A stretch of 64,000 bases of DNA, from contig NZ_JAAVVE010000007.1 in the NCBI RefSeq assembly GCF_018449795.1, positions 62,001-126,000 of the forward strand. Reading direction: 5' to 3'. Position numbers and translations under genes: made by a program. Positions within the stretch are counted from its first letter, which is position 1; every line of letters starts with the position of its first letter. The notes beneath the pieces are model-generated. The model saw only the letters and a list, made by a program, of their open reading frames with translations, did no database searches and was not told where the DNA came from. Origin of the DNA: Sphingomonas sp. dw_22 (lineage in GTDB: Bacteria; Pseudomonadota; Alphaproteobacteria; Sphingomonadales; Sphingomonadaceae). Positions 1-64,000 of the stretch are shown here, in pieces.

Positions 1-897
1 ATCAGCGCGCGGCCCAATGGGCTGGGGCAGAATACCATCGTGCTTTCGCCCGTGGTTCCGGTCGGTTTCGGCGGGCATTATACCGACATCCTGCCGTCGA
101 TGAACATCAAGCTCGACCTCACTTCGCATCTGGTGGGCCGCTTCGCCGCATCGCGGGTCGTGACGCGTCCGACGCTGTCCGATCTCTCGCCCGCACAGTC
201 GATCTCCTCGAACCCGGGGCATGAGCAGATCATCCGCGGCAACCCGGATCTGCTGCCGTTCCGCGCCTCGCAGGTCGAGCTTGGGCTCGAATGGTATATC
301 AACCGGCTCTCGATGCTTTCGGGCGCGGTGTTCTACAAGAACATCGACTCCTTCGTGTCGCCCGCGACGACGCCGCAGATCGTCGACCAGATCACCTTCC
401 AGGTGACGCAGCCGACCAACGGCAAGGGCGCCACCGTCGAAGGCGTCGAACTCGGGTATCGCCAGGTCTTCGGCTTCCTGCCCGCGCCGCTGGACGGTCT
501 CGGCTTCCAGGGCAGCTTTACCTATGTGAAGAGCAACGCGGACTACACCAACGCCGTGGCCGGCGTCAGCTACGGCCTCGTCGGGCTTTCGAAATTCTCG
601 TACAGCGCGGTCGGCTTCTACGAGAAGGGGCCGATCCAGCTCCGGGCGGCCTATACCTGGCGCGACAAGTTCCTCCAGACCGCCACCGGCATGAACGGCG
701 ATCCGGTCTATTTCGCGTCCTATGGCCAGCTCGACGCGAGCGCCTCCTACGCCATCACCAAGGAGATCACGGTGGACCTGCAGGCGCTGAACCTCACCGA
801 CAGCAACGAGTTCACCTATTTCACCATTCCGAGCCGCACGTCATCGTACCGGACGGTAGGCCGGCGCTATCAGATCGGCGCACATGTCCGGTTCTGA
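1..897 (+). CDS. TonB-dependent receptor, C-terminal part (5' end outside window)
   Basis: The frame is open from base 1 to the TGA at 895-897, so 298 residues of a longer protein are visible. They form the C-terminal part of an outer-membrane beta-barrel: alternating polar and aromatic strands, sphingomonad-type receptor signatures such as KGATVEGVELGYRQ and a strand ending GAHVRF with the terminal Phe typical of BAM-inserted barrels. The family imports oligosaccharides or chelates using TonB energy. The plug domain and signal peptide lie upstream of the window. A secreted carboxylesterase follows 18 bases later on the same strand, suggesting cotranscription and a carbohydrate ligand. The ligand itself cannot be read from this fragment. 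It resembles the complete receptors at 15754 and 41271 in general architecture. Confidence 0.9.
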   Translation: MSARPNGLGQNTIVLSPVVPVGFGGHYTDILPSMNIKLDLTSHLVGRFAASRVVTRPTLSDLSPAQSISSNPGHEQIIRGNPDLLPFRASQVELGLEWYINRLSMLSGAVFYKNIDSFVSPATTPQIVDQITFQVTQPTNGKGATVEGVELGYRQVFGFLPAPLDGLGFQGSFTYVKSNADYTNAVAGVSYGLVGLSKFSYSAVGFYEKGPIQLRAAYTWRDKFLQTATGMNGDPVYFASYGQLDASASYAITKEITVDLQALNLTDSNEFTYFTIPSRTSSYRTVGRRYQIGAHVRF

Positions 898-915
898 GCA
901 AGGGGGAGCGGGAAT

Positions 916-2439
916 ATGAAATGGTCTCTCGTCCCGGTACTGGCTCTTGCCCTCGGCGTGGGGGGAGCCTGGGCCGGTGCCCCGCGCGCTGCTTCCGAAG
1001 GTCCGGTGGTCGCTACCGCCGCCGGACCGGTGATCGGGATGACATTGGAGGATGGCAGCGTCGCCTTTCGCGGCATCCCCTATGCGAAGCCGCCGGTCGG
1101 CGAACTGCGCTGGCGTCCTCCGGTCGAGACCGATGCCTGGTCGGCGCCGCGCCCGGCGGTCGCCGAGCCGCCAGCCTGTCCGCAGTCCGTCTATGGCGGC
1201 TGGAACCGGCATGCGTCGGAGCATTCCTCGGAAGACTGCCTGTATCTCAGCGTCCGCACGCCGAACCTTCATCCGGCGCGCCGGCTGCCGGTGATGGTGT
1301 GGTTTCACGGCGGGGGCAACCGCGCGGGCAATGGTACCGAGGTGATTCTGGACAATAGCGGCTCGGGCGCGATCCGGCCCGCCGATCTGGTGGGCAAGGG
1401 CGTGGTGCTGGTGGGCTTCAACTATCGGCTCGCGGCACTGGGTTTCCTGTCGCATCCGGCGCTCACCCGCGAATCGCCGGATCACGCATCCGGCAATTAC
1501 GCGCTGATGGACCAGCAGTCGGCGCTCGCCTGGGTAAAGAGGAACATCGCCCGCTTCGGCGGCGATCCCGGCAATGTGACGGTCTTCGGCCTTTCGGCCG
1601 GCGCCAAGGACATCAACCTGCTGCTGCTCTCGCCACGCTCGAAGGGGCTGTTCGCCAAGGCGATCGCGGAGAGCGGCCCGCCCGGCGGCGGCCTTGCGGA
1701 GCGGACGCTCGCCGAGAACGAGGCGGTGGGCAGGATCATCGCCGCCAAGGCGGGGGCCGCCCCGGATGCCGATGCGGCCGACCTGCGGCGGTTGCCGGTC
1801 TCGGCCCTGGTGGAGGCCGATCACGACATCGATGCGCCGGGGCTGAACGACGCCGACCATATCTGGGCCTCTACTGCCGACGGCGTGGTGCTGCCGGAGC
1901 GGCTTGAGGAACTGCTGCGGCGCGCCGCCAGTCCGGTGCCGCTCATCATCGGTACCAACGAGAACGAATATGTGACCGGCGACGTCAAGGCCGATCCGCA
2001 GGCCGTCATTGCCCGGCGCTTCGGCAAGGACGTGGCGAAGGCGCGTGCAGCCTATGGCGCGCTGCCGGCGGACAAGCTGCCGATTACGCTGGCGACTGAC
2101 CTCTATTTCCGCTGCCCGTCGCTGACGGTTGCCAAGGCCCGCGCCGGGGCGGGGCGTCCCGTCTGGGTCTATAACTGGAACCACCCGAGCGCCGACGGCG
2201 CCACGGTGCGCCATACCTCGGAATCGGCCTATGTCTTCGATGCGAGCCTGCCCGGGAGCCCGCCGATCCAGGCCTATTGGCTGAACTTCGCGCGGACGGG
2301 GGATCCCAACGGCGCCGGCCTGCCGCGTTGGCCGCGCTACGATACCAAGGCGCGCGCCCATATCGAATTCGGAGTCGAGGGAACCAAGGCCCGTTCGAAC
2401 CTCCATGGCGCGGCCTGCGACCTCGTGACCGCCTTCTGA
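916..2439 (+). CDS. Secreted type-B carboxylesterase
   Basis: 507 residues with a Sec-type signal peptide (about residues 1-20, cleaved near AWA-GAPRA). The carboxylesterase family signatures are in order: EDCLYLSV near 106, the oxyanion loop HGGG near 131, the nucleophile elbow GLSAG with Ser227, the acidic residue in GTNENE (Glu351 likely) and His433 in VRHTSE. Alpha/beta hydrolases of this family cleave carboxylic esters. In this context it may remove acyl or aryl esters from a plant polysaccharide or phenolic conjugate in the periplasm. The elbow is GLSAGA instead of the common GESAGG, a small departure next to the serine. A GGGAGCGGG ribosome site precedes the ATG. It probably shares a transcript with the upstream receptor and the beta-helix gene 52 bases downstream. 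The exact substrate is unknown. Confidence 0.88.
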   Translation: MKWSLVPVLALALGVGGAWAGAPRAASEGPVVATAAGPVIGMTLEDGSVAFRGIPYAKPPVGELRWRPPVETDAWSAPRPAVAEPPACPQSVYGGWNRHASEHSSEDCLYLSVRTPNLHPARRLPVMVWFHGGGNRAGNGTEVILDNSGSGAIRPADLVGKGVVLVGFNYRLAALGFLSHPALTRESPDHASGNYALMDQQSALAWVKRNIARFGGDPGNVTVFGLSAGAKDINLLLLSPRSKGLFAKAIAESGPPGGGLAERTLAENEAVGRIIAAKAGAAPDADAADLRRLPVSALVEADHDIDAPGLNDADHIWASTADGVVLPERLEELLRRAASPVPLIIGTNENEYVTGDVKADPQAVIARRFGKDVAKARAAYGALPADKLPITLATDLYFRCPSLTVAKARAGAGRPVWVYNWNHPSADGATVRHTSESAYVFDASLPGSPPIQAYWLNFARTGDPNGAGLPRWPRYDTKARAHIEFGVEGTKARSNLHGAACDLVTAF

Positions 2440-2491
2440 TCCGCCCGCCCGGCACCCGGGCAGACGGCGAATATCCATTCGGGAGACTGGC

Positions 2492-4492
2492 ATGCTGAAA
2501 AGACTTTGGCCGTCGCTGTGGCCGGCATTGATGCTTCTGTCGCCGGCTGCGGCATATGCGCAGGAGGTTCGCCTTTATATATCCCCCGCCGGCGACGATC
2601 GCGCCAGCGGAGCGGCCGATGCGCCGTTCCGCAGCCTGGCGCAGGCCCAGGCCGCGGTGCGCCGCGCGAACGGCAAGGCGGACGTGACCGTGTTTCTGAT
2701 GGACGGCGTCTATCGCCTGGACGCTCCACTGCGCTTCACCGCGCGCGACGGCGGGCAGAACGGGCATCGGGTGACATGGCGCGCGGCGCCCGGCGCCCAT
2801 CCCGAGATTTCCGGCGGCGTTCCCGTCACCGGCTGGACGCTGTTCGACAAGCAGCGGAATATCTATGTCGCCGATGTCCCCAAGGGCCGGGATGCCCGCC
2901 AGCTCTGGGTCAACGGCGTGATGGCGGATCGCGCCGCAGTCGAGATCCCGATCCGCGACGTGGAATTCTCGGCAACCGGCTTCACCATAAAGGATCCGGA
3001 CTTCGCCTGGCTGGGCAAGGTCAAGGATCCCGGCCGCCTGGAAATGGCGTTCACCAATCTGTTCACCGTCCGCTTTTCCCCGGTGGCGTCCGTCGACGGC
3101 CTCACCTTCACGATGCGGCAGCCGGCATGGGACAACAACACTTGGGGCTATGACACGCCGACCCGGCTGTCGCTGCCCGATCAGGCGCATATGTACATCG
3201 TCAACGGGCTCGAGCTGATGGGCCGGCGCCACGAATGGCACTTGAACCGCGACCAATGGTATATCGATCCGGCTGCCGGCAAACTCTATTACAAGCCCGA
3301 TCCGGCGGACGACATCGCCAAGCTCGACATCGTCCTGCCGCGGGTCGAGGCGCTGGTCAGCATCTCCGGCACGGTCGACAAGCCGGTCGAGAATCTCAGC
3401 TTCTCCGGCCTCCGTTTCGCGCATACGAGCTGGATGGGCCCATCGGCCCCGACCGGCTATGCGGACCAGCAGAGCGGCGCCTATCTCAAGGAAGTGGCCG
3501 ATAGCCGCCCGCCCGACGCCTATCGCACCTGCGGGCGCGGCTGTCCGGAGTTCGAGACGATGCGCATGCGCTGGAGCCAGATCCCGGCGGCGGTGCAGGT
3601 ATCCGCCGCGCGCGGCATCGTGTTCGACCATGACGAGTTCACGCAGCTCGGGCAGATCGGCCTGGGCATCGGCACGGACGACAATGCCAATCTTTCCGGC
3701 ACGGGTCTCGGCGCGCAGGACATCGTCGTCCGGCGCAATCGCTTCGCGGTGCTGGCGGGGGGAGCGATCCTGGCCGGCGGCGTGCGCGAGGCAGCGCACC
3801 ATCCCAGGGATCCGCGCCTGGTCAACCGCAACATCCTGATCGAGAACAACATCGTGACGACGGTGAGCCAGGACTTCAAGGACAATGCCGCGATCCAGAC
3901 GACCTTCATCGACGGGGCGCATATCCTGCACAACGAAGTCTCGGACGCGCCCTATGACGGCATCGCGGTCGGCTGGGGCTGGGGCTATTTCGACGCCGGG
4001 GGGAACCCCAATTATGCCAGGAACAATTACGGCTACCGCTCATGGCCGCGCTTCGAAACGCCCACGACGCTGCGCGATACGATCGTGGCCTATAATCGCA
4101 TCCATGGGGTGAAGCAGCTCTTCTTCGACGGCGGCGCGATCTACAACCTGTCGGCCAATCCGGGCGCCGTGATCCACGACAATTACGTGTTCGACATCGG
4201 CGACCGCATGGGCCTCTATCTCGATGAGGGTTCCAAATTCGTCAGGGTGGAGAACAATGTCGTGGAGACCAACGGCAACTGGCTGTTCGCCAACACCTCG
4301 GGCGATAATTACGCGTTGGGGATGACCGCGCGCAACGTGGCGCGGGGCAATTGGCACAATTCGCTCAAGCATCGCGGCGCCTGGCTTCCGCAGCTCGGCA
4401 ACCTGCTCCAGGACAATCACCACGTGCCCGACAAGGCCTGGCCCGAGCCTGCGCGTCAGGTCATCGCGCAGGCGGGGGTGCAGCCGGAATAG
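2492..4492 (+). CDS. Secreted right-handed beta-helix enzyme, GH141-like
   Basis: 666 residues. The N-terminus MLKRLWPSLWPALMLLSPAAAYAQ is a Sec signal peptide preceded by a GGGAGA ribosome site. The mature protein starts with LYISPAGDDRASG and a DGVYRLDAPLRF segment typical of pectate-lyase-like parallel beta-helix enzymes. It carries the block FAHTSWMGPS with YADQQSGAYL and a long helix with FFDGGAIYNLSA and LYLDEGSKF. This arrangement recalls GH141, whose characterised members include an alpha-L-fucosidase acting on rhamnogalacturonan II. The family call is from memory of motifs, not from a search. It would act in the periplasm or at the cell surface. A clear paralog lies at 61481-63511 near the other end of the window. 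It converges on the enolase-family gene ending at 4524. Confidence 0.75.
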   Translation: MLKRLWPSLWPALMLLSPAAAYAQEVRLYISPAGDDRASGAADAPFRSLAQAQAAVRRANGKADVTVFLMDGVYRLDAPLRFTARDGGQNGHRVTWRAAPGAHPEISGGVPVTGWTLFDKQRNIYVADVPKGRDARQLWVNGVMADRAAVEIPIRDVEFSATGFTIKDPDFAWLGKVKDPGRLEMAFTNLFTVRFSPVASVDGLTFTMRQPAWDNNTWGYDTPTRLSLPDQAHMYIVNGLELMGRRHEWHLNRDQWYIDPAAGKLYYKPDPADDIAKLDIVLPRVEALVSISGTVDKPVENLSFSGLRFAHTSWMGPSAPTGYADQQSGAYLKEVADSRPPDAYRTCGRGCPEFETMRMRWSQIPAAVQVSAARGIVFDHDEFTQLGQIGLGIGTDDNANLSGTGLGAQDIVVRRNRFAVLAGGAILAGGVREAAHHPRDPRLVNRNILIENNIVTTVSQDFKDNAAIQTTFIDGAHILHNEVSDAPYDGIAVGWGWGYFDAGGNPNYARNNYGYRSWPRFETPTTLRDTIVAYNRIHGVKQLFFDGGAIYNLSANPGAVIHDNYVFDIGDRMGLYLDEGSKFVRVENNVVETNGNWLFANTSGDNYALGMTARNVARGNWHNSLKHRGAWLPQLGNLLQDNHHVPDKAWPEPARQVIAQAGVQPE

Positions 4493-4523
4493 GGGGTATC
4501 GCAGGATCGGGCGCGCGGCATGT

Positions 4524-5669
4524 CTAGGATGCCGGCGCCTTCGACGTGGCGTTGAAAACGCGGTGCGACACGCAATTGTCGTCCACCACGTCCCAGTCGA
4601 TGTCGATGCCCAGCCCCGGCCCTTCGGGGACATGGATATTGCCCTCGGCATCCATCAGGTCGCGCAGGCTCTGCTTCATCGGGAGCTGGAACGTGTCCTC
4701 GGGGACGAACAGCTCGAAATATTCCGAATTGCGCACCGCGCAGGCGACGTGGAGGTTGGCGACGTCCATCGGCCCCATGGTGGTGGTGTGCAGCTCGCAA
4801 TTGATGCCGTGCGCCTCGGCCAGGTGGCAGACCTTCAGCGTGCCGGTGATGCCGCCCTTCCACGAGACGTCGGCGCGGACCATGTCGAGCGCGTCGGCCT
4901 TGATCGCCTGGGCGACGCCCCAGGGGCCGCCGCGCGTCGTCTCGGTGCCGACGATCGGGATGTCCACGGTGGCGGCGAGCTTGGCGTATTTGTCGAGCTC
5001 GTAATCGCGGAACGGCTCCTCGAACCAGTAATAGTTCAGCGCTTCGAGGTGACGGGCGACGCGGATCGCCTCGGGCAGCGTATATTCGGCGACCGGATCG
5101 GTCATCAGGATCATGTCGGGGCCCACCGCCTCGCGCACTGCGGCGTGGATCGCCATGTCCATGCTGCTCGGGCCGCAGGGATGAACCTTGTACGCCTTGA
5201 AGCCGAGCTCCTTGTAGTGCAGCGCCTCGCGGACGTAATCCTCGATCGCCGGGAGCCACAGACTGCTCGCATAGACCGGCTGGCTGGTGCGGTAGCTGCC
5301 GAGATAGCGGTGGAGCGGCAGGCCCGCGGTGCGCGCCGCCGCGTCCCACAGCGCCACGTCGATCGGGCCGGGCAGGAAGACCGGGAAGAAGGCGCCGTGC
5401 CGATCGATGTTCCAGAAATCGTGCCAGATCTTCTCGCGATCATGGATGCTGCGGCCCAGGATCACCGGCGCGATGACGTCGGACAGATAGGCGTCCGTGA
5501 TCGCGCCCGAGCGTGCCGCCCAGAAAGTCGCGATGCCCTCGATCCCGTCCGAGGTGGTGATGCGGCCGACACCGTAGCTCCACGGCATCGGTGCCGCGCC
5601 TTCGCGGTCCTCGTCGAACAGCCCCTTGGGCCGGTTGCAGATCCAGGTCTCGAACTTCTCGACGCGCAT
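4524..5669 (-). CDS. Mandelate racemase/enolase-superfamily sugar-acid dehydratase
   Basis: 381 residues, cytoplasmic. Enolase-superfamily acid-sugar dehydratases abstract the proton alpha to a carboxylate and eliminate water to give a 2-keto-3-deoxy acid. The active-site pieces of the mandelate racemase subgroup are all visible: a KxK-type motif in FKAYKVH, metal ligands in MTDP, WFEEP and GTET, Asp in RADVSWKGGITG and His in CELHTTT, which form the His/Asp pair. The gene is divergent from the GH28 at 5760, and the 90-base gap holds a CTTGTCTTACAGG palindrome shared with other uronate genes. That favours a hexuronate- or aldonate-derived substrate. I cannot assign a specific one (L-rhamnonate, galactonate and galactarate types are all possible). 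Confidence 0.82.
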   Translation of the reverse strand: MRVEKFETWICNRPKGLFDEDREGAAPMPWSYGVGRITTSDGIEGIATFWAARSGAITDAYLSDVIAPVILGRSIHDREKIWHDFWNIDRHGAFFPVFLPGPIDVALWDAAARTAGLPLHRYLGSYRTSQPVYASSLWLPAIEDYVREALHYKELGFKAYKVHPCGPSSMDMAIHAAVREAVGPDMILMTDPVAEYTLPEAIRVARHLEALNYYWFEEPFRDYELDKYAKLAATVDIPIVGTETTRGGPWGVAQAIKADALDMVRADVSWKGGITGTLKVCHLAEAHGINCELHTTTMGPMDVANLHVACAVRNSEYFELFVPEDTFQLPMKQSLRDLMDAEGNIHVPEGPGLGIDIDWDVVDDNCVSHRVFNATSKAPAS

Positions 5670-5691
5670 GCGGCATCCTCGCTTCTTTGAA

Positions 5692-5704
5692 CTTGTCTTA
5701 CAGG
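5692..5704. promoter_or_regulatory. Putative GntR operator, family A
   Basis: CTTGTCTTACAGG is one mismatch from the palindrome CCTGT-N3-ACAGG. It lies in the divergent gap between the enolase-family gene (start 5669) and GH28 (start 5760). Near-identical copies occur upstream of the hexuronate-type transporter and the GH28/receptor pair. Assignment to the FadR-type regulator at 7444-8184 is inferred from position. Confidence 0.55.
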
Positions 5705-5759
5705 ATAGGGCGGCTACACCTTCCCGACAACATCAAACGACACGGGAAGGGGATAGACG

Positions 5760-7400
5760 ATGACGGGCGCATCGCCATTGCTGCTGGCCAATGCGGAGTT
5801 CGGCCGCCGCGCATTCACGCTGGGAATGGGCGCGGCCTTCGCCATGGCGGCGATGCCGGTGCGGGCGGCAGGCGGGCTGCGGACCTTCCACGATGTGCGC
5901 GACTATGGCGCGAAGGGCGACGGCAGGGCGATCGACAGCGGCGCGATCAACAAGGCGATCGAGGCTGCGAGCAAGGCCGGCGGGGGGACGGTGGTGGTGC
6001 CGCCGGGCAATTACCTCTGCTTCTCGATCCGGCTGAAGGACGACATCACGCTGGTGCTCTCCTCGGGCTCGGTGCTGATCGCCGCCGATCCGGATACGCA
6101 TGGCCTCCATTACGACCTGCCCGAGGGCGCGCAGGAAGAGCAGTTCAACGATTTCGGCGTGGTGCATCAGCATCCGGCGCTGATCTATGGCGACGGCGTC
6201 CGCAACGTCGCGATCATCGGCAAGGGGCTGATCCACGGGCTGGGGCTCGACCGCGAAGGGCCGGGACCGCGCTGGCACGGCGCGGCGGACTGGACGTCGC
6301 CCAAGTCGCAGGGATTGACGCCCGAACAGGCGCGGCTGCTCGACCCGAAGGAGCAGGCGCAGCAGGGGCGGGGGCACAAGTCGATTGGATTGAAGGGATG
6401 CCGCAACGTGCTGCTGCGCGACTTCTCGATCCTGCAGGGCGGGCATTTCTCGGTCTATGTACTGGGGTGCAGCAACGTCACGATCGATAATCTGACGGTC
6501 GACACCGATCGCGACGGCATCGACATCGATTGCTGCCGGAATGTCCGGGTGAGCAACTGCATCGTCAATGCGCCCAAGGACGACGCGATCGTGCTCAAGA
6601 GCAGCTGGGGCATGGATCGCCTGCTGTTCTGCGAGGACGTGACGGTGATCGGCTGCAAGACCAGCGGCTATCTGCTCGGCTCGGTGCTGGACGGCACCTA
6701 TCAGAAGTCGCCCTATCTCTCGCCGGACAAGCTCGGCGTGCTTGGCCGGATCAAGCTCGGCACCGATTCGATCGGCGGCTTCCGCAACATCCTGGTCGCC
6801 GACTGCACCTGCGAGAACAGCCGGGGGCTCCAGCTCGGCGCGATCGACGGCGGCGTGCTGGAGGACGTGACCTTCGCCAACATCACGATGCGCAATCCGG
6901 TCAACCATCCGCTGTTCGTGCGCCTTTCCGCGCGGCAGCGCGCGCCGGAGGGGGCGCCGGTGGGGACGGTGCGGCGGGTGCGCTTCTCCGACATCAACGT
7001 GTCCGGCGCGGACGGGCGCTATCCGTGCGGCATCGTCGGCATCGCGGACAAGGCGATCGACGATGTGTCGCTGGAGGGCGTGCATGTCGCGTGCAGCGGC
7101 GGCGGGACCGCCGAGGACGCCGCGCGCGTGCCGCCCGAGCGGCGCAACTCCAGCCTGGAGCCGAGCTTCATGGGCACGCTGCCGGCGTTCGGCCTCTATG
7201 TCCGCCACGCGCGCAACATCGCGGCGAAGGACGTGACCTTCACCACCGAGAAGCCCGATGCGCGGCCGGCGATCCTGCTCGACGACGTTGCCGGCGCGCA
7301 GATCGATGGGTTGCGATCGAGCGCGGACAAGGCGGGCGCGGTGCGCGCGACGGCAAGCAGCGACGTGGCGATCGGGGCGGTGGCGAAGCTGGCGGGCTGA
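5760..7400 (+). CDS. GH28 polygalacturonase-type hydrolase, Tat-exported
   Basis: 546 residues. The N-terminus contains GRRAFTLGMGAAFAMAAM, a twin-arginine-like signal preceding a cleavage site near VRAAG. The mature domain opens with DYGAKGDGRAIDSGAINKAI and GGGTVVVPPG, the usual GH28 start. The catalytic region shows TDRDGIDID, KDDAIVLKS and a late RIKLGTDS, matching the conserved Asp pair and the RIK motif. GH28 enzymes hydrolyse alpha-galacturonosyl (sometimes rhamnosyl-linked) bonds in pectins by inversion. Endo or exo mode cannot be told here. An AAGGGGA ribosome site precedes the ATG. It shares its promoter region with the divergent enolase-family gene. A close paralog (545 residues) lies at 59847-61484. 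Confidence 0.9.
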   Translation: MTGASPLLLANAEFGRRAFTLGMGAAFAMAAMPVRAAGGLRTFHDVRDYGAKGDGRAIDSGAINKAIEAASKAGGGTVVVPPGNYLCFSIRLKDDITLVLSSGSVLIAADPDTHGLHYDLPEGAQEEQFNDFGVVHQHPALIYGDGVRNVAIIGKGLIHGLGLDREGPGPRWHGAADWTSPKSQGLTPEQARLLDPKEQAQQGRGHKSIGLKGCRNVLLRDFSILQGGHFSVYVLGCSNVTIDNLTVDTDRDGIDIDCCRNVRVSNCIVNAPKDDAIVLKSSWGMDRLLFCEDVTVIGCKTSGYLLGSVLDGTYQKSPYLSPDKLGVLGRIKLGTDSIGGFRNILVADCTCENSRGLQLGAIDGGVLEDVTFANITMRNPVNHPLFVRLSARQRAPEGAPVGTVRRVRFSDINVSGADGRYPCGIVGIADKAIDDVSLEGVHVACSGGGTAEDAARVPPERRNSSLEPSFMGTLPAFGLYVRHARNIAAKDVTFTTEKPDARPAILLDDVAGAQIDGLRSSADKAGAVRATASSDVAIGAVAKLAG

Positions 7401-7401
7401 A

Positions 7402-7440
7402 TCCTGTTTTCCCCTCCCTTGCAGGGAGGGGAAAACAGGA
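7402..7440. terminator. Bidirectional terminator hairpin between convergent genes
   Basis: A perfect 18-bp inverted repeat (arms 7402-7419 and 7423-7440) with a TGC loop. The arms contain a TTTTCCCCTCCCT run and its complement, so a T tract lies on either strand. It sits in the 43-base gap between the stops of GH28 and the GntR gene and should terminate both. Confidence 0.85.
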
Positions 7441-7443
7441 CAG

Positions 7444-8184
7444 TTACGCCACGCCCGCGCCCATGATCGGCGCGAGGATCGCCGAGAGCGCGTCGTCGAA
7501 ATGCTGCGCCATTGCTGCGGCCGCGCCGGCCGGGTTGCCAGCGACGACTTCGCGGACGATGTCCTCGTGCAGGTCCTGCACCCGCCTCAGCTCGGGCGTG
7601 GCCGACCAGCGCTCGATGCCGGCGAGCATCGAGGCCTCGATGAGCTGCCGGAATGCCTCGATCAGCAGCGGATAGAGCGGATTGGCGGTCGCCCGGGCGA
7701 GGGTCATGTGCAGCTTGAGATCGAGGCTCGCATAGCCCTCGGCATTGCCGAGATGGCCCGGCATCTCGGCGACGATCGCCTGCAGCTCGGCGATGTCCGC
7801 CTCGGTGCGGCGCTCGGCGGCGAGTGCGACCATCGCGATCTCGATGCCGCGGCGCATCTCGAGGATGTCGGGGGCCTCGGCCTGGCCGATCAGGACCGCG
7901 TTCTTGATCACGCGCGAGATCATCTCGCCATCGACCGACACGATCGTCGCGCGCTTGCCGACCGCCATCTCGACAAGCCCGGTCGCGGCGAGCGTCCGCA
8001 TCGCCTCGCGCACGACCGGCCGGCTGACGCCCAGCGTCAGGCTGATCGTCGTCTCGCTGGGCAGCTTCGCGCCGGGGCGCAGCCGCTCGCTGGCGACATG
8101 ATCCCGCAAATAGTCGATGACACGCTCGACCAGGCCGATCGCTTTCGTGCCCCCGGCTTCGGGTTCATTGCTCGTCGCCTGCAC
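7444..8184 (-). CDS. FadR-type GntR transcriptional regulator (FCD domain)
   Basis: 246 residues from a GTG start at 8184, chosen because AGGAGG lies 10 bases upstream; a longer frame back to 8238 lacks such a site. The N-terminal winged helix (about residues 15-80) includes LRPGAKLPSETTISLTLGVS and RPVVREAMRTL. The rest is the all-helical FCD effector domain with the usual acidic and His residues. Regulators of this family commonly sense uronates or their keto-deoxy products. The gene is divergent from the hexuronate-type transporter operon at 8369, and a CCTGTCTTACAGG palindrome lies between them. It therefore probably controls itself, the transporter/uronate operon and the genes at 5.7 and 15.7 kb. 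The effector is unknown. Confidence 0.88.
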   Translation of the reverse strand: MQATSNEPEAGGTKAIGLVERVIDYLRDHVASERLRPGAKLPSETTISLTLGVSRPVVREAMRTLAATGLVEMAVGKRATIVSVDGEMISRVIKNAVLIGQAEAPDILEMRRGIEIAMVALAAERRTEADIAELQAIVAEMPGHLGNAEGYASLDLKLHMTLARATANPLYPLLIEAFRQLIEASMLAGIERWSATPELRRVQDLHEDIVREVVAGNPAGAAAAMAQHFDDALSAILAPIMGAGVA

Positions 8185-8302
8185 GATGTAATTCCCTCCT
8201 GAACCATAGTCTATCGGCAGATTTTGCCACAGGGGCAAGCAGCCGCGGCCGGACCTTCCCCAAAAAAGCTGCTTGCGTCATTTCGGTGCAAGCTGGTAGT
8301 GA

Positions 8303-8315
8303 CCTGTCTTACAGG
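8303..8315. promoter_or_regulatory. Putative GntR operator, family A
   Basis: CCTGTCTTACAGG is a perfect palindrome (5-bp arms, 3-base centre), located 54 bases before the MFS start and 119 bases before the divergent GntR start. It is the best match of the four family-A sites in the window. Confidence 0.6.
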
Positions 8316-8368
8316 ATGCGCCAAATAGATCCTGACAAGCAAGCGGATCCGTTGAGGAAGCTGAAGGC

Positions 8369-9712
8369 ATGACCACCAATATCGGCGCGGACGCCGGAGC
8401 GGCCGCCGTCCCGGCGCCGGCTGGCCGGTATCGCTGGACGATCTGCGCGCTGCTCTTCGCCTCGACGACGATCTGCTACATGGACCGGCAGATATTCGGG
8501 CTGCTCAAGCCGGTCCTGGATCTCGAGCTCGGCTGGTCCGAGACCGTCTATGGCGACGTCATCGCCACCTTCTCGCTGATGTATGCGTGCGGCTATCTGT
8601 TCGGCGGGCGGCTGATGGACCGGATCGGCGTGCGGCGCGGGCTTTCGCTCGCGGTCGGCGCCTGGAGCATCAGCGCGGCGCTGCACGGGCTGATGACGAC
8701 CGCGCTGGGCTTCAAGTTCGCGCGCGGCGCGCTGGGGCTGGCCGAGGGCGGCAATTTCCCCGCCTCAATCAAGGCGGTGCGCGAATGGTTCCCGCCGCGC
8801 GAGCGCGCCTTCGCGACGGGGCTGTTCAATGCCGGCAGCAATATCGGCGCGATCGTGACGCCGATCAGCCTGCCGTTCATCGTGGCGCTGGTCGGCTGGC
8901 GGGCGGCGTTCCTGATCGCGGGCGCGCTGGGGCTGATCTGGGTCGCGCTGTGGCTGCGCTTCTATGATACGCCCGAGCGGCAGCGGCGCCTGTCGGCCGA
9001 GGAACTGGCCTATATCAAGTCGGGCGACGTCGATGCGCCGGCGCCCGCGCGGGTGCCCTGGCTGTCGCTCTTCGCCTATCGCGGCACCTGGGCCTATGCG
9101 ATCGGCATGCTGCTCACCAGCCCGGTCTGGTGGTTCTATCTCAACTGGGTTCCCGGCTTCCTGCACCAGCGCTTCGGCGTCGACATGATGGCATCGATCG
9201 CGCCGCTGGTGACGATCTACCTGATCGCCGATATCGGCAGCATCTTCGGCGGCTGGATCTCCTCGCGGCTCATCAAGAGCGGCATGCCGACGCTGCGCGC
9301 GCGGATGATCGCGATGCTGTGCATGGCGATGTGCCCGATCCCGGTGGCGCTCGTGTCGGGCGTGTCGGGCATGTGGCCCGCCGTGCTGCTGATCGCGCTG
9401 GCGGCGGCTGGGCACCAGGGACTTTCGGCCAATCTCTATACCGTCGTGTCGGACACGCTTCCCGCGGGCGCGGTAAGCTCGGTGATCGGCATCGGCGGCT
9501 TCGCGGCCGGAGTCACCGGCATGTTCGTGGCGATGGCGGTGGGGCGGATCCTCGACGCCACCGGCGGCAACTACATGGTCCTGTTCATCGGCGCCGCGGC
9601 GGCATATCCGCTGGCGGTGCTCATCATGGCGCTGATCTTGCGGAGGCCCCGGCCGCCCGCGGCATCGATCGCCCCGGATGGACTGCGGCCAGCCTTGATG
9701 GAGCAACAATGA
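8369..9712 (+). CDS. MFS transporter, hexuronate/anion:cation symporter type
   Basis: 447 residues with about 12 hydrophobic helices. The N-terminal segment [20 protein letters not shown] with [14 protein letters not shown] resembles the ExuT/anion:cation symporter branch of the major facilitator superfamily, which takes up galacturonate and glucuronate with protons. The loop [13 protein letters not shown] carries the MFS signature between helices 2 and 3. A GAGGAAG ribosome site precedes the ATG. It is the first gene of an operon continuing with an RraA-like protein (ATGA overlap), split UxaA, SDR and UxaC, so a hexuronate substrate is a strong inference. The family-A operator lies just upstream. 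Other aldonates remain possible. Confidence 0.87.
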
Positions 9713-10362
9713 ACGACGCAGCGCTTTTCGACCTGTTCAAGGCAGAGCTCTACACGCCGGTGGTGGGCGATATCCTCGACACGCTGGGGCTGGTCCACCA
9801 GTTCCTGCCGCAGCCGATCCAGCCGATGGTCACGGACATGAAGCTGATCGGCCGCGCCATGCCGGTGCTGATGATCGACGTCTATGGCGAGCAGGCCCAA
9901 CCCTTCGGCAAGCTCACCGAGGCGCTCGACCAGCTTGAGCCGGGCGATATCTACCTCGCCAGCGGCGGCGAGATGCGCTGCGCCTATTGGGGCGAGATCC
10001 TGACCGCCACCGCGCGGACCCGGGGCGCCAATGGCGCGGTGGTCAACGGCTATCACCGCGACACGCCGATGGTGCTGGAGCAGGACTGGCCGGTGTTCAG
10101 CCGGGGCCGCTTCGCGCAGGATTCGGGCGTACGGACCAAGGTGGTGGACTATCGCTGCCCGATCGAGGTGGGGCCGGTGACGGTGCAGCCAGGCGACCTG
10201 GTGTTCGGCGATCTCGACGGCGTGCTGGTGATCCCCGCGGCGCATGAGGCCGAAGTGGTCGAGCGCGCGCTGGAGAAGGCGCGCGGCGAGAAGCTGGTGC
10301 GCAAGGAGATCGAGGCGGGCATGTCGAGCACCGACGCCTTCGCCAAATACGGCATCCTCTGA
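9709..10362 (+). CDS. RraA-family aldolase/decarboxylase-like protein
   Basis: 217 residues starting at the ATG that overlaps the MFS stop (ATGA at 9709-9712). The fold family includes 4-hydroxy-4-methyl-2-oxoglutarate aldolase and oxaloacetate decarboxylase, as well as the RNase E inhibitor RraA. Visible family features are [12 protein letters not shown] near the N-terminus, a [11 protein letters not shown] segment, [11 protein letters not shown] and [15 protein letters not shown], with Arg and Asp residues in the usual active-site regions. In sugar-acid operons such proteins may cleave or decarboxylate 2-oxo acids. Its place between a hexuronate-type transporter and UxaA suggests a role on the keto-deoxy product or a side product, but the reaction is not known. 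The stop overlaps the next start (ATGA). Confidence 0.8.
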
Positions 10363-10682
10363 TGACGACCGCCTTCCGCATCCACGCCGCCGATAATGTC
10401 GCGACCCTGCTCGCCGATGGCGAGGGTGCGGTGGAAGTGCGCGGCGAGGGAGCGGGGGAAGTGACGCTGCTGGAACCCATCGCGCTCGGTCACAAGGTGG
10501 CGCTGGCGGATATCGCCAAGGGTGCGGCGGTGGTGAAGTTCGGCATCCCGATCGGCACCGCGAGCCGACCGATCCGCTTGGGGGAGTGGGTACACCTCCA
10601 CAACCTCACCAGCAGCTTCGACGAGCGTTCGGGCGGGTTCGATCTGGAGACCGGGGCTTCCAAGGACATGGCCTATGACTGA
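10362..10682 (+). CDS. UxaA-family dehydratase, N-terminal SAF subunit
   Basis: 106 residues. This is the small SAF-type domain found at the N-terminus of single-chain altronate and galactarate dehydratases, here a separate gene. Characteristic segments are [26 protein letters not shown] and [12 protein letters not shown], followed by GEWVHLHNL. It would pair with the large subunit encoded next, which overlaps it by 8 bases. The complex would dehydrate D-altronate (from galacturonate) or a related aldonate to a 2-keto-3-deoxy acid, usually with an iron cofactor. Split two-subunit forms are known in several bacteria, so the split alone is not odd. Confidence 0.85.
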
Positions 10683-11895
10683 GCCTTTCGACCGGCAATG
10701 GACCGGCTGGCTGCGGCCGGACGGGCGCAAGGGCGTCCGCAACCTCGTGCTGGTGATCTACACGGTCCAGTGCGCCGCGCATGTCGCCCACGCCATCGCG
10801 GCGGGCGAGGAGGATGTGCAGGTCATCGGCTTCCCCGGCTGCTACGACAATCAGTATGCGATCCGGCTGGTGCTGGCGCTCGCGCGGCATCCCAATGTCG
10901 GGGCGGTGCTCTCGGTCGGGCTGGGCTGCGAATATACCCAGCCGGCGCGGATCGCCGAGGCAGTGGAGAAGAGCGGGCGCCCGGCCGATGCCTTCTTCAT
11001 CCAGGATATGGGCGGCACCCGCTCCTCGACCGAGAAGGGCAAGGACATCGTCCGGGCCCTGCGCGACCGCATCCGGCTGGAGACGCCGCGCGTGCCGATG
11101 GGCTTCGCCGACCTGACCCTGGGCGCCGAATGCGGCGGATCGGACGGGACGAGCGGGCTGGTCGGCAATCCGGCGGTCGGGCGGCTGTTCGACGCGGTGG
11201 TCGATGCGGGCGGCTCGGCGATCTGCGAGGAGATCGTCGAGATGATCGGCCTCAAGGACACGATCCTCGCCCGCGCCGCCGACGATCGCGCGCGCGGCGA
11301 GCTGGAGGCCGCCTATGCGAAGGCCGAGCGCTATTGCCGTGAGGTGCGGCAATATTCGATCTCGCCGGGCAATTTCGCGGGCGGGCTCACCACGATCGAG
11401 GAAAAGAGCATGGGCGCCTTCGCCAAGAGTGGATCGCGGCCCATCCAGGGCGTGATCCGCGTCGGCGAGCAGCCGCCCTGGCCGGGCATGTGGGTGATGG
11501 ATTCGGTGCCCGACCCGCATTTCATGCAGTTCGGCTACACCAACCCGAACGACACCGAAGGCATCATGGACCTGATCTCCGGCGGCAGCCAGATCGTGCT
11601 GTTCATCACCGGGCGCGGCAGCGTGATCGGATCGCCGGTCGCGCCGCTGGTGAAGGTGACGGGCAACAGCCGCACCTATGCGCGGATGCAGGAAGACATG
11701 GATTTCGACGCGGGCCGCGTGCTGGCGGGCGAGCTGACGCTCGACCAGTGCGCCGCCGAATTGGGAGCGATGGTCGCCGATGTCGCGGCGGGCACGCCGA
11801 GCAAGCCCGAGGCGCTCGGGCACAGGGAGTATTTCGTGATGTACAAGCACCAGGACACGCCGGATCTGGACAGGGGGTGCCGCAGTGCCGCTTGA
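10675..11895 (+). CDS. uxaA: UxaA-family altronate dehydratase, large subunit
   Basis: 406 residues, cytoplasmic. It corresponds to the C-terminal catalytic part of UxaA/GarD-type dehydratases. Recognisable blocks are [17 protein letters not shown] [12 protein letters not shown] at the start, [17 protein letters not shown]-like [24 protein letters not shown] with NPAVGR, and [14 protein letters not shown]. Cysteines in these blocks probably bind the metal. Together with the SAF subunit it should convert altronate to 2-keto-3-deoxygluconate. It overlaps the small subunit upstream and the SDR downstream (GTG at 11885), so translation is likely coupled. Family assignment is firm; the exact aldonate is inferred from UxaC in the same operon. 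Confidence 0.87.
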
Positions 11896-12655
11896 CCACG
11901 CACGGGCGTTCAGCCTCGAAGGCGAAGTCGCGCTCATCACCGGCGGAGGCTCGGGCCTCGGCCTCGGCATGGCGCGGGCGATGCATGCGGCCGGCGCGAA
12001 GGTCGTGCTGGTCGGCCGCCGGCCCGACATGATCGAGAACGCCGCTGCCCAGCTTGGCGAGGGCGCGTTCTGGGAAGTCGCTGACGTCACCGCGTTCGAC
12101 ACCATGCCGGCGCTGGTCGAGCGGGTGCGCGAGAAGGTGGGCGACATCTCGATCCTCGCCAACAATGCCGGGCATAATTTCAAGAAGCTGGCGGTCGACA
12201 CCAGCGTCGAGGAATTCTCCGGCATGCTCGACACGCATGTGCTCGCCGCGCACAATCTCACGCGTTTCGTGCTGCCGGGGATGCTGGCGAAACGCCACGG
12301 CTCCATCCTGTTCACCGCATCGATGACCTCGCTGATCGGCATGCCGGGCGTGATCGCCTATTCGGCGGCCAAGTCGGCCTATGTCGGCATGGTCCGCGCG
12401 CTCTCCACCGAAGTGGCGGGGCAGGGCGTGCGCGTGAACGCGATCGCGCCGGGCTGGATCGAATCCGCGATGCTGCGCAAGGCGCTCGACGGCGACGAGG
12501 CGCGCTCCTTGCGCATCCTCCAGCGCACCCCGATGCAGCGCTTCGGCGAGGCGGAGGATATCGGCCTGGCCGCTGTCTATCTCTGCTCGCCCGCCGCCAA
12601 GTTCGTAACCGGCGTCCTGCTGCCCGTGGACGGCGGCGCCTCCCAGGGATTCTGA
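11885..12655 (+). CDS. SDR oxidoreductase, candidate uronate reductase/aldonate dehydrogenase
   Basis: 256 residues from a GTG start overlapping UxaA by 11 bases. A classical short-chain dehydrogenase: nucleotide motif [10 protein letters not shown] near residue 20, NNAG near 97, catalytic Ser in FTASMTS and YSAAKSA with the Tyr-x3-Lys pair, then a [10 protein letters not shown]-terminus. The gluconate 5-dehydrogenase-like branch interconverts keto acids and aldonates. No UxaB or UxuB mannitol-dehydrogenase-type protein is present in the window, so this SDR may supply the tagaturonate or fructuronate reduction that links UxaC to UxaA and ManD. That role is inference from operon logic. The next start is 2 bases beyond its stop. 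Confidence 0.83.
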
Positions 12656-12657
12656 CC

Positions 12658-14082
12658 ATGACCACCGAAACGCCGCTCGCGCCGCACCCCGATCGCCTGC
12701 TCCCCGCCGATCCCGAAACCCGCGCCATCGCGCGCGAGCTTTACCAGTCGGTGAAAGACCTGCCGATCATCAGCCCGCACGGCCACACCGATCCGTCCTG
12801 GTTCGCCGAGAACCAGCCCTTCCCGGACCCGGCGACCTTGTTCATCGTGCCCGACCACTACATCTTCCGCATGCTCTACAGCCAGGGCGTGCCGTTGGAG
12901 GAACTGGGCGTGCCGCGCATCGACGGCGGCTGGACGGAGACCGACACGCGGAAGATCTGGCGCCGCTTCGCCGAGAATTTCCACCTGCTGTGCGGCACGC
13001 CGAGCCGGATGTGGCTCGATTATGCGTTCCATGAGGTGCTGGGCATCACCGAGCGGCTCTCGCCGACCAATGCCGACCGGATCTACGACCAGATCGATGC
13101 GCAGCTGAAGCGGCCGGAGTTCCTGCCACGCGCGCTGTTCGAGCGGTTCCGGATCGAGGCGCTGGCGACGACCGAGAACCCGCTCGACGACCTGCGCCAT
13201 CACAAGGCGATCAAGGCCAGCGGCTGGGGCGGCAAGGTCGTCACCGCCTTCCGTCCGGACAATGTCACCGATCCCGAGCATCCGCGCTTTGCCACCGACC
13301 TGCCCGAGCTGGGGCGGATCACCGGCGAGGATGTGGGGAGCTGGGAAGGCTATCTCGCGGCGCTCCGCAACCGGCGGCGCTATTTCATCGAGCATGGCGG
13401 CGCGACCTCGACCGACCATGGCCACCCGACCGCGCATACCGAGAACCTGCCCCAGGCGGATGCTGCTGCGCTCTATGCTCGCGTCGCCGCCGGACAGGCC
13501 GATGCGCGGGAGGCGGAGCGTTTTCGCGGCCAGATGCTCACCGAGATGGCGCGGATGAGCCTGGAGGACGGGCTGGTGATGCAGATTCATCCTGGCGCGC
13601 TGCGCAGCCAGAATCCGGCGGTCACCGACACGTTCGGCGAGGCCAAGGGCGACGACTGGCCCTCGCCGACCGAATATGTCCGCTCGCTCAAGCCGCTGCT
13701 CAACGCCTTCGGCAACGAGCGCGACCTGACGATCATCCTCTTCACGCTCGACGAGACCACCTATGCGCGGGAAATCGCCCCGTTGGCGGGCCATTATCCG
13801 GCGCTGCGCATCGGCCCGGCCTGGTGGTTCCACGACAGTCCCGAAGGGATGAAGCGCTTCCGCGAGCAGGTGACCGAGACCGGCGGCTTCTACAATACCG
13901 TCGGCTTCAACGACGATACGCGGGCCTTCTTCTCGGTGCCGGCGCGGCACGACCTGAGCCGGCGTATCGATTGTGGCTTCCTCGGCCGGCTGGTGGCGGA
14001 GCACCGGCTCGACCGCGACGAGGCGTTCGCGGTGGCCAAGGATCTGGCGTATAACTTGGTGAAGGCCGCGTACCGGCTTTGA
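12658..14082 (+). CDS. uxaC: Glucuronate (uronate) isomerase
   Basis: 474 residues, the usual length of UxaC. The family signature SPHGHTDPSWFAENQPFPDP, with metal-binding His residues, is near residue 40, followed by LFIVPDHYIFRMLYSQG. Later blocks include MQIHPGALRSQNP and AWWFHDSPEGMKRFREQVTE, and a C-terminal DLAYNLVKAAY. The enzyme interconverts D-glucuronate with D-fructuronate and D-galacturonate with D-tagaturonate in the cytoplasm. It is the last gene of the operon that begins with the transporter at 8369. Downstream is a cluster of GGGGAGAGGG palindromes. Confidence 0.95.
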   Translation: MTTETPLAPHPDRLLPADPETRAIARELYQSVKDLPIISPHGHTDPSWFAENQPFPDPATLFIVPDHYIFRMLYSQGVPLEELGVPRIDGGWTETDTRKIWRRFAENFHLLCGTPSRMWLDYAFHEVLGITERLSPTNADRIYDQIDAQLKRPEFLPRALFERFRIEALATTENPLDDLRHHKAIKASGWGGKVVTAFRPDNVTDPEHPRFATDLPELGRITGEDVGSWEGYLAALRNRRRYFIEHGGATSTDHGHPTAHTENLPQADAAALYARVAAGQADAREAERFRGQMLTEMARMSLEDGLVMQIHPGALRSQNPAVTDTFGEAKGDDWPSPTEYVRSLKPLLNAFGNERDLTIILFTLDETTYAREIAPLAGHYPALRIGPAWWFHDSPEGMKRFREQVTETGGFYNTVGFNDDTRAFFSVPARHDLSRRIDCGFLGRLVAEHRLDRDEAFAVAKDLAYNLVKAAYRL

Positions 14083-14089
14083 CGCTTCT

Positions 14090-14227
14090 CCCTCTCCCCT
14101 TTGGGGAGAGGGAAGGGGCCCGCCGCGAAGCGGTGGGAAGGGAGAGGGGCAGTCGTATCACGACACACTGCCCCTCTCCCTTCCGCCGACTTCGTTGGCT
14201 CCCTCCCTCTCCCCGATGGGGAGAGGG
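14090..14227. repeat. Cluster of GC palindromes between convergent genes
   Basis: Three hairpins in 138 bases. CCCTCTCCCC-TTT-GGGGAGAGGG occupies 14090-14112. An 18-bp perfect inverted repeat has arms 14136-14153 and 14167-14184 and a 13-base loop. CCCTCTCCCC-GAT-GGGGAGAGGG occupies 14205-14227. They lie between the converging stops of uxaC and GH28. The same 10-bp arms recur at 54360, 54454, 59654 and 59797, so this is a dispersed intergenic element, possibly acting as a terminator or mRNA stabiliser. Confidence 0.8.
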
Positions 14228-14235
14228 ATATCGGG

Positions 14236-15612
14236 TCAGGCGTCCACCACGCCCGGCTCGCCGTTCACCCGGACATTCTCCAGCTTCACGCCCGGCACGC
14301 CCTTGGCGATCAGGTGCGTCCGCTTGGGGTCCAGCAGCGTCACGTCGATGTCGCGCAGCGTGAAGTTCGAGATCGCCGTCGTCGCGTTGGCCGAGATGTT
14401 GCCGAAGCCACGCGTCGTGCCGCGCACGTCCTCGATCACGATGTCGCGGATCACGCCGCCTGGCGGGGCGGCGGGAACCTTGGTGCCATGGGTGAGGCGG
14501 GCGTTGACGATCAGGCCCATCGCCGGATCGTCGGCGCCGAAGGTCTCGGGATGGCCCAGGCCGTAGAAGACCTCGCCGTTATGCCAATGCGACACGGGGT
14601 TCGACGCCGGGGCGAGGCGAATGCCGCGCACATGGAGCCGCTCATAGACCTGGCCCGGCGTGTCCGGCCGGATCTTGAAGCGGATCGTGGGCATGTCGCC
14701 GACATTGGTGATCCGCTCCACCTTGATGTCGCGCATGATCGTGCCGTTGCTGCCGAAGGTGACGCAGCCCAGTCCTTCGGTGAACAGGCAGTCATGGATG
14801 TGGATCCGCTCGGTGGGTGGCGCCTCGGCATAGGCAGCCGCGCCCGGCCCTTGCGTGCCCTTCAGCGCGATGCAGTCGTCATCGACCGAGAAGCGGCAGC
14901 GGCGGATCGTCACGTCCTGGCAGCTGTCGACGTCGATGCCGTCGCTGCTCGGCGCGCGGATATGGTGCGGCACCTCGAAGCTCGTATCCTCCACCACCGC
15001 GCGGCGGCAGCGATAGATATGGAGGTTCCAGAAAGCCGAATCCTTGAAGGTGACGCCGCTCACCAGCAGGTCTTCGCAATCCTGGAGGAAGGCGAGCTGC
15101 GGGAAATGATATTGGACGGGATGCCCTTCGACATTCTCCTTGGGCGCCTCGAAGAACATGCGCCAGAAGGGCTCGCCATTGCCGTCGAGCGTGCCGGGGC
15201 CGACGATGCGCAGCCCGCGATTGCCGGTGGCGTTGACCAGCGCCATGCGTAGCGGCTCGGGAAAGGCTTCCACGAAGCGGCGCATGACCAGCGGATAATC
15301 CTCGAGATTGGGCGAACCCTTGAGCACCGCGCCCTTGCTGAGCTCGAGCCCGACGCCCTGCTTGAGTATGATCGAGCCGCTGAGGAAAGTGCCGGCGGGC
15401 ACCACCACCATGCCGCCGCCGGCCTTGGCGCAGGCGTCGATCGCTTTCTGGATCGCGTGCGTGTTGATCGTGCTGCCGTCCGCCACTGCGCCGTAGCGGG
15501 TGATGACGAAGCGTCGCGCGGGCCCCGCCGCCAGACTCGGAAAGGCCGGGAGCGTGCAGAGCAGCCCCGCCGCCGGCAGCCCGGCCAGCAATTCGCGTCG
15601 TGATTTCTGCAT
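14236..15612 (-). CDS. GH28 polygalacturonase-like hydrolase
   Basis: 458 residues from the ATG at 15612, preceded by GAGGGAGGG six bases upstream; an upstream Met at 15654 lacks a ribosome site. The N-terminus QKSRRELLAGLPAAGLLC is a twin-arginine-type signal. GH28 features are TRYGAVADGSTINTHAIQKA, GPGTLDGNG, SSDGIDVDS, VDDDCIALKG and, near the C-terminal third, RFKIRPD in place of RIK. The usual GHG element appears as GCVTFGSN. It should cleave galacturonan or rhamnogalacturonan fragments in the periplasm. It differs clearly from the 5760 and 59847 enzymes, so it probably handles another linkage. It is divergent from the TonB receptor at 15754, and two family-A operators lie between them. 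Confidence 0.88.
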   Translation of the reverse strand: MQKSRRELLAGLPAAGLLCTLPAFPSLAAGPARRFVITRYGAVADGSTINTHAIQKAIDACAKAGGGMVVVPAGTFLSGSIILKQGVGLELSKGAVLKGSPNLEDYPLVMRRFVEAFPEPLRMALVNATGNRGLRIVGPGTLDGNGEPFWRMFFEAPKENVEGHPVQYHFPQLAFLQDCEDLLVSGVTFKDSAFWNLHIYRCRRAVVEDTSFEVPHHIRAPSSDGIDVDSCQDVTIRRCRFSVDDDCIALKGTQGPGAAAYAEAPPTERIHIHDCLFTEGLGCVTFGSNGTIMRDIKVERITNVGDMPTIRFKIRPDTPGQVYERLHVRGIRLAPASNPVSHWHNGEVFYGLGHPETFGADDPAMGLIVNARLTHGTKVPAAPPGGVIRDIVIEDVRGTTRGFGNISANATTAISNFTLRDIDVTLLDPKRTHLIAKGVPGVKLENVRVNGEPGVVDA

Positions 15613-15678
15613 TTCAGACCCTCCCTCTTTCGTCTGGCCACATTTCCGAAACAATTTGTCCGGGCGTGCGGCTAAGAT

Positions 15679-15691
15679 CTTGTCTTACAGG
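15679..15691. promoter_or_regulatory. Putative GntR operator, family A
   Basis: CTTGTCTTACAGG, identical to the 5692 site, in the 141-base divergent gap between GH28 and the TonB receptor. A second copy starts 17 bases further on. Confidence 0.55.
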
Positions 15692-15695
15692 TTGT

Positions 15696-15708
15696 TCTGT
15701 CATACAGG
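15696..15708. promoter_or_regulatory. Putative GntR operator, family A (second copy)
   Basis: TCTGTCATACAGG keeps the CTGT/ACAG arms. It is spaced 17 bases start to start from the preceding copy, about one and a half helical turns. The pair may allow cooperative binding. Confidence 0.5.
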
Positions 15709-15753
15709 TTTCGTCACCTCAAAGGCAAGAACCGACATAGAGGGAGGATACCG

Positions 15754-18672
15754 ATGGCATATTTTTCGCGGCGCTTTGCCGCGCGTTTTGGCATGGTTTC
15801 GGTGCTGGCCCTGGCAGCGAGCGCAACGCCAGCCATGGCCCAGACCGCCAACCCCACCCCCGTCCCGGACCAGCAGCAGCCTGTTTCGGACCAGCAGCAA
15901 ACGGATGCTCAGCAGACGCCTGAGGCGTCGTCCGACGGTGAAATCGTCGTCACGGGTTTTCGTGAATCGCTCAACAATTCGCTGGCGCTCAAGCGCCAGG
16001 AAACCGGCGTGGTCGATACGATCCTGGCCGAGGACGTCGGCAAGTTTCCCGATTCGAACCTTGCCGAGTCGATGCAGCGCCTTCCCGGCGTGGCGATCAC
16101 CCGGGGCGACGGCGGCGAGGGCAAGACGATCTCGGTCCGCGGCCTCGGCGCCCAGTTCACGCGCGTCCGGCTGAACGGCATGGAGGGCGCCAGCTCGACC
16201 GGATCGTCCGATATCCGATCCGGCTATGTTTCCTCGCGCTCGTTCGATTTCAGCACCTTCGCATCGGAGCTCTTCAGCTCGCTGTCGGTCCGCAAGACCA
16301 GCTCGGCCGATGTGGAAGAGGGATCGCTCGGTGCGACGGTGGACCTCCAGACGCCGCGCCCGCTGGACGCGAAGGACGATTTCACCCTCGCGGCCAGCGC
16401 GCAGGGCACCTATGACGACCTGCGCGACCGCATCAGCCCGCGCGTCACGGGGCTGGTGTCCAAGAAGTTCCTCGACGGCACGTTCGGCGTCGCCGGCTCG
16501 ATCGCCTATACCAAGCGCTACACGCGGGAAGAGGGCTGGTCGGCCATCGACATCCTGCAGGGGAGCCTGAACCGCTTCTGTTCGCCGGTCGGCTACCCGA
16601 CGCAGAGCCCGGCGAACAGTGCGACGAACGGCACCACGGCGGCGAATTGCTCCACGGGCAATCCGCGCCTGCCCGACACGCCGACCAATGCGGCCAACTA
16701 TGCGATGGTCGACAATGCCAACACGTTCGTCGCCCGCAGCCCGCGCCTGATCCGTTCGGACCAGGATTATTCCCGTCTCGGCGCCACGATCACCTTGCAG
16801 GCCCAGCCCTCGGACCACACGAAGTTCGCCCTCGACGGCCTCTATTCGCGGTACGACGTGACGCGCAGCGACCAGACGATCACTGCGATCTCCTTCTCGC
16901 GTAACGCTGCCCAGCACGGCAGCGCGGAGACTTCGGTGGTGGATGCCGCCCGCGCCGACGACGGCACCCTGACCTATGGCCTGTTCAACGGAGTGGACGT
17001 CACCGACGACCTGACGCTCACGAAATACACGACCACGTTCAGCCAGATCAATCTGAGCGGATCGCAGGATTTCGGCGCGCTGCAGCTCGATGGCTATGTC
17101 GGCATGTCGCGAACGATCGTCGACCGGCCGATGCGCACCCAGATCGGCATCTTCGCCAACAACGTGAACGGCTTCTCCTACGACTTCCGGAACGGCGAGC
17201 GGATTCCGGAGCTGAACTGGGGCTTCGACGTCACGAATCCTGCCAACTTCGCCTTCGCTCCCAACACGGCCGACAACACTGTTCGCGGAACGCTCGCGCT
17301 GACGCGCGGCCGCGACGAAACCAACAACACGACCGCGGAGATGAATGCCGCCTGGTCCATCGCCGAAGGGCTCAAGCTCCGCGTCGGCGGCCAGTATCGC
17401 GATTCGAAATACGAGACGCTCAGCCGCAGCCGGGTCACGCAGAACATCGCGCCCGATCTTCCCGCCGGCACGACGATGGCCCAGGTCACCTCGCCGCTCA
17501 CCGGCTTCGGAAAGTCGCTTCCGGTCGATGTGACCACGGGCTGGGCGATGCCCGATTACGACAAGTTCGATTCGGTGCTGCACTTCTCGGACGAAACCGG
17601 TGCCTATGCGCTCACCACGACCACCGACGGCAACCTGAAGGAGACGGTGAAATCGGCTTACGGCATGGTCGAGTTCAATACCGACGCGCTGCCGGTGCGG
17701 ATTCGCGGCAATGTCGGCGTGCGTTACGTCCATACCGATCAGGTGGGCCAGGGCTCGCTCGCCGGCACGCCGCTCACCCTGTCGCGCAGCTATGACGACT
17801 GGCTGCCCTCGGCGACGTTCACGGCGGATCTGAGCAGCAATCTGGTCCTGCGTCTTGCCGCGGCAAAGGTCATGGCGCGGGCGGAACTGTCGGACCTGCT
17901 TCCCGGCTCGGTTTCGATCGCGCTCAATACGCGCACGGTGTCGAGCGGCAACTTCCTGCTCGAACCGATCCGGGCGAAGACGGCGGACGCCTCGCTGGAA
18001 TATTATATCGGCAGGAGCGGGATCATCTCGGTCGGCGCCTTCTACAAGGACATCGATACCTTCATCCAGACGCTCCAGCGCAACATCCCCTTTGGCGAGA
18101 CCGGGCTGCCGCTCTCCCTGCTCAATGGCTCGAACAACGATGCCAACACCGAGTTCACGGTTTCCAACAAGACCAACACGCCGGGCGGGCCGCTGAAGGG
18201 CGTCGAAGTCAACTTCCAGATGGGGCTGGATTTCCTGCCGGGGTTCCTCTCGAACCTGGGCGTGCTCGCCAACTATACCTATGTCGATTCGAAGATCGTC
18301 TATTGCACGAACGCGACCTGCACCACGACTGTCCGGAACGATCTGGTGAACCTGTCGAAGAACACGCTGAACGGCACGCTCTATTATGAGGACAGCAAGT
18401 TCAGCATCCGCGCCAGCGGATCCTATCGCGACAAGTTCCTCCTCCGGGTTCCGTCGGGTCGCGCGGGAAGCGACGTCCAGGGGAACACGTCGTCCTTCTT
18501 CCTGGATGCCACCGCATCGTATCAGCTGACCCCCGCGGTGAAGCTTACGGTGGAAGCGCAGAATCTCACCAACCAGGAACTGGGCCTGTACATGGATTCG
18601 GTCCGCCAGGATCCGCTCTACAGCGCCTATAGCGGTCGCAAATTCAGTGCGGGCGTCGCGGTCAAGTTCTAA
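15754..18672 (+). CDS. TonB-dependent receptor, sphingomonad carbohydrate type
   Basis: 972 residues. A signal peptide ends near ATPAMAQ, followed by a Gln/Pro-rich linker. The TonB-box region is about GEIVVTGFRESL. The plug then follows with EDVGKFPDSNLAESMQRLPG and SVRGLGAQFTRVRLNG, then the 22-strand barrel ending in GVAVKF. This architecture is common for sphingomonad and Caulobacter receptors for plant oligosaccharides, in the outer membrane. It shares a divergent promoter with GH28 (14236) and two family-A palindromes, so it probably imports galacturonate-containing oligosaccharides and is induced with the uronate genes. A Rho-independent terminator follows. Ligand specificity is inferred only. 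Confidence 0.92.
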   Translation: MAYFSRRFAARFGMVSVLALAASATPAMAQTANPTPVPDQQQPVSDQQQTDAQQTPEASSDGEIVVTGFRESLNNSLALKRQETGVVDTILAEDVGKFPDSNLAESMQRLPGVAITRGDGGEGKTISVRGLGAQFTRVRLNGMEGASSTGSSDIRSGYVSSRSFDFSTFASELFSSLSVRKTSSADVEEGSLGATVDLQTPRPLDAKDDFTLAASAQGTYDDLRDRISPRVTGLVSKKFLDGTFGVAGSIAYTKRYTREEGWSAIDILQGSLNRFCSPVGYPTQSPANSATNGTTAANCSTGNPRLPDTPTNAANYAMVDNANTFVARSPRLIRSDQDYSRLGATITLQAQPSDHTKFALDGLYSRYDVTRSDQTITAISFSRNAAQHGSAETSVVDAARADDGTLTYGLFNGVDVTDDLTLTKYTTTFSQINLSGSQDFGALQLDGYVGMSRTIVDRPMRTQIGIFANNVNGFSYDFRNGERIPELNWGFDVTNPANFAFAPNTADNTVRGTLALTRGRDETNNTTAEMNAAWSIAEGLKLRVGGQYRDSKYETLSRSRVTQNIAPDLPAGTTMAQVTSPLTGFGKSLPVDVTTGWAMPDYDKFDSVLHFSDETGAYALTTTTDGNLKETVKSAYGMVEFNTDALPVRIRGNVGVRYVHTDQVGQGSLAGTPLTLSRSYDDWLPSATFTADLSSNLVLRLAAAKVMARAELSDLLPGSVSIALNTRTVSSGNFLLEPIRAKTADASLEYYIGRSGIISVGAFYKDIDTFIQTLQRNIPFGETGLPLSLLNGSNNDANTEFTVSNKTNTPGGPLKGVEVNFQMGLDFLPGFLSNLGVLANYTYVDSKIVYCTNATCTTTVRNDLVNLSKNTLNGTLYYEDSKFSIRASGSYRDKFLLRVPSGRAGSDVQGNTSSFFLDATASYQLTPAVKLTVEAQNLTNQELGLYMDSVRQDPLYSAYSGRKFSAGVAVKF

Positions 18673-18701
18673 GGCACGCGCCCAGGCGCCAAAAGGGGGA
18701 G

Positions 18702-18726
18702 GCCCGGCCCTTTAGGGTCGGGCTTT
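18702..18726 (+). terminator. Rho-independent terminator after TonB receptor
   Basis: Stem GCCCGGCCC (18702-18710) pairs with GGGTCGGGC (18715-18723) with one G-T pair and a TTTA loop, followed by TTT. It lies 30 bases after the receptor stop. The short T run makes it moderate in strength. Confidence 0.65.
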
Positions 18727-18736
18727 CCCGTTTCCG

Positions 18737-19621
18737 CTAGCGCTGGATCGGAATCGTCACCTTGCCCGTCGCGGCCCATTCGGTGCCGCGCAGCAGCAGC
18801 GTGCGGAACCAGGGATTGGCGAGGTTGGGAGAGGGCTCGTCATGCCAAGTATGGCCGAGCATCGTGACATAGACGCGCCCTTTCCCCCAGCGGCGCACCC
18901 AGTCCATCGGCTCATTCTCCTTGACCGGCGCGCACCAGGCATAGGTGAGGAAGGTGAGCGCGCCGTCGCGTATCACCGCTTCCGGCCCGTGCTGGCCATA
19001 GGTGAGCTGCTCGGACTGGACCGCGAAGCTGACGGGCAGGCCGTGGGTGATCGGATGGCTCCGGTCGCGCACCGTGACGTCGAAATCATAGCGGCGCGGG
19101 TGATTGGGATTGAGCCCGGTGCCGGCGGGGAGGATCACCGGCTTGCCGGCGGTGTCGAAGGTCACGCCGGGGCCGAAGCCGTTGGGCCGCCACAGCAGCC
19201 CGACCATCTCCTCATAGGCGCGCCAGCCGGGAAAGGCATTGTTGGCGGCGTGATAGCTGACGAAGCCGCCGCCGTGCTTCACATAGGCTTCGAAATCGGC
19301 CTGCACCGCGGCGGGCCACTGGACCACGTCCTTGCCGTGGTCGCCGCCGTTGAAATTGCTGATGACGACGGCGTAGCGCGCGAATTTCGGCCGCCAGCCG
19401 GCCCAGTCGGCAGTGGGTGCGCCGCGCGGCGGGCTGGTGGAGATGTCGACGCTGAAGCGGCCGCTGTCCTCCAGGATCCGCTTCAGTACCGGCGTGGTGG
19501 CGAGCCAGTCATGGTTGTTGACGCCGTCGACGATCAGCACGCGCAGCCGGGCGGGGCGGGCATCCGCCGGCAGCGCGAGCCCGAGCAGGATCGCGAGCGA
19601 CAGGAGCAGGCGGACGATCAT
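18737..19621 (-). CDS. Secreted ThuA-like domain protein
   Basis: 294 residues with a Sec signal peptide (MIVRLLLSLAILLGLALPADA). The mature part is a ThuA/trehalose-utilisation domain with the class I glutamine-amidotransferase-like fold: LRVLIVDGVNNHDW, a VVISNFNGGDHGKDV segment, GGGFVSYHAANNAFPGW, and a late MLGHTWHDEPSPNL. The biochemical role of ThuA-like proteins is poorly defined; they are frequently encoded with sugar-catabolic enzymes and PUL genes. Here it lies 12 bases after the GH79 gene, which indicates cotranscription and a shared periplasmic role. I infer a carbohydrate-related function only from context. Confidence 0.82.
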   Translation of the reverse strand: MIVRLLLSLAILLGLALPADARPARLRVLIVDGVNNHDWLATTPVLKRILEDSGRFSVDISTSPPRGAPTADWAGWRPKFARYAVVISNFNGGDHGKDVVQWPAAVQADFEAYVKHGGGFVSYHAANNAFPGWRAYEEMVGLLWRPNGFGPGVTFDTAGKPVILPAGTGLNPNHPRRYDFDVTVRDRSHPITHGLPVSFAVQSEQLTYGQHGPEAVIRDGALTFLTYAWCAPVKENEPMDWVRRWGKGRVYVTMLGHTWHDEPSPNLANPWFRTLLLRGTEWAATGKVTIPIQR

Positions 19622-19633
19622 CGCGGGCGGCTC

Positions 19634-21022
19634 CTAGAGGCTGTAGAGGATGGCGGAATGCGGCGGCACGGTCACCGTGCGGCCGGGCTTGACCGCGATC
19701 TCGCGCAGCGTGACGCCTTCCCTGGCGTCGCGCGCCGGGCCGGTCAGCAGCATGGCGCTGCGCTTTGCCGGGGCGGGCAGGGTGACGGTGGCGGGCGTCA
19801 GATCCTTGTTGAAGATCGCAACCTGCCGCTTGCCTTGCCGCTCCAGCGCATAGGCGGTGACGAAGCGGCCGGCGCCGGCCAGCGTCACGGGCACGAAGGT
19901 CGCGCCGGTGAGCAGCTGGGCGAACTGGATGCCGTAATATTCCGGGCGCCGCACCAGTCCGGCGGATGGCGTGCCGGCGATCGGGGTGTAGAAGCCGTTG
20001 CCGCCGCCGTGCCAGTTCACGCCGATCCAGCCATATTGGGCGAAGCGCAGCATCGTATCGGCGCACCACAGGGCCGCGCCCAGCGTGTCCGAAACGCCCG
20101 GCTTGCCGCCATCCCAGCAACTGTTGCCTTCGGAAAGGCGGAAGGGCAGCCCGGCGGTCTTCACCGCCGCCTGCACCACCGGCACGCGATCGGCGTGCAT
20201 CGTCGTGGTTTTGGGATCGGGCTCCATGAGCTGTTCGAGCGTGGCGTCGGGCGATCCGGCCGGACCCATCGCGTAATAATGGCCGGTCAGCATGACGACG
20301 TCCGGATGCTTCGGCGTCTCGGCAGCGAAGGCGGTGAGATAGTCGAGCTTGTTGGAGATGTCCGGCCCGGCGAACTTCACCCCCGGCGCGGCGGCGGCGA
20401 TCGCGTCGTGGAAGACGTTCCATTCGCGGATGAAGTCGGCGGGCGTCCATTCGGCCGGGCGATAGCGCGTGCGGAAGGAATCGGGTTCGTTGCCGATCTG
20501 GAGCAGGATCAGCCGCGCCCCGAGGATGCGCTGCACCGCTGCGGCCTCGGCAGCGGCGTTCTCCTTGGTGCCCTGGCCGAAATTGAGGCCCCAGATGCAG
20601 TTCCAGCCGGTCGCATCGAGGAAGCCGCGCAGGTTGCGCAGCGCCAGCGCGGTGGTGACGGTGCCGTGCTTGACGGTCTTCGACGTGTCGGGTCCGAACA
20701 CTTCGAAGGGCGCGGGCCCCTGGGGATCCTGGTCCGAATAGCTCGTATATTCGCTCGATCCGCCGCCGATGCGCAGCACGCCCGAGGGCGACAGGCCCTG
20801 GAAGAGCGACACCAGCGGCTTGTTCGCCGGTGCGAAGAAGTCCGGGTTGGCGAACTGCGCGGCTTCGTAGGAAAGGCCGACATAGTCCGCGGGGATGGTG
20901 GGGCCGGTGGCTCCGGCGCCGAGCGACAGCGTGATCCCCGGTCCCTGGGCGAAGGCGAGACGGGGCAGGCTCGCCGCGGCAGTCGCGGCGGTGATGCGGT
21001 TGAGCAACTGGCGACGGTTCAT
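19634..21022 (-). CDS. GH79-like beta-glucuronidase
   Basis: 462 residues with an N-terminal NRRQLLNRITAA signal (twin-arginine-like) cleaved near AFAQG. The sequence fits clan GH-A family 79: an early LSYEAAQFANP segment, GVLRIGGGSSEYTSYS, acid/base Glu179 in QIGNEPDS and nucleophile Glu298 in LSEGNSCWDGG. A C-terminal beta-sandwich follows (about residues 370-462, ending TVPPHSAILYSL). GH79 enzymes release beta-linked glucuronic or 4-O-methylglucuronic acid, for example from arabinogalactan side chains. It would provide glucuronate to the UxaC/ManD route. It is upstream of the ThuA gene and downstream of the SDR at 21053, all on the minus strand. Family assignment is by motifs. Confidence 0.82.
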   Translation of the reverse strand: MNRRQLLNRITAATAAASLPRLAFAQGPGITLSLGAGATGPTIPADYVGLSYEAAQFANPDFFAPANKPLVSLFQGLSPSGVLRIGGGSSEYTSYSDQDPQGPAPFEVFGPDTSKTVKHGTVTTALALRNLRGFLDATGWNCIWGLNFGQGTKENAAAEAAAVQRILGARLILLQIGNEPDSFRTRYRPAEWTPADFIREWNVFHDAIAAAAPGVKFAGPDISNKLDYLTAFAAETPKHPDVVMLTGHYYAMGPAGSPDATLEQLMEPDPKTTTMHADRVPVVQAAVKTAGLPFRLSEGNSCWDGGKPGVSDTLGAALWCADTMLRFAQYGWIGVNWHGGGNGFYTPIAGTPSAGLVRRPEYYGIQFAQLLTGATFVPVTLAGAGRFVTAYALERQGKRQVAIFNKDLTPATVTLPAPAKRSAMLLTGPARDAREGVTLREIAVKPGRTVTVPPHSAILYSL

Positions 21023-21052
21023 GGAAACTCCGCTGGATCGGGGAAAGCGTGG

Positions 21053-21820
21053 CTATTGCAGGTTCACGAAGGCGCCGCCGTCGACCAGCAGCGCGGCGCC
21101 GGTGACGTATTGCGCCATGTCGGAGGCGAGGAAGACGACGGGGCCGACCATGTCCTCGGGCTGGCCGAGGCGACCAAGGGGGATGCGGCCTTCCATGTAT
21201 CGGCGCTTCCCTTCGTCGGCGAGGTCGTCCTTGTTGATTTCGGTGAGGATGGTGCCGGGGAGGACGGAGTTGCAGCGGATGTTGTGCTTGCCGAGCGCGA
21301 TGGCAGTGGACTGCATCAGCGAATGGAGCCCGGCCTTGGTGGGGGTGTAGTGGGTCTGGAACTCGCCGCCGACCAGGGCGGAGATCGAGGATACCGCGAT
21401 GATCGCGCCGCCGCGGCCTTGGGCCACCATCTGGTTGGCGGCGGCCTGGACCATGAAGTATCCGCCGAGCAGGTTGACCTGCATGGTGCGCTGGACGGTC
21501 GCGACGGGCATGTCGAGGAAGCTGTGGAACGGGCAGATGCCGGCATTGGAGACCATCACGTCGACCTTGCCGAATGCGTCCACCGCTTCGCTGACGAAAT
21601 TTCCAGCCGTGTCGGGGTCGGCGACGTCGCCCTTGACGGCAATGGCGCGGCGGCCCCGTTCCCGGATTTCCGCCACGCAGCTTTCGGCACCGGCATCGTC
21701 GCGGTGATAGTTGATCGCGACATTCGCGCCATGCTCCGCCGCGCCGATCGCGACGGCCCGGCCGATGCCCGCGGACGCACCCGTGACCAATATCGTCTTG
21801 CCTTCGAGCAGCCTCGCCAT
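21053..21820 (-). CDS. SDR, L-rhamnose 1-dehydrogenase-like
   Basis: 255 residues from the ATG at 21820, chosen because GAAGGTG lies directly upstream; a TTG 12 bases earlier is an alternative. It is a classical SDR: TGASAGIGRA, VSNAG, SSISA with the catalytic Ser, YTPTKAG with Tyr-x3-Lys, and the end DGGAFVNLQ. The stretches GICPFHSFLDMP and GRGGAIIAVSSISALVGG match what I remember of L-rhamnose 1-dehydrogenase (LRA1/RhaD) of Sphingomonas and Azotobacter. That enzyme oxidises L-rhamnose to its lactone with NAD(P) and begins the non-phosphorylative pathway. The gene is divergent from an FAH-family hydrolase, the expected last enzyme of the same route. Confidence 0.83.
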   Translation of the reverse strand: MARLLEGKTILVTGASAGIGRAVAIGAAEHGANVAINYHRDDAGAESCVAEIRERGRRAIAVKGDVADPDTAGNFVSEAVDAFGKVDVMVSNAGICPFHSFLDMPVATVQRTMQVNLLGGYFMVQAAANQMVAQGRGGAIIAVSSISALVGGEFQTHYTPTKAGLHSLMQSTAIALGKHNIRCNSVLPGTILTEINKDDLADEGKRRYMEGRIPLGRLGQPEDMVGPVVFLASDMAQYVTGAALLVDGGAFVNLQ

Positions 21821-21869
21821 TTTCACCTTCAAACCACAGGGAGCGTTTGACGCTGGCTGAAACGCCAGT

Positions 21870-21881
21870 CTAATATCTCAG
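21870..21881. promoter_or_regulatory. Putative operator, family B
   Basis: CTAATATCTCAG differs at one base from the family consensus CTGATATNTCAG. It lies in the 102-base divergent gap between the rhamnose dehydrogenase-like SDR and the FAH hydrolase. Confidence 0.5.
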
Positions 21882-21890
21882 ATAAGCACT

Positions 21891-21902
21891 ATAACATTTC
21901 AG
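21891..21902. promoter_or_regulatory. Putative operator, family B (weak second copy)
   Basis: ATAACATTTCAG keeps the ATTTCAG half of the family-B motif and starts 21 bases after the first copy, so both lie on the same face of the helix. Confidence 0.35.
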
Positions 21903-21922
21903 ATATAGAGGAAACTGGGCTC

Positions 21923-22780
21923 ATGAAGCTTTGTCGATATGGTCCAACGGGAGCCGAAAAGCCCGGCCTCATCGCTGCCGACGGATCGTTGCGCGATCTT
22001 TCGGACGTGATCGCGGACATCACCCCGGAAACTCTTTCGGACGAGGCCCTCGCCAGGCTGATGCTGCTGGACAGCGCGCTGCTGCCCCGCGTCGAGGGGA
22101 ATCCGCGCTATGGTGCGCCGGTCGCCGGCACGCGCCAGTTCATCGCGGTCGGTCTCAACTATGCCGATCACGCGGCGGAATCGAACCTGCCGATCCCCGG
22201 CGAGCCGGTGGTGTTCAACAAATGGGTGACCTGCATCCAGGGGCCGAACGACCCCGTCGTCATCCCGCGCGGATCGGCGAAGACCGACTGGGAAGTCGAG
22301 CTCGGCGTCGTGATCGGCACGCGCGCCAGCTATGTCGAGGAGGCCGAGGCACTGCGCCATGTCGCGGGCTATTGCGTGATCAACGACGTCTCGGAGCGCG
22401 AATGGCAGGCCGAGCGCGGCGGCACCTGGGACAAGGGCAAGGGCTTCCCGACCTTCGGTCCGATCGGCCCGTGGCTGGTGACCGCGGACGAAGTGGGCGA
22501 TCCGCAGAAGCTCGGCATGTGGCTCGAGGTCAACGGCAAGCGGATGCAGGATGGGAGCTCGAGCACGATGATCTTCGGCATCGCGAAGCTCGTTTCCTAC
22601 ATCAGCAGCTTCATGACGCTGGAGCCGGGGGACATCATCACCACCGGCACGCCCCCGGGCGTCGGCCTCGGGCAGAAGCCGGAGCCCTGGTATCTGAAGC
22701 CCGGTGACGTGGTGCGCCTCGGCATCGAGAAGCTGGGCGAGCAGCGCCAGGAATTCGTCGCCTGGTCGGCGGAAGGCTGA
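21923..22780 (+). CDS. FAH-family 2,4-diketo-3-deoxy-L-rhamnonate/fuconate hydrolase
   Basis: 285 residues, cytoplasmic. A fumarylacetoacetate hydrolase-fold enzyme with the conserved metal site: DWEVELGVVIG supplies two Glu, CVINDVSERE an Asp, and WDKGKGFPTFGPIGPWLV the Lys/Gly-rich loop. A typical end GDVVRLGIEKLGEQRQ is present. In the non-phosphorylative L-rhamnose and L-fucose routes this family (LRA6) cleaves 2,4-diketo-3-deoxy acids to pyruvate and L-lactate. Divergence from an L-rhamnose dehydrogenase-like SDR supports that role. The SDR at 48407 could make its substrate. Other acylpyruvase-type activities are possible but fit the context less well. Confidence 0.85.
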   Translation: MKLCRYGPTGAEKPGLIAADGSLRDLSDVIADITPETLSDEALARLMLLDSALLPRVEGNPRYGAPVAGTRQFIAVGLNYADHAAESNLPIPGEPVVFNKWVTCIQGPNDPVVIPRGSAKTDWEVELGVVIGTRASYVEEAEALRHVAGYCVINDVSEREWQAERGGTWDKGKGFPTFGPIGPWLVTADEVGDPQKLGMWLEVNGKRMQDGSSSTMIFGIAKLVSYISSFMTLEPGDIITTGTPPGVGLGQKPEPWYLKPGDVVRLGIEKLGEQRQEFVAWSAEG

Positions 22781-22836
22781 TCCACAATCGCGGGCGACCG
22801 GCCGGGACAGGCTGGCGCCCCACAGGAGAGGTGCAG

Positions 22837-24240
22837 ATGGAAGCATATTTCGGACGGCGCGCGTTCCTGGGCGGAGCGGCCGCCGGCGCGGGGGCGCTCG
22901 CAATCGGCATGGCGGAAGCGCAGGAGCATGAGGCGCCGCAAACCACCAGCGGCCCCGCGCTGTTCCCCTATCAGGAGCAGACCCGCGCGCGGCGCATGCG
23001 CTGGTGGCAGGATGCCCGATTCGGCATGTTCGTCCATTGGGGCCTCTACAGCGTGATCGGGCACCAGGAATGGGTGATGGAATCCGAAGGCATCCCGATC
23101 CCGCAATACGAATTGCTCGCGAAGCACTTCAAGCCGAAGCCCGGCGCGGCGCGCGAATGGGCACGGCTCGCCAAGCGCGCGGGGCAGAAATACATGGTGC
23201 TCACCACCAAGCATCATGAAGGCTTCTGCCTGTGGGATACCAAACTCACCGACTATAACGCCGTACAGCAGGGGCCGGGCCGTGATCTGGTGCGCGAGTT
23301 CGTCGAGGCGGCGCGGGCCGAGGGGCTGAAGGTCGGCCTCTATTATTCGCTGATGGACTGGCACCATCCGGACGGCGCGGCCTGCGCGACCGACCCGGCG
23401 GCGCGCGAGCGTTTCGTCGCCTATACCCACGGCCTGATCCGCGAGTTGCTGACCAACTACGGTAAGATCGACATCCTCTGGTACGACGTCACCTGGCCAC
23501 TCACCCCTGAGCAATGGCGCGCCGAGGAGATGAACAGGATGGTGTTCGATCTTCAGCCCGACATCGTCGTCAACAATCGCAACGGACTGGCGGGCGATTT
23601 CTCGACACCCGAGCACAAGGTCGCGGCGGACCAGCGCGCCTGGGAGACATGCGAGACGATGAACCTCGGCTGGGGCTATCAGCGCACCGACAACGAGTGG
23701 AAGAACGCCAGGCGCATCATTAACGACCTGACGTTGTGCGTGCAGCAGGGCGGCAACTATCTGCTCAACATCGGGCCGGACGCTGCGGGTGACGTACCGC
23801 GGGAATCGGTCGAGGTACTCGATCAGGTCGGCGCATGGTTGAAGACCAACGGAGCATCGATCTACGGCGCCGAGGGCAAGGCCGCGGATGCGTTCGGCAA
23901 CTACACCAACTTCACCAAGGCCGGGAACAAGCTGTACCTGCACGTCTATTTCTGGCCGTCGAAGACGCCCGCGGCGCAATGGCTCGACTTCTACCGGCCC
24001 GAGACGGTGATCGCGGTGGGCGGGGTGCGATCGAAGGTGGTCGCTGCGCGGCTGCTCAAGACCGGGCAGTCGGTGCAATTCACCCAGGACGGCGTCACGC
24101 TTCGCCTAACCGGACTGCCCGATGCGGCGCCGGATTCACCTACCACGGTGATCGAGCTGGAATGTAGCGGCCCTGCATTTGTGGACCATCACCTGATCCG
24201 GCCGGAATGGCGACGCTATCGGGTGGGCACCGTCGCCTGA
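22837..24240 (+). CDS. GH29 alpha-L-fucosidase, Tat-exported
   Basis: 467 residues; the ATG at 22837 follows AGGAGAG by six bases. The signal contains GRRAFLGGAAAGAGALA. The GH29 core begins WWQDARFGMFVHWGLYS and continues with LTTKHHEGFCLWDT, RAEGLKVGLYYSLMDWHHP and the nucleophile Asp in DILWYDVTW. GGNYLLNIGPDAAGDVP is another strong family block. A candidate acid/base Glu lies in FSTPEHKV. The enzyme removes alpha-linked L-fucose with retention, in the periplasm. It probably is cotranscribed with the FAH gene 56 bases upstream, linking fucose release with deoxysugar breakdown. It converges on the GH95 gene, with a terminator hairpin between. Confidence 0.93.
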   Translation: MEAYFGRRAFLGGAAAGAGALAIGMAEAQEHEAPQTTSGPALFPYQEQTRARRMRWWQDARFGMFVHWGLYSVIGHQEWVMESEGIPIPQYELLAKHFKPKPGAAREWARLAKRAGQKYMVLTTKHHEGFCLWDTKLTDYNAVQQGPGRDLVREFVEAARAEGLKVGLYYSLMDWHHPDGAACATDPAARERFVAYTHGLIRELLTNYGKIDILWYDVTWPLTPEQWRAEEMNRMVFDLQPDIVVNNRNGLAGDFSTPEHKVAADQRAWETCETMNLGWGYQRTDNEWKNARRIINDLTLCVQQGGNYLLNIGPDAAGDVPRESVEVLDQVGAWLKTNGASIYGAEGKAADAFGNYTNFTKAGNKLYLHVYFWPSKTPAAQWLDFYRPETVIAVGGVRSKVVAARLLKTGQSVQFTQDGVTLRLTGLPDAAPDSPTTVIELECSGPAFVDHHLIRPEWRRYRVGTVA

Positions 24241-24305
24241 CGAAATGGCGGACGAAGCCGTCCACGTTCATATTGAACGCGGCGGTCGAGTTTCATGGCG
24301 TATCA

Positions 24306-24341
24306 CAAAAAATGGGCGGGCCAACTGTGTCGAGCCCGCCC
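24306..24341 (-). terminator. Rho-independent terminator for the GH95 gene
   Basis: GGGCGGGC (24314-24321) pairs with GCCCGCCC (24334-24341) around a 12-base loop. The plus-strand A run at 24307-24312 becomes a T run on the minus strand, directly after the stem. It is placed just beyond the stop of the gene at 24352. Confidence 0.75.
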
Positions 24342-24351
24342 GGAGGGGGAC

Positions 24352-27024
24352 TCAGTTGTCGGGCGCCTGCGCCCAACGGCGCGGGCTGGAGGAGGAAAGG
24401 CGCAAGCTGAGCGTAACCGTCTGATCCTGGGGCAGCACGATCTCGCAGCTATCCCCGCCGGCGCCCGGGCCGCGCTTCAGCGTGCCCCCGCTGATCGCGG
24501 CGGAGTCGATGCCGTGCCAGGCGACCAGCGTGATCGTCTGTGGGCGGAGCGAGGTGATCTGGATCTCCGCCGTGCGCGCATCCAGATCCCAGCGCAGGTG
24601 GTCGATCCGCGCGAAGGTGCGCGCGCGCATGCCGTTGATGCTCCCGCGCGTCAGGTCGGCGGGCAGCGCCGGCAGGATCTCGATCAGCCCCGGCCGCGAA
24701 TAGGCGAGCATCTCCATCAGGATGGTGGGGAGGCCGCCCTGTGCGTCGGGCTGGGGGCCGCTATAGGGATTGTGCGAGCTGCGCAGCGTCTGGTTGAAAT
24801 AGCCCTGGTTGAGGAGCTGCTTGATCTCCCAGTCGACCAGATGCCGGTCCTTGAGCCGTGCCGCTGCGAGCGCGCGGTGGCACAGGCCATGCGCCGAGGA
24901 ATTGGCCGGTCCGCGCTTGCGATCGGCGATCAGCGCGGCGCGGGCGAGATCGGGCGACTGCGCCGGCTGGATCTCGTCCGACGGCCAGGCGCCGTAGAGA
25001 TGCGAGACGTGGCGCTGGTCGTAATTCTCGTCGAGGCCCGGCCAGCCCCATTCCTTCAGCGTGCCGTCGTCGGTGGTGCGATAGGGCGGCATCTTGGCCA
25101 GGATCGCCTTCCATTTCGGGATCCGGTCGGCATCGCTGCCCAGGATCTCGCACGCTTCGATCAGATGGGTCAGCACTTCGCGGCACACCATCACGTCCAT
25201 CGCCGAATTGATGACGAACGGCACAGGCGGCGCCATGTGGAAGGCGTCATAGGGCGTCAGTGGCCAGGCGTCGGTCGGCAGCGGCTGGGCGTTGAGCGGC
25301 CAGTTCTCCGGCGAGAAGCTCGGCACGAAGACGTAATTGCCGCGCTCGTCCTCGATCGAGAGGAAATCCTCGTAGAACAGCGCCAGTTCCTTGAGGCCCG
25401 GCACGACGCGGTCGCGCAGGAACCGGGTGTCGCCGGTGGTGAGGTAATAGTCCCAGAACGGGCTGTAGAGCCAGCCGCCCGCGGAGATCCAATAGGGGTG
25501 CGGCCAGATGCCGGCGCCCTCGGTCGTCGCATAGTGATAGCTGACGCCGAACTCCTTGTTGGGCATCAGCGGAAAGACCGCGCCGCGCGCGCCGAAGATG
25601 TTCTTCGCGTTGGCGCGACAATCGGGCAGGATGCCTTCGATCCAGTTGAAATAGGGCCGCATCACCTCGGGCAGGTCGGCCATCGCGCCGGGCGCCATCT
25701 GGAGGTTGATGTTGATGTTGACCTCGCCGCCGATCGGCTGGACCGGGAATTCGCCCGAAGAGAGCAGCATCCAGTAGCGGCCCATGTCGAAGATCCGTTC
25801 GAGCAAGGCGGGGGCGTAATCGGTGCGGGTGCGCTGGTCGTCGAGCAGTTCCTCGCCCGAAAAGCCGCGCTGGCTGGCGCCGCCGAGATCGAGCGTGACG
25901 CGGTTCATGATCTCCGACTGGATCGGGCGGTGGCGCGCGAGCATCGCGTCATAGTCGCCGTCCAGCCCGGCCATGCCGGCTACGAGCCTGTCGACCAGCT
26001 CCCGGGCGAAATCCTTGAACCATTGGATGCGCGTCAGCAGCACGATCGATTCGGCATTCTCGATGACCAGCCGGTCGCCGTCGAGCCGCGCGGTGCCGCC
26101 TTTGCGGACGATTCGGACCACGCCGGCATAGCCGTTGCCGTTGACCGAGGGATCGAAGCGGCCGGTGAGGATCAGGTGCTCCTCGTTCCCCTCCTGCCGG
26201 AAGGTGACCGGGCCGTCGTGCCGGCCGACCTGGGGCTGTTGCAGGCTGATCGTCGCGCTGACCGGCCTGCCGCCGGGCGCGCGGATTTCCTGCACCGCGA
26301 CATTGTCGGGGCGCGATACGAAGGTGCGGCGTACCCAGTCGCCGCGATTGTCGTGCCACAGCACGCGGATCTCGCCGCTCTCGAAATCGACCGTCCGCAG
26401 ATAGTCGGTGACGGCGGGCGTCTCCGGCATCTCGATCTTCATGCTGAAGGCCGGAATGGTCGGATGCGCCTTGGTGTTGACCGGGAGGCCCGCGGCGGAG
26501 AGCGCCTCGAAGGCGTGATTCACGCCCTCGCGATATTTGCCGGCCAGCAGCAGCTTGCGGATGCCGGGCAGCTCGGCGGCGACGTCGGGCGCCTCGAACG
26601 GGCGGCGCCACGGCAGCATCAGCCGCTCGTGGCGGAACTGGAGCTGCTCGGCATAGGGCGCGCCGGTCAGCTCCAGATACATCGGGCCGTTGCCGGAGAG
26701 CAATGTGTCGCGGAAGCCGGCGGCCGGCACGGTGCTGCACACGCCCCGGCGCGGCACGGCGTTGCGGCGCAGCCGCTCGCGGCGCGACATGGGGGTGACC
26801 TTGGGCCCGGAGCTCTTGGCCAGCAGGGGAAGCGGCGGCTTGGGCAGCAACTCGCGCTCGAGACCGGCGGCAAGCGGCCGGGTGGCGATCGCCTGTTGCT
26901 GTGGCTTCGGAGGAACCGGGACGGGCGCGGGAGCCGTCCCCGCCGCTTCGGCCCGGGCCAGCGGCGCCGCGCCCGCGAAGGCCGCCATCGCGGCTCCGGT
27001 CCTCAAAAGCTCACGACGCTTCAC
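24352..27024 (-). CDS. GH95 alpha-L-fucosidase/galactosidase, Tat-exported
   Basis: About 890 residues. The GTG at 27024 is preferred because AGGGGA lies six bases upstream; the in-frame ATG at 27039 has none. The signal KRRELLRTGAAMAAFAGAA is twin-arginine-like. GH95 features are the early LLSGNGPMYLELTGAPYAEQ, the catalytic (alpha/alpha)6-barrel with YWISAGGWLYSPFWDYYLTT and VPSFSPENW, and the C-terminal LPALPADLTRGSINGMRART. GH95 members hydrolyse alpha-1,2-L-fucosyl or alpha-L-galactosyl bonds by inversion. The N-terminal 90 residues hold a Pro/Ala-rich linker that is longer than usual. It has its own promoter region with a family-B motif at 27098. Fucose versus galactose preference cannot be settled here. 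Confidence 0.83.
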   Translation of the reverse strand: MKRRELLRTGAAMAAFAGAAPLARAEAAGTAPAPVPVPPKPQQQAIATRPLAAGLERELLPKPPLPLLAKSSGPKVTPMSRRERLRRNAVPRRGVCSTVPAAGFRDTLLSGNGPMYLELTGAPYAEQLQFRHERLMLPWRRPFEAPDVAAELPGIRKLLLAGKYREGVNHAFEALSAAGLPVNTKAHPTIPAFSMKIEMPETPAVTDYLRTVDFESGEIRVLWHDNRGDWVRRTFVSRPDNVAVQEIRAPGGRPVSATISLQQPQVGRHDGPVTFRQEGNEEHLILTGRFDPSVNGNGYAGVVRIVRKGGTARLDGDRLVIENAESIVLLTRIQWFKDFARELVDRLVAGMAGLDGDYDAMLARHRPIQSEIMNRVTLDLGGASQRGFSGEELLDDQRTRTDYAPALLERIFDMGRYWMLLSSGEFPVQPIGGEVNININLQMAPGAMADLPEVMRPYFNWIEGILPDCRANAKNIFGARGAVFPLMPNKEFGVSYHYATTEGAGIWPHPYWISAGGWLYSPFWDYYLTTGDTRFLRDRVVPGLKELALFYEDFLSIEDERGNYVFVPSFSPENWPLNAQPLPTDAWPLTPYDAFHMAPPVPFVINSAMDVMVCREVLTHLIEACEILGSDADRIPKWKAILAKMPPYRTTDDGTLKEWGWPGLDENYDQRHVSHLYGAWPSDEIQPAQSPDLARAALIADRKRGPANSSAHGLCHRALAAARLKDRHLVDWEIKQLLNQGYFNQTLRSSHNPYSGPQPDAQGGLPTILMEMLAYSRPGLIEILPALPADLTRGSINGMRARTFARIDHLRWDLDARTAEIQITSLRPQTITLVAWHGIDSAAISGGTLKRGPGAGGDSCEIVLPQDQTVTLSLRLSSSSPRRWAQAPDN

Positions 27025-27097
27025 GACCCATCCCCTCATTTTGTTTTGGGGCAGCTTACTTATCAGAATAGCACGTCGTCAATATCAATATGTATAA

Positions 27098-27109
27098 TAG
27101 ATATATCAG
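27098..27109. promoter_or_regulatory. Putative operator, family B
   Basis: TAGATATATCAG matches 10 of 12 positions of the perfect site at 50209. It lies upstream of the GH95 start at 27024 and overlaps the stop of the preceding gene. A weaker 9/12 match, CTTACTTATCAG, is at 27055-27066. Confidence 0.45.
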
Positions 27110-29442
27110 TTCGAGCCATGCACGCCGAAGCTGTTGCTCGTGCCCGGCTGGGCAGGGAGGGGCGATACCGTGAGGCGTTCCACGAGCGTGGGGAGGTGCA
27201 GCGCGGCCTCCTCGCCGGCGTGCAGTGACAGCGCAATCCGGCGGTCGCCGAGCCGTCGCATCGTGCCGGCGCCCTTGAGGATGGGCGTCTCGCCGCCCCA
27301 GTCGCACTCGATCACGCAGGGCTCGCCCGCCAGGCTCTTGACCCGCACCCAGGCGGTGCGGCATGCGATCCGGCGCGCACTCACCAGGAAGGCACCCTCG
27401 GCGCGGAAATCGCTGAATATGAGATCTGGCCAGGCGGTGGGGATCGCGGGGAAGACGCGAATCGCGCCGCCCCAGCTTTGCAGCACCATGTCGTGGATCG
27501 ACTGTGCGCCGGATAGCGGCGTCTCGATATTCTGGCCGCTCTCGGCATACATGGTGTTGGCGAAGCTCTTGCCGATGCCGCTCTTGCCGGCGACCAGCGC
27601 CTTGAGGCTGCCCAGCGCAGCGTCGCCCTTGCCGAACGCGGCGTGGAAGGAAGCGGCGGCCGACAGCGACCAGCCCGATCCCTGGCCGGCCGCCGCGGCG
27701 GTATCGAGCCAATAGGCCGTGGATTTCTCCAGCAGCGGCAGCTTGGCCGGCGTGTCGCGATTCTCCAGGTAGAGCGGGTAGATCATCATCAGATGCGAAT
27801 AATGGCGGTGCGGCTGCACGGCCATGTCGGCGCCGACGCGATAGCCATGCTCATCGACCGGATAGGGCGTGAGCCGCGCGGCGATGTCGCGCCATCTGGC
27901 CAGCATCGGGTGGGTGGTGCCGAGCGTGCGGTGCCCCTCGATCAGCGCGCCGATGCCCCAGCGCAGCAGCGCGAGATCATAGTTGCAGTCGCGCGTGCTG
28001 CCGATTTCGGGCGAATAAGTGACGCCCAGATGGAGGCGCCCGTCCGCCTTTTCGGACAGGATCGGATAATAGAGCGCGACCGCCTCGGCGAGCAGCGGCA
28101 GCAGCCGCTCGCGCAGCATGCGGCGGTCCATCGTGTAGCGATATTGCAGCCAGTAGAGTTGGCAGACCCAGAGGAGGTTGCCCCATTCCTTCTCGTAGCG
28201 CCGATCGGCCTCCATCGGCGCTTCGAGATCCTGCTGGGTGACATGGCCGATCGCGGCGGCGCCGGGCGCGACGGTAGAGGCGGTGCGGCGCAGCGCGTCG
28301 CGATGCGTGTCGAGCGCGTGGAACAGCCCTTCGGCCAGCGCGAGGCGATTGCTCGGCTGGAGCGCGTAGGTGCTGATCTGGACGTTAAGGTTCCAGGTCA
28401 GATACGGCCAGTTGCTCGGCTGGAGCCAGGGGCCGTGCGTGTCGATCACGCCGCCGTCGGGGCGGGCGATGCAGCCATATTTGTAGATCTGGATCCAGTA
28501 GAAGCTCTCCAGGCGCGTATCGGGGAGCGACAGGAAGCTGGCGCGATGATGCGCGTCCCACCAGCGTCGGTGCGCGAGACCGGCCTTTGCCCGATCGGCG
28601 GCGAGCGCGGCACGAACGTTTCGCGCCGCCGTCTCCAGCGAACCGCTGTCGGGGAACGACATCGCGTTGCTGATGACCAGCGTGCGCCGGTTGGGGGCCT
28701 GTGCCTGTTCGGCCCAGGCAGTGGTATAGCCGCCGCCCGCCAGCAGCGGCTGGAACCAGCGGTTCACGCCGTCCGCGTCGCGGCGTTCGCCCGGTGGATT
28801 GTCGACCCAGATGCGCGCGGGCTGGCCGTAGTCATGTTCGTACTTGGCGGCATCGGCCGCGGTGCGGACCGGCGGGCGCGTGGAGACGGCAGGCGTAGGG
28901 TGCCACGTCCAGGCGCAGCCGGCTTCGTCGCCCGAAGTCTCGAGCTCGATCGCCATGTGCGGCTGCTCGGCATGGACGAAGGCGCGCAGCCGGATGGCGC
29001 CGCGATCGGTGACGACCTCGCCGGTCAGCTCGGCGCGATGGAGATCGAGCCGCAGCCTCGCGCCCGTGATCCGCCCGACCGGCTGGAGCAGGAAATCGCC
29101 GACATGATAACGCGCGCGCGAATAAGCGGGCCAGCCCCAGCTGAAATCGCGTCGGTCATAGACATCGACATTGTCGAGCGCGAAGGACAGCGCACCGCCT
29201 TCCTTGGTCTCGGTCATCGAAAGGGCGAGCCTGCCGTTGCCGAGAAAGGGTGCCTCGCCCCAACTGCGCGGCAGCCGATCCCAGATAAGGTCGTGGCGGG
29301 CGAGGATGGCGGGCCAATCGACAAGATCCTCTATCAGGGCAGGGGGCCGGGCGGGATTCGCCGCAGCGATCAGGGGAACCGCAGCGCCCGCCGCCAATAT
29401 CGTGCGGCGATCCAGAGGCCGATCGAACCCGTCATCCTGCAT
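27106..29442 (-). CDS. GH95-like secreted glycoside hydrolase, divergent
   Basis: 778 residues with a DRRTILAAGAAVPLIAAA twin-arginine-like signal. The N-terminal beta-domain has WGEAPFLGNGRLALSMTE, and the helical barrel has IDTHGPWLQPSNWPYLTWNL, LGVTYSPEIG and WSLSAAASFHAAFGKGD. The C-terminal SIHDMVLQSWGGAIRVFPAI resembles the end of the GH95 barrel. The canonical PSxSPEN block is replaced by VTYSPEIG, so it is a distant relative of GH95 or a neighbouring clan GH-L-type family. It probably acts in the periplasm on a fucosyl or related alpha-linked residue. It lies 81 bases upstream of the GH95 gene on the same strand. Function is uncertain. Confidence 0.7.
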   Translation of the reverse strand: MQDDGFDRPLDRRTILAAGAAVPLIAAANPARPPALIEDLVDWPAILARHDLIWDRLPRSWGEAPFLGNGRLALSMTETKEGGALSFALDNVDVYDRRDFSWGWPAYSRARYHVGDFLLQPVGRITGARLRLDLHRAELTGEVVTDRGAIRLRAFVHAEQPHMAIELETSGDEAGCAWTWHPTPAVSTRPPVRTAADAAKYEHDYGQPARIWVDNPPGERRDADGVNRWFQPLLAGGGYTTAWAEQAQAPNRRTLVISNAMSFPDSGSLETAARNVRAALAADRAKAGLAHRRWWDAHHRASFLSLPDTRLESFYWIQIYKYGCIARPDGGVIDTHGPWLQPSNWPYLTWNLNVQISTYALQPSNRLALAEGLFHALDTHRDALRRTASTVAPGAAAIGHVTQQDLEAPMEADRRYEKEWGNLLWVCQLYWLQYRYTMDRRMLRERLLPLLAEAVALYYPILSEKADGRLHLGVTYSPEIGSTRDCNYDLALLRWGIGALIEGHRTLGTTHPMLARWRDIAARLTPYPVDEHGYRVGADMAVQPHRHYSHLMMIYPLYLENRDTPAKLPLLEKSTAYWLDTAAAAGQGSGWSLSAAASFHAAFGKGDAALGSLKALVAGKSGIGKSFANTMYAESGQNIETPLSGAQSIHDMVLQSWGGAIRVFPAIPTAWPDLIFSDFRAEGAFLVSARRIACRTAWVRVKSLAGEPCVIECDWGGETPILKGAGTMRRLGDRRIALSLHAGEEAALHLPTLVERLTVSPLPAQPGTSNSFGVHGSN

Positions 29443-29590
29443 ATCCTCGCCCTTCGCTGCTTTTCCGGAAAGCTAGCTGATAGATTTTCGAAAAGCGATC
29501 TGCTTACTTGGAGTTTCTTGCAGATTAGGCCCGTTTTTGCGGCTTCCGGGGAAGTCGGGGTGGAAAGTATCTGATAACTTCCGGCCGTCC

Positions 29591-30388
29591 CTATCCCTCA
29601 CTTGCCCCGTACCAGCCGAGCCCCGCCGATACTGCGTGCGCCGCCTCGGCCAGCAACGCCTGGCCGGCATCGATCGCCACCGGCTGCGAGCCGTCGATCC
29701 GTTCGAGGAACGGGATGGTCAGCGCGGCGGCCAGGTGCCCGTCGAAGCCGAACACCGGATAGCTGATGTCGATCACGCCATGGGTCATCGGGCTCGGGCG
29801 CCGCTCGAAGCCATGGGCGCGGATTGCGGCCAGCACCGGCTCGACTTCCGCCAGCGCCGCGGGCGCTTCCCCGCTCCGTGCGCCCAGCAGCGTGTAGAGC
29901 CGATCCGCATCGGTGAAGGCGAGCAGGACGTTGCCCGAGCAGCTCTGGAGCAGGTCGATCGGCGCACCGAGGCGGACGCTGAAGCCGGTGGGGCCGGGAT
30001 TCTCCTGCCGCAGCACCACCAGTCCGCGGCTTTCCGCGGGCACGACCAGATGGCAGGACTGCAGCACGGCATGCGCCAGATCGTACATCACCGGCGCGGC
30101 GACATGAGTGAGATCCTGCACCGGCGTAGCGCGATAGGCGAGGTCGAGCACGTGATAGGTGACTCGGTAGCGATCGGTTTCGGGCACCTTGCGCAGATAG
30201 CCGCGCCGCTCCATCACCACGACCAGGCGGAACAGCTCGTTGATCGAGCGATCGAGGCCCGCGGCGATTTCGGTCATCGTCAGGCCGGCGGGATGGTCGG
30301 CGAGCAGTTCGAGGACGTCGAATCCCTTTTCGAGCGCCGGTGCCGAATAGGTGTTCTTGAGCGGCTTCTGCTCGCCTTCGACTGTCAT
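29591..30388 (-). CDS. IclR-family transcriptional regulator
   Basis: 265 residues from the ATG at 30388 (MTVEGEQKP), where the family homology begins. Residues about 14-70 form the winged helix: ALEKGFDVLELLADHPAGL, TMTEIAAGLDRSINELFRL and RRGYLRKV. The remainder is the IclR effector domain with YHVLDLAYRATP and a C-terminal LTIPFLERI and LLAEAAHAVSAGLG. IclR proteins regulate sugar-acid and aromatic pathways. It lies 68 bases downstream of FucP and on the same strand, possibly in one transcript with the alcohol dehydrogenase and FucP. A GAAAG-N3-CTTTC palindrome upstream of that set is a possible target, but this link is inference. Confidence 0.88.
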   Translation of the reverse strand: MTVEGEQKPLKNTYSAPALEKGFDVLELLADHPAGLTMTEIAAGLDRSINELFRLVVVMERRGYLRKVPETDRYRVTYHVLDLAYRATPVQDLTHVAAPVMYDLAHAVLQSCHLVVPAESRGLVVLRQENPGPTGFSVRLGAPIDLLQSCSGNVLLAFTDADRLYTLLGARSGEAPAALAEVEPVLAAIRAHGFERRPSPMTHGVIDISYPVFGFDGHLAAALTIPFLERIDGSQPVAIDAGQALLAEAAHAVSAGLGWYGASEG

Positions 30389-30456
30389 CGCATTCCCGTC
30401 ATGTGGAGCAAGAGATGCCCCAGCTATCGTGCGGGAGTGCCGCTGCCAAGGCGGGC

Positions 30457-31797
30457 TCAATGGAGCGGTGAGGCGGCCGGCTCCAGTCGCGCCGTGCGGA
30501 TGCAGCGCAGGGCATAGACGGCGACCGCGGCGAAGCAGGCACAGGGCAGGGTGATCGCGAGCTGGATCGTGCCGGCCATCTGCGAGATCAGCCCCATCAG
30601 CGGCGGGAACACCGCGCCGCCGATGATCGCCATGATGATCAGCGGTGCCCCCAGCATTGCCTTGTCGCCCAGATCCTTGACGCCCAGCGAGAAGATCGTC
30701 GGGAACATGATCGACATGAAGAAGCTGGTGAGTGCGAGCGCGCCGACGGCCACCCACCCCGTGGTCAGCGCCGCGGTCGCGGTCAGGGCGATGTTGGCGA
30801 GCGCGAAGACCAGCAGCAGCCGGGTGGCCGGGATCTTCTGCATCAGCAGCGTGCCGATGAACCGGCCTGACATGAAGAGGACGAGGCTGAGCGAGAGCAG
30901 ATAGGCGGCCGTCTTCTCGGGCGTGGCGGGAACCAGCTCCTTCACGAAATCGACAAAGAAGCTCCAGATGCCCACCTGCGCGCCGACATAAAAGAATTGC
31001 GCGATCACCGCGCCGGCAAGGCAGGGTGTGCGCAGCACCTGCCACAGCGATATGCGCTGCGCCGGTCCTTCCGTCGCGCTTTCGGTTGCCCGCACGTCGG
31101 GCAGCCGCACGATCGCCACCGCGATCGCGACGAGGATCGCGATGCCGGCAAGCGCAAGATAGGGGATCTGCACCATCCGCGCCTCGGCAAGGCGATAGGC
31201 TTCGAGCTGGGCGGGCGCCATCGCGGCGAGCTGGACCTTGCTGTGCTCGATGCCGGAGAAGATGAAATGGCCGCCGATGATCGGCGCCATGAAGCCGCCG
31301 AAGCCGTTGAACGCCTGGGCGAAGTTCAGCCGCTGCGAGGCCCGGCTCGGATCGCCGAACGCGACGATATAGGGATTGGCAGCGGTTTCGAGGAATGCGG
31401 CGCCGGAGGCGATGACGAACAGCGCGGTCAGGAACACCGCATAGTGGCGGATCTCGGCGGCGGGATAGAAGATCAGCGCGCCCACGGCATAGAGGCCCAG
31501 CCCCGCCAGGATGCCGGCGCGATAGCCGTAGCGGCGCATCAGCAGCCCCGCCGGCAGCGCCATGGTGAAATAGCCGAGATAGAAGACGAACTGTATGAAG
31601 CCGGCTTCCGCGCGGTTCAGGTCCAGCGCCTTCTGGAACTGGCGGATCAGGATGTCGTTGAAATTGTTCGCCAGCGCCCAGAGGAAGAACAGGCTTGCCA
31701 CCAGCGCGAAGCCGGCGACGTAACCGGGCGTGATGAACGATCCGCGCGGGGGCGTGTCCGCGGCGCCGATGTCGGCGGGTAGGCTGGTGGCGGCCAT
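30457..31797 (-). CDS. fucP: L-fucose:proton symporter FucP
   Basis: 446 residues, about 12 transmembrane helices, inner membrane. The FucP branch of the MFS is clear: LFFLWALANNFNDILIRQFQ holds the Asp equivalent to E. coli FucP Asp46, and FLETAANPYIVAFG holds the Glu equivalent to Glu135. Both take part in proton-coupled sugar recognition. Related transporters carry L-fucose, L-galactose, or glucose/galactose. In a locus with GH29, GH95 and L-fucose oxidation genes, L-fucose or L-galactose is the most plausible cargo. The gene sits between a zinc alcohol dehydrogenase (70 bases upstream) and the IclR gene. Confidence 0.9.
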   Translation of the reverse strand: MAATSLPADIGAADTPPRGSFITPGYVAGFALVASLFFLWALANNFNDILIRQFQKALDLNRAEAGFIQFVFYLGYFTMALPAGLLMRRYGYRAGILAGLGLYAVGALIFYPAAEIRHYAVFLTALFVIASGAAFLETAANPYIVAFGDPSRASQRLNFAQAFNGFGGFMAPIIGGHFIFSGIEHSKVQLAAMAPAQLEAYRLAEARMVQIPYLALAGIAILVAIAVAIVRLPDVRATESATEGPAQRISLWQVLRTPCLAGAVIAQFFYVGAQVGIWSFFVDFVKELVPATPEKTAAYLLSLSLVLFMSGRFIGTLLMQKIPATRLLLVFALANIALTATAALTTGWVAVGALALTSFFMSIMFPTIFSLGVKDLGDKAMLGAPLIIMAIIGGAVFPPLMGLISQMAGTIQLAITLPCACFAAVAVYALRCIRTARLEPAASPLH

Positions 31798-31867
31798 CGT
31801 CTTCCTCTCCTCGCCCTGTCCGTCTTCGGATCTTCGGGCATGTCGCGCGGGGATTCCCGCGCCGATG

Positions 31868-32878
31868 TTACAGGGTCATGATCGCCTTCAGCACCGATCC
31901 CTGGTCGGAGATCAGGCCGGGAATCTGCTCCGGCGCTTCCGTGAGCGGAAACGCATGCGTCTTGATCGCATCGGTGGGGATGTGGCCCTGCTCAATCGCG
32001 GCGATCACGGCGCGGAAATCCGCATTGGTGGCGTTGCGGCTGCCGATCAGCCGCATCTCGCGCTTGTGGAACTCCGGATCGGAGAAGGTGATGTCCTGCT
32101 TGACCACGCTCACCAGCACGTAACTGCCGCCATGCGCGACATAGGCAAAGCCCTTTTCCATCGCGCGGCTGTTGCCGGTGGCGTCGAACACCCGCTCGAA
32201 GAACTCTCCGTCCGTCCGTGCCGCGAGCGCCGCATCGATATCCGGATCGACCGCGACGACGTCGGCGATGCCGATCGCGTCACGGGCATAGTCCAGCCGC
32301 TGGCGGCTGGTGTCGGCCAGGGTCACTGCCGCGCCGGCCAGCTTCGCAAACAGGGCGACGGCGACGCCGATCGGACCCGCGCCGACCACAAGCACGCGAT
32401 TGCCCGGCTCGACTTCGCCCCGGCGCACGGCGTGCGCGCCCACGGAAAGGAACTCCACCATCGCCGCCTGGTCCGCGGTCAGCGAACCCGCCGCGATCAC
32501 CGCGCGCTCTGGAACCGCCAGATATTCGCACATGCCGCCATCGGTGTGGACGCCGAGCACTTGGATCGAGACGCAGCAGTTCGGCTTGTCCGCACGGCAG
32601 GCGACGCAGGTGCCGCAGGCGAGATAGGGATTGATCGTGACGAGCGCGCCCATGGCGAACGCGCTGTCCGGATCGGCCTCGGCGACCTCGCCCGCCAGCT
32701 CATGGCCCATCACCCTGGGATAGCTGAGGAAGGGCTGGTTGCCGGCGAAGATATGATAATCGGTGCCGCACAGCCCGATGCGCCGGATGCGGACCAGCAC
32801 TTCGCCTGCCTGCCGGACCGGAAGCGGCCGCTCGGTCACGCCCAGCTGGTGTGGCCGCTCGCAGACGACTGCCTTCAT
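31868..32878 (-). CDS. Zinc-dependent alcohol dehydrogenase, aldonate/sugar type
   Basis: 336 residues of the medium-chain dehydrogenase family. Catalytic zinc ligands are in RIGLCGTDYH (Cys) and VMGHELAGEV (His, Glu); the structural zinc site is CGTCVACRADKPNC with four Cys. The Rossmann motif is VVGAGPIGVA. Similar enzymes include L-galactonate 5-dehydrogenase, threonine- and sorbitol-type dehydrogenases. Placed between a GH95 gene and FucP, it could oxidise L-galactonate, L-fuconate or the free sugar. This substrate proposal is inference; GH95 enzymes can release L-galactose as well as L-fucose. A TGAAAG-N3-CTTTCA palindrome lies 40 bases upstream of its start. Confidence 0.85.
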   Translation of the reverse strand: MKAVVCERPHQLGVTERPLPVRQAGEVLVRIRRIGLCGTDYHIFAGNQPFLSYPRVMGHELAGEVAEADPDSAFAMGALVTINPYLACGTCVACRADKPNCCVSIQVLGVHTDGGMCEYLAVPERAVIAAGSLTADQAAMVEFLSVGAHAVRRGEVEPGNRVLVVGAGPIGVAVALFAKLAGAAVTLADTSRQRLDYARDAIGIADVVAVDPDIDAALAARTDGEFFERVFDATGNSRAMEKGFAYVAHGGSYVLVSVVKQDITFSDPEFHKREMRLIGSRNATNADFRAVIAAIEQGHIPTDAIKTHAFPLTEAPEQIPGLISDQGSVLKAIMTL

Positions 32879-32917
32879 GGCGATGCTCTCCCCGGCGCCT
32901 CAGCGCCCTTTTACATA

Positions 32918-32932
32918 TGAAAGTCTCTTTCA
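32918..32932. promoter_or_regulatory. Putative operator, family C (GAAAG-N3-CTTTC)
   Basis: TGAAAG-TCT-CTTTCA is a perfect inverted repeat in the 96-base gap before the alcohol dehydrogenase. The same GAAAG-N3-CTTTC core recurs at 41154-41166 before the TonB receptor at 41271. Confidence 0.45.
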
Positions 32933-32974
32933 AATGACGGCAAGCCAAGCCATGTGCAAGGAAAACCTGTCAGA

Positions 32975-35338
32975 TCAGTTCAGATCGGAGGCAGTCAGCG
33001 TAATGGGCTGACCCTGTCTGAGCACGATTTCCTTCGTCTTTCCGGCGCAGCGGACCACGCGCTTGCCACCGGCTTCCGGATGGAGCGTGACCGAATCGAG
33101 CGTGCCGTCCTTCCAGGCGAGATCGATCGCGCACGCCCCCCGCACGCGCACGCCGCGCAGCGCGCCCGTCGGCCAGGCCTTGGGCAAGGCGGGCAGCACA
33201 TCGATCAGATCCCCCCGGCTCTGCACCAGCATCTCGGTCAGCGCGGCGGTGCCGCCGAAGATGCAGTCGATCTGGAACGGCGCATGGTGCCCCAGCATGC
33301 CCGGGGCACCGGGGTCGGCCTGGATCAGGCGGAGCATCATGTGGTGGGCCTGCTCGGGCTCGCGGAAATGCGCCCAGAGCGCGGTGCGCCAGGCAAGCGC
33401 CCAGCCGGTCGCCTCGGTCCCGCGCAGCTCGAGCGATCGCCGGGCGGCGCGCACCAGATCGGGCGTGTCGTCGAGGTTGATCTGCTGGCTGGGATAGACG
33501 GCATAGAGGTGCGAGGTGTGGCGATGCGTCGGCTCGACGGCGTCGGCGTCCCAATCGGCGAGCCATTCCTGGAGCTGGCCGTTCTTGCCGACCTGATGCG
33601 GCGCGAGCCTGGCGCGCATCGCCGCGAGCTGCGGGCGCAGGTCGGCGTCGAGGCCGAGCAGCTTCGCAGACGCGGCGGTGCGATCGAACAGGTCGCGCAG
33701 GATCTGCATGTCGAGCGCGGGCCCGGCGCAGAGCGTGCTGCCATGGCCATGGTCATTCTCGGGCGAGACCGAAGGACAGGTGACCATCCAGCCGCTCTTC
33801 GGATCCTTCACCAGCGCATCGAGGAAGAACAGCGAGGCGCCGCGGAGCAGTGGGTAGATGCGGCGCAGATAGGCCTTGTCGCGGTGGAAGTCGTAATGAT
33901 CCCAGAGCTGGACGCTCAGCCAGGCGGCGCCCGTCGGCCATAGCCCGGTGCGGGCATGGTCGATCGGCCCCGAGGCGCGCCACAGATCGGTATTATGGTG
34001 CGCCACCCAGCCGCGCGCGCCGTACAGGTTCTTCGCCGTATAGGCGCCCGAGACCGCGAGCTCCTCGATCATCGCCACCAGCGGCTCGATGCATTCGGGC
34101 AGGTTCGCAGTATCGACCGGCCAGTAATTCATCTCGGTATTGATGTTGATCGTGTATTTCGAGCCCCAGGGCGGCCGGTTGCTCTCGTTCCAGATGCCCT
34201 GGAGGTTCGATGGCTCCGATCCGGCGCGCGACGAGCAGATCAGCAGATAGCGGCCGAACTGGAAGAACAGCGCGGCCAGCTCGGGATCGGCGCGGTCGAG
34301 CGCATGGCCGGCGCGCGCATCGGTCGCGAGCGTGGCGGCGCGGCTGGTGCCGAGGTCGATCGAGACGCGGCGGAACAGCCGGCGGTGCTCGGCGCTGTGG
34401 TCGTCGCGAAGCTGGGTCCAGGATTTGCGCGCGGCGGCGGCAAGCTGCGCGCGCACGATCGCCTGGGGATCGCCCGAGACGTCGACCGGCGACTTGAAGC
34501 TGCTCGCGGCGGCCAGCAGGATGGTGACCGAGCGTGCGCCGCGCACCTGTACCACCGCGCCATCATGGCCGACCGTGCCGCCGTCGGCGACGATCTGCGC
34601 GCGGGTCTCGAAGCGGAGCTTGCCGGGGATGCCCCGATCCGAATTGTTGACGCCGCTCAGCACCAGGGTCGATTCGCCCTCCACGGTGGCGGTCGCGCGC
34701 TGGCCGGTGCCGAACGAGCAGTTCAGCGCCATCGGGCCACCTTCGGCGCGGACCTGGATCGCGATCACCTGATCGACGGGGGAGCTCAGGACTTCGCGGA
34801 TATAGGTGACGTTGCCCGAGACGAAGCGCGTGCGGCTGATCGCGGCGTCGAGATCCAGCTCGCGCCGGTATTCCTCGACCGGCGTCTCCTCGACATCGAC
34901 CAGGTCGAGCCACAGGTCGCCAAGCGACTGATAGGACATCTCGCGCATCGGGATCGACTGGACGTGCTGCTCGGCATAGGCTTCGGCCTCGGCATATTTG
35001 CCGGCGAAGATCATCTCGCGCACCTTGGGCAGGGCTTCGCGCGCGTCCGGATTGAGGTGCTGATAGGGGCTGCCGGACCAGAAGCGCCCTTCGTTGAGCT
35101 GGAGCCGTTCGAGCTTGATGTTGCCGAACACCATCGCGCCCAGCCGGCCATTGCCGATCGGATGGGCTTCGGGCCAGGTGCCTGCCGGCTTGTTGTGCCA
35201 CACCGTCCAGCGCTGCGGATTCGCATCCCCCGGCGCATCGCCGCCTGCGGCCGTGCCCTGCGCCGCCGCGCGCGCCGCCGTGGCGGTCAGCGTTGCGGCA
35301 AGGCCCGCTTCCAGCACTTCGCGCCGACTGATCTCCAT
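32975..35338 (-). CDS. GH95 alpha-L-fucosidase/alpha-L-galactosidase
   Basis: 787 residues; ATG at 35338 follows GAGGAGGGAG. The signal SRREVLEAGLAATLTATAA is twin-arginine-like. This is a canonical GH95 protein: WHNKPAGTWPEAHPIGNGRL, GMVFGNIKLERLQLNEGRFW-type N-domain, NLQGIWNESNRPPWGSKYTI, NINTEMNYWPVDTANLPEC, HHNTDLWR, WLSVQLWDHYDF, TCPSVSPENDHG and the end LPALPKAWPTGALRGVRVRG. The Asn and Asp residues in INTEMNYW and the Glu in SPEN are the expected catalytic neighbourhood. It releases alpha-linked L-fucose or L-galactose in the periplasm. It is divergent from the GntR gene at 35468, with a family-B motif between. Confidence 0.92.
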   Translation of the reverse strand: MEISRREVLEAGLAATLTATAARAAAQGTAAGGDAPGDANPQRWTVWHNKPAGTWPEAHPIGNGRLGAMVFGNIKLERLQLNEGRFWSGSPYQHLNPDAREALPKVREMIFAGKYAEAEAYAEQHVQSIPMREMSYQSLGDLWLDLVDVEETPVEEYRRELDLDAAISRTRFVSGNVTYIREVLSSPVDQVIAIQVRAEGGPMALNCSFGTGQRATATVEGESTLVLSGVNNSDRGIPGKLRFETRAQIVADGGTVGHDGAVVQVRGARSVTILLAAASSFKSPVDVSGDPQAIVRAQLAAAARKSWTQLRDDHSAEHRRLFRRVSIDLGTSRAATLATDARAGHALDRADPELAALFFQFGRYLLICSSRAGSEPSNLQGIWNESNRPPWGSKYTININTEMNYWPVDTANLPECIEPLVAMIEELAVSGAYTAKNLYGARGWVAHHNTDLWRASGPIDHARTGLWPTGAAWLSVQLWDHYDFHRDKAYLRRIYPLLRGASLFFLDALVKDPKSGWMVTCPSVSPENDHGHGSTLCAGPALDMQILRDLFDRTAASAKLLGLDADLRPQLAAMRARLAPHQVGKNGQLQEWLADWDADAVEPTHRHTSHLYAVYPSQQINLDDTPDLVRAARRSLELRGTEATGWALAWRTALWAHFREPEQAHHMMLRLIQADPGAPGMLGHHAPFQIDCIFGGTAALTEMLVQSRGDLIDVLPALPKAWPTGALRGVRVRGACAIDLAWKDGTLDSVTLHPEAGGKRVVRCAGKTKEIVLRQGQPITLTASDLN

Positions 35339-35353
35339 TCCGCTCCCTCCTCA

Positions 35354-35365
35354 TCGATATATCTG
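35354..35365. promoter_or_regulatory. Putative operator, family B
   Basis: TCGATATATCTG matches 9 of 12 positions of CTGATATATCAG. It lies 16 bases upstream of the GH95 start in the divergent gap to the GntR gene. Confidence 0.4.
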
Positions 35366-35467
35366 ATAACTTGCGTGTGAGTAGCTTGATAGGATCGTCT
35401 CTGCAATCGGACCGGATGACAGTTTCCACGCCACCGGATAAGGAGGCCGGAGACAGGGAGGACCAGA

Positions 35468-36229
35468 ATGGCGGGCAAGCCCGAACCGCAGAAGCTGTAC
35501 CAGGCGATCATCGCCACGCTGCAGGGCGAGATCGCCGAGGGCCGCTATGCCACCGGCGAGCGGCTGCCGCCCGAGCGCGCGCTGGTCGAGCGCTTCCAGG
35601 TCAGCCGCCTGACGGTCCGCGAGGCGATGATCGGCATGGAGATCATGGGGCTGGTCGAGGCGCGGCGCGGCTCGGGAGTCTATGTCACCGAACGCGGCCG
35701 GGAAATGCTGTCCTCTGCCGAACTCGACATCGGTGCCTTCGAGCTCACCGAGGCGCGCCGGCTGGTAGAGGGGGAGTGCGCGGCCCTGGCGGCACTCACT
35801 GCCGACGAGGACGATGTCGCTGCGCTGCGCGACATTCTCGATCGCATGGAGGCGGAGAACCGGCAGGAAGGCCGCCAGGACGAAGTGGCCGATCGCGAAT
35901 TCCACGTCCGCATCGCCCAGGCCACGCGCAACGAGGCGATGGTGCTGGTGATCGAGACGTTGTGGGATGTGCGCTATCGCTCGCCGTTGTGCATGGAGAT
36001 GCTTCAGCGTTCGCGGGAGGCGGGCGTGAACCCGCGCATCGACGACCATCGGACGATCGTCGATGCGATCGCCGCCAGGGATCCCGCGCTGGCGCGGCGC
36101 GTGATGCGCGATCATCTGGGGCGCGTCATCGAGAACCTGCTCACCGCGACCGAGCTCGACGCGATCAAGCGGGTGCGGCGCGAGGCCGCCGAACTGCGCG
36201 ACCGGACGCAGCGCTTTTCGGCTGTCTGA
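35468..36229 (+). CDS. FadR-type GntR transcriptional regulator
   Basis: 253 residues. The winged helix spans about 8-75, with ATGERLPPERALVERFQVS and RLTVREAMIGMEIMGLVE followed by RRGSGVYV. The C-terminal FCD domain contains DREFHVRIAQATRN and the late DHRTIVDAIAARDP, which supply metal- or ligand-binding Asp and His residues. UxuR and ExuR-like proteins belong here and sense uronates. It is divergent from GH95 and directly precedes ManD, with an ATCTGACCA/TGGTCAGAT inverted repeat in the gap. It is a good candidate to regulate manD and perhaps the family-B sites. Its effector is unknown. Confidence 0.88.
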   Translation: MAGKPEPQKLYQAIIATLQGEIAEGRYATGERLPPERALVERFQVSRLTVREAMIGMEIMGLVEARRGSGVYVTERGREMLSSAELDIGAFELTEARRLVEGECAALAALTADEDDVAALRDILDRMEAENRQEGRQDEVADREFHVRIAQATRNEAMVLVIETLWDVRYRSPLCMEMLQRSREAGVNPRIDDHRTIVDAIAARDPALARRVMRDHLGRVIENLLTATELDAIKRVRREAAELRDRTQRFSAV

Positions 36230-36266
36230 CAGGGCGCCTTGCCACGCGGCGCCCGCCGTGCAAGAT

Positions 36267-36294
36267 ATCTGACCAATTAAACATGTGGTCAGAT
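36267..36294. promoter_or_regulatory. Inverted repeat upstream of manD
   Basis: ATCTGACCA (36267-36275) and TGGTCAGAT (36286-36294) form a perfect 9-bp inverted repeat around a 10-base spacer, between the GntR stop and the manD start. TGGTC-type half sites are common for FadR-family proteins, so this is a candidate operator for the adjacent regulator. Confidence 0.55.
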
Positions 36295-36323
36295 CATTGC
36301 GAGTCGGCCGCGCAGGAGGTGCA

Positions 36324-37568
36324 ATGTCGTTCGATTCCGCTGCCGTTGGCGGCAGCCCGCTCAAGATCCGTGACGCGCGCGTCATCGTCACGTCGCCCGG
36401 CCGCAACTTCGTCACGCTCAAGATCGAGACGGACCAGGGTGTCCATGGCATCGGCGACGCGACGCTGAACGGACGCGAGCTTTCGGTCGTCTCGTACCTC
36501 CAGGATCATGTCGTCCCCAATCTGATCGGCCGCGACGCGCACCGGATCGAGGACATCTGGCAGTTCCTCTATCGCGGCGCCTATTGGCGGCGCGGCCCGG
36601 TGACGATGACCGCCATCGCCGCGGTCGACACCGCTTTGTGGGACATCAAGGCCAAGGCGGCGAACATGCCGCTCTATCAGCTTCTCGGCGGCCGCTCGCG
36701 TGACGGCGTGCTCGTCTATGGCCATGCCAATGGCGCGGACATCGAGGAAACGGTCGACCAGGTCGGGCGCTATATCGACATGGGCTATCGCGCGGTGCGC
36801 GCGCAGAGCGGCATCCCCGGCGTGAAGGGTGCATATGGCGTGGGCCGCGGCGACCTCTATTACGAGCCGGCCGACGGCACGCTGCCGACCGAGACGCTCT
36901 GGTCGACCAGCGCCTATCTCCAGCATGCGCCCAAGCTGTTCGAGGCGGTGCGCGCGGCGCATGGCCCGGCGGTCGAACTGCTCCACGACGTCCATCACCG
37001 CCTGACTCCGATCGAGGCAGCGCGGCTGGGCAAGGCGCTGGAGCCGTTCCGCCTGTTCTGGATGGAGGATTCGACGCCGGCCGAGAACCAGGAGGCGTTC
37101 AGGCTGATCCGCCAGCATACGGTGACGCCGCTCGCGGTGGGCGAGATCTTCAACACGATCCACGATTGCCGCGAGCTGATCCAGAACCAGCTCATCGACT
37201 ATATCCGCACCACCGTCGTCCATGCCGGCGGCATCACCCATCTGCGCCGCATTGCCGATCTCGCCTCGCTCTATCAGGTGCGGACCGGCAGCCATGGCGC
37301 GACCGACCTGTCGCCGGTGTGCATGGGCGCCGCGCTGCACTTCGATACCTGGGTGCCCAATTTCGGCATCCAGGAATATATGCGCCACACGCCGGAGACC
37401 GACGAGGTCTTCCCGCACGATTACAGCTTCGACGACGGCTATCTGCGCGTCGGCGAGCGGCCCGGGCACGGCGTCGATATCGATGAGACGCTGGCGGCGC
37501 GCTATCCCTATGAGCCCAAGCAGCTCCCCGTGGCGCGGCTGACCGACGGCACGCTCTGGAATTGGTGA
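36324..37568 (+). CDS. manD: D-mannonate dehydratase, enolase superfamily
   Basis: 414 residues from the ATG at 36324, four bases after AGGAGG; a GTG at 36285 is less likely. The sequence closely follows the ManD group as I remember it from Novosphingobium: [66 protein letters not shown], metal ligands in [20 protein letters not shown] and [10 protein letters not shown], His in [10 protein letters not shown] and the ending LTDGTLWNW. It dehydrates D-mannonate (from glucuronate through fructuronate) to 2-keto-3-deoxygluconate. It joins the UxaC route. The following GH2 start overlaps its stop (GTGA), so a glycosidase and a cytoplasmic dehydratase are translationally coupled. Confidence 0.93.
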
Positions 37569-40500
37569 GCCTGGCCCGCCTGTTCCGCGCGGCAGCCCTG
37601 CTGCTGGCGCTGCTCGCCCTGCCGCCGGCGGCGCAGGCCCGCGACGTCCGCGAGGACCGGCTGGTCGAGGGCGGCTGGCGCTCGGCGGTGTTCGATGCCG
37701 ATGCCGAGGGGCGCATGCCTGTTGCGGACGGCTTCGAGCATGCCGGGTTCGACGATCGCGCCTGGACGCCGGTCTCGGTCCCGCACAATTGGCAGGGCTA
37801 TTCCTACGATCGCCAGGTGGTGAAGGGTGCGCGCCACGGCACCGCCTGGTATCGCACGCATCTGAAGATCGCCGCGCCCAGGGGCGACGAGCGCGTCTTC
37901 CTGATGCTCGAAGGCGCCGCCAGCTATGCGGCGGTGTGGCTCAACGGCAAGCCGGTCGGGCGGCACGGCGGCGGGCTGGTGAGCTTCACGCTCGACGTGA
38001 CCGATGCGGTGAAGGCGGGCGACAATCTGCTCGCGGTGCGCACCGATAATCCCGCCGACATCCAGGATCTGCCCTGGACCTCGGGCGACGACGGCAATGA
38101 CGGCGGCTGCTGCGAAGGCTCGCAGCCCTTCGGCATCTTCCGCCCGGTCCATGTGATCCGCACCAGCGCGCTGCGGGTGCGCCCGTTCGGCATCTATGCC
38201 TGGGGCGAGATCGGCAATATCGATGCGGCGCGCGCCGACCTGACCGCGCGCGCCGAGATCGAGAATCTCTCGGCACGGCCACGCGCCTTCGATCTCGTCA
38301 CCCAGATGATCGATCCCGAGGGGCGCGTGGTTGCGGAGCAGCGCGCCGCGCATCGGCTCGCGCCCGGCGAGAGCGGCCAGTTCGATCATGCCTTGCCGCG
38401 GATCCCCGGCCCGCGCCTCTGGTCGCCGGCATCGCCGACACTCTATACCCTGCGCACGCGGCTGATGGAGAATGGCCGCGTCGTCGATGAGGCGAGCACG
38501 CCCTATGGCATCCGCACCGTCGAGATCCGCGTCCAGGCCGATGGCAGCCGCCGGCTCTATCTGAACGGCGCGCCCTTCGTGGTGCGCGGCATCGCCGAAT
38601 ATGAGCATCTGCTCGGCGGCTCGCACGCCTTCTCGCCCGAGCAGGTGGCGGCGCGCGTCGGGCAGGTCGAGGCGGCTGGGTTCAACGCCTTTCGCGACGG
38701 CCACTATCCGCATAATTTCCGGTATGGCGACAAGCTCGCGAAGGACGGCGTGCTGTGGTGGACCCAGTTCAGCGCGCATCTCTGGTTCGACAGCGCGGCG
38801 TTCCGCGCCAGTTTCAAGAGCCTGATGACCGATTGGGTGCGCGAGCGGCGCAACAATCCCGCGGTGTTCCTCTGGGGCCTCCAGAACGAAAGCCGCCTGC
38901 CGCCCGAATTCGCGCAGGAGATGGTCGCCGTCATCCGCCAACTCGATCCCACCGCCTCGAAGCAGCGCCTGGTCACCACCTGCAACGGCGGCGACGGCGC
39001 CGACTGGAACGTGCCGCAGAACTGGTCGGGCACCTATGGCGGCGATCCCGACAAATATGGCGACGAACTGATCAAGCAGGCGCTGGTCGGCGAATATGGC
39101 GCGTGGCGCTCGCTCGAGCTGCACGGCGAGCCGCCCTATGCCGATGGCGTGCTGTCCGAGACGCGCATGGCCGCGCTGATGCAGAAAAAGGCGCGGCTGG
39201 CCGAGAGCGTGGGCGATCGCAGCGTCGGCGAGTTCCACTGGCTGCTCGCCACGCACGAGAATCCGGGCCGGCCGATGCGCTCCGACGGCACCCAGATCTG
39301 GGACGGCGTGCGCGAGCTCGATCATATCGGCCCGGCGAACAATAAGGGGCTGATGACGCTCTGGGGCGAGCCGCTCGACGTCTATTACATGTTCCGCGCG
39401 CGCCAGGTGCCGGCGAGCGTTTCGCCGATGGTCTATATCGTCTCGCACACCTGGCCGGATCGCTGGAGCGGGCCGGGCGTCAAATCGGGGATCGAAGTCT
39501 ATTCGAACTGCGACGAGGTCGAGCTGTTCAACGATCCCGCCGGCCGCATCAGCCTGGGCCGCAAGCGTCGCGACGGCGAGGAGCGGTTCCGCTGGGACGG
39601 TGTCGATGTACGCTATGATACGCTTGCCGCGACCTGCCTGGTCGATGGCGCGGTCAAGGCGCGCGACACGATCACGCTCGACAACCTGCCGCCGGCACCC
39701 GACAGCGCCGCTCCGGCCGCCGCGTCGATCACTGCGCGCGCGCCCGGCGCACACTATATATACCGCGTCAATGTCGGCGGGCCGGAGACGGTCGATGCCG
39801 CCGGCAATGTCTGGCTAGCCGATCGCCATCTCGTGCCCGGCGCGCGCTGGGGCTGGCAGAGCTGGGCGGATGCCTATCCGGACCTCGACCCGCAGCTCGG
39901 CAGCCGTCGCAAGACCTTCGACCGGATCGAGGGCACGGACGCCCCGGCGCTGTTCCAGAGCTTCCGCTATGGCCGCGACCGGCTGCGCTACAGCTTCGCG
40001 GTGCCCGACGGCAGCTATCGCATCGAGCTCTATTTCGTGGAGCCCTGGTACGGCCGGGCCGGCATCGACGCGCGCGGCTGGCGGCTGTTCGACGTGGCGG
40101 TCAACGGACGCACGCTGATCCGCGATCTCGACATCTTCAAGGAAGCCGGATTCGACCATGCGCTGAGGAAGGTCGTCACGGCCCGTGCCGAGGGCGGCAA
40201 GCTGGTGATCGATTTCCCGCGAGTCGCGGCGGGGCAGGCGATCCTGGCCGCCGTTGCGATCGCGTCGGACAAGACGCTGCCCGCGGTGCAGGGCGACGGC
40301 ACCGATCTCATCGCACCCGTGGCACCCTCGGCCGGGGAAGCGCGCAGCTATCTCGACAATGGCGATTCCGTCTTCGCCAAGGGGGATGAACGCTGGAGCG
40401 GCCTGTCGCACGAGTTGCTCGACAGCGACTGGGTACGGCCGGTGGCGGGGCAGGCCGGCGGCGCCATGGTGACGGTGCGCGTGGAGGCGGATCTCTATCT

Positions 40501-41092
40501 TCCGATCGTCGCCGGTGCGGCAGTTCCGCCCGGCTGGCAGGATTCGCCGTTGGTCGGCGCGATCGGCGACAAGCCGCATCGCTTCGTGACGCGCCGCGCC
40601 AAGGCGGGCGAGAGCGTGCCGATCCCGGCCGGCGTGCCGGTGCTGGTCCGCCGCGATCTGGTTTCGCCCTATGCGCCCGGTGCGTTCAGCTTCTCGCGCG
40701 ACAAGGGACTTACCGAGGCCGAGGCGGGCACGGTCGCCGCCACCAACGCGACGGTCCGCAGCGCGATCAAGGGCTATGGCGGGCAGGGCTATGTCCTGCT
40801 CGGCGAGGGTGCCGCGCGACTCGGCTGGAAGATCCAGACGGGCCTTGCCGGGCGCCACCGTTTCACGATCCGCTATGCGCTGCCGCAAGGCCGCTCGGTC
40901 GCGGCCACGCTGGTGCTGCGCGACGCGAGCGGCATCGTCGCGGCATCCGCGCCCGTCCGGTTCGAAGGGAGCGAGGGCTGGCAATCCGCGGCGGCCGAAA
41001 CCGCCGCGATGATCAATGCGGGGGATTATTCCGCGTCGCTGGAAGTCGGCGACGGCGCCGGCCTCGCCATCGATTCGCTGCGCCTGGATTGA
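37565..41092 (+). CDS. Large secreted GH2 glycosidase with malectin and CBM-like domains
   Basis: 1175 residues. The GTG at 37565 overlaps the manD stop; a TTG one codon earlier is possible. The signal is [23 protein letters not shown]. The GH2 sugar-binding domain has [13 protein letters not shown] and an internal [16 protein letters not shown]. The TIM barrel carries acid/base Glu442 in LQNESRL and nucleophile Glu510 in VGEYGAW. A malectin-like domain covers about 732-902 ([13 protein letters not shown]), and a beta-sandwich resembling CBM35/CBM6 covers about 1048-1175. GH2 activities include beta-galactosidase, beta-glucuronidase and beta-galacturonidase. The neighbours favour a uronidase or galactosidase on pectic side chains. 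The Cys-Cys in the N-domain is unusual but exact activity cannot be read. Confidence 0.88.
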
Positions 41093-41153
41093 TCGTTCTC
41101 GCCGTCTCGAAGGGGCCGAAGGGACGCCCGTTGCAAAGCTGCAACAACTCTTG

Positions 41154-41166
41154 GAAAGTGACTTTC
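41154..41166. promoter_or_regulatory. Putative operator, family C (GAAAG-N3-CTTTC)
   Basis: GAAAG-TGA-CTTTC is a perfect inverted repeat 105 bases before the TonB receptor start. The gap also has TGAAAGCGCTTGA at 41172 and GGAAAGCGCTTCC at 41238, both built on the AAGCGCTT palindrome typical of LacI/GalR-like sites. No LacI-type regulator lies in the window. Confidence 0.45.
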
Positions 41167-41270
41167 GTGTATGAAAGCGCTTGACTGAAATACCAATTGG
41201 TCTGATTGATATTGATAATGAAGCCATAAGAAGGCGCGGAAAGCGCTTCCGTCGCTTGGGAGAGGTTCAG

Positions 41271-43898
41271 ATGTCTGATAAGTTTTCGTTGTTGAGCTCT
41301 GTTGCGTTCATTGCGTTTGCAGTCGCCTCGCCGGCCCATGCGCAGGATGCGGCGGCTGCTGCCCCGGTGGCGCAGGATGCGCAGCCGACCGAGCAGGAAA
41401 GTGCCGCCGACGAGATCGTCGTCACCGGCCTGCGCAGCTCCCTGAGCAATGCCGCCAACCTGAAGCGCACGTCCAACCAGATCCAGGATTCGATCGTCGC
41501 CGAGGATATCGGCAAGCTGCCCGACACCAACATCGCCGAGCTGATGCAGCGCATCCCGGGCGTCCAGATCGCCCGCAACACGCGCGGCGAGGGCAATGGC
41601 TATGTCGTGCATGGCCTGAAGCAGGTGATGACCACGGTGAACGGGCGCCAGCTCTTCACCGTGACCAACCGCAGCGCGACGCTGCTCGATTTCTCGGCCG
41701 ATATCCTGTCGGGCCTCGACGTCTACAAGACCGCGACGGCCGACCAGATCGAGGGCGGCCTGGGCGGCCTGATCAACATCCACACGGCGCGGCCGTTCGA
41801 TTTCAAGGGCTTCCACCTCTCCGCCACCGGGTCGGGCGCCTATAGCGAGTTCCAGGACAAGATCTCGCCGCGCCTGTCGGGCGTGGTCAGCGATCGGTTC
41901 GAGACCGGCGCGGGCGAGATCGGCGTGCTGTTCGGCGGCCAGTATGAGCGCGTCTATTCGGGCGGCTACCAGGTTTCGACCAACGCCTATGCCAACACCA
42001 CCAGCCTCTATGATCGCGACGGCGACGGCACGTTCAACGCGACTCCGGCCGATGCCGGCGACACGGTGCAGATCCCCAGCCAGATCCGTCCGCGTTACGA
42101 GACCGGCGACCGGGTGCGCTCCACCATCTATGGCGCGGTCCAATGGGCGCCGTCGCCGGATCTCACCTTCCATGCCGACGTGACCCGGAGCCATTCGGGC
42201 GGCCACAGCTTCACCCAGCAGATCTCGGTGCAGGCCGACGCCCAGACGCGCGGCGTGCCGTCCTCGTTCGTCTACAAGGATGCCCCGAACGGCGACGTCC
42301 CGGATTCCTACACGCTCACCAACGCGCTGGTCCGCTCGGTGACCGGCGCCAGCGACAATCCCTACAACACCACGTCGGTAGGCGTCGGCTTCGATTGGCA
42401 CAGCGGCGCGCTGACGCTCTCGGGCGAGGGGGCCTATGTCGACAGCTCGGGGCCGTTCTATTCGCGCAGCATCGCGATCCAGACCCGCGCGCCGACCGCT
42501 ACGGTCGATCTTTCGGGCAGGACGCCGACCGTCGACGTCACCGGCGTCGATCTGACCTCGGCGAGCAGCTATACCGGCGCGGTCACCTATTCGGACCTCG
42601 GCCAGCAGAGCAGCGGCCGCGAGCCGTCCTTCCGCCTCGACGCCAAATATGAAGTCAATGGCGGCCCGATCACCGGGCTGATGGCCGGCGTGCGCTATGC
42701 CCGTCACCGCGCGATCAACGACGTCTACAGCATCAGCCCGACGGTGACGCTCACCCAGCCGCTCGCCTCGGTGACCGAGCTGACGCCCAACGACCTGTTC
42801 ACCAACCAGAACCAGCCGATCAGCCAGTGGCTCGCGATTTCCGATCGCTACATCAAGGATGCGACCGAGACGCGCGCGCTCGCCGGCGTGCCGCTGGTCG
42901 ATCAGCCCTATCCGCTGACCAACCACTATAATTATCTCGAGAATGTCTGGGCGCTCTACGGCGAGGCGGAGTTCGCCTTCAACCTGGGCGTGCCCATCGA
43001 CGGCAATCTCGGCCTGCGCTACGTCAGCACCAAGAACCAGCAGAGCGTGTACGACGCCACGCTGCGCCCGGTCGAAGGCGAGGCGAGCTACAATAACTGG
43101 CTGCCGAGCGTGAACGTCCGGGCGAAATTCACGCCCAACCTGTTCCTGCGCCTGGCCTATTCGAAGGCGATCACGCGCCCGGATTTCGGCAACCTCTCGC
43201 CGGCGCTGGTGCTCAACGCGCTCAGCGAGACGGGCAGCGGCGGCAATCCGGACCTGCAGCCGACCAAGGCCGACCAGTATGACCTCTCGCTCGAATATTA
43301 TTTCGGCAAGTCGAACTACCTGGCCGGCGCGCTGTTCCAGAAGAACGTGACGGGCTTCGTCCAGAAATTCTCGGTGGACGAGGTGATCGACGGCACGACC
43401 TATTCGATCAGCCGTCCGCGCAACACCGGATCGGGCAAGATCAAGGGCTTCGAGATCACCTATCAGCAGTTCTTCGATTTCCTGCCCAGCTTCCTGAGCG
43501 GCCTCGGCTTCCAGGGCAACTACACCTATGTCGACAGCTCGCTGCCGGTGGTGGGGCAGTCGATCACGGTGCCGGCCGACCTGCTTTCGAAGAATTCCTA
43601 CAATCTGACCGGCATCTACGAGAAGGGGCCGATCTCGCTCCACGTCTCGTACAACTGGCGCTCGAAGAGCGTGCAGACCAACTTCTCCGACAATTTCGGC
43701 CGGACCTTGTGGAATGCCCCGCAGGATTCGCTCGATTTCTCGGCGACCTACAGCATCAACCAGAATGTGCAGCTCAAGTTCGACGTGGTGAACCTGACGA
43801 CCGCCTACCAGTTTCAATATTATGGGTCGCCGGACCTGCCCACCGTGGCGAACCAGCTCGATCGGAGCTATCAGATGGGCATCCACGTCAATTTCTGA
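41271..43898 (+). CDS. TonB-dependent receptor
   Basis: 875 residues from the ATG at 41271, preceded by GGGAGAGG; a longer frame from 41181 runs through promoter-like sequence. The signal is MSDKFSLLSSVAFIAFAVAS with cleavage near AHAQD. DEIVVTGLRSSLSNA is the TonB-box region, EDIGKLPDTNIAELMQRIPG the plug and the barrel ends in MGIHVNF. It would import an oligosaccharide across the outer membrane. It follows the GH2 gene by 178 bases with its own regulatory gap containing several palindromes and is followed by a strong terminator. The CE15 esterase and second GH2 lie downstream, so a branched, uronate-ester-bearing oligosaccharide is plausible. Confidence 0.93.
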   Translation: MSDKFSLLSSVAFIAFAVASPAHAQDAAAAAPVAQDAQPTEQESAADEIVVTGLRSSLSNAANLKRTSNQIQDSIVAEDIGKLPDTNIAELMQRIPGVQIARNTRGEGNGYVVHGLKQVMTTVNGRQLFTVTNRSATLLDFSADILSGLDVYKTATADQIEGGLGGLINIHTARPFDFKGFHLSATGSGAYSEFQDKISPRLSGVVSDRFETGAGEIGVLFGGQYERVYSGGYQVSTNAYANTTSLYDRDGDGTFNATPADAGDTVQIPSQIRPRYETGDRVRSTIYGAVQWAPSPDLTFHADVTRSHSGGHSFTQQISVQADAQTRGVPSSFVYKDAPNGDVPDSYTLTNALVRSVTGASDNPYNTTSVGVGFDWHSGALTLSGEGAYVDSSGPFYSRSIAIQTRAPTATVDLSGRTPTVDVTGVDLTSASSYTGAVTYSDLGQQSSGREPSFRLDAKYEVNGGPITGLMAGVRYARHRAINDVYSISPTVTLTQPLASVTELTPNDLFTNQNQPISQWLAISDRYIKDATETRALAGVPLVDQPYPLTNHYNYLENVWALYGEAEFAFNLGVPIDGNLGLRYVSTKNQQSVYDATLRPVEGEASYNNWLPSVNVRAKFTPNLFLRLAYSKAITRPDFGNLSPALVLNALSETGSGGNPDLQPTKADQYDLSLEYYFGKSNYLAGALFQKNVTGFVQKFSVDEVIDGTTYSISRPRNTGSGKIKGFEITYQQFFDFLPSFLSGLGFQGNYTYVDSSLPVVGQSITVPADLLSKNSYNLTGIYEKGPISLHVSYNWRSKSVQTNFSDNFGRTLWNAPQDSLDFSATYSINQNVQLKFDVVNLTTAYQFQYYGSPDLPTVANQLDRSYQMGIHVNF

Positions 43899-43920
43899 TC
43901 GGGACAACAGCTAAAGGGGA

Positions 43921-43953
43921 GGGCCGGAAGTGGAGACGCTTCCGGCCCTTTTT
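43921..43953 (+). terminator. Strong Rho-independent terminator abutting the esterase start
   Basis: GGGCCGGAAG (43921-43930) and CTTCCGGCCC (43939-43948) form a perfect 10-bp stem with an 8-base loop, followed by five T residues. The ATG of the esterase begins at 43955, two bases later. Confidence 0.9.
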
Positions 43954-43954
43954 C

Positions 43955-45217
43955 ATGATGCGCAAGACAGCTTCGCTTCTGCTCGCCCTCGCGGCGCTCC
44001 ATGCCGTGCCGGCCCGGGCGCAGCTCGACGGCAATTTCGACGAAGCCAGGGTCGCGCCCTATCGATTGCCCGATCCGCTGGTGATGGCGGACGGGACTGC
44101 GGTGCGCACCGCGGCGCAATGGCGCGAACGGCGCCGCCCGGAGCTTGTCCGGCTGTTCGAGCGCAATATCTACGGGATCAGCCCGCCCGCGCCGCGCGGG
44201 ATGCGGTTCGTGGTGACGGAGACGAGCGCGAACGCGCTCGGCGGCCTCGCGGTGCGCAAGCAGATCCGCATCCATCTGGACGGAACCGCCGGCGGGCCGC
44301 AGATGTCGGTGCTGATCTATCTGCCGGCCCATGCGCGCGGGCCGGTGCCGATGTTCGTCGGCCCCAACTTTCACGGCAACCAGTCGATATCCGCCGATCC
44401 GGCCATCGCCATCACGCCGAACTGGGTGACGCCGGCCGAGGGCATCGCCAAGAACCGCGCCACGCTCCATTCGCGCGGTACCGACGCTTCGGAATGGCCG
44501 ATCGAGCGTATCCTGAAGGCGGGCTACGGCGTCGCGACCTATTTCACCGGCGATCTCTATCCCGATGGCGACAACCAGTTCGCCCAGAGCATCCAGCCCT
44601 GGTATCGCACCAGCCCCTCGGCACCCGATCATTGGGGCGCGATCGCGACCTGGGCCTGGGGGCTGAGCCGGGTCTACGACTATCTGGCGACCGACCGCGC
44701 CGTCGATGCGAAGCGCGTCATCGTCATCGGCCATTCGCGCTACGGCAAGGCGGCGCTATGGGCCGGCGCGCGCGACACGCGCTTCGCCGCGGTGATCTCG
44801 AACGATTCGGGCGAGGGCGGGGCGTCGCTCTACCGGCGCAATTTCGGCGAGACGATCCGGGTGATGAACAATTACTGGTTCGCGCCGACCTACAAGACCT
44901 TCTCCGAGCGCGAGGCCGAGCTGCCGGTCGACGCGCACGAGCTGATCGCGCTGGTGGCGCCGCGCCCGGTCTATATCGGCGCGGCGAGCGAGGATCTCTG
45001 GGCGGATCCGCTTGGGCAGTTCCTGGCGGCCAAGGCGGCCGGGCCGGTCTATCGCCTGCTCGGCGTCGAGGGGCTGGCGGCGGACGCGATGCCGGCGCCG
45101 GGCCAGGCGATCCAGTCGCGGATCGCCTTTCACCTGCGCGTCGGCCCCCATGCCATCACCGCGTGGGACTGGGACAATTACCTCCGCTTCGCCGACAAGT
45201 TCCTGCCGCCGCGCTAA
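43955..45217 (+). CDS. CE15-type glucuronoyl methylesterase, secreted
   Basis: 420 residues; two ATG codons (43955 and 43958) start in frame, and the signal MRKTASLLLALAALHAVPARAQ begins at the second. The CE15 nucleophile motif is GHSRYGKAALWAG with Ser260 (numbering from 43958), followed by SNDSGEGGASL and a catalytic His398 in VGPHAITAWDW. The family cleaves methyl or lignin esters of glucuronic acid. Bacterial members also occur in pectin loci, where they may act on methyl-galacturonate or methyl-glucuronate. The enzyme would uncover carboxylates before GH2, GH79 or GH28 action. There is no room for a promoter or normal ribosome site between the terminator and the start; an AAGGGGAGGG tract lies at 43914-43923. 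Confidence 0.87.
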   Translation: MMRKTASLLLALAALHAVPARAQLDGNFDEARVAPYRLPDPLVMADGTAVRTAAQWRERRRPELVRLFERNIYGISPPAPRGMRFVVTETSANALGGLAVRKQIRIHLDGTAGGPQMSVLIYLPAHARGPVPMFVGPNFHGNQSISADPAIAITPNWVTPAEGIAKNRATLHSRGTDASEWPIERILKAGYGVATYFTGDLYPDGDNQFAQSIQPWYRTSPSAPDHWGAIATWAWGLSRVYDYLATDRAVDAKRVIVIGHSRYGKAALWAGARDTRFAAVISNDSGEGGASLYRRNFGETIRVMNNYWFAPTYKTFSEREAELPVDAHELIALVAPRPVYIGAASEDLWADPLGQFLAAKAAGPVYRLLGVEGLAADAMPAPGQAIQSRIAFHLRVGPHAITAWDWDNYLRFADKFLPPR

Positions 45218-45266
45218 CGCCGGACGATCGCGCCGTTATTATCGGTCATGGGTTGAATCGACTCTT

Positions 45267-45278
45267 CAGATATTTCAT
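45267..45278. promoter_or_regulatory. Putative operator, family B
   Basis: CAGATATTTCAT, 10 of 12 positions matching the family consensus, upstream of the GH2 gene at 45351. Confidence 0.45.
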
Positions 45279-45287
45279 AACGTCGTT

Positions 45288-45299
45288 CTGATATCGCAA
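45288..45299. promoter_or_regulatory. Putative operator, family B (second copy)
   Basis: CTGATATCGCAA, starting exactly 21 bases after the first copy, the same two-turn spacing seen at 21870/21891. Confidence 0.45.
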
Positions 45300-45350
45300 G
45301 GCGGCAATCGGACAAGCCGCGGCCAATCGGCAGAATCGGGGGAGAGACGG

Positions 45351-48011
45351 ATGGTTTTCGCGCGTTCCTGGCTGGCACGGATGCTGCTGGCCTGCCTGAT
45401 GCTCGCGTTGCCGTCCGTCCCGGCATCGGCCGATCCGGGCCGGACCGAAGTGTCTCTCGCCCAGGGTTGGCGCTTCCATCTCGGCGCCGTGACAGGCGAT
45501 GCCACTGCGCCGTCGTTCGACGATAGCGGCTGGGAACGCGTGGCGGTGCCGCACACCTGGAACAAGGTGGGCAATTACGGTGAGGCGCGCCGCCCGGACG
45601 CGAACGTCACGCGCGGGGTCGGCTGGTATCGCCTCAAGTTCCAGGCGCCCCAGGCGACCACCGACAAGCGCTTCTATCTCCAGTTCGATGCCGCGAGCAT
45701 CGTCTCCGAAGTGTGGCTCAACGGCCGGAAGCTCGGCGGCCATGCCGGCGCGTTCAGCCGCTTCCGGCTCGACGCCACCGCCGCGATCCGCCGCGGCGGC
45801 GACAATGTGCTGACCGTCAGGGTCGACAATTCCAAGCCCGAGCCCGGCAGCGCCACCGAGTTCGTCGTGCCCATCTCGGGCGATTTCTTCATGTATGGCG
45901 GGCTCTATCGCCCCGTCGCGCTGATCGTGACCGGCGCGGCGCATGTCGACCTGCTCGATCATGGCGGCCCCGGCATCTACGGCCATGTGACCAGCCTGAG
46001 CGACGCGAGCGCCGGCGTCGCCGTGCTCACGCGCCTGCGCAACGAAGGCGCGTCCGCCACGAACCTCACCGTGCGGACCCTGGTGGCCGATGCGCAGGGC
46101 CGCGAAGTCGCGCGCACCGAGCGCCGCGTGCAGGTGCGGCCCGGCGCCTTGGCCGAAAGCCAGGCCGATCTCGCCATCGCGTCGCCGCATCGCTGGGACG
46201 GCACCGCCGATCCCTATCTGTATCGCGCCACCGTCGAGGTGATCGGCGCGAAGGGCGCCGTGCTCGATCGCGTGGCGCAGCCGCTCGGGCTGCGCACCGT
46301 CGCGGTCGATCCGAACCGCGGCTTCATCCTGAACGGCAAGCCGCTCAAGCTCCACGGCGTCACCCGCCACCAGGACCGGCAGGACAAGGGCTGGGCGCTC
46401 TCCAACGCCGATCATGCCGAGGACATGGGGCTGATCCGCGAGATGGGCGCGAACAGCGTGCGGCTGTCGCACTACAACCATGCCGAGCCCTTTTACGACC
46501 TGGCCGATCAGGACGGCATGATCCTGTGGGCCGAGCTGGGGCTGGTGAACCTCGCCTCGATCCCCGGCAAGGCCGATACGCCGCCCGAGATGAAGGCGAG
46601 CGCCGAGGCGCAGCTCGTCGAGCTGATCCGCCAGAATTACAACCATCCCTCCGTCGCCTTCTGGTCGATCGGCAACGAGATCACCAACTGGGCGTCGAAG
46701 GGGATCACCCCTTCCAACGCGCAGCCGCTGATGAACGCGCTCGACGCGCTGGCGCATCAGGAGGACAAGACCCGGCCGACGACGATCGCGGTATGCTGCG
46801 AGACGCTGCCCGGCGAGAAGGACGACGGGCGCGACCGCACTTCGGGCACCGCCGATACGGTCGGCTACAACCATTATTTCGGCTGGTACGGCGCGGGCGG
46901 AGTCGAGAGCGCCGCGCGGCTCGGCGAAGTCATGCTGGGGCTGCACAAGGAGCGTCCGAACCAGCCGGTCGGCGTCGGCGAATATGGCGCGGGCAGCGCC
47001 GTCACCCAGCATACCGACAATGTCCATGGCGGCCGCGTCGAGAGCATCGCCCGGCCTCAGCCCGAGGAATATGAGGCGGCGGTCCACGAAGTCGCGTGGA
47101 AGAGCATGGCGTCCTTCGATTTCCTCTGGGGCACCTATGTCTGGCAGATGTTCGACGCCACCAGCGACCTGCGCTTCGAAGGCGACAGCACCGACATCAA
47201 CACCAAGGGGCTGGTGACCTTCGACCGCAAGACGCGGAAGGACGCCTTCTATTTCTACAAGGCGGCCTGGACGACCGCGCCGATGATCTACCTGACCAGC
47301 CGCCGCTATGTGGACCGTGCCTATCCGGTGGTCGACGTGCGGGCCTATAGCAACGCGGCGAAGGCCAGCCTGACGCTCAACGGCCGTGCGATCGGCAGCG
47401 TGGCCTGTGCCGACCATATCTGCACCTGGCCGGGCGTGCGGCTCGATCGCGGCGACAATGTGCTGGCGGCGAGCGTCGAGGGGGCGAGCGATCGCATCAC
47501 CTGGCGCTATGCCGGCCCCGACCGCGCGCTGCATATCCGCGCGGGCACGCTGACCGGCGCGACGCTTGCCGACGGCACCCGCTACGGATCGGACGACTTC
47601 TTCGACGGCGGCACCGGCATCACGCTCAATCCCTATAAATATGCGCTCTACGTGATGCCCAAGCCCGAAAAGGGAACCCGGCAGGTGCTGGGAACGCAGA
47701 CGCCCGATCTCTATGCGAGCTGGCGCAGCGGCGCGCGCTTCAGCTACGCGCTGCCGCTGCCGAACGGGCGCTACAAGGTGACGCTGCACCTGTTCGATCC
47801 GGTCGAGACGGTGGCCGGCAAGCGCGTCTTCACCGTGACGGCGGGCGGCGGCAAGCCGGTGACGATCGATCCGGTGGCGAAGGCCGGCGCGGGAATGACC
47901 GCGACGACGCTCGACCTGCCGGCGATGGTGACCGACGGCACGCTGCGGCTGGATTTCGCGGGGAAGGTGGGCGAGGCGCTGGTGTCGGCGATCGATGTGG
48001 TCGCCTATTGA
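45351..48011 (+). CDS. Secreted GH2 glycosidase with C-terminal malectin domain
   Basis: 886 residues from the ATG at 45351, which follows GGGGGAGAG. The signal is MLLACLMLALPSVPASA. GH2 domains appear in order: the N-terminal sandwich (WRFHLG, VAVPHTWNKVGN), the immunoglobulin-like domain, and the TIM barrel (LKLHGVTRHQDRQDKGWALS). Acid/base Glu443 lies in SIGNEITNW and nucleophile Glu544 in VGEYGAG. A malectin-like domain fills about 725-886. Sequence style resembles beta-galactosidases of the GH2 family. It differs from the GH2 at 37565 and lacks the terminal CBM. It acts in the periplasm and converges on the mutarotase gene. Two family-B motifs precede it, so it is probably induced with fucose/rhamnose genes. 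Confidence 0.9.
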   Translation: MVFARSWLARMLLACLMLALPSVPASADPGRTEVSLAQGWRFHLGAVTGDATAPSFDDSGWERVAVPHTWNKVGNYGEARRPDANVTRGVGWYRLKFQAPQATTDKRFYLQFDAASIVSEVWLNGRKLGGHAGAFSRFRLDATAAIRRGGDNVLTVRVDNSKPEPGSATEFVVPISGDFFMYGGLYRPVALIVTGAAHVDLLDHGGPGIYGHVTSLSDASAGVAVLTRLRNEGASATNLTVRTLVADAQGREVARTERRVQVRPGALAESQADLAIASPHRWDGTADPYLYRATVEVIGAKGAVLDRVAQPLGLRTVAVDPNRGFILNGKPLKLHGVTRHQDRQDKGWALSNADHAEDMGLIREMGANSVRLSHYNHAEPFYDLADQDGMILWAELGLVNLASIPGKADTPPEMKASAEAQLVELIRQNYNHPSVAFWSIGNEITNWASKGITPSNAQPLMNALDALAHQEDKTRPTTIAVCCETLPGEKDDGRDRTSGTADTVGYNHYFGWYGAGGVESAARLGEVMLGLHKERPNQPVGVGEYGAGSAVTQHTDNVHGGRVESIARPQPEEYEAAVHEVAWKSMASFDFLWGTYVWQMFDATSDLRFEGDSTDINTKGLVTFDRKTRKDAFYFYKAAWTTAPMIYLTSRRYVDRAYPVVDVRAYSNAAKASLTLNGRAIGSVACADHICTWPGVRLDRGDNVLAASVEGASDRITWRYAGPDRALHIRAGTLTGATLADGTRYGSDDFFDGGTGITLNPYKYALYVMPKPEKGTRQVLGTQTPDLYASWRSGARFSYALPLPNGRYKVTLHLFDPVETVAGKRVFTVTAGGGKPVTIDPVAKAGAGMTATTLDLPAMVTDGTLRLDFAGKVGEALVSAIDVVAY

Positions 48012-48023
48012 CCCGCTTTCCCC

Positions 48024-48410
48024 TCATTCGGCAGGCGGCGTATCCAGTCCCTTGTGGTCGGTGAGCCGGAAGATCCGGTCCATCGGGAACCAGGTGCCGT
48101 CCGGACCCGCCGCGGGGATCGGCTGCTGGAACTGCCGCATCCGCCTTTCCCACGATACGACCGCGGGATTGGCGGCATCCATCTTCGCCTTCTCCTCTTC
48201 CGAGAAGGAATCGCTCGCCTCGATGATCATGAACATGCGGTTCCCCGCACGATAGATCTCCATGTTCTCGATGCCGGCGTCGCGGATCGACTGGGTCACT
48301 TTGGGGAAGGTGTTCCCCACTTGGTGCCAGCGCTCATATTCGGCGATCAGCGCGGCATCGTCGACCAGGTCGAGCGCGAGGACGATGCGCCGAGTGTTGG
48401 AGCGGGTCAT
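48024..48410 (-). CDS. L-rhamnose/L-fucose mutarotase
   Basis: 128 residues of the RhaM-like mutarotase family (about 105-120 residues usual). Conserved parts are ALDLVDDAALIAEYERWH, GIENMEIYRAGNRMFMIIE and AANPAVVSWERRMRQFQQP. The His in the first block and the Tyr and Trp positions are those expected for anomer interconversion. It converts alpha and beta forms of a 6-deoxy-L-sugar so that a dehydrogenase can act. The start overlaps the SDR stop (ATGA at 48407-48410), so it is the last gene of a set running from 50185. The neighbours suggest L-fucose, though the family was first described for rhamnose. Confidence 0.85.
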   Translation of the reverse strand: MTRSNTRRIVLALDLVDDAALIAEYERWHQVGNTFPKVTQSIRDAGIENMEIYRAGNRMFMIIEASDSFSEEEKAKMDAANPAVVSWERRMRQFQQPIPAAGPDGTWFPMDRIFRLTDHKGLDTPPAE

Positions 48411-49138
48411 GCGTTGGTCCAGCCGCCGTCGATGATGTTCACCGTGCCGGTGGTATAGGCCGAAAGGTCGCTGCCGAGATAGAGCGCGAGCTCGGCGATC
48501 TCCGTGCCCTTGCCGACGCGGCCCATCGGCTGGCGGGCGACGAACTCGGCGCGGGCCTTGTCGGCATCGCCGGTGGCGGCCAGCCGCTCGTCGAGCGACG
48601 GCGACTGCACGGTGCCCGGGCAGATCGCGTTGCAGCGGACGCCCTGGGTCACGTAATCGAGCGCCACCGATTTGGTGAGGCCGATCACCGCCGCCTTGGA
48701 CGCGCCATAGACGAAGCGGTTCGCCACCCCGATCACCGATCCGGCGACCGACGACATGTTGACGATCGATCCGCCGCCGCGCGCGATCATGCCGGGCAGG
48801 AAGGCGCGGATCATCCGATAGGCGGACTTGACGTTGAGATCGAACGAGAAGTCGAAATCGGGCTCCTCGGTGGTCAGGATCGTGCCGGCATGGACGAAGC
48901 CGGCGCAGTTGAACAGGATGTCGACCTGGCCGATCTTCTCGCCGAACGCGCGGATCGCGTCGCCGTCGAGCAGGTTGAGGACATGCGTCTCGCAGCCCGT
49001 GAGCGTGGCGAGGGTCTGTTCGTTGATGTCGGCGGCGATGACGCGGGCGCCCTCGCGCGCGAACAGCTCGGCGCTGGCGCGGCCGATGCCCTGGCCCGCG
49101 GCGGTGACTATGGCGATCTTGCCTTCGAGACGTCCCAT
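48407..49138 (-). CDS. SDR, 2-keto-3-deoxy-L-fuconate dehydrogenase-like
   Basis: 243 residues, a compact classical SDR. TAAGQGIGRA binds the nucleotide, NCAG is the usual NNAG block, SSVAGS holds the catalytic Ser and YGASKAAVIG the Tyr-x3-Lys. The FNCAGFVHAGTIL and RCNAICPGTVQSPSLDERL stretches resemble the 2-keto-3-deoxy-L-fuconate dehydrogenase/BDH2-like branch. This enzyme oxidises C4 of the keto-deoxy acid to a 2,4-diketo acid. The product would be cleaved by the FAH hydrolase at 21923. It is cotranscribed with an aldo/keto reductase (21 bases upstream) and mutarotase. The same step in the L-rhamnose route is equally possible. Confidence 0.82.
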   Translation of the reverse strand: MGRLEGKIAIVTAAGQGIGRASAELFAREGARVIAADINEQTLATLTGCETHVLNLLDGDAIRAFGEKIGQVDILFNCAGFVHAGTILTTEEPDFDFSFDLNVKSAYRMIRAFLPGMIARGGGSIVNMSSVAGSVIGVANRFVYGASKAAVIGLTKSVALDYVTQGVRCNAICPGTVQSPSLDERLAATGDADKARAEFVARQPMGRVGKGTEIAELALYLGSDLSAYTTGTVNIIDGGWTNA

Positions 49139-49159
49139 CTGGATTGCTTTCCTGTTCGT

Positions 49160-50185
49160 TCAGAGAGTGGCGGGGGCCGGCTGCGGGACCGGTGCGTCCA
49201 CGCGGATCAGGCCGCGTTCCTTGAGGTCGCTCCACAGCGCGGGCGGGATGGCGAGACCCATCAGCCGCACCGCCTCGGCCACCTGGCGCGGGCTGTTCAT
49301 GCCGGGGATCACCGAGACGACCTGGGGATGCGCCAGCGGGAATTGCAGTGCGGCGGCGGCCATCGGCACGCCGTGCGCCGCGCAGGCATCCTCGATCGCG
49401 CCGACGCGGTCGATGATCGCCTGGGGCGCGGGTTCGTAATTATAATGGAGCTCGCCGCCGTGCCGCACGCCCTTGGCGAGGATGCCCGAATTATAGGGGC
49501 CGCCGAGCACGATCTTCACGTCGCGCTTCTCGCACAGCGGCAGGAAGGTCGCGAGCGAATCCTGTTCGAGCAGCGTGTAGCGGCCGGCCAGCAGGACGAC
49601 GTCGAGATCGCCTTCGCCCAGCACTTCCTCGCATATCTCATACTCGTTGACGCCGAGCCCGATCGCACCGACCGCGCCGCCGTCGCGCAGCTCGCGCATC
49701 GCCCGATAGCCGCCGTCCATGAACTCGCGGAAGCGGGCGGGGTGATCGTCGCCATGGGTGAAGCGGCCGATGTCGTGCGCGTAGAGAATGTCGATGCGGT
49801 CGCGGCGCAGCCGGCGGCGGCTCGCCTCATAGGAGCGCATGATCGAATCATAGCTATAGTCGAACACGCTCTGGACCGGCTCGGGCGTGACGAAGCCCTG
49901 GCGGAGCGCGCCGAGATCGGTGCCGGCGGGGACGGGATCGAGCCGGCGGCCAACCTTGGTCGAGAGGACCGAGGTCTCGCCCGGATCGATCTCCGGCAGC
50001 GTCGCGCCCAGCCGCTTCTCGCTGAGGCCGAAGCCGTAATGCGGCGCGGTGTCGAAATAGCGCATGCCCGCGTCCCAGGCGGCGCGGACCGTCTCGGCGG
50101 CATTCTCCTCGCTCATCGCGCGATAGAGATTGCCGATCGCCCCGGCACCGAAGCCGAGGGTTCCGAGCGCGTTGAGATCCACCAT
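49160..50185 (-). CDS. Aldo/keto reductase, L-fucose (D-threo-aldose) 1-dehydrogenase-like
   Basis: 341 residues. An aldo/keto reductase with the tetrad: Asp and Tyr in MRYFDTAPHYGFGLSEKRLG, Lys in VLSTKVGRRLDP and His in DILYAHDIGRF. Members with GMRYFDTAPHYG and a long loop belong with D-threo-aldose 1-dehydrogenases and pyridoxal dehydrogenases, which oxidise L-fucose to L-fucono-lactone using NAD(P). It would be the first oxidation in the fucose route. A perfect CTGATATATCAG palindrome lies 24 bases upstream of the ATG. Downstream genes (SDR, mutarotase) are on the same strand with little space. Confidence 0.84.
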   Translation of the reverse strand: MVDLNALGTLGFGAGAIGNLYRAMSEENAAETVRAAWDAGMRYFDTAPHYGFGLSEKRLGATLPEIDPGETSVLSTKVGRRLDPVPAGTDLGALRQGFVTPEPVQSVFDYSYDSIMRSYEASRRRLRRDRIDILYAHDIGRFTHGDDHPARFREFMDGGYRAMRELRDGGAVGAIGLGVNEYEICEEVLGEGDLDVVLLAGRYTLLEQDSLATFLPLCEKRDVKIVLGGPYNSGILAKGVRHGGELHYNYEPAPQAIIDRVGAIEDACAAHGVPMAAAALQFPLAHPQVVSVIPGMNSPRQVAEAVRLMGLAIPPALWSDLKERGLIRVDAPVPQPAPATL

Positions 50186-50208
50186 GGAGACGATCCTGCT
50201 AAAGCCGA

Positions 50209-50220
50209 CTGATATATCAG
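50209..50220. promoter_or_regulatory. Operator-like palindrome, family B (best copy)
   Basis: CTGATATATCAG is a perfect 12-bp palindrome 24 bases upstream of the aldo/keto reductase start. Near copies occur before most fucose/rhamnose-associated transcription units of the window. Confidence 0.6.
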
Positions 50221-50244
50221 CTAAAGCAATTCATACGTCAGCCG

Positions 50245-51078
50245 TCAATCGGCGATGCCGTAAAAGGCGACCCCCACGCGCTCGAAAAGATTGGCTTTCG
50301 CCTCTTCGCCGGACGGCGCGGCGAGATCGAGCGCCACCTGCACCCAATCGGCGTAACTGTCCCCGGCATGGAGCAGCACCGGCCAATCGCTGCCCCACAT
50401 CAGCCGGTCCGGGAAATGCTCGGCGAGATGGGCGACATAGGGGGCGAGGTCGGCCGCCGGCTGTCCGGGGGCCTGTTCGGTCCGGAGACCGGAGAGCTTG
50501 CAATAGAGGTTGGGCAGGGCCGCCAGCGCGGCGATGTCGTCGCGCCAGGGATCGAGCTCGCCGCGCGCCGCGAAGGGCTTGGCGCCATGGTCGATCACGA
50601 TCGGCAGGTCGGGCCAGCGGGTGGCGAATTGACGGAGCGGCGCCAGGTGGCGCGGCTGGACCAGCGCATCGAAGCTGAGGCCGTTCGCGAGCATCGCCTC
50701 GATCGACGGCGCGATCTCCGAACGCAGGATCCAGTCGCTGTCGTCGATCGACTGGAGCATCGGCCGCAGTCCGCGCAGCTTCGGCCGCGCGGCAAGCTCG
50801 GCGATCCGCGCCGGCGCATCGGGCCGTTCGAAATCGACCCAGCCGACGATCGCCTTGACCAGCGGATCGGGGCCGGCCGCTTCGAACATCCAGTCGGTGT
50901 CGCGATCGTCGGGCTGGGACTGGACCAGCACGCTTCCCACCAGTTCCAGGCCCTGTGCCGCGTCGCGCAGGTCGTCCGGCAGGAAATCGCGATGGATCGC
51001 CGGCCATTCGGCATCGGGCCAGCTCTGTCCCGGACCGCCGATCTTCCAGAAATGCTGGTGCGCGTCGAGAACCCGCAT
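50245..51078 (-). CDS. Amidohydrolase, L-fucono/rhamnono-lactonase-like
   Basis: 277 residues of the TIM-barrel amidohydrolase family that includes L-fuconolactonase and L-rhamnono-lactonase. The N-terminal MRVLDAHQHFWKIG supplies the metal-binding HxH, a central DLPIVIDHGAKPF provides His, and a late LMWGSDWPVLLHAGDSYADW supplies the Asp. It should hydrolyse the lactone produced by the aldo/keto reductase or the rhamnose dehydrogenase to the aldonate, in the cytoplasm. Its ATG overlaps the stop of the GntR gene (ATGA at 51077-51080 on the minus strand), so both are cotranscribed. It is separated from the reductase gene by a 59-base gap with its own operator. Confidence 0.86.
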   Translation of the reverse strand: MRVLDAHQHFWKIGGPGQSWPDAEWPAIHRDFLPDDLRDAAQGLELVGSVLVQSQPDDRDTDWMFEAAGPDPLVKAIVGWVDFERPDAPARIAELAARPKLRGLRPMLQSIDDSDWILRSEIAPSIEAMLANGLSFDALVQPRHLAPLRQFATRWPDLPIVIDHGAKPFAARGELDPWRDDIAALAALPNLYCKLSGLRTEQAPGQPAADLAPYVAHLAEHFPDRLMWGSDWPVLLHAGDSYADWVQVALDLAAPSGEEAKANLFERVGVAFYGIAD

Positions 51079-51776
51079 CAGAACATGCCGAGGATGCGCT
51101 GGAGCGCCGCCTGGAAATGGTTCGAGACGGCGGCTTCGGCGGCGGCCGCGTCGCGCGCCCTGGCGGCTTCGAGGATCTCGAGATGCTCGCGCAGCGTGCG
51201 CAGCGCCAGCGGCTGGGTGACCAGCCGTTCGAGGCGGATCAGCGTCACGTAATTCTTGAGGCGCCGCGCGGTTGTCTCGATCAGCGGATTGCGCAGGCTC
51301 GTAATCATGCCGCCGTGGAGCCGCTCTTCGAGCTCGCCCAGCCGATCGAGCGCTTCGGCGTCGAATCCGCTCCGCTCGATATCCTCGATCAGCGCCTTGT
51401 GGTCGGCGATCAGCGCCGCCACGGTTTCGACGCCCGCGGTCTCGGCATAGGTGCGCGCCGCCGCGCGCTCGATGATCGTGCGGAACTGATAGGTGCTGCG
51501 CGCCAGCTCCAGGTCCGGCTTCAGGAACTGGATGCCCGAGCGCGGATGGATGGTGAGCACGCCTTCCGCCTCCAGCACCCGCAGCGCATCGCGCAGCGGC
51601 TGGACGGGAATGTCGAGCAGATTCACCAGGTCGTTCTGTGAAACGAACGCGCCCGCAGGCACCTTCCGGTCGAAAAGACCCTCCAGAACCTTGTCATAGG
51701 CGATGTCGCTCAGACGACGGGTATCAGGGGCTTCGCGGGTTCCCGCCGAATTAGCCAAAGATGCCGCTTGCGTCAT
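51078..51776 (-). CDS. GntR-family regulator (FCD domain)
   Basis: 232 residues from the ATG at 51776, chosen because AGGGGAC lies just upstream; another ATG five codons earlier is possible. The winged helix (about 20-90) shows KVPAGAFVSQNDLVNLLDIP and VQPLRDALRVLEAEGVL. The FCD domain follows with RTIIERAAARTYAET and the end HLEILEAARARDAAAAEAAV. It is divergent from the enolase-family gene at 51852, and two family-B motifs lie in the 75-base gap. Together with the perfect site at 50209 this makes it the leading candidate for the family-B regulator of the deoxysugar genes. The effector is unknown, possibly an aldonate or keto-deoxy acid. Confidence 0.88.
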   Translation of the reverse strand: MTQAASLANSAGTREAPDTRRLSDIAYDKVLEGLFDRKVPAGAFVSQNDLVNLLDIPVQPLRDALRVLEAEGVLTIHPRSGIQFLKPDLELARSTYQFRTIIERAAARTYAETAGVETVAALIADHKALIEDIERSGFDAEALDRLGELEERLHGGMITSLRNPLIETTARRLKNYVTLIRLERLVTQPLALRTLREHLEILEAARARDAAAAEAAVSNHFQAALQRILGMF

Positions 51777-51786
51777 TCTGTCCCCT

Positions 51787-51798
51787 GTCATATCTCAA
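51787..51798. promoter_or_regulatory. Putative operator, family B
   Basis: GTCATATCTCAA, a weaker copy (9 of 12), next to the GntR start. Confidence 0.4.
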
Positions 51799-51806
51799 AC
51801 AGGTAA

Positions 51807-51818
51807 CTGATATTTCAA
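51807..51818. promoter_or_regulatory. Putative operator, family B
   Basis: CTGATATTTCAA, 11 of 12 positions of the consensus, in the GntR/enolase divergent gap. It starts 20 bases from the weaker copy. Confidence 0.5.
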
Positions 51819-51851
51819 TACCTGTCCAACGCCTAGAGTGTAGTGGGGAAA

Positions 51852-52985
51852 ATGCGCATAGTCGACTTCCGTATCACCCGTTTCCAGTTCCTGCGCGACC
51901 GTGTGATCGGCGACAGCCAGGTGCGCGCGGATGATGTTCATGTCGCGGCGCTCGAACTGATCGGCGAGCGCGGCGATATCGGGCTCGGTTTCGTGCAGAG
52001 CCTGTTCCATCCGCTTCCCTCCGAAGCGGAACTGGTTCGCGTGTTCCGCGAAGAGGTATGGCCGGGCCTGGAGGGGCAGGCGGCCGGCGCGCTGGCGCAT
52101 CGCGTCAATCGCCCGCGCGGCGGCAATGTCCGCCGCCTTTCCGTGCCGTTCGAAGAGGCGCTTCAACAGGCGGTGTGGGATCTCTTCGCCAAGTCGCTGG
52201 GAATGCCGCTGTGGAAGCTGCTGGGCGGCCGGCGCGATCATGTCCGCGGCTATGCCAGCGGGCTCGATTTCCACCTGCCGGACGATGATTTCTCGGCACT
52301 GTTCGAGACAGCGCTGTCTCAGGGCTTCACGGCGTTCAAGATCAAGGTCGGCCATTCCGATCTCGACCGCGACATCCACCGGCTCGATCTGCTGCGCAAT
52401 GTGGCGGGGCCGGACGCGACGATGATGATCGACGCCAACGAAGCCTGGTCGCCGAAGCAGACGATCGCGAACCTCGAAGCCATGCGCCGCGCGGGGCACG
52501 ACATCTTCTGGGTCGAGGATCCGGTGCTGCGCCACGATTTCGAGGGGCTGAAGCTGCTGCGCCAGACCGCCGGCGCGACGCTGATAAATTCGGGCGAATA
52601 TCTCGATGTGTCGGGCAAGCGCCAGTTGCTCCAGGCGGGCGGCGCCGATCTGCTCAACGTCCATGGCCATGTCACCGACGTGATGCGGATCGGCTGGCTG
52701 GCGGCGGAGTTCGGCGTGCCGATCACGCTGGGCAACAGCTTCCTCGAGATCGGCGTCAACATGGCGGTGGCGCTGCCCGAGGTCGAATGGGTCGAATACA
52801 GCTACCAGAATTTCGACCATCTCGTGGAGACGCCCTTCGCCATCCGCGACGGCAACATCCATGCGTCGCGGGCGCCCGGCCACGGCCTGGTGCTGAGCGA
52901 GGATGCGCGCCGCGACTGGCGCCGTCCGGAAATTCTCGACAAGGCCGAACTCGGCGAGGCCCCGCGCCAGATCTACCTGGGCTGA
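51852..52985 (+). CDS. Enolase-superfamily protein with atypical active site
   Basis: 377 residues from the ATG at 51852. The N-terminal capping domain and barrel are complete: GMPLWKLLGGRRD, a KxK motif in FKIKVG, metal ligands in MIDANEAW, WVEDP and NSGEYLD. The canonical mandelate-racemase Asp (usually in a QpDvsrxGG-like strand) is replaced by LLNVHGHVTD, and the usual His at the end of the next strand is replaced by PITLGNSFLEIG. The His/Asp pair is therefore missing, and the His residues of HGH may serve instead. Position beside the fucose oxidation genes suggests an L-fuconate or L-rhamnonate dehydratase. It is shorter than the 440-residue classical L-fuconate dehydratase. Activity is unproven. 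Confidence 0.8.
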   Translation: MRIVDFRITRFQFLRDRVIGDSQVRADDVHVAALELIGERGDIGLGFVQSLFHPLPSEAELVRVFREEVWPGLEGQAAGALAHRVNRPRGGNVRRLSVPFEEALQQAVWDLFAKSLGMPLWKLLGGRRDHVRGYASGLDFHLPDDDFSALFETALSQGFTAFKIKVGHSDLDRDIHRLDLLRNVAGPDATMMIDANEAWSPKQTIANLEAMRRAGHDIFWVEDPVLRHDFEGLKLLRQTAGATLINSGEYLDVSGKRQLLQAGGADLLNVHGHVTDVMRIGWLAAEFGVPITLGNSFLEIGVNMAVALPEVEWVEYSYQNFDHLVETPFAIRDGNIHASRAPGHGLVLSEDARRDWRRPEILDKAELGEAPRQIYLG

Positions 52986-53048
52986 TCCCGGGATCGCACC
53001 GCAGGCGAGGCTCCCGTCAAGAGGGGCCGGCCGGCATCGGAGAGATAT

Positions 53049-54347
53049 ATGGAAGAGACCGCCGTTCCGCCCTCGGCCGAAGGCTTCGCCAATCTGATGC
53101 ATGAGCCGGCGCATGCCGTAGGCCGCGCAAAATGGGTGCTGCTGGTTTCGCTGACCCTGGTCTTCTTCGTGCTGCTCGCGCTCTATTCGGGCGTGCTCTC
53201 GGTGCTGCTGCCCAACCAGATCCAGATGCTGGATCCGGGCGGCAAGGAGCGCAACCTTGCGATCGTCTTCGCGATCACCTCGGTATTCAGCACACTCGCG
53301 ACGCCGATCGCCGGCGCGCTTTCGGATCGCACCCGCACGCGCTGGGGGCGGCGGACGCCGTGGATCGTGATCGGCGCGCTGATCGGCGCCGCGAGCCTGT
53401 TCGCGGTGTCGCAGGTGCAGAGCTTCTGGATGATCACCGCGCTGTGGGTCGTCTCGGCGGTCGCGCTCAATGCGATGCAGGCGGCGATCACCACGATCGT
53501 CGCCGATCGCTTCCCGGAGCGCGAGCGCGGCACCGTCTCGGGCTTTGTCGGCGCCGGCATGACCGCCGGGCTCACCGCGGGTACGGTGGTGGGCGGCATC
53601 ACGGCCTCGCACCTGGTCACGGCCTATGCGCTGTTCGCCGGCGCGATCGCGGTGGTGTGCCTGTTGTTCGTGGTGCTGAACCCTGAGCCGCGGGTTCCGG
53701 TCGCCGCGCCCGAGCCCTTCCGCGCGGATTCGTTCCTCAAGAGCTTCTGGGTGAGCCCGCGCAGGCATCCTGATTTCGCCTGGGCGTTCCTGGGGCGCTT
53801 CACCATCTATATGGGCTATCAGGGCATCGTCACCTATCTGCTCTATATCCTCCAGGATCATATCCATCTGTCGATCGACGAGGCGAACCGGACGATCGCG
53901 GCGCTCTCCTCGGTCACCTTCGTCGCGCTGGTGATCTCGGGCTTCGCCTCGGGGTTCGTCTCGGACAGGATCGGCCGGCGCAAGCCGCTGGTGTTCCTCT
54001 CCAGCGTGATCATGGGCATGGCGCTGCTGGTGCCGCTGCTGCTGCCGACGGTGGAGGGCATGTACGGCTATGCGGTGCTGATCGGGCTCGGCTACGGCGC
54101 CTTCATGTCGGTCGACATGGCGCTGATGACCCAGGTGCTGCCCAAGCGCGCGGCGGGCGACGATTCCACCGGCAAGGATCTGGGCCTGCTCACCACCGCG
54201 ATCAACATCCCGCAGATCATCAGCCCGGTGCTGGCGCTGATGCTGCTCAAGGCGACCGGCAATGATTACGGCGTGCTGTTCATCGCGGCGATGGTGTTCG
54301 TGTTCGCGGGGTCGTTCTTCGTCTGGCCGATCCGGTCGGTGAAGTAA
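53049..54347 (+). CDS. MFS sugar transporter
   Basis: 432 residues, about 12 transmembrane helices. The family loop GALSDRTRTRWGRRTPWIVI between helices 2 and 3 and a second loop SDRIGRRKPLVFL place it in the major facilitator superfamily, close to sugar or glycoside transporters with SDRTRTRWGRR-type loops. Helix 1 is long and hydrophobic (VLLVSLTLVFFVLLALYSGV). It lies 63 bases after the enolase-family gene on the same strand, so it probably imports a deoxysugar or its aldonate for this set. Substrate cannot be read from sequence. GGGGAGAGGG palindromes follow. Confidence 0.85.
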   Translation: MEETAVPPSAEGFANLMHEPAHAVGRAKWVLLVSLTLVFFVLLALYSGVLSVLLPNQIQMLDPGGKERNLAIVFAITSVFSTLATPIAGALSDRTRTRWGRRTPWIVIGALIGAASLFAVSQVQSFWMITALWVVSAVALNAMQAAITTIVADRFPERERGTVSGFVGAGMTAGLTAGTVVGGITASHLVTAYALFAGAIAVVCLLFVVLNPEPRVPVAAPEPFRADSFLKSFWVSPRRHPDFAWAFLGRFTIYMGYQGIVTYLLYILQDHIHLSIDEANRTIAALSSVTFVALVISGFASGFVSDRIGRRKPLVFLSSVIMGMALLVPLLLPTVEGMYGYAVLIGLGYGAFMSVDMALMTQVLPKRAAGDDSTGKDLGLLTTAINIPQIISPVLALMLLKATGNDYGVLFIAAMVFVFAGSFFVWPIRSVK

Positions 54348-54359
54348 CGCCTGCTCTCT

Positions 54360-54476
54360 CCCTCTCCCCTTTGGGGAGAGGGCCGGGGAGAGGGGCAGTG
54401 TGTCTTGACCTGCGAGCGGAGGAGGAGGGGCTGTCGTCCTGCCCCTCTCCCAACCCTCTCCCCGGAGGGGAGAGGG
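54360..54476. repeat. GC palindromes between convergent genes
   Basis: CCCTCTCCCC-TTT-GGGGAGAGGG at 54360-54382 and CCCTCTCCCC-GGA-GGGGAGAGGG at 54454-54476, between the converging stops of the MFS and enoyl-CoA hydratase genes. They have the same arms as the copies at 14090, 14205 and 59654. Confidence 0.8.
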
Positions 54477-55247
54477 CTATCGGCGCTTGAAGACGGGCGC
54501 GCGCTTTTCCTTGAAGGCGGCGCGGCCTTCCAGCGCGTCCTCGGTCGCGAAGCAGATCGTCTGGAGGTCGCGCTCATATTGCATCGCCTTGTCGAGCGGC
54601 ATCGAGAAGGCGGCGCGCAGGTTGAGCTTGGCGGTCTCCGCCGCGATCGGCGCGCGCGACGCGATCGTCTCGGCCAGCGCGCGGGCGCGGTCCAGCAGCG
54701 CCTCGGGCTCCACCACTTCGCTCACCAGGCCCCAGGCGAGGGCCTGATCGGCGTCGATCGGATCGCCGGTCATGATCATCTTGGCCGCGTTCGACATGCC
54801 GATCGAATGCGCCAGGAACGCCGCCATGCCGCCGCCGCCGATCCAGCCGAGCTTGATCTCGGGCGCGGCGAACCTGGCGTTGGACGAGGCGATGCGGATG
54901 TCGCACGACAGCGCCGTCTCCAGCCCGCCGCCCAGCGCATAGCCGTTCACCGCCGCGATGCTGGGCTTCAGCAGATGGTGGATCGCGTCGCAATAATCGG
55001 CGCGGTTGCGGAAGTCCCAAGGGGTCGCATAGCTGTCGAGCTCGGCGATGTCCGACCCGGCGCAGAACGCCTTGGGGCCCGCGCCGGTGACGATCACGCA
55101 GCGCACCCGATCGTCGCGGTTGCATTCCTCGGCCGCCGCGACGATCGCCTTGGACATGGCCGGGGTGGCGGCGTTGAGCTTCTCGGGACGGTTGAGCGTG
55201 ATCGTCGCGACATGGCCGTCGATCGAGAAGAGCAGATTGTCGGTCAT
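54477..55247 (-). CDS. Enoyl-CoA hydratase/isomerase (crotonase family)
   Basis: 256 residues. The crotonase fold is clear: oxyanion-hole regions GPKAFCAGSDIAEL and NGYALGGGLETALSCDIRIA, and the second acidic residue in FAAPEIKLGWIGGGG. The two Glu residues equivalent to Glu144 and Glu164 of mitochondrial hydratase are retained, so hydration or elimination of a CoA thioester is plausible. It is the last gene of a five-gene set with a CoA-transferase, a solute-binding-fold protein, an SDR and a DUF4432 protein. It starts 6 bases after the preceding stop. In this sugar-acid setting the thioester substrate may be a polyhydroxy acid. That is inference. Confidence 0.88.
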   Translation of the reverse strand: MTDNLLFSIDGHVATITLNRPEKLNAATPAMSKAIVAAAEECNRDDRVRCVIVTGAGPKAFCAGSDIAELDSYATPWDFRNRADYCDAIHHLLKPSIAAVNGYALGGGLETALSCDIRIASSNARFAAPEIKLGWIGGGGMAAFLAHSIGMSNAAKMIMTGDPIDADQALAWGLVSEVVEPEALLDRARALAETIASRAPIAAETAKLNLRAAFSMPLDKAMQYERDLQTICFATEDALEGRAAFKEKRAPVFKRR

Positions 55248-55253
55248 CGGGGA

Positions 55254-56390
55254 TTACCTTTCGGTGCCGGGCGTCCGGCTCTTGGCATAGGCGTCCTGCA
55301 GCGCGTCGAGGATCGCGCGGTGCGGCCGGCCCTCGGCCAGCCCGTCGCGGATCAGCGCCGAGGCTGCGGTCTGGAAGGCGATCGCGCCGTCATGGCGGGG
55401 CCGCACAAAGGCATGCTCCAGCGTCTCGGCGGTATCGCGGTAGAAGGAGCCCCAGCGCGCGTTGACCCCCGCATCGGCCCATGCCGCGCGCAGGCTCGGC
55501 TGGCCGTCATGTGCGGGGATGAAGCCGATCTGCGCCTCGGCGCTCATCAGCCAGCGCAGATGGTCGAGCAGCGCGGGCGACACATCGGCGCGGGCGGAGA
55601 TGCCGATGCCGGTGCCGCCCAGCGTCGATCCGGCACGCCCGCCCGCCTCGGCGCGCGGCGCGTCGGCGAAGCGCAGCGCCTGCCCGGCAAGCGGCGCGGC
55701 ATAGTTCACATAGCCATAGACCAGCGGGCAGAGCGCGACTTCGTTCGTCCCCGCCATCGCCCCGAGCAGCCCGATCGGATTAAGCTCCTTCACCGAGATG
55801 GGCGTGCGCGCGGCGAGATCGGCCATCAGGTCGAGCACGCGCGGACCCACCGCGTCGCCGACGAAACGCTCGGGATCGGCCTCGGCGGGGGGATCGCCGA
55901 ATGCGGCGGCGATCGACTGGAAGCTCAGTGCCGCATGCGGTCCCGCAAGCGACAGCGCCACCGGCTTCGCCAGCGCCCGCACCTCGCCCCAGGTGACGGG
56001 CACGGGGCCGTCGAGCAGGTCGGGCCGGCAGACCATGACCTGGGTCGCGGCGTCGAGCGGCAGCGCCCAGTGCTTGCCGGCATAGCGATAGCTGCTGAGC
56101 GACGGCCCGATCGCGCTGCGGCCGATCGCGGCCAGCTCCTGCGGATCGAACAGGCTCTCCAGCGGCCGGAGACAGTTCGAGGCCACCGCTTCGCCGACAT
56201 GCGGATGATCGAGCACCACCAGATCGTAGCGGGCGCATAGATCCGCGATCGGATGCGTCTCGAAGCCTTCGAGCGGCTGCTTGTCCCAATCGATCGCCAG
56301 CCCGTCGCGATCCTCGTCGAGCCGGGCCGCCGCCGCCGCGAGGGCGTTATAGCCGCGCGGATGGTCCCAGGTAAGCGCGCGATACCGCAT
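55254..56390 (-). CDS. Solute-binding-fold protein without signal peptide
   Basis: 378 residues resembling family-1 extracellular solute-binding proteins: DLVVLDHPHVGEAVASNCLR, YAGKHWALPLDAATQVMVCR, PVTWGEVRALAK, and C-terminal LRWLMSAEAQIGFIPAHDGQ. Such proteins normally deliver sugars to ABC transporters in the periplasm. This one begins directly with MRYRALTWDHPRGYNALAAA and has no signal peptide or lipobox, and no permease or ATPase gene is nearby. The ATG overlaps the CaiB/BaiF stop (ATGA at 56388-56392), which fits a cytoplasmic partner or ligand sensor for the operon. The fold call is from local motifs; the role is unknown. Confidence 0.72.
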   Translation of the reverse strand: MRYRALTWDHPRGYNALAAAAARLDEDRDGLAIDWDKQPLEGFETHPIADLCARYDLVVLDHPHVGEAVASNCLRPLESLFDPQELAAIGRSAIGPSLSSYRYAGKHWALPLDAATQVMVCRPDLLDGPVPVTWGEVRALAKPVALSLAGPHAALSFQSIAAAFGDPPAEADPERFVGDAVGPRVLDLMADLAARTPISVKELNPIGLLGAMAGTNEVALCPLVYGYVNYAAPLAGQALRFADAPRAEAGGRAGSTLGGTGIGISARADVSPALLDHLRWLMSAEAQIGFIPAHDGQPSLRAAWADAGVNARWGSFYRDTAETLEHAFVRPRHDGAIAFQTAASALIRDGLAEGRPHRAILDALQDAYAKSRTPGTER

Positions 56391-57577
56391 CAGTCCTGCC
56401 GCACCGCTCCGGAGGCGAGCAGCGCGTCGATCGCCACCGCGTCGAACCCGGCCTCGGCCAGCACCTCGCGGCTATGCTCGCCGATCTGCGGCGCGCCGCG
56501 CTCGACGGTGGTCGGAGTCTTGGAGAAGCGGATCGGGAAGCCCGGCGTCTTCACCCGGCCTTCGCTGGGATGGTCGTACTCGACGAAGGTCTCGTTATGC
56601 GCGATCTGCGGATCGGCAACCACATCGGCATAGCCATAGACCGGGCCGGCCCAGATATCGTGCTGGCGGAACAGGTCGAGCCACTCCGCATTGCTCCTGG
56701 CGGTCAGCCGCCTGGCGACGGCCGCGAAGATCGCGTCGCGGTGCGTCCAGCTGTCGGTCTCGTCGTCCATGCCGGCGAAGCTCGGCTCGCCGATCAGTTC
56801 GCCCAGCTTCTCCAGATTGGCGAAGGCCATGGCGATGAAGCCGTCGGCGGTCGCGAACGTGCCGTAGGGCGCGCGGATATAGCAATGCGCGTGCGGCTCG
56901 GCCGAGCGGGTCTGCGGCTTGTGGCCGGCGGTGAAGACCGACATTTCCTGCATCTGGAAGGTCACGACCGCGTCGAGCATGTTGACCTGCACGAGCTGCC
57001 CTTCGCCGGTCCGCTCCCGGTGGAGCAGCGCGGCCAGCGCGCCCTCGAACGCCGCATAGGCGGTCACCGCGTCGGCGAGGAACTGGCCGGCGGGGGCGGG
57101 GGGATCGCTCTCGCGCCCCGCCGAGAGCATCGCGCCCGACATCGCCTGTAGCAGCAGATCCTGCCCCGGATGGCTGACATAGGGCCCGCTCTCGCCATAG
57201 CCGGACATCGAGACATAGACGAGGCGCGGATTGATCGCGGAGAGGGTCTCGTAATCCACGCCCAGCCGCTTCGCCACGCCGGGGCGATAGTTCTGGATGA
57301 AGATATCGGCGGTCTTCACCAGCTCCAGCAGCACCGCCTTGCCGTCCCCGGACTTGAGGTCGATCGCCAGGCTGCGCTTGTTGCGGTTCAGCGAGAGGAA
57401 CGAGGTGTTGATGCGGTTGCCGGTCGCGCCGCCGGCCGCGCGGAAGCGCTGCCATTCGCCGCCGGTCGGCTCCACCTTCACCACGTCGGCGCCCAGATCG
57501 CCCAGGCGCTGCGCCGCGAAGGGGCCCGCCATCGCGATGGAGCAATCGAGTACGCGATAGCCGCTCAGGATACCCAT
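56390..57577 (-). CDS. CaiB/BaiF class III CoA-transferase
   Basis: 395 residues, cytoplasmic. The class III CoA-transferase signatures are present: LDCSIAMAGPFAAQRLGDLG at the N-terminus, RNKRSLAIDLKSGDGKAVLL, ADIFIQNYRPGVAKRLGVDY, YVSMSGYGESGPY, and the catalytic Asp in QFLADAVTAYAAFEGALAAL. A C-terminal IRFSKTPTTVERGAPQIGEH is also typical. It moves CoA between acids through an aspartyl-CoA intermediate. It lies in a five-gene set with enoyl-CoA hydratase and sugar-type enzymes, so it may activate a sugar-derived acid to its CoA thioester. Donor and acceptor are unknown. The next gene starts in a 4-base overlap. Confidence 0.88.
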   Translation of the reverse strand: MGILSGYRVLDCSIAMAGPFAAQRLGDLGADVVKVEPTGGEWQRFRAAGGATGNRINTSFLSLNRNKRSLAIDLKSGDGKAVLLELVKTADIFIQNYRPGVAKRLGVDYETLSAINPRLVYVSMSGYGESGPYVSHPGQDLLLQAMSGAMLSAGRESDPPAPAGQFLADAVTAYAAFEGALAALLHRERTGEGQLVQVNMLDAVVTFQMQEMSVFTAGHKPQTRSAEPHAHCYIRAPYGTFATADGFIAMAFANLEKLGELIGEPSFAGMDDETDSWTHRDAIFAAVARRLTARSNAEWLDLFRQHDIWAGPVYGYADVVADPQIAHNETFVEYDHPSEGRVKTPGFPIRFSKTPTTVERGAPQIGEHSREVLAEAGFDAVAIDALLASGAVRQD

Positions 57578-57592
57578 GATTTCCGTCAGTCC

Positions 57593-58345
57593 TTAGTGCA
57601 TGACCCAGCCGCCATCGACGTTGAGCGTCTGGCCGGTGATGAAGCCCGCGTCGTCGGATGCGAGGAAAGCGAGCGCCCTGGCGATGTCGTCGGGCGTGCC
57701 GCGCCGCTTGACCGCCTGATGATCGAGCACGAACCGGGTATAGCCCTCGGGGTCCGGGTGGATCTTCTCGGCATCGGTGGGAAAGGCGCCGGGGGAGACG
57801 GCGTTGACGGTGATGCCGTCGGGCCCGAACTCGCGCGCCCAGGCGCGGGCGAGCCCGACCAGCGCGCCCTTGGACGCGACATAGGGCGAAAGCAGCGCCC
57901 AGCCGCCATAGAAGGTCACGCTGGCGATGTTGATGATCCGGCCCCATTGCCGTTCGCGCATGTGCGGCAGCGCCACCTGCACTGCGACGATGCCGGCGTC
58001 GACGTTGACCTTCTGCACCGCCTGATGCTCTTCGATCGTATATTCCTCGAAGGGCTTGGAAGGGTAGATGGCGGCGTTGTTGATGACCACGTCGAAGCCG
58101 CCGACCTGAGCCGAGACGCGCTCCAGATCGGCGCGGAAGCCGTCGAGATCGGAGAGATTGCTGCGCAGCACGACCAGCCGCTCGCGGGCGTCGGCGGGGG
58201 CGGCGGCCTCCAGCGCGGCGATCTTGGCGGGATCATTGTCCACCGCGACCACGCGCGCGCCGGCTTCGAGGAACGCCAGCGTCGTCGGCAGGCCGAGCCC
58301 GCCCGCGGCGCCGGTATAGAGGATGGTGCGGCCGGCGATGCTCAT
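57593..58345 (-). CDS. SDR oxidoreductase of the CoA operon
   Basis: 250 residues from the ATG at 58345 that overlaps the DUF4432 stop (ATGA). SDR features are YTGAAGGLGLP near residue 10, NNAAIYPSKPFEEYTIEEHQ, SVTFYGG with the catalytic Ser and YVASKGALVG with Tyr-x3-Lys, and the end NVDGGWVMH. Branches with NAVSPGAFPTDAEKIHPDP oxidise sugars or sugar acids. In the operon it is placed between an epimerase-like protein and the CoA-transferase, which suggests oxidation of a sugar to a lactone or keto acid before CoA transfer. This order is inferred from neighbours only. Confidence 0.84.
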   Translation of the reverse strand: MSIAGRTILYTGAAGGLGLPTTLAFLEAGARVVAVDNDPAKIAALEAAAPADARERLVVLRSNLSDLDGFRADLERVSAQVGGFDVVINNAAIYPSKPFEEYTIEEHQAVQKVNVDAGIVAVQVALPHMRERQWGRIINIASVTFYGGWALLSPYVASKGALVGLARAWAREFGPDGITVNAVSPGAFPTDAEKIHPDPEGYTRFVLDHQAVKRRGTPDDIARALAFLASDDAGFITGQTLNVDGGWVMH

Positions 58346-59532
58346 GCGCGGGTCTCCCGTCCGGTGATCTTCGGATAGTTGCCGCTCGGCTCGGGGAAGT
58401 CGGCGTCCGGCTGGCCCGAGATGGCGCGGATGCGCTGCTCGGCGGCGGCGATGGCGTCCGCGCCGTCCAGCACCGCGAACACCGTGTCGTAAGTCCGCGC
58501 CTCGCCATGCTCCAGCCAGGTCAGCTCGTCCCGCTGGCGGGCGAATTGCTTGCCGAGGACATGGTTGGTCGAAGGCTCGATGCCGAGCGCATATTGGCCG
58601 GCCTGGAGGTTCTGCCATTCGTAATGGCAGGGGAACTGGTCCTTGCGCGTCTCCACCACCACGCCGAAGCCGATCGCATCGTTGACCAGCGCCACCGGCA
58701 CGCGGCCCTCGGCATCGGCGGCCATCTCATGCTGCCAGACCTGCTCGTGGAAGCCGTGCTGCGGGCGCGGCATGGTGCGATAGCCGACGCCGCTCTTGGC
58801 ATAGTCCGGCCCGGCATGCGCAGCCCACACCACGTCCTTCAGCGGCGCGAGATAGCGCGAGCCCTCCGCCAGCACCGGATGGCCGAGATTGATGTGATAG
58901 AGGAACATGTGCGGCGTGCGGTAGAAGCCGTGGTTCACCACGCGGTCGTGGAGATGGATTGCGTTGCCGCCCACTTCCGCCTCGATCCGGCGGATCAGGT
59001 GCAGATCCTCGCCGAACACGGTCGATTGCTGGACGATGCCTTCGGCCCACAGGATGCAGCGGTCGCCCTCCCAGCGCTCGCCATAGCCGGTCAGCTTCGC
59101 CGGGATCGTGCCGACGCGCCCGTGCAGCGAGGAGGAGACGGTCCCGCGCGGGCCGTAGACATATTGGCTGGCGTCATCCTCATCCATGAACAGGATATGG
59201 TCGAGCCCGCAGGTGACCATCAGGCCGGAAAAGGAGCGCAGCCAGGAAAGCCCGCCTTCGCCCTCATATTCATGCAGCCCGGGATGGCGGAAGCCGGCGG
59301 GCGAGTTCCAGCCGATCGCGCGGCCGTTGTGCTCGCAATCGGCGATGTCCATCGCGCGATCGACCAGCACGGTGAAGCGCAGCCCGGTGCCGGTGCGGAA
59401 CTCCAGCATCCGCACGCCGCGCTCCACGCCGTCGCCCAGCGTCATCAGCCGGACCCCGGCGAATTGCGACAGCGACCCCGCATGCTCGGCGATTTCGCGC
59501 GCCGACATCGTTCGGCCGAACAGCTCGACCAT
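58342..59532 (-). CDS. DUF4432-family aldose 1-epimerase-like protein
   Basis: 396 residues. The N-terminal FTVLVDRAMDIADCEHNGRA and IGWNSPAGFRHPGL, HLHDRVVNHGFYRTPHMFLY and LPxxxEWQNLQAGQYALGIEP-like EWQNLQAGQYALGIEPSTNH place it in the DUF4432 group of galactose-mutarotase-like sugar-binding sandwiches. His residues in NHGFYRTPHM and the Glu in ALGIEPST sit where mutarotases have catalytic groups. Its product may supply the beta or open form of a sugar to the SDR next to it. It is the first gene of the five-gene set, with a family-B site 73 bases upstream. The native sugar is unknown. Confidence 0.83.
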   Translation of the reverse strand: MVELFGRTMSAREIAEHAGSLSQFAGVRLMTLGDGVERGVRMLEFRTGTGLRFTVLVDRAMDIADCEHNGRAIGWNSPAGFRHPGLHEYEGEGGLSWLRSFSGLMVTCGLDHILFMDEDDASQYVYGPRGTVSSSLHGRVGTIPAKLTGYGERWEGDRCILWAEGIVQQSTVFGEDLHLIRRIEAEVGGNAIHLHDRVVNHGFYRTPHMFLYHINLGHPVLAEGSRYLAPLKDVVWAAHAGPDYAKSGVGYRTMPRPQHGFHEQVWQHEMAADAEGRVPVALVNDAIGFGVVVETRKDQFPCHYEWQNLQAGQYALGIEPSTNHVLGKQFARQRDELTWLEHGEARTYDTVFAVLDGADAIAAAEQRIRAISGQPDADFPEPSGNYPKITGRETRA

Positions 59533-59604
59533 GGTGCGATTCCTCCATTGGCGCGGCGATGGCCGCCAGCGTCATTGCCTAGTTAAATAGATCAGACGGT
59601 GCAA

Positions 59605-59616
59605 CAGAGATATCAG
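59605..59616. promoter_or_regulatory. Putative operator, family B
   Basis: CAGAGATATCAG, whose complement CTGATATCTCTG matches 10 of 12 positions of the consensus, 73 bases before the DUF4432 start. The CoA operon would then belong to the deoxysugar regulon. Confidence 0.5.
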
Positions 59617-59653
59617 TCAGAGACTAGAACGGATCGACATTCAGCTCTACTTT

Positions 59654-59820
59654 CCCTCTCCCCGTGAGGGGAGAGGGTTGCGCAGACTTGGGTCGCGCAC
59701 TTGCGCGGCCTTAGTCGGAGCTGGGTGAGGGGTGGGCGGCTGCGCAGCAGCCGCGCGGAGCTGCGCTCCGCTCTACCCCTCTCCAAGCTACGCTATCCTC
59801 TCCCCTATCAAGGGGAGAGG
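59654..59820. repeat. GC palindrome pair, dispersed intergenic element
   Basis: Two hairpins with the CCCTCTCCCC arms or a one-base shift of them (59654-59677 and 59797-59820). They frame a 120-base stretch containing further G/C palindromes. Here they lie downstream of GH28 but upstream of the DUF4432 promoter, a gap between genes transcribed in the same direction, unlike the other clusters. Confidence 0.75.
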
Positions 59821-59846
59821 AGACGTGGGCTGAATGTCGATCCGGC

Positions 59847-61484
59847 CTAGTCGAAGCTGCGGATATCTCCCAGCGTCACGCCGCTGCTGCCGCGCGCATC
59901 GATCGCCGCTTCGCGCGGGCGCTGCGAGACGATGCCGTCGATGATCGCCCCCTGCACGTCGTCCAGCACGATCGTCGGCCGGGCGTCGGGCGTCTCGGTG
60001 CGGAAGATCAGGTCGCGCAGCATCAGCCGGCGCGCGTGGCGCGCGAAGAAGCCATGGGCGGGCAGGGCGCCCATGAAGCTCACCTCGAGGCTGGTCTCGC
60101 GCTTGTCGGGCGGAACCCGCGCGGCATCCGCCGCCGTGCCGCCGCCGCGGCTGGTGACTTCGATATTGGTGAAGCTGATATCCTCCACCGGCGCGTCCGC
60201 GATGCCCGCGACGCCGCAAGGATAGCGCGGGTCCGCGCCCGAGACGTTGATGTCGCTGAACTTCACGCGGCGGCACTTGCCCACCGTCGTTCCCGCCGGC
60301 GCGCGCAGCCGCGCGGCCTGGTGGACGAACAGCGGATGGTTGACCGGATTGCGCATCGTGATGTCGGAGACGATCACGTCCTCCAGCGTGCCGCCGTCGA
60401 CCACGCCCATCAGGATGCCGCGGCTGTTCTCGCAGGTGCAGTTGGTGATCTGGATGTTGCGGAAGCCGCCATTGCTCTCGGTGCCCAGCTTGATCCGGCC
60501 GAGCGGGCCGACGCTGTCGACGCTGGTATAGTCGGATTTCCGATAGGTGCCGTCGAGCAGCGATCCCAGCACATAGCCCATCGTCTTGCAGCCGATGACG
60601 GTCACGTCCTCGCAGATCACCTTGCGATCGAGCGCATAGCTGCTCTTGAGGACGATCGCGTCGTCCTTGGGCGCGTTGACGATGCAGTTGCTCACCCGCA
60701 CGTCGCGGCAGCAATCGATGTCGATGCCGTCGCGATCGGTGTCGATCGTGAGGTTGTCGATCGTCATGTTGGTCACGCCGTGCGCGATCACGCAGAAATG
60801 GCCGCCCTGGAGCACGATGAAGTCGCGCAGCACCACATTGTGGCAGTCGCGCAGGCCGATCGACTTGTTGGCGCGGCCCAGCACGGCGCGCTCCTTGGGA
60901 TCGCGCAGCCGCGCCTCGCGCGGGGTGATGCCCAGATCCCTGGGCGATTTCCAGCCGGGCTTGTTGTGCCAGCGATCGCCCGGGCCGTCGCGATTGAGGC
61001 CCAGTCCATGGATCATGCCGCGCCCGACGATCGCGACGTTGCTGACGCCGTCGCCATAGATCAGGCTGTTGTGGACATGGGTGATCCCGAAATCCTGGAA
61101 CTGCTCCTCCATGTCGTTCTCGGGCTCGTCATAGCTGCCCTTGTGGACCGTCGGGTCCGCCGCCTCGATCACCGCGCCGGCGGAAAGGACGATCGTGACA
61201 TTGTCCTTCAGCCGGATCGAGAAGCACAGATAGCGGCCTGGCGGGACGACGACGGTGCCGCCGCCCGCCTTGGTGGCGGCCTCGATCGCCTTGTTGATCG
61301 CGGCGCTGTCGATCGTCTTGCCGTCGCCCTTCGCGCCATAGCTGCGGACATCGTGGAACGCGCCCAGCGCCCGCGCGGTCTGCGCCAGCGCCGGCTGGGC
61401 GAGCAGCGCGGCGCCCAGTCCGATCACCGCGCCGCGGCGGCTGAGCTCGGTTTCGGCCAGCAGGCGGAAAGGGGCGCCGTTCAC
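59847..61484 (-). CDS. GH28 polygalacturonase-type hydrolase, paralog of the 5760 enzyme
   Basis: 545 residues from a GTG at 61484 that overlaps the upstream GH141-like stop (GTGA). The signal LSRRGAVIGLGAALLAQPALA is twin-arginine-like. It matches the GH28 at 5760 block for block: SYGAKGDGKTIDSAAINKAI, GGGTVVVPPGRYLCFSIRLK, LIYGDGVSNVAIVGRGMIHG, TDRDGIDIDCC, KDDAIVLKSSYALD, RIKLGTES and NPVNHPLFV. The same inverting cleavage of galacturonosyl links is expected in the periplasm. The tight coupling with the GH141-like gene suggests that both work on the same oligosaccharide. No family-A operator is evident before this pair, unlike the 5760 gene. Confidence 0.9.
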   Translation of the reverse strand: MNGAPFRLLAETELSRRGAVIGLGAALLAQPALAQTARALGAFHDVRSYGAKGDGKTIDSAAINKAIEAATKAGGGTVVVPPGRYLCFSIRLKDNVTIVLSAGAVIEAADPTVHKGSYDEPENDMEEQFQDFGITHVHNSLIYGDGVSNVAIVGRGMIHGLGLNRDGPGDRWHNKPGWKSPRDLGITPREARLRDPKERAVLGRANKSIGLRDCHNVVLRDFIVLQGGHFCVIAHGVTNMTIDNLTIDTDRDGIDIDCCRDVRVSNCIVNAPKDDAIVLKSSYALDRKVICEDVTVIGCKTMGYVLGSLLDGTYRKSDYTSVDSVGPLGRIKLGTESNGGFRNIQITNCTCENSRGILMGVVDGGTLEDVIVSDITMRNPVNHPLFVHQAARLRAPAGTTVGKCRRVKFSDINVSGADPRYPCGVAGIADAPVEDISFTNIEVTSRGGGTAADAARVPPDKRETSLEVSFMGALPAHGFFARHARRLMLRDLIFRTETPDARPTIVLDDVQGAIIDGIVSQRPREAAIDARGSSGVTLGDIRSFD

Positions 61485-63511
61485 TTCACCGCTCCCGTCG
61501 CCGGATCGTAGCTGGGCGTGCCCGCCTTCGCCTCGATGCCCGATGCCTCCATCACCTTGCGCGCCTCGGCCGGCCAGGCGGTGCCTGCCACCAGATGGTC
61601 GTCGAGGATCAGATTGTTCTGATAGGCGTCCCACATGCCGCCGATCTCGGTGGTGTTGTGCCAGTTGCCGGTGGCGGTGTTGTCCGGGCTGATCCGCTGG
61701 GGGAAGGAGCCGCGCACCGTGTTGACGTTGAGCCACTTGGCCGCATTGTCGACCACGTTGTTGCGCACGGTCACGAAGCGCGAGCCCTCGTCGAGATAGA
61801 GCGCGATCTTCTTCGGGATGTCGTAGACGTAGTTCTCGGCGATCACCGTGCCCGGGCTGGCCGACAGGTTGTAGATCGCGCCGCCGTCCTCGAAATGCCG
61901 CTTGGCGCCGTGGATGCGGTTATAGGCGACGATCACGTCGCGGTGCGTCGTCGGCTCGTGATAGACCAGGTTGGGCGCATAGTCGTAATAGCCGCGCTCG
62001 CGCGTGCGGTACGAGGGATTGCCTCCAGGGTCGTTCAGCCCCCAGCCCCAGCCGATGTCGATCCCGTCATAGGGCGCGTCGGAGATGTCGTTGTGCAGGA
62101 TCAGCGCGCGATCGACATAGGTGCTGAGCACCGCGCTGTTGTCCCGATAATCCTGGCTCACCTTCGAGATGCGGTTGTTGCGGATCGTCACCTGGCGGTT
62201 GGTCTGGCCTTCGGTCGCCGGATGGTGCGCCTCGCGCCGCACGCCGCCGACCAGGATCGCGCCGGCGGCGAGATCGGTGAAGACGTTGGCCGAAACCTCG
62301 ATCGCCTGGGCGCCATAGCCGGTGCCGCTGGCATTCGCGTCGGGATTGTTGCCGATGCCGAGCGCGACCTGGCCCAGATGCGCGAAGACATTGTGATCGA
62401 AGGTGATGCGCTGCGCGGCCGACACCTGGATCGCGGCGGGGATCTGCGACCATTCGTTACGGCGCATCTCGAAGCCGGGGCAGCCCCAGGCGCAGCTCGC
62501 CAGCGCGTCGCTGGGGCGGCTGCGCGACACGCCGGCCAGGAATGCGCCGCTCTGCTGGTTGGCATAGCCTTCGCCGGTCGAAGGCCCCATCCAGCTCGTA
62601 TAGGAGAAGCGGAAGCCGCTGAAGCTGATGTCGCGGACCGGGCGGTCATAGCTGCCGCCGATCGAGATCAGATAGGGCAGGCGGGGCAGCTCGGCGCGGA
62701 CCTTGGCCATGTCGGTGCCGGGCAGGGGGCGGTAATAGAGCTTGCCCGCCGCGGGATCGAGATACCATTGGTCCGGCTTGGTCAGGAACGCGAGCGAATT
62801 GACCAGATAGAGATGCGCGAATTCCGGGCCATAGGGCTTGTTCAGCGTGTCATAACCCCAGTTGTTGTTGTCCCAGGCCGGCTGCTGCATCACGAGCCGG
62901 CGCCCCTCGATCCGCTCGACCGGCGAGAAGCGATCGGTGAAGAAGCCCAGCCCCTCCACTTCGATGCGGCGCTGATCGGGCAGCTTGGCGAGATAGTCAT
63001 AGGCGGGATCGTCGATGACCAGCGCGGCATCGGCGAAGGTCACCGCGGCGCGGGGAATCTCGATCGCCGCGCGTTTGGCAAGGCGGCCATCCACCCAGAG
63101 CTGGCGGGCGTCAACGTCCTTGGGCACCGACGCGACATAGATATTGCGCGCCCGGTCGGCGAGCTGCCAGCCGCCTACGGAGACGCCGCCGGATATCACC
63201 GGATGGGCATTGTCCGCCGCCTTCCACGCGACGCTGTGCCCGTTCAGGCCCCCGTCCGCTGGGGTGAACGACAGGGGCGCGTCGAGCCGATAGACGCCGT
63301 CCATCACCGTCACGACGACATCGTGGGTCTGATTGGCGGTTCGCAGGGCGGTCTGGGCGCGCTTGAGCGTGCGGAACGGCTTCTCGCGCGTGCCCGGGGC
63401 CGCGTCGTCACCCTTGGGCGAGACGAAGAACTCGGTGGCCGCGCGCTCCTGCGCGAGAGCTGTCTCGGCCGAGGTGCCGGCACACAGAAGAATCGCAACG
63501 CGCCGCCACAT
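61481..63511 (-). CDS. Secreted beta-helix enzyme, GH141-like, paralog of the 2492 protein
   Basis: 676 residues from the ATG at 63511 (MWRRVAILLCAGTSAETALA signal); an ATG 21 bases upstream is possible, but GAGGAG is better placed for the inner start. Shared blocks with the 2492 protein are FVSPKGDDAAPGT, DGVYRLDAPLSF, QLWVDGRLAKRAAIEIPR, FSYTSWMGPS with YANQQSGAFL, DAPYDGIDIGWGWG and DGGAIYNLSASPG. The GH141 suggestion (alpha-L-fucosidase in rhamnogalacturonan II) is from motif memory. It starts a two-gene unit with GH28, under a CTGATATAGCAG family-B site 38 bases upstream. It would act in the periplasm. Confidence 0.76.
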   Translation of the reverse strand: MWRRVAILLCAGTSAETALAQERAATEFFVSPKGDDAAPGTREKPFRTLKRAQTALRTANQTHDVVVTVMDGVYRLDAPLSFTPADGGLNGHSVAWKAADNAHPVISGGVSVGGWQLADRARNIYVASVPKDVDARQLWVDGRLAKRAAIEIPRAAVTFADAALVIDDPAYDYLAKLPDQRRIEVEGLGFFTDRFSPVERIEGRRLVMQQPAWDNNNWGYDTLNKPYGPEFAHLYLVNSLAFLTKPDQWYLDPAAGKLYYRPLPGTDMAKVRAELPRLPYLISIGGSYDRPVRDISFSGFRFSYTSWMGPSTGEGYANQQSGAFLAGVSRSRPSDALASCAWGCPGFEMRRNEWSQIPAAIQVSAAQRITFDHNVFAHLGQVALGIGNNPDANASGTGYGAQAIEVSANVFTDLAAGAILVGGVRREAHHPATEGQTNRQVTIRNNRISKVSQDYRDNSAVLSTYVDRALILHNDISDAPYDGIDIGWGWGLNDPGGNPSYRTRERGYYDYAPNLVYHEPTTHRDVIVAYNRIHGAKRHFEDGGAIYNLSASPGTVIAENYVYDIPKKIALYLDEGSRFVTVRNNVVDNAAKWLNVNTVRGSFPQRISPDNTATGNWHNTTEIGGMWDAYQNNLILDDHLVAGTAWPAEARKVMEASGIEAKAGTPSYDPATGAVK

Positions 63512-63548
63512 ATCCACCCCACTCCTCGCCATCTTCTGATTCTGAAGA

Positions 63549-63560
63549 CTGATATAGCAG
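63549..63560. promoter_or_regulatory. Putative operator, family B
   Basis: CTGATATAGCAG, 11 of 12 positions of the palindrome, 38 bases before the GH141-like start. Confidence 0.5.
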
Positions 63561-63613
63561 TTCGTGATATAGATATGTCAATCATGCTGGCGCGGCTGGA
63601 TCGCCTGCTCGGG

Positions 63614-64000
63614 TCAGCGACAGTCCGGGAGATCGGGGCCGCCGGGAGCATCCGATGGCCGTGCGGCGACGAAGGTGAAGCTGGTGGAGCTCGCGAAGAC
63701 CTCGCCCGGGCGCAACGCCGTCGAGGGGAAATCGGGATGGCGCGGGCTGTCCGCGAAATGCTGGGTCTCCAGGGCGAAGCCGTCGCCCTGGCGCAGCATC
63801 CGTCCCGCGCCGCCGCGCAGCGATCCGTCGAATCCGTTGGCGGTATAGAGTTGCAGGCCCGGCTGGTCGGTCCTGACGATCAAGGCGCGGCCGGATGCCG
63901 GGTCATAGGCACAGGCGGCCACGGGCAGCCTGGCCCCGGCAGGGGATCGCAGCACGAAATTATGGTCGAAGCCGTGAGCGGCGGCGATCTGCGGGTCGGG
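63614..64000 (-). CDS. Aldose 1-epimerase (galactose mutarotase), C-terminal part
   Basis: The frame is open to the window edge at 64000; 128 residues are visible and the N-terminus lies beyond. HGFDHNFVLR is the conserved block of GalM-type mutarotases, followed by LIVRTDQPGLQLYTANGF, where Asp, Gln and Tyr positions of the sugar site occur, and ALETQHFADSPRHPDFPST with the catalytic Glu of the ETQ motif. It interconverts sugar anomers, here probably of galactose or a related aldose released by the locus. It is 102 bases upstream of the GH141-like gene on the same strand, with a family-B motif in the gap. Confidence 0.9.
   Translation of the reverse strand, partial: PDPQIAAAHGFDHNFVLRSPAGARLPVAACAYDPASGRALIVRTDQPGLQLYTANGFDGSLRGGAGRMLRQGDGFALETQHFADSPRHPDFPSTALRPGEVFASSTSFTFVAARPSDAPGGPDLPDCR

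Follow-up and report, generated by a model that had tools for sequence, protein, structure and literature searches.

The window, a stretch of 64,000 nucleotides from Sphingomonas sp. dw_22, contains five intact, tightly packed open reading frames on the minus strand. Each has a Pfam match above the cut-off of its model (DUF4432, adh_short_C2, CoA_transf_3, SBP_bac_8 and ECH_1). Our ORF and Pfam check agrees with the preliminary description of a five-gene operon in its reading frames, coordinates and spacing, including gaps of 15 and 6 bases. Of the two ATGA overlaps reported there, the one at 58342-58345 is correct, and the other, at 56388-56392, reads TGATG, with one shared base. The operon and the neighbouring genes discussed below are as follows.

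58342 to 59532, minus strand: DUF4432 aldose-1-epimerase-like protein, operon gene 1 (Pfam PF14486, 338 bits)
57593 to 58345, minus strand: classical SDR (Pfam adh_short_C2)
56390 to 57577, minus strand: type III CoA-transferase (CaiB/BaiF; Pfam CoA_transf_3, 364 bits)
55254 to 56390, minus strand: solute-binding-fold protein (SBP; Pfam SBP_bac_8, 31.1 bits)
54477 to 55247, minus strand: enoyl-CoA hydratase (ECH, crotonase; Pfam ECH_1)
59847 to 61634, minus strand: GH28-like/Pect-lyase_RHGA_epim beta-helix protein, the next upstream gene, context only (profile match, with relatives in other loci)
61481 to 63532, minus strand: GH141-like protein, context only (Pfam GH141_M, 28.8 bits)
51843 to 52985, plus strand: enolase-superfamily protein (MR_MLE_C), context (Pfam, 132.7 bits)
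51078 to 51791, minus strand: FCD-type GntR regulator (Pfam GntR and FCD)

The DUF4432 protein matches PDB entry 3ty1, a ‘hypothetical aldose 1-epimerase’, at 1e-39 and is predicted to be a mutarotase. The SDR, which reaches no NCBIfam cut-off among the 25 matches listed, is a putative aldose 1-dehydrogenase.

The operator reported upstream of the operon is present in our scan. Its consensus, ACTGATATATCAGT, was chosen post hoc from palindromes of the window and has six matches there with at most three mismatches, against 0.38 expected. Four of these concern us here, none with an assigned strand.

59604 to 59617: operator ACAGAGATATCAGT upstream of the operon, about 70 bases 5′ of the first ATG
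63548 to 63561: same operator, 5′ of the GH141-like gene (consensus scan)
51806 to 51819: same operator, between the GntR gene and the enolase-superfamily gene (consensus scan)
50208 to 50221: same operator, 5′ of an aldo/keto reductase gene (consensus scan)

Co-occurrence over the 64 loci that we compared provides an independent test of this window-derived consensus. Sites with at most two mismatches occur in four loci (the window, L014, L015 and L027), all of them among the seven loci that carry an FCD-GntR gene. This restriction makes the FCD-GntR protein the likely reader of the operators. One site lies about 60 bases upstream of the orthologous operon in L015 and in L027; L014 has sites, none of them directly upstream of its orthologous operon.

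All five genes are found together in 32 of the 60 loci with a called SBP relative, and 29 of these 32 have the window's gene order on a single strand, an order seen again in many genera. The five-gene set is therefore widely conserved and not a local accident. Its more constant core is formed by CaiB, SBP and hydratase: CaiB lies within two genes of SBP in 53 of the 60 loci, and in 55 a hydratase (ECH or MaoC) is no more than three genes away. The hydratase itself varies, with MaoC and no called ECH in L103, and MaoC plus a distant ECH in L045. L114 combines CaiB, ECH, SBP, FAH and a TRAP binding protein, with a MaoC-like fragment in addition to ECH and no labelled SDR. These counts rest on genes called by codon scores trained on the window, with score-chosen starts sometimes too far in, and on labels assigned by BLASTP to reference proteins, which remote relatives may escape. 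Few or no genes were called in L098, L105, L106 and L107, and the 60-locus counts leave out the four of 64 loci without a called SBP (L026, L098, L105 and L106), of which L026 has an SBP match in a separate search. Two pairs are duplicates (L036/L058 and L040/L057) and several Azospirillum loci come from close strains, so that the counts are not independent.

Both CoA enzymes retain the active-site residues noted previously. Asp169 of the transferase, which we take to be the catalytic Asp equivalent to Asp169 of formyl-CoA transferase, is identical in 52 of 52 clustered homologues. The two catalytic Glu of ECH, E110 and E130, are identical in 39 of 39 and align with both Glu of its nearest PDB relatives, a short-chain enoyl-CoA hydratase and a 3-hydroxypropionyl-CoA dehydratase. 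The transferase exceeds the CoA_transf_3 cut-off of 23.3 bits by a wide margin and is best matched in the PDB by succinate-HMG CoA-transferase (2.8e-64), but it falls in no named substrate subfamily. None of the seven NCBIfam models listed scores above its cut-off; the best, succinate-glutarate CoA-transferase, reaches 236 bits against 750, and the L-carnitine CoA-transferase model 155 against 413, arguing against carnitine specificity. CaiB, ECH and SDR all stay under the cut-offs of every named NCBIfam model among the matches listed. In the reading developed below, the CaiB/BaiF protein would be an aldonate CoA-transferase and ECH an aldonyl-CoA dehydratase.

The SBP scores 31.1 bits against a cut-off of 27 for SBP_bac_8, and 25.7 against 26 for SBP_bac_1. 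Its AlphaFold model (pLDDT 94.5) shares the fold of sugar-binding proteins of ABC transporters, namely Arad_9887 (5iai; Z 36.4, 365 residues aligned), SmoF and LpqY. Unlike those proteins, it is encoded with cytoplasmic enzymes and has no evident signal peptide: N-termini inspected by eye in 17 aligned proteins have no hydrophobic leader, and a TW(D/N)HPRG motif begins inside the first ~13 residues. The lack of an evident export signal suggests that the SBP stays in the cytoplasm, where it may bind a sugar acid as a partner of the CoA-transferase. Two periplasmic SBPs from other loci, considered as a clue to the ligand, have PDB relatives too distant to name a sugar. Alternatively, the SBP-fold protein could serve in sensing or regulation, or be a relic, and take no part in the enzyme. 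No enzyme role of its family is known to us, and SBP occurs without CaiB inside two genes in 7 of 60 loci. However, the SBP gene shares 1 or 4 bases with that of CaiB in 28 of the 43 loci measured, 77 SBP positions are at least 95% identical over 43 proteins, and LacI or GntR genes are already present in many loci, so that we regard a purely sensory or vestigial role as rather improbable.

Further genes near the unit may point to the fate of the product. A FAH gene of the KDP-dehydratase type (25 loci) or a DapA-family gene (1 locus) is present in 26 of 42 close loci, and in 20 of these 26 a scan with 15 IlvD, enolase-type or UxaA-type reference proteins finds no relative within 10 kb. FAH-family D-KDP and DHDPS-family L-KDP dehydratases are described in the available text of PMC6336799 and PMC7374468. 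The FAH protein matches PDB 9kkt (4e-119) and the Sulfolobus 2-keto-3-deoxy-D-arabinonate dehydratase 2q18 (1.7e-16). Two of its motifs, E-[IV]-F-x-K and PE[PA]E, align with the Sulfolobus enzyme and are found in 24 of 25 copies, the remaining copy being cut by a contig end. The DapA-family gene, in L024, scores 75 bits, under the dapA cut-off, and stands there without FAH; some of the FAH/DapA-bearing close loci also have an ALDH partner. In several loci L-lactate-dehydrogenase genes lie downstream together with reductase and kinase genes, which had raised the idea that FAH is an acylpyruvate hydrolase yielding hydroxypyruvate and L-lactate; the KDP-dehydratase-type Glu motif in the same 24 copies led us to reject it. 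In a FAH tree of 56 rows, linkage to the unit needs six changes, at least four of them forced by starred branches. FAH-family genes also often stand apart from the unit: in a control sample of 40 listed occurrences in the window's taxonomic class (the best 30 and 10 hand-picked) plus the window genome's own, 28 of 37 called neighbourhoods have no IlvD, enolase-type or UxaA-type gene within four genes. The presence of FAH therefore does not fix the substrate class.

Known aldonate dehydratases are metal-dependent enzymes of the enolase and UxaA/GarD types and iron-sulfur enzymes of the IlvD type. Because 26 of the 42 close loci carry FAH or DapA, 20 of them without any such known type, we tentatively propose, at a little short of an even chance, that the operon encodes an oxidative, non-phosphorylating aldose route in which the aldonate is dehydrated via CoA, replacing an IlvD- or enolase-type dehydratase. 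MaoC without a called ECH in L103, the TRAP binding protein without a labelled SDR in L114 and the constancy of the CaiB-SBP-hydratase core add support, and the two hydratases of L045, the MaoC-like fragment of L114 and the 7 loci whose SBP has no CaiB nearby speak against it. The DUF4432 protein would interconvert the anomers of the sugar and the SDR would oxidize the aldose to a lactone, which may open spontaneously or with the help of a lactonase. The CaiB-type transferase would then load CoA onto the aldonate, held for it in the cytoplasm by the SBP-fold protein, to give an aldonyl-CoA. ECH would remove a proton from C2 and the hydroxyl from C3, leaving the enol of a 2-keto-3-deoxyacyl-CoA, and the transferase would move the CoA to the next aldonate, freeing the 2-keto-3-deoxy acid. 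This acid would then be turned into a semialdehyde and a keto acid by a dehydratase of the FAH (or DapA) family and an aldehyde dehydrogenase, whose genes neighbour the unit in other species and presumably lie elsewhere in the window's genome. These reactions, the CoA cycling and the role of the binding protein are all predicted from sequence, and a pentonate as the substrate is our guess. The preliminary description envisaged mutarotation, oxidation, CoA transfer and then dehydration or cleavage of the thioester; the sequences appear to fit this route, and dehydration better than cleavage. A more specific proposal, which we hold to be on balance unlikely, is that three proteins, CaiB, the cytoplasmic SBP and ECH (or MaoC), together make up a CoA-dependent aldonate dehydratase with no metal or iron-sulfur cofactor, in which a domesticated transport protein would act as the sugar-acid-binding subunit.

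A close mechanistic parallel is E. coli CaiB and CaiD, a type III CoA-transferase and a crotonase that achieve a net dehydration with CoA cycling; CaiD needs CaiB for this cycling in carnitine dehydration, according to the available text of PMC2131755. A similar cycling may operate here. Unlike the cai system, the operon adds sugar-oxidation genes and a signal-less SBP, and its five genes include neither CaiA nor CaiC. With Weimberg-type pentose pathways the loci share the FAH/DapA partner (26 of 42 close loci), in some cases ALDH, and an SDR of the aldose-dehydrogenase kind, but those pathways, which continue with a FAH- or DHDPS-family KDP dehydratase and a KGSA dehydrogenase, use an IlvD- or enolase-type aldonate dehydratase, the place that CaiB-SBP-ECH appears to occupy in 20 of the 26 loci. 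The available text of a review (PMC9795676) names IlvD/EDD and enolase types, contains ‘CoA’ 0 times, and calls the xylonate dehydratase step, that of an iron-sulfur enzyme, rate-limiting in Weimberg/Dahms pathways. The titles and abstract openings listed in literature searches of an open-licence PMC library contain no description of the gene set or of a CoA-dependent aldonate dehydratase, and the available part of PMC9007349 does not describe the gene set. If correct, our proposal would make CoA cycling a new chemical solution for aldonate dehydration beside metal-dependent and iron-sulfur enzymes, account for a set of genes to which family models assign only generic CoA and transport labels, and give a solute-binding protein a role as an intracellular enzymatic partner.

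In 16 of the 42 close loci, among them the window, there is an enolase-type gene no farther than 10 kb away, and 10 of these 16 have no FAH. In the window and L015, operator-like sites stand at both the enolase-type gene and the operon, leaving room for an ordinary dehydratase to act on the operon's sugar. The window's enolase-superfamily protein, with L-talarate/galactarate dehydratase as its best NCBIfam match (137 bits against a cut-off of 500), is possibly such a sugar-acid dehydratase, which would argue against an exclusive CoA route. On other contigs, the genome of the window encodes a homologue of FAH (59%), with an IlvD gene in the same stretch, and one of ALDH (62%).

Many sphingomonad-type loci carry reductase-like and kinase genes downstream of the unit, which the KDP route leaves unexplained. 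The former encode a 2-hydroxyacid dehydrogenase, best matched by glyoxylate reductase in NCBIfam (292 bits against a cut-off of 455), and the latter a P-loop kinase that is presumably glycerate-3-kinase-like (no family model confirms this). Both could use the products of a different reaction, in which the crotonase splits the CoA-bound sugar acid by retro-aldol or retro-Claisen chemistry into a short acyl-CoA plus either an aldehyde or glycerate. Deoxyribonate catabolism, in the available text of PMC6365646, resembles the putative chemistry of the operon loci: a sugar acid is metabolized through CoA thioesters to glyceryl-CoA, and a glycerate kinase is needed. However, the Klebsiella deoxyribonate cluster has CoA-synthetase, hydroxyacyl-CoA dehydrogenase and thiolase (PMC6365646, same text), and thiolase or acyl-CoA-dehydrogenase genes occur in 1 of our 64 loci, as searched with 16 probes from the window's genome (one of them, L196, a 76-residue protein chosen in error, and two being other condensing enzymes). 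The same count speaks against a fatty-acid beta-oxidation context. A location mostly beside aromatic or fatty-acid genes would, by the preliminary description, refute its reading, and for these thiolase and acyl-CoA-dehydrogenase markers no such location is seen. Both hydratase Glu are retained, L103 has MaoC in place of a called ECH, loci of Azospirillum brasilense pair the unit with FAH and ALDH but lack the reductase and kinase, and no match to the kinase turns up in the window's genome; we consider cleavage improbable.

A conserved linkage of the unit to pectin-type glycosidases is not seen: of 42 close loci, 23 have a GH141-like or GH28-like gene nearby, and neither label is found in 19. 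Beyond this glycosidase context, we found no link to aceric acid, Kdo or Dha, the substrates once suggested. The CoA enzymes may nevertheless act on a branched, methylated or carboxylated sugar acid (apionate, a 2-O-methyl sugar acid or aceronate, for example) whose chemistry requires the thioester and which the SBP recognizes. The 23 glycosidase-linked loci would fit, as would the relationship to succinate-HMG CoA-transferase, whose substrate has a tertiary 3-hydroxyl. That similarity may be family-level only, the 19 loci with neither label weigh against a rare acid, and the FAH/ALDH partners better fit an unbranched C5 acid; we give this idea little credence. A galacturonate/galactarate route through uronate dehydrogenase and galactaryl-CoA is another possible reading, prompted by the GH28-like neighbours, but the SDR is best matched by classical profiles and the DapA-family protein of L024 scores 24 against a KdgD cut-off of 374. 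The glycosidase-linked loci include those of sphingomonads, Caulobacter, Brevundimonas, Nitrospirillum and Azospirillum sp. B4; among the 19 others, one (L031) is only 5 kb long and some have sugar ABC or TRAP transporter genes.

The five genes at 54477–59532 lie on the minus strand where the preliminary description had placed them, encoding a DUF4432 protein, an SDR, a CaiB-type CoA-transferase, a solute-binding-fold protein (SBP) and an enoyl-CoA hydratase (ECH), with Pfam domains as named. The gaps of 15 bases (SDR/CaiB) and 6 bases (SBP/ECH) are correct, as is the 4-base DUF4432/SDR overlap; the CaiB/SBP overlap is 1 base, TGATG rather than ATGA. GC-rich, REP-like inverted elements (CCCTCTCCCC...GGGGAGAGGG) are repeated at 14088–14227 and 54358–54382, with similar text visible by eye near 54450–54480 and 59650–59680, and flank the operon edges. 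Three orthologous loci (L014, L015 and L027) carry 2-hydroxyacid dehydrogenase and kinase genes upstream of DUF4432, a place where the window has neither.

The distribution of SBP is sparse yet wide. One scan of GTDB contigs returned 35 named loci, in Sphingomonas and related genera, Caulobacter, Brevundimonas, Azospirillum, Nitrospirillum, rhizobia, Chelatococcus, Paracoccus, Pseudonocardia, Nocardioides and others. A homologue occurs in 10 of 120 near relatives, the window's own genome included, and at E 1e-30 in 6/385 genomes of the class and 18/398 of the phylum. Among 64 neighbourhoods (45, 18 and the window; two locus pairs are duplicates), an SBP gene is called in 60. In 53 of these CaiB is no more than two genes away from it, and in 55 an ECH or MaoC hydratase is no more than three genes away; the complete set falls inside 10 kb in 32, three of which (L034, L035, L042) have DUF4432 and SDR on the opposite strand. 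Thiolase, condensing-enzyme and acyl-CoA-dehydrogenase proteins of the window's genome, used as probes, found matches in 1 of the 64 loci (L047). A GH141-like or GH28-like gene is labelled in 23 of the 42 close loci and neither in 19.

The SBP model (pLDDT 94.5) has the fold of ABC sugar-binding proteins, and across 43 proteins identity reaches 95% or more at 77 positions. In 17 aligned SBPs a TW(D/N)HPRG motif starts near the N-terminus and no hydrophobic leader is seen; the N-termini, judged by eye, suggest a cytoplasmic protein. The closest solved structures are succinate–HMG CoA-transferase for the CoA-transferase, and short-chain enoyl-CoA hydratase and 3-hydroxypropionyl-CoA dehydratase for ECH. 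The catalytic residues previously recognized in both enzymes are present, and invariant among aligned homologues.

Several lineages carry the CaiB–SBP–hydratase unit amid simpler gene surroundings, with FAH (a 2-keto-3-deoxypentonate (KDP)-dehydratase-type protein) or DapA as partner.

Gene content of loci carrying the unit
Azospirillum brasilense loci: LacI, SDR, CaiB, SBP, ECH, FAH, aldehyde dehydrogenase, ABC transporter
L114: TRAP transporter, CaiB, ECH, SBP, FAH
L024: SDR, CaiB, SBP, ECH, ABC transporter, DapA-family protein
L103: CaiB, SBP, MaoC, lactonase-like amidohydrolase, ABC transporter, FAH
L045: CaiB, MaoC, aldehyde dehydrogenase, SBP, FAH, distant ECH

Likeness to 2q18 and a Glu motif mark the FAH partners as predicted 2-keto-3-deoxy-D-pentonate dehydratases. 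Passages of PMC6336799 and PMC7374468 describe FAH-family D-KDP dehydratases, and the latter assigns L-KDP dehydratases to the DHDPS family. FAH/DapA is present and a labelled aldonate dehydratase absent in 20 of the 42 close loci; both occur in 6, an enolase-type gene without FAH/DapA in 10, and neither in 6. A tree of 56 FAH proteins requires 6 changes to explain association with CaiB–SBP, and starred branches force 4 or more of them, so the link was gained or lost repeatedly. The family is carried by 57/289 genomes of the class. In a control sample of 40 listed places and two stretches of the window's genome (gene called in 37/42), an IlvD, enolase-type or UxaA-type gene lies within four genes of FAH in 9 of the 37 called neighbourhoods. 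Because the other 28 have none, the FAH partner supports, without proving, a 2-keto-3-deoxy acid as product.

In the CoA thioester of an aldonate the C2 proton is made acidic and the hydroxyl at C3 occupies the beta position; carnitine-type CaiB/CaiD logic, applied to an aldonate, would therefore give a 2-keto-3-deoxy acid. According to excerpts of PMC2131755, E. coli carnitine dehydration requires CaiD and CaiB jointly, CoA cycling between product and substrate. Such CoA-dependent aldonate dehydration would account for the FAH/DapA partners, the replacement of ECH by MaoC and the loci without another labelled dehydratase. It leaves unexplained the sphingomonad-type reductase and kinase genes, and the operator-like site before both the operon and an enolase-type gene in the window and L015. 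Aldopentonate dehydratases of IlvD/EDD and enolase types are named in passages of a review (PMC9795676); a literature search confined to a partial open-licence collection found no CoA-dependent one. Fuconolactonase-like (154 bits, under its NCBIfam cut-off of 400) and aldo/keto reductase genes lie close to the window's enolase-type gene, which may therefore handle a second sugar from the same glycan.

The operator reported upstream of the operon is borne out: the consensus ACTGATATATCAGT, derived from the window's own palindromes and thus from the same data, matches six times at up to 3 mismatches (0.38 expected).

Palindromic operator sites in the window
50208: before the aldo/keto reductase gene
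51806: between the GntR and enolase-type genes
59604: before the five-gene operon
63548: before a GH141-like gene

The matches at 27097 and 41184 are weaker or elsewhere. As an independent check, the 64 loci were searched with no more than 2 mismatches allowed: 4 have a site, all among the 7 with an FCD-GntR gene; the site precedes the orthologous operon in L015 and L027 and was not found there in L014. The shared sites and this co-occurrence indicate that the operon probably belongs to one regulon with the adjoining sugar genes, and the FCD-GntR protein at 51078–51791 is probably the operator's reader.

In L108 and L109 a divergent SBP adjoins a mannonate-dehydratase-type gene, whose L108 product exceeds the UxuA NCBIfam cut-off, and these stretches also contain CaiB, ECH and transporter genes. 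A more distant SBP form (about 40%) accompanies CaiB and MaoC. In the window's genome (L049, contig C14:9501–29000) this second SBP–CaiB pair, with a divergent CaiB and a MaoC gene, adjoins a GH106 rhamnosidase, alongside ABC-transporter-like genes, a Gfo/Idh-like gene and an extra solute-binding-like protein (16189–17379), likewise seemingly without a signal peptide. For the sphingomonad-type loci, the kinase has no match in this genome and the reductase a best match of 49%. The genome's aldehyde dehydrogenase and FAH homologues are on different contigs; the latter (L149, contig C43:9001–28000) accompanies SDR, SMP-30-like, IlvD, sugar transporter, LacI and GH3-like genes, several labelled by eye (SMP-30, transporter and LacI included), a stretch we read as a xylose-type oxidative cluster.
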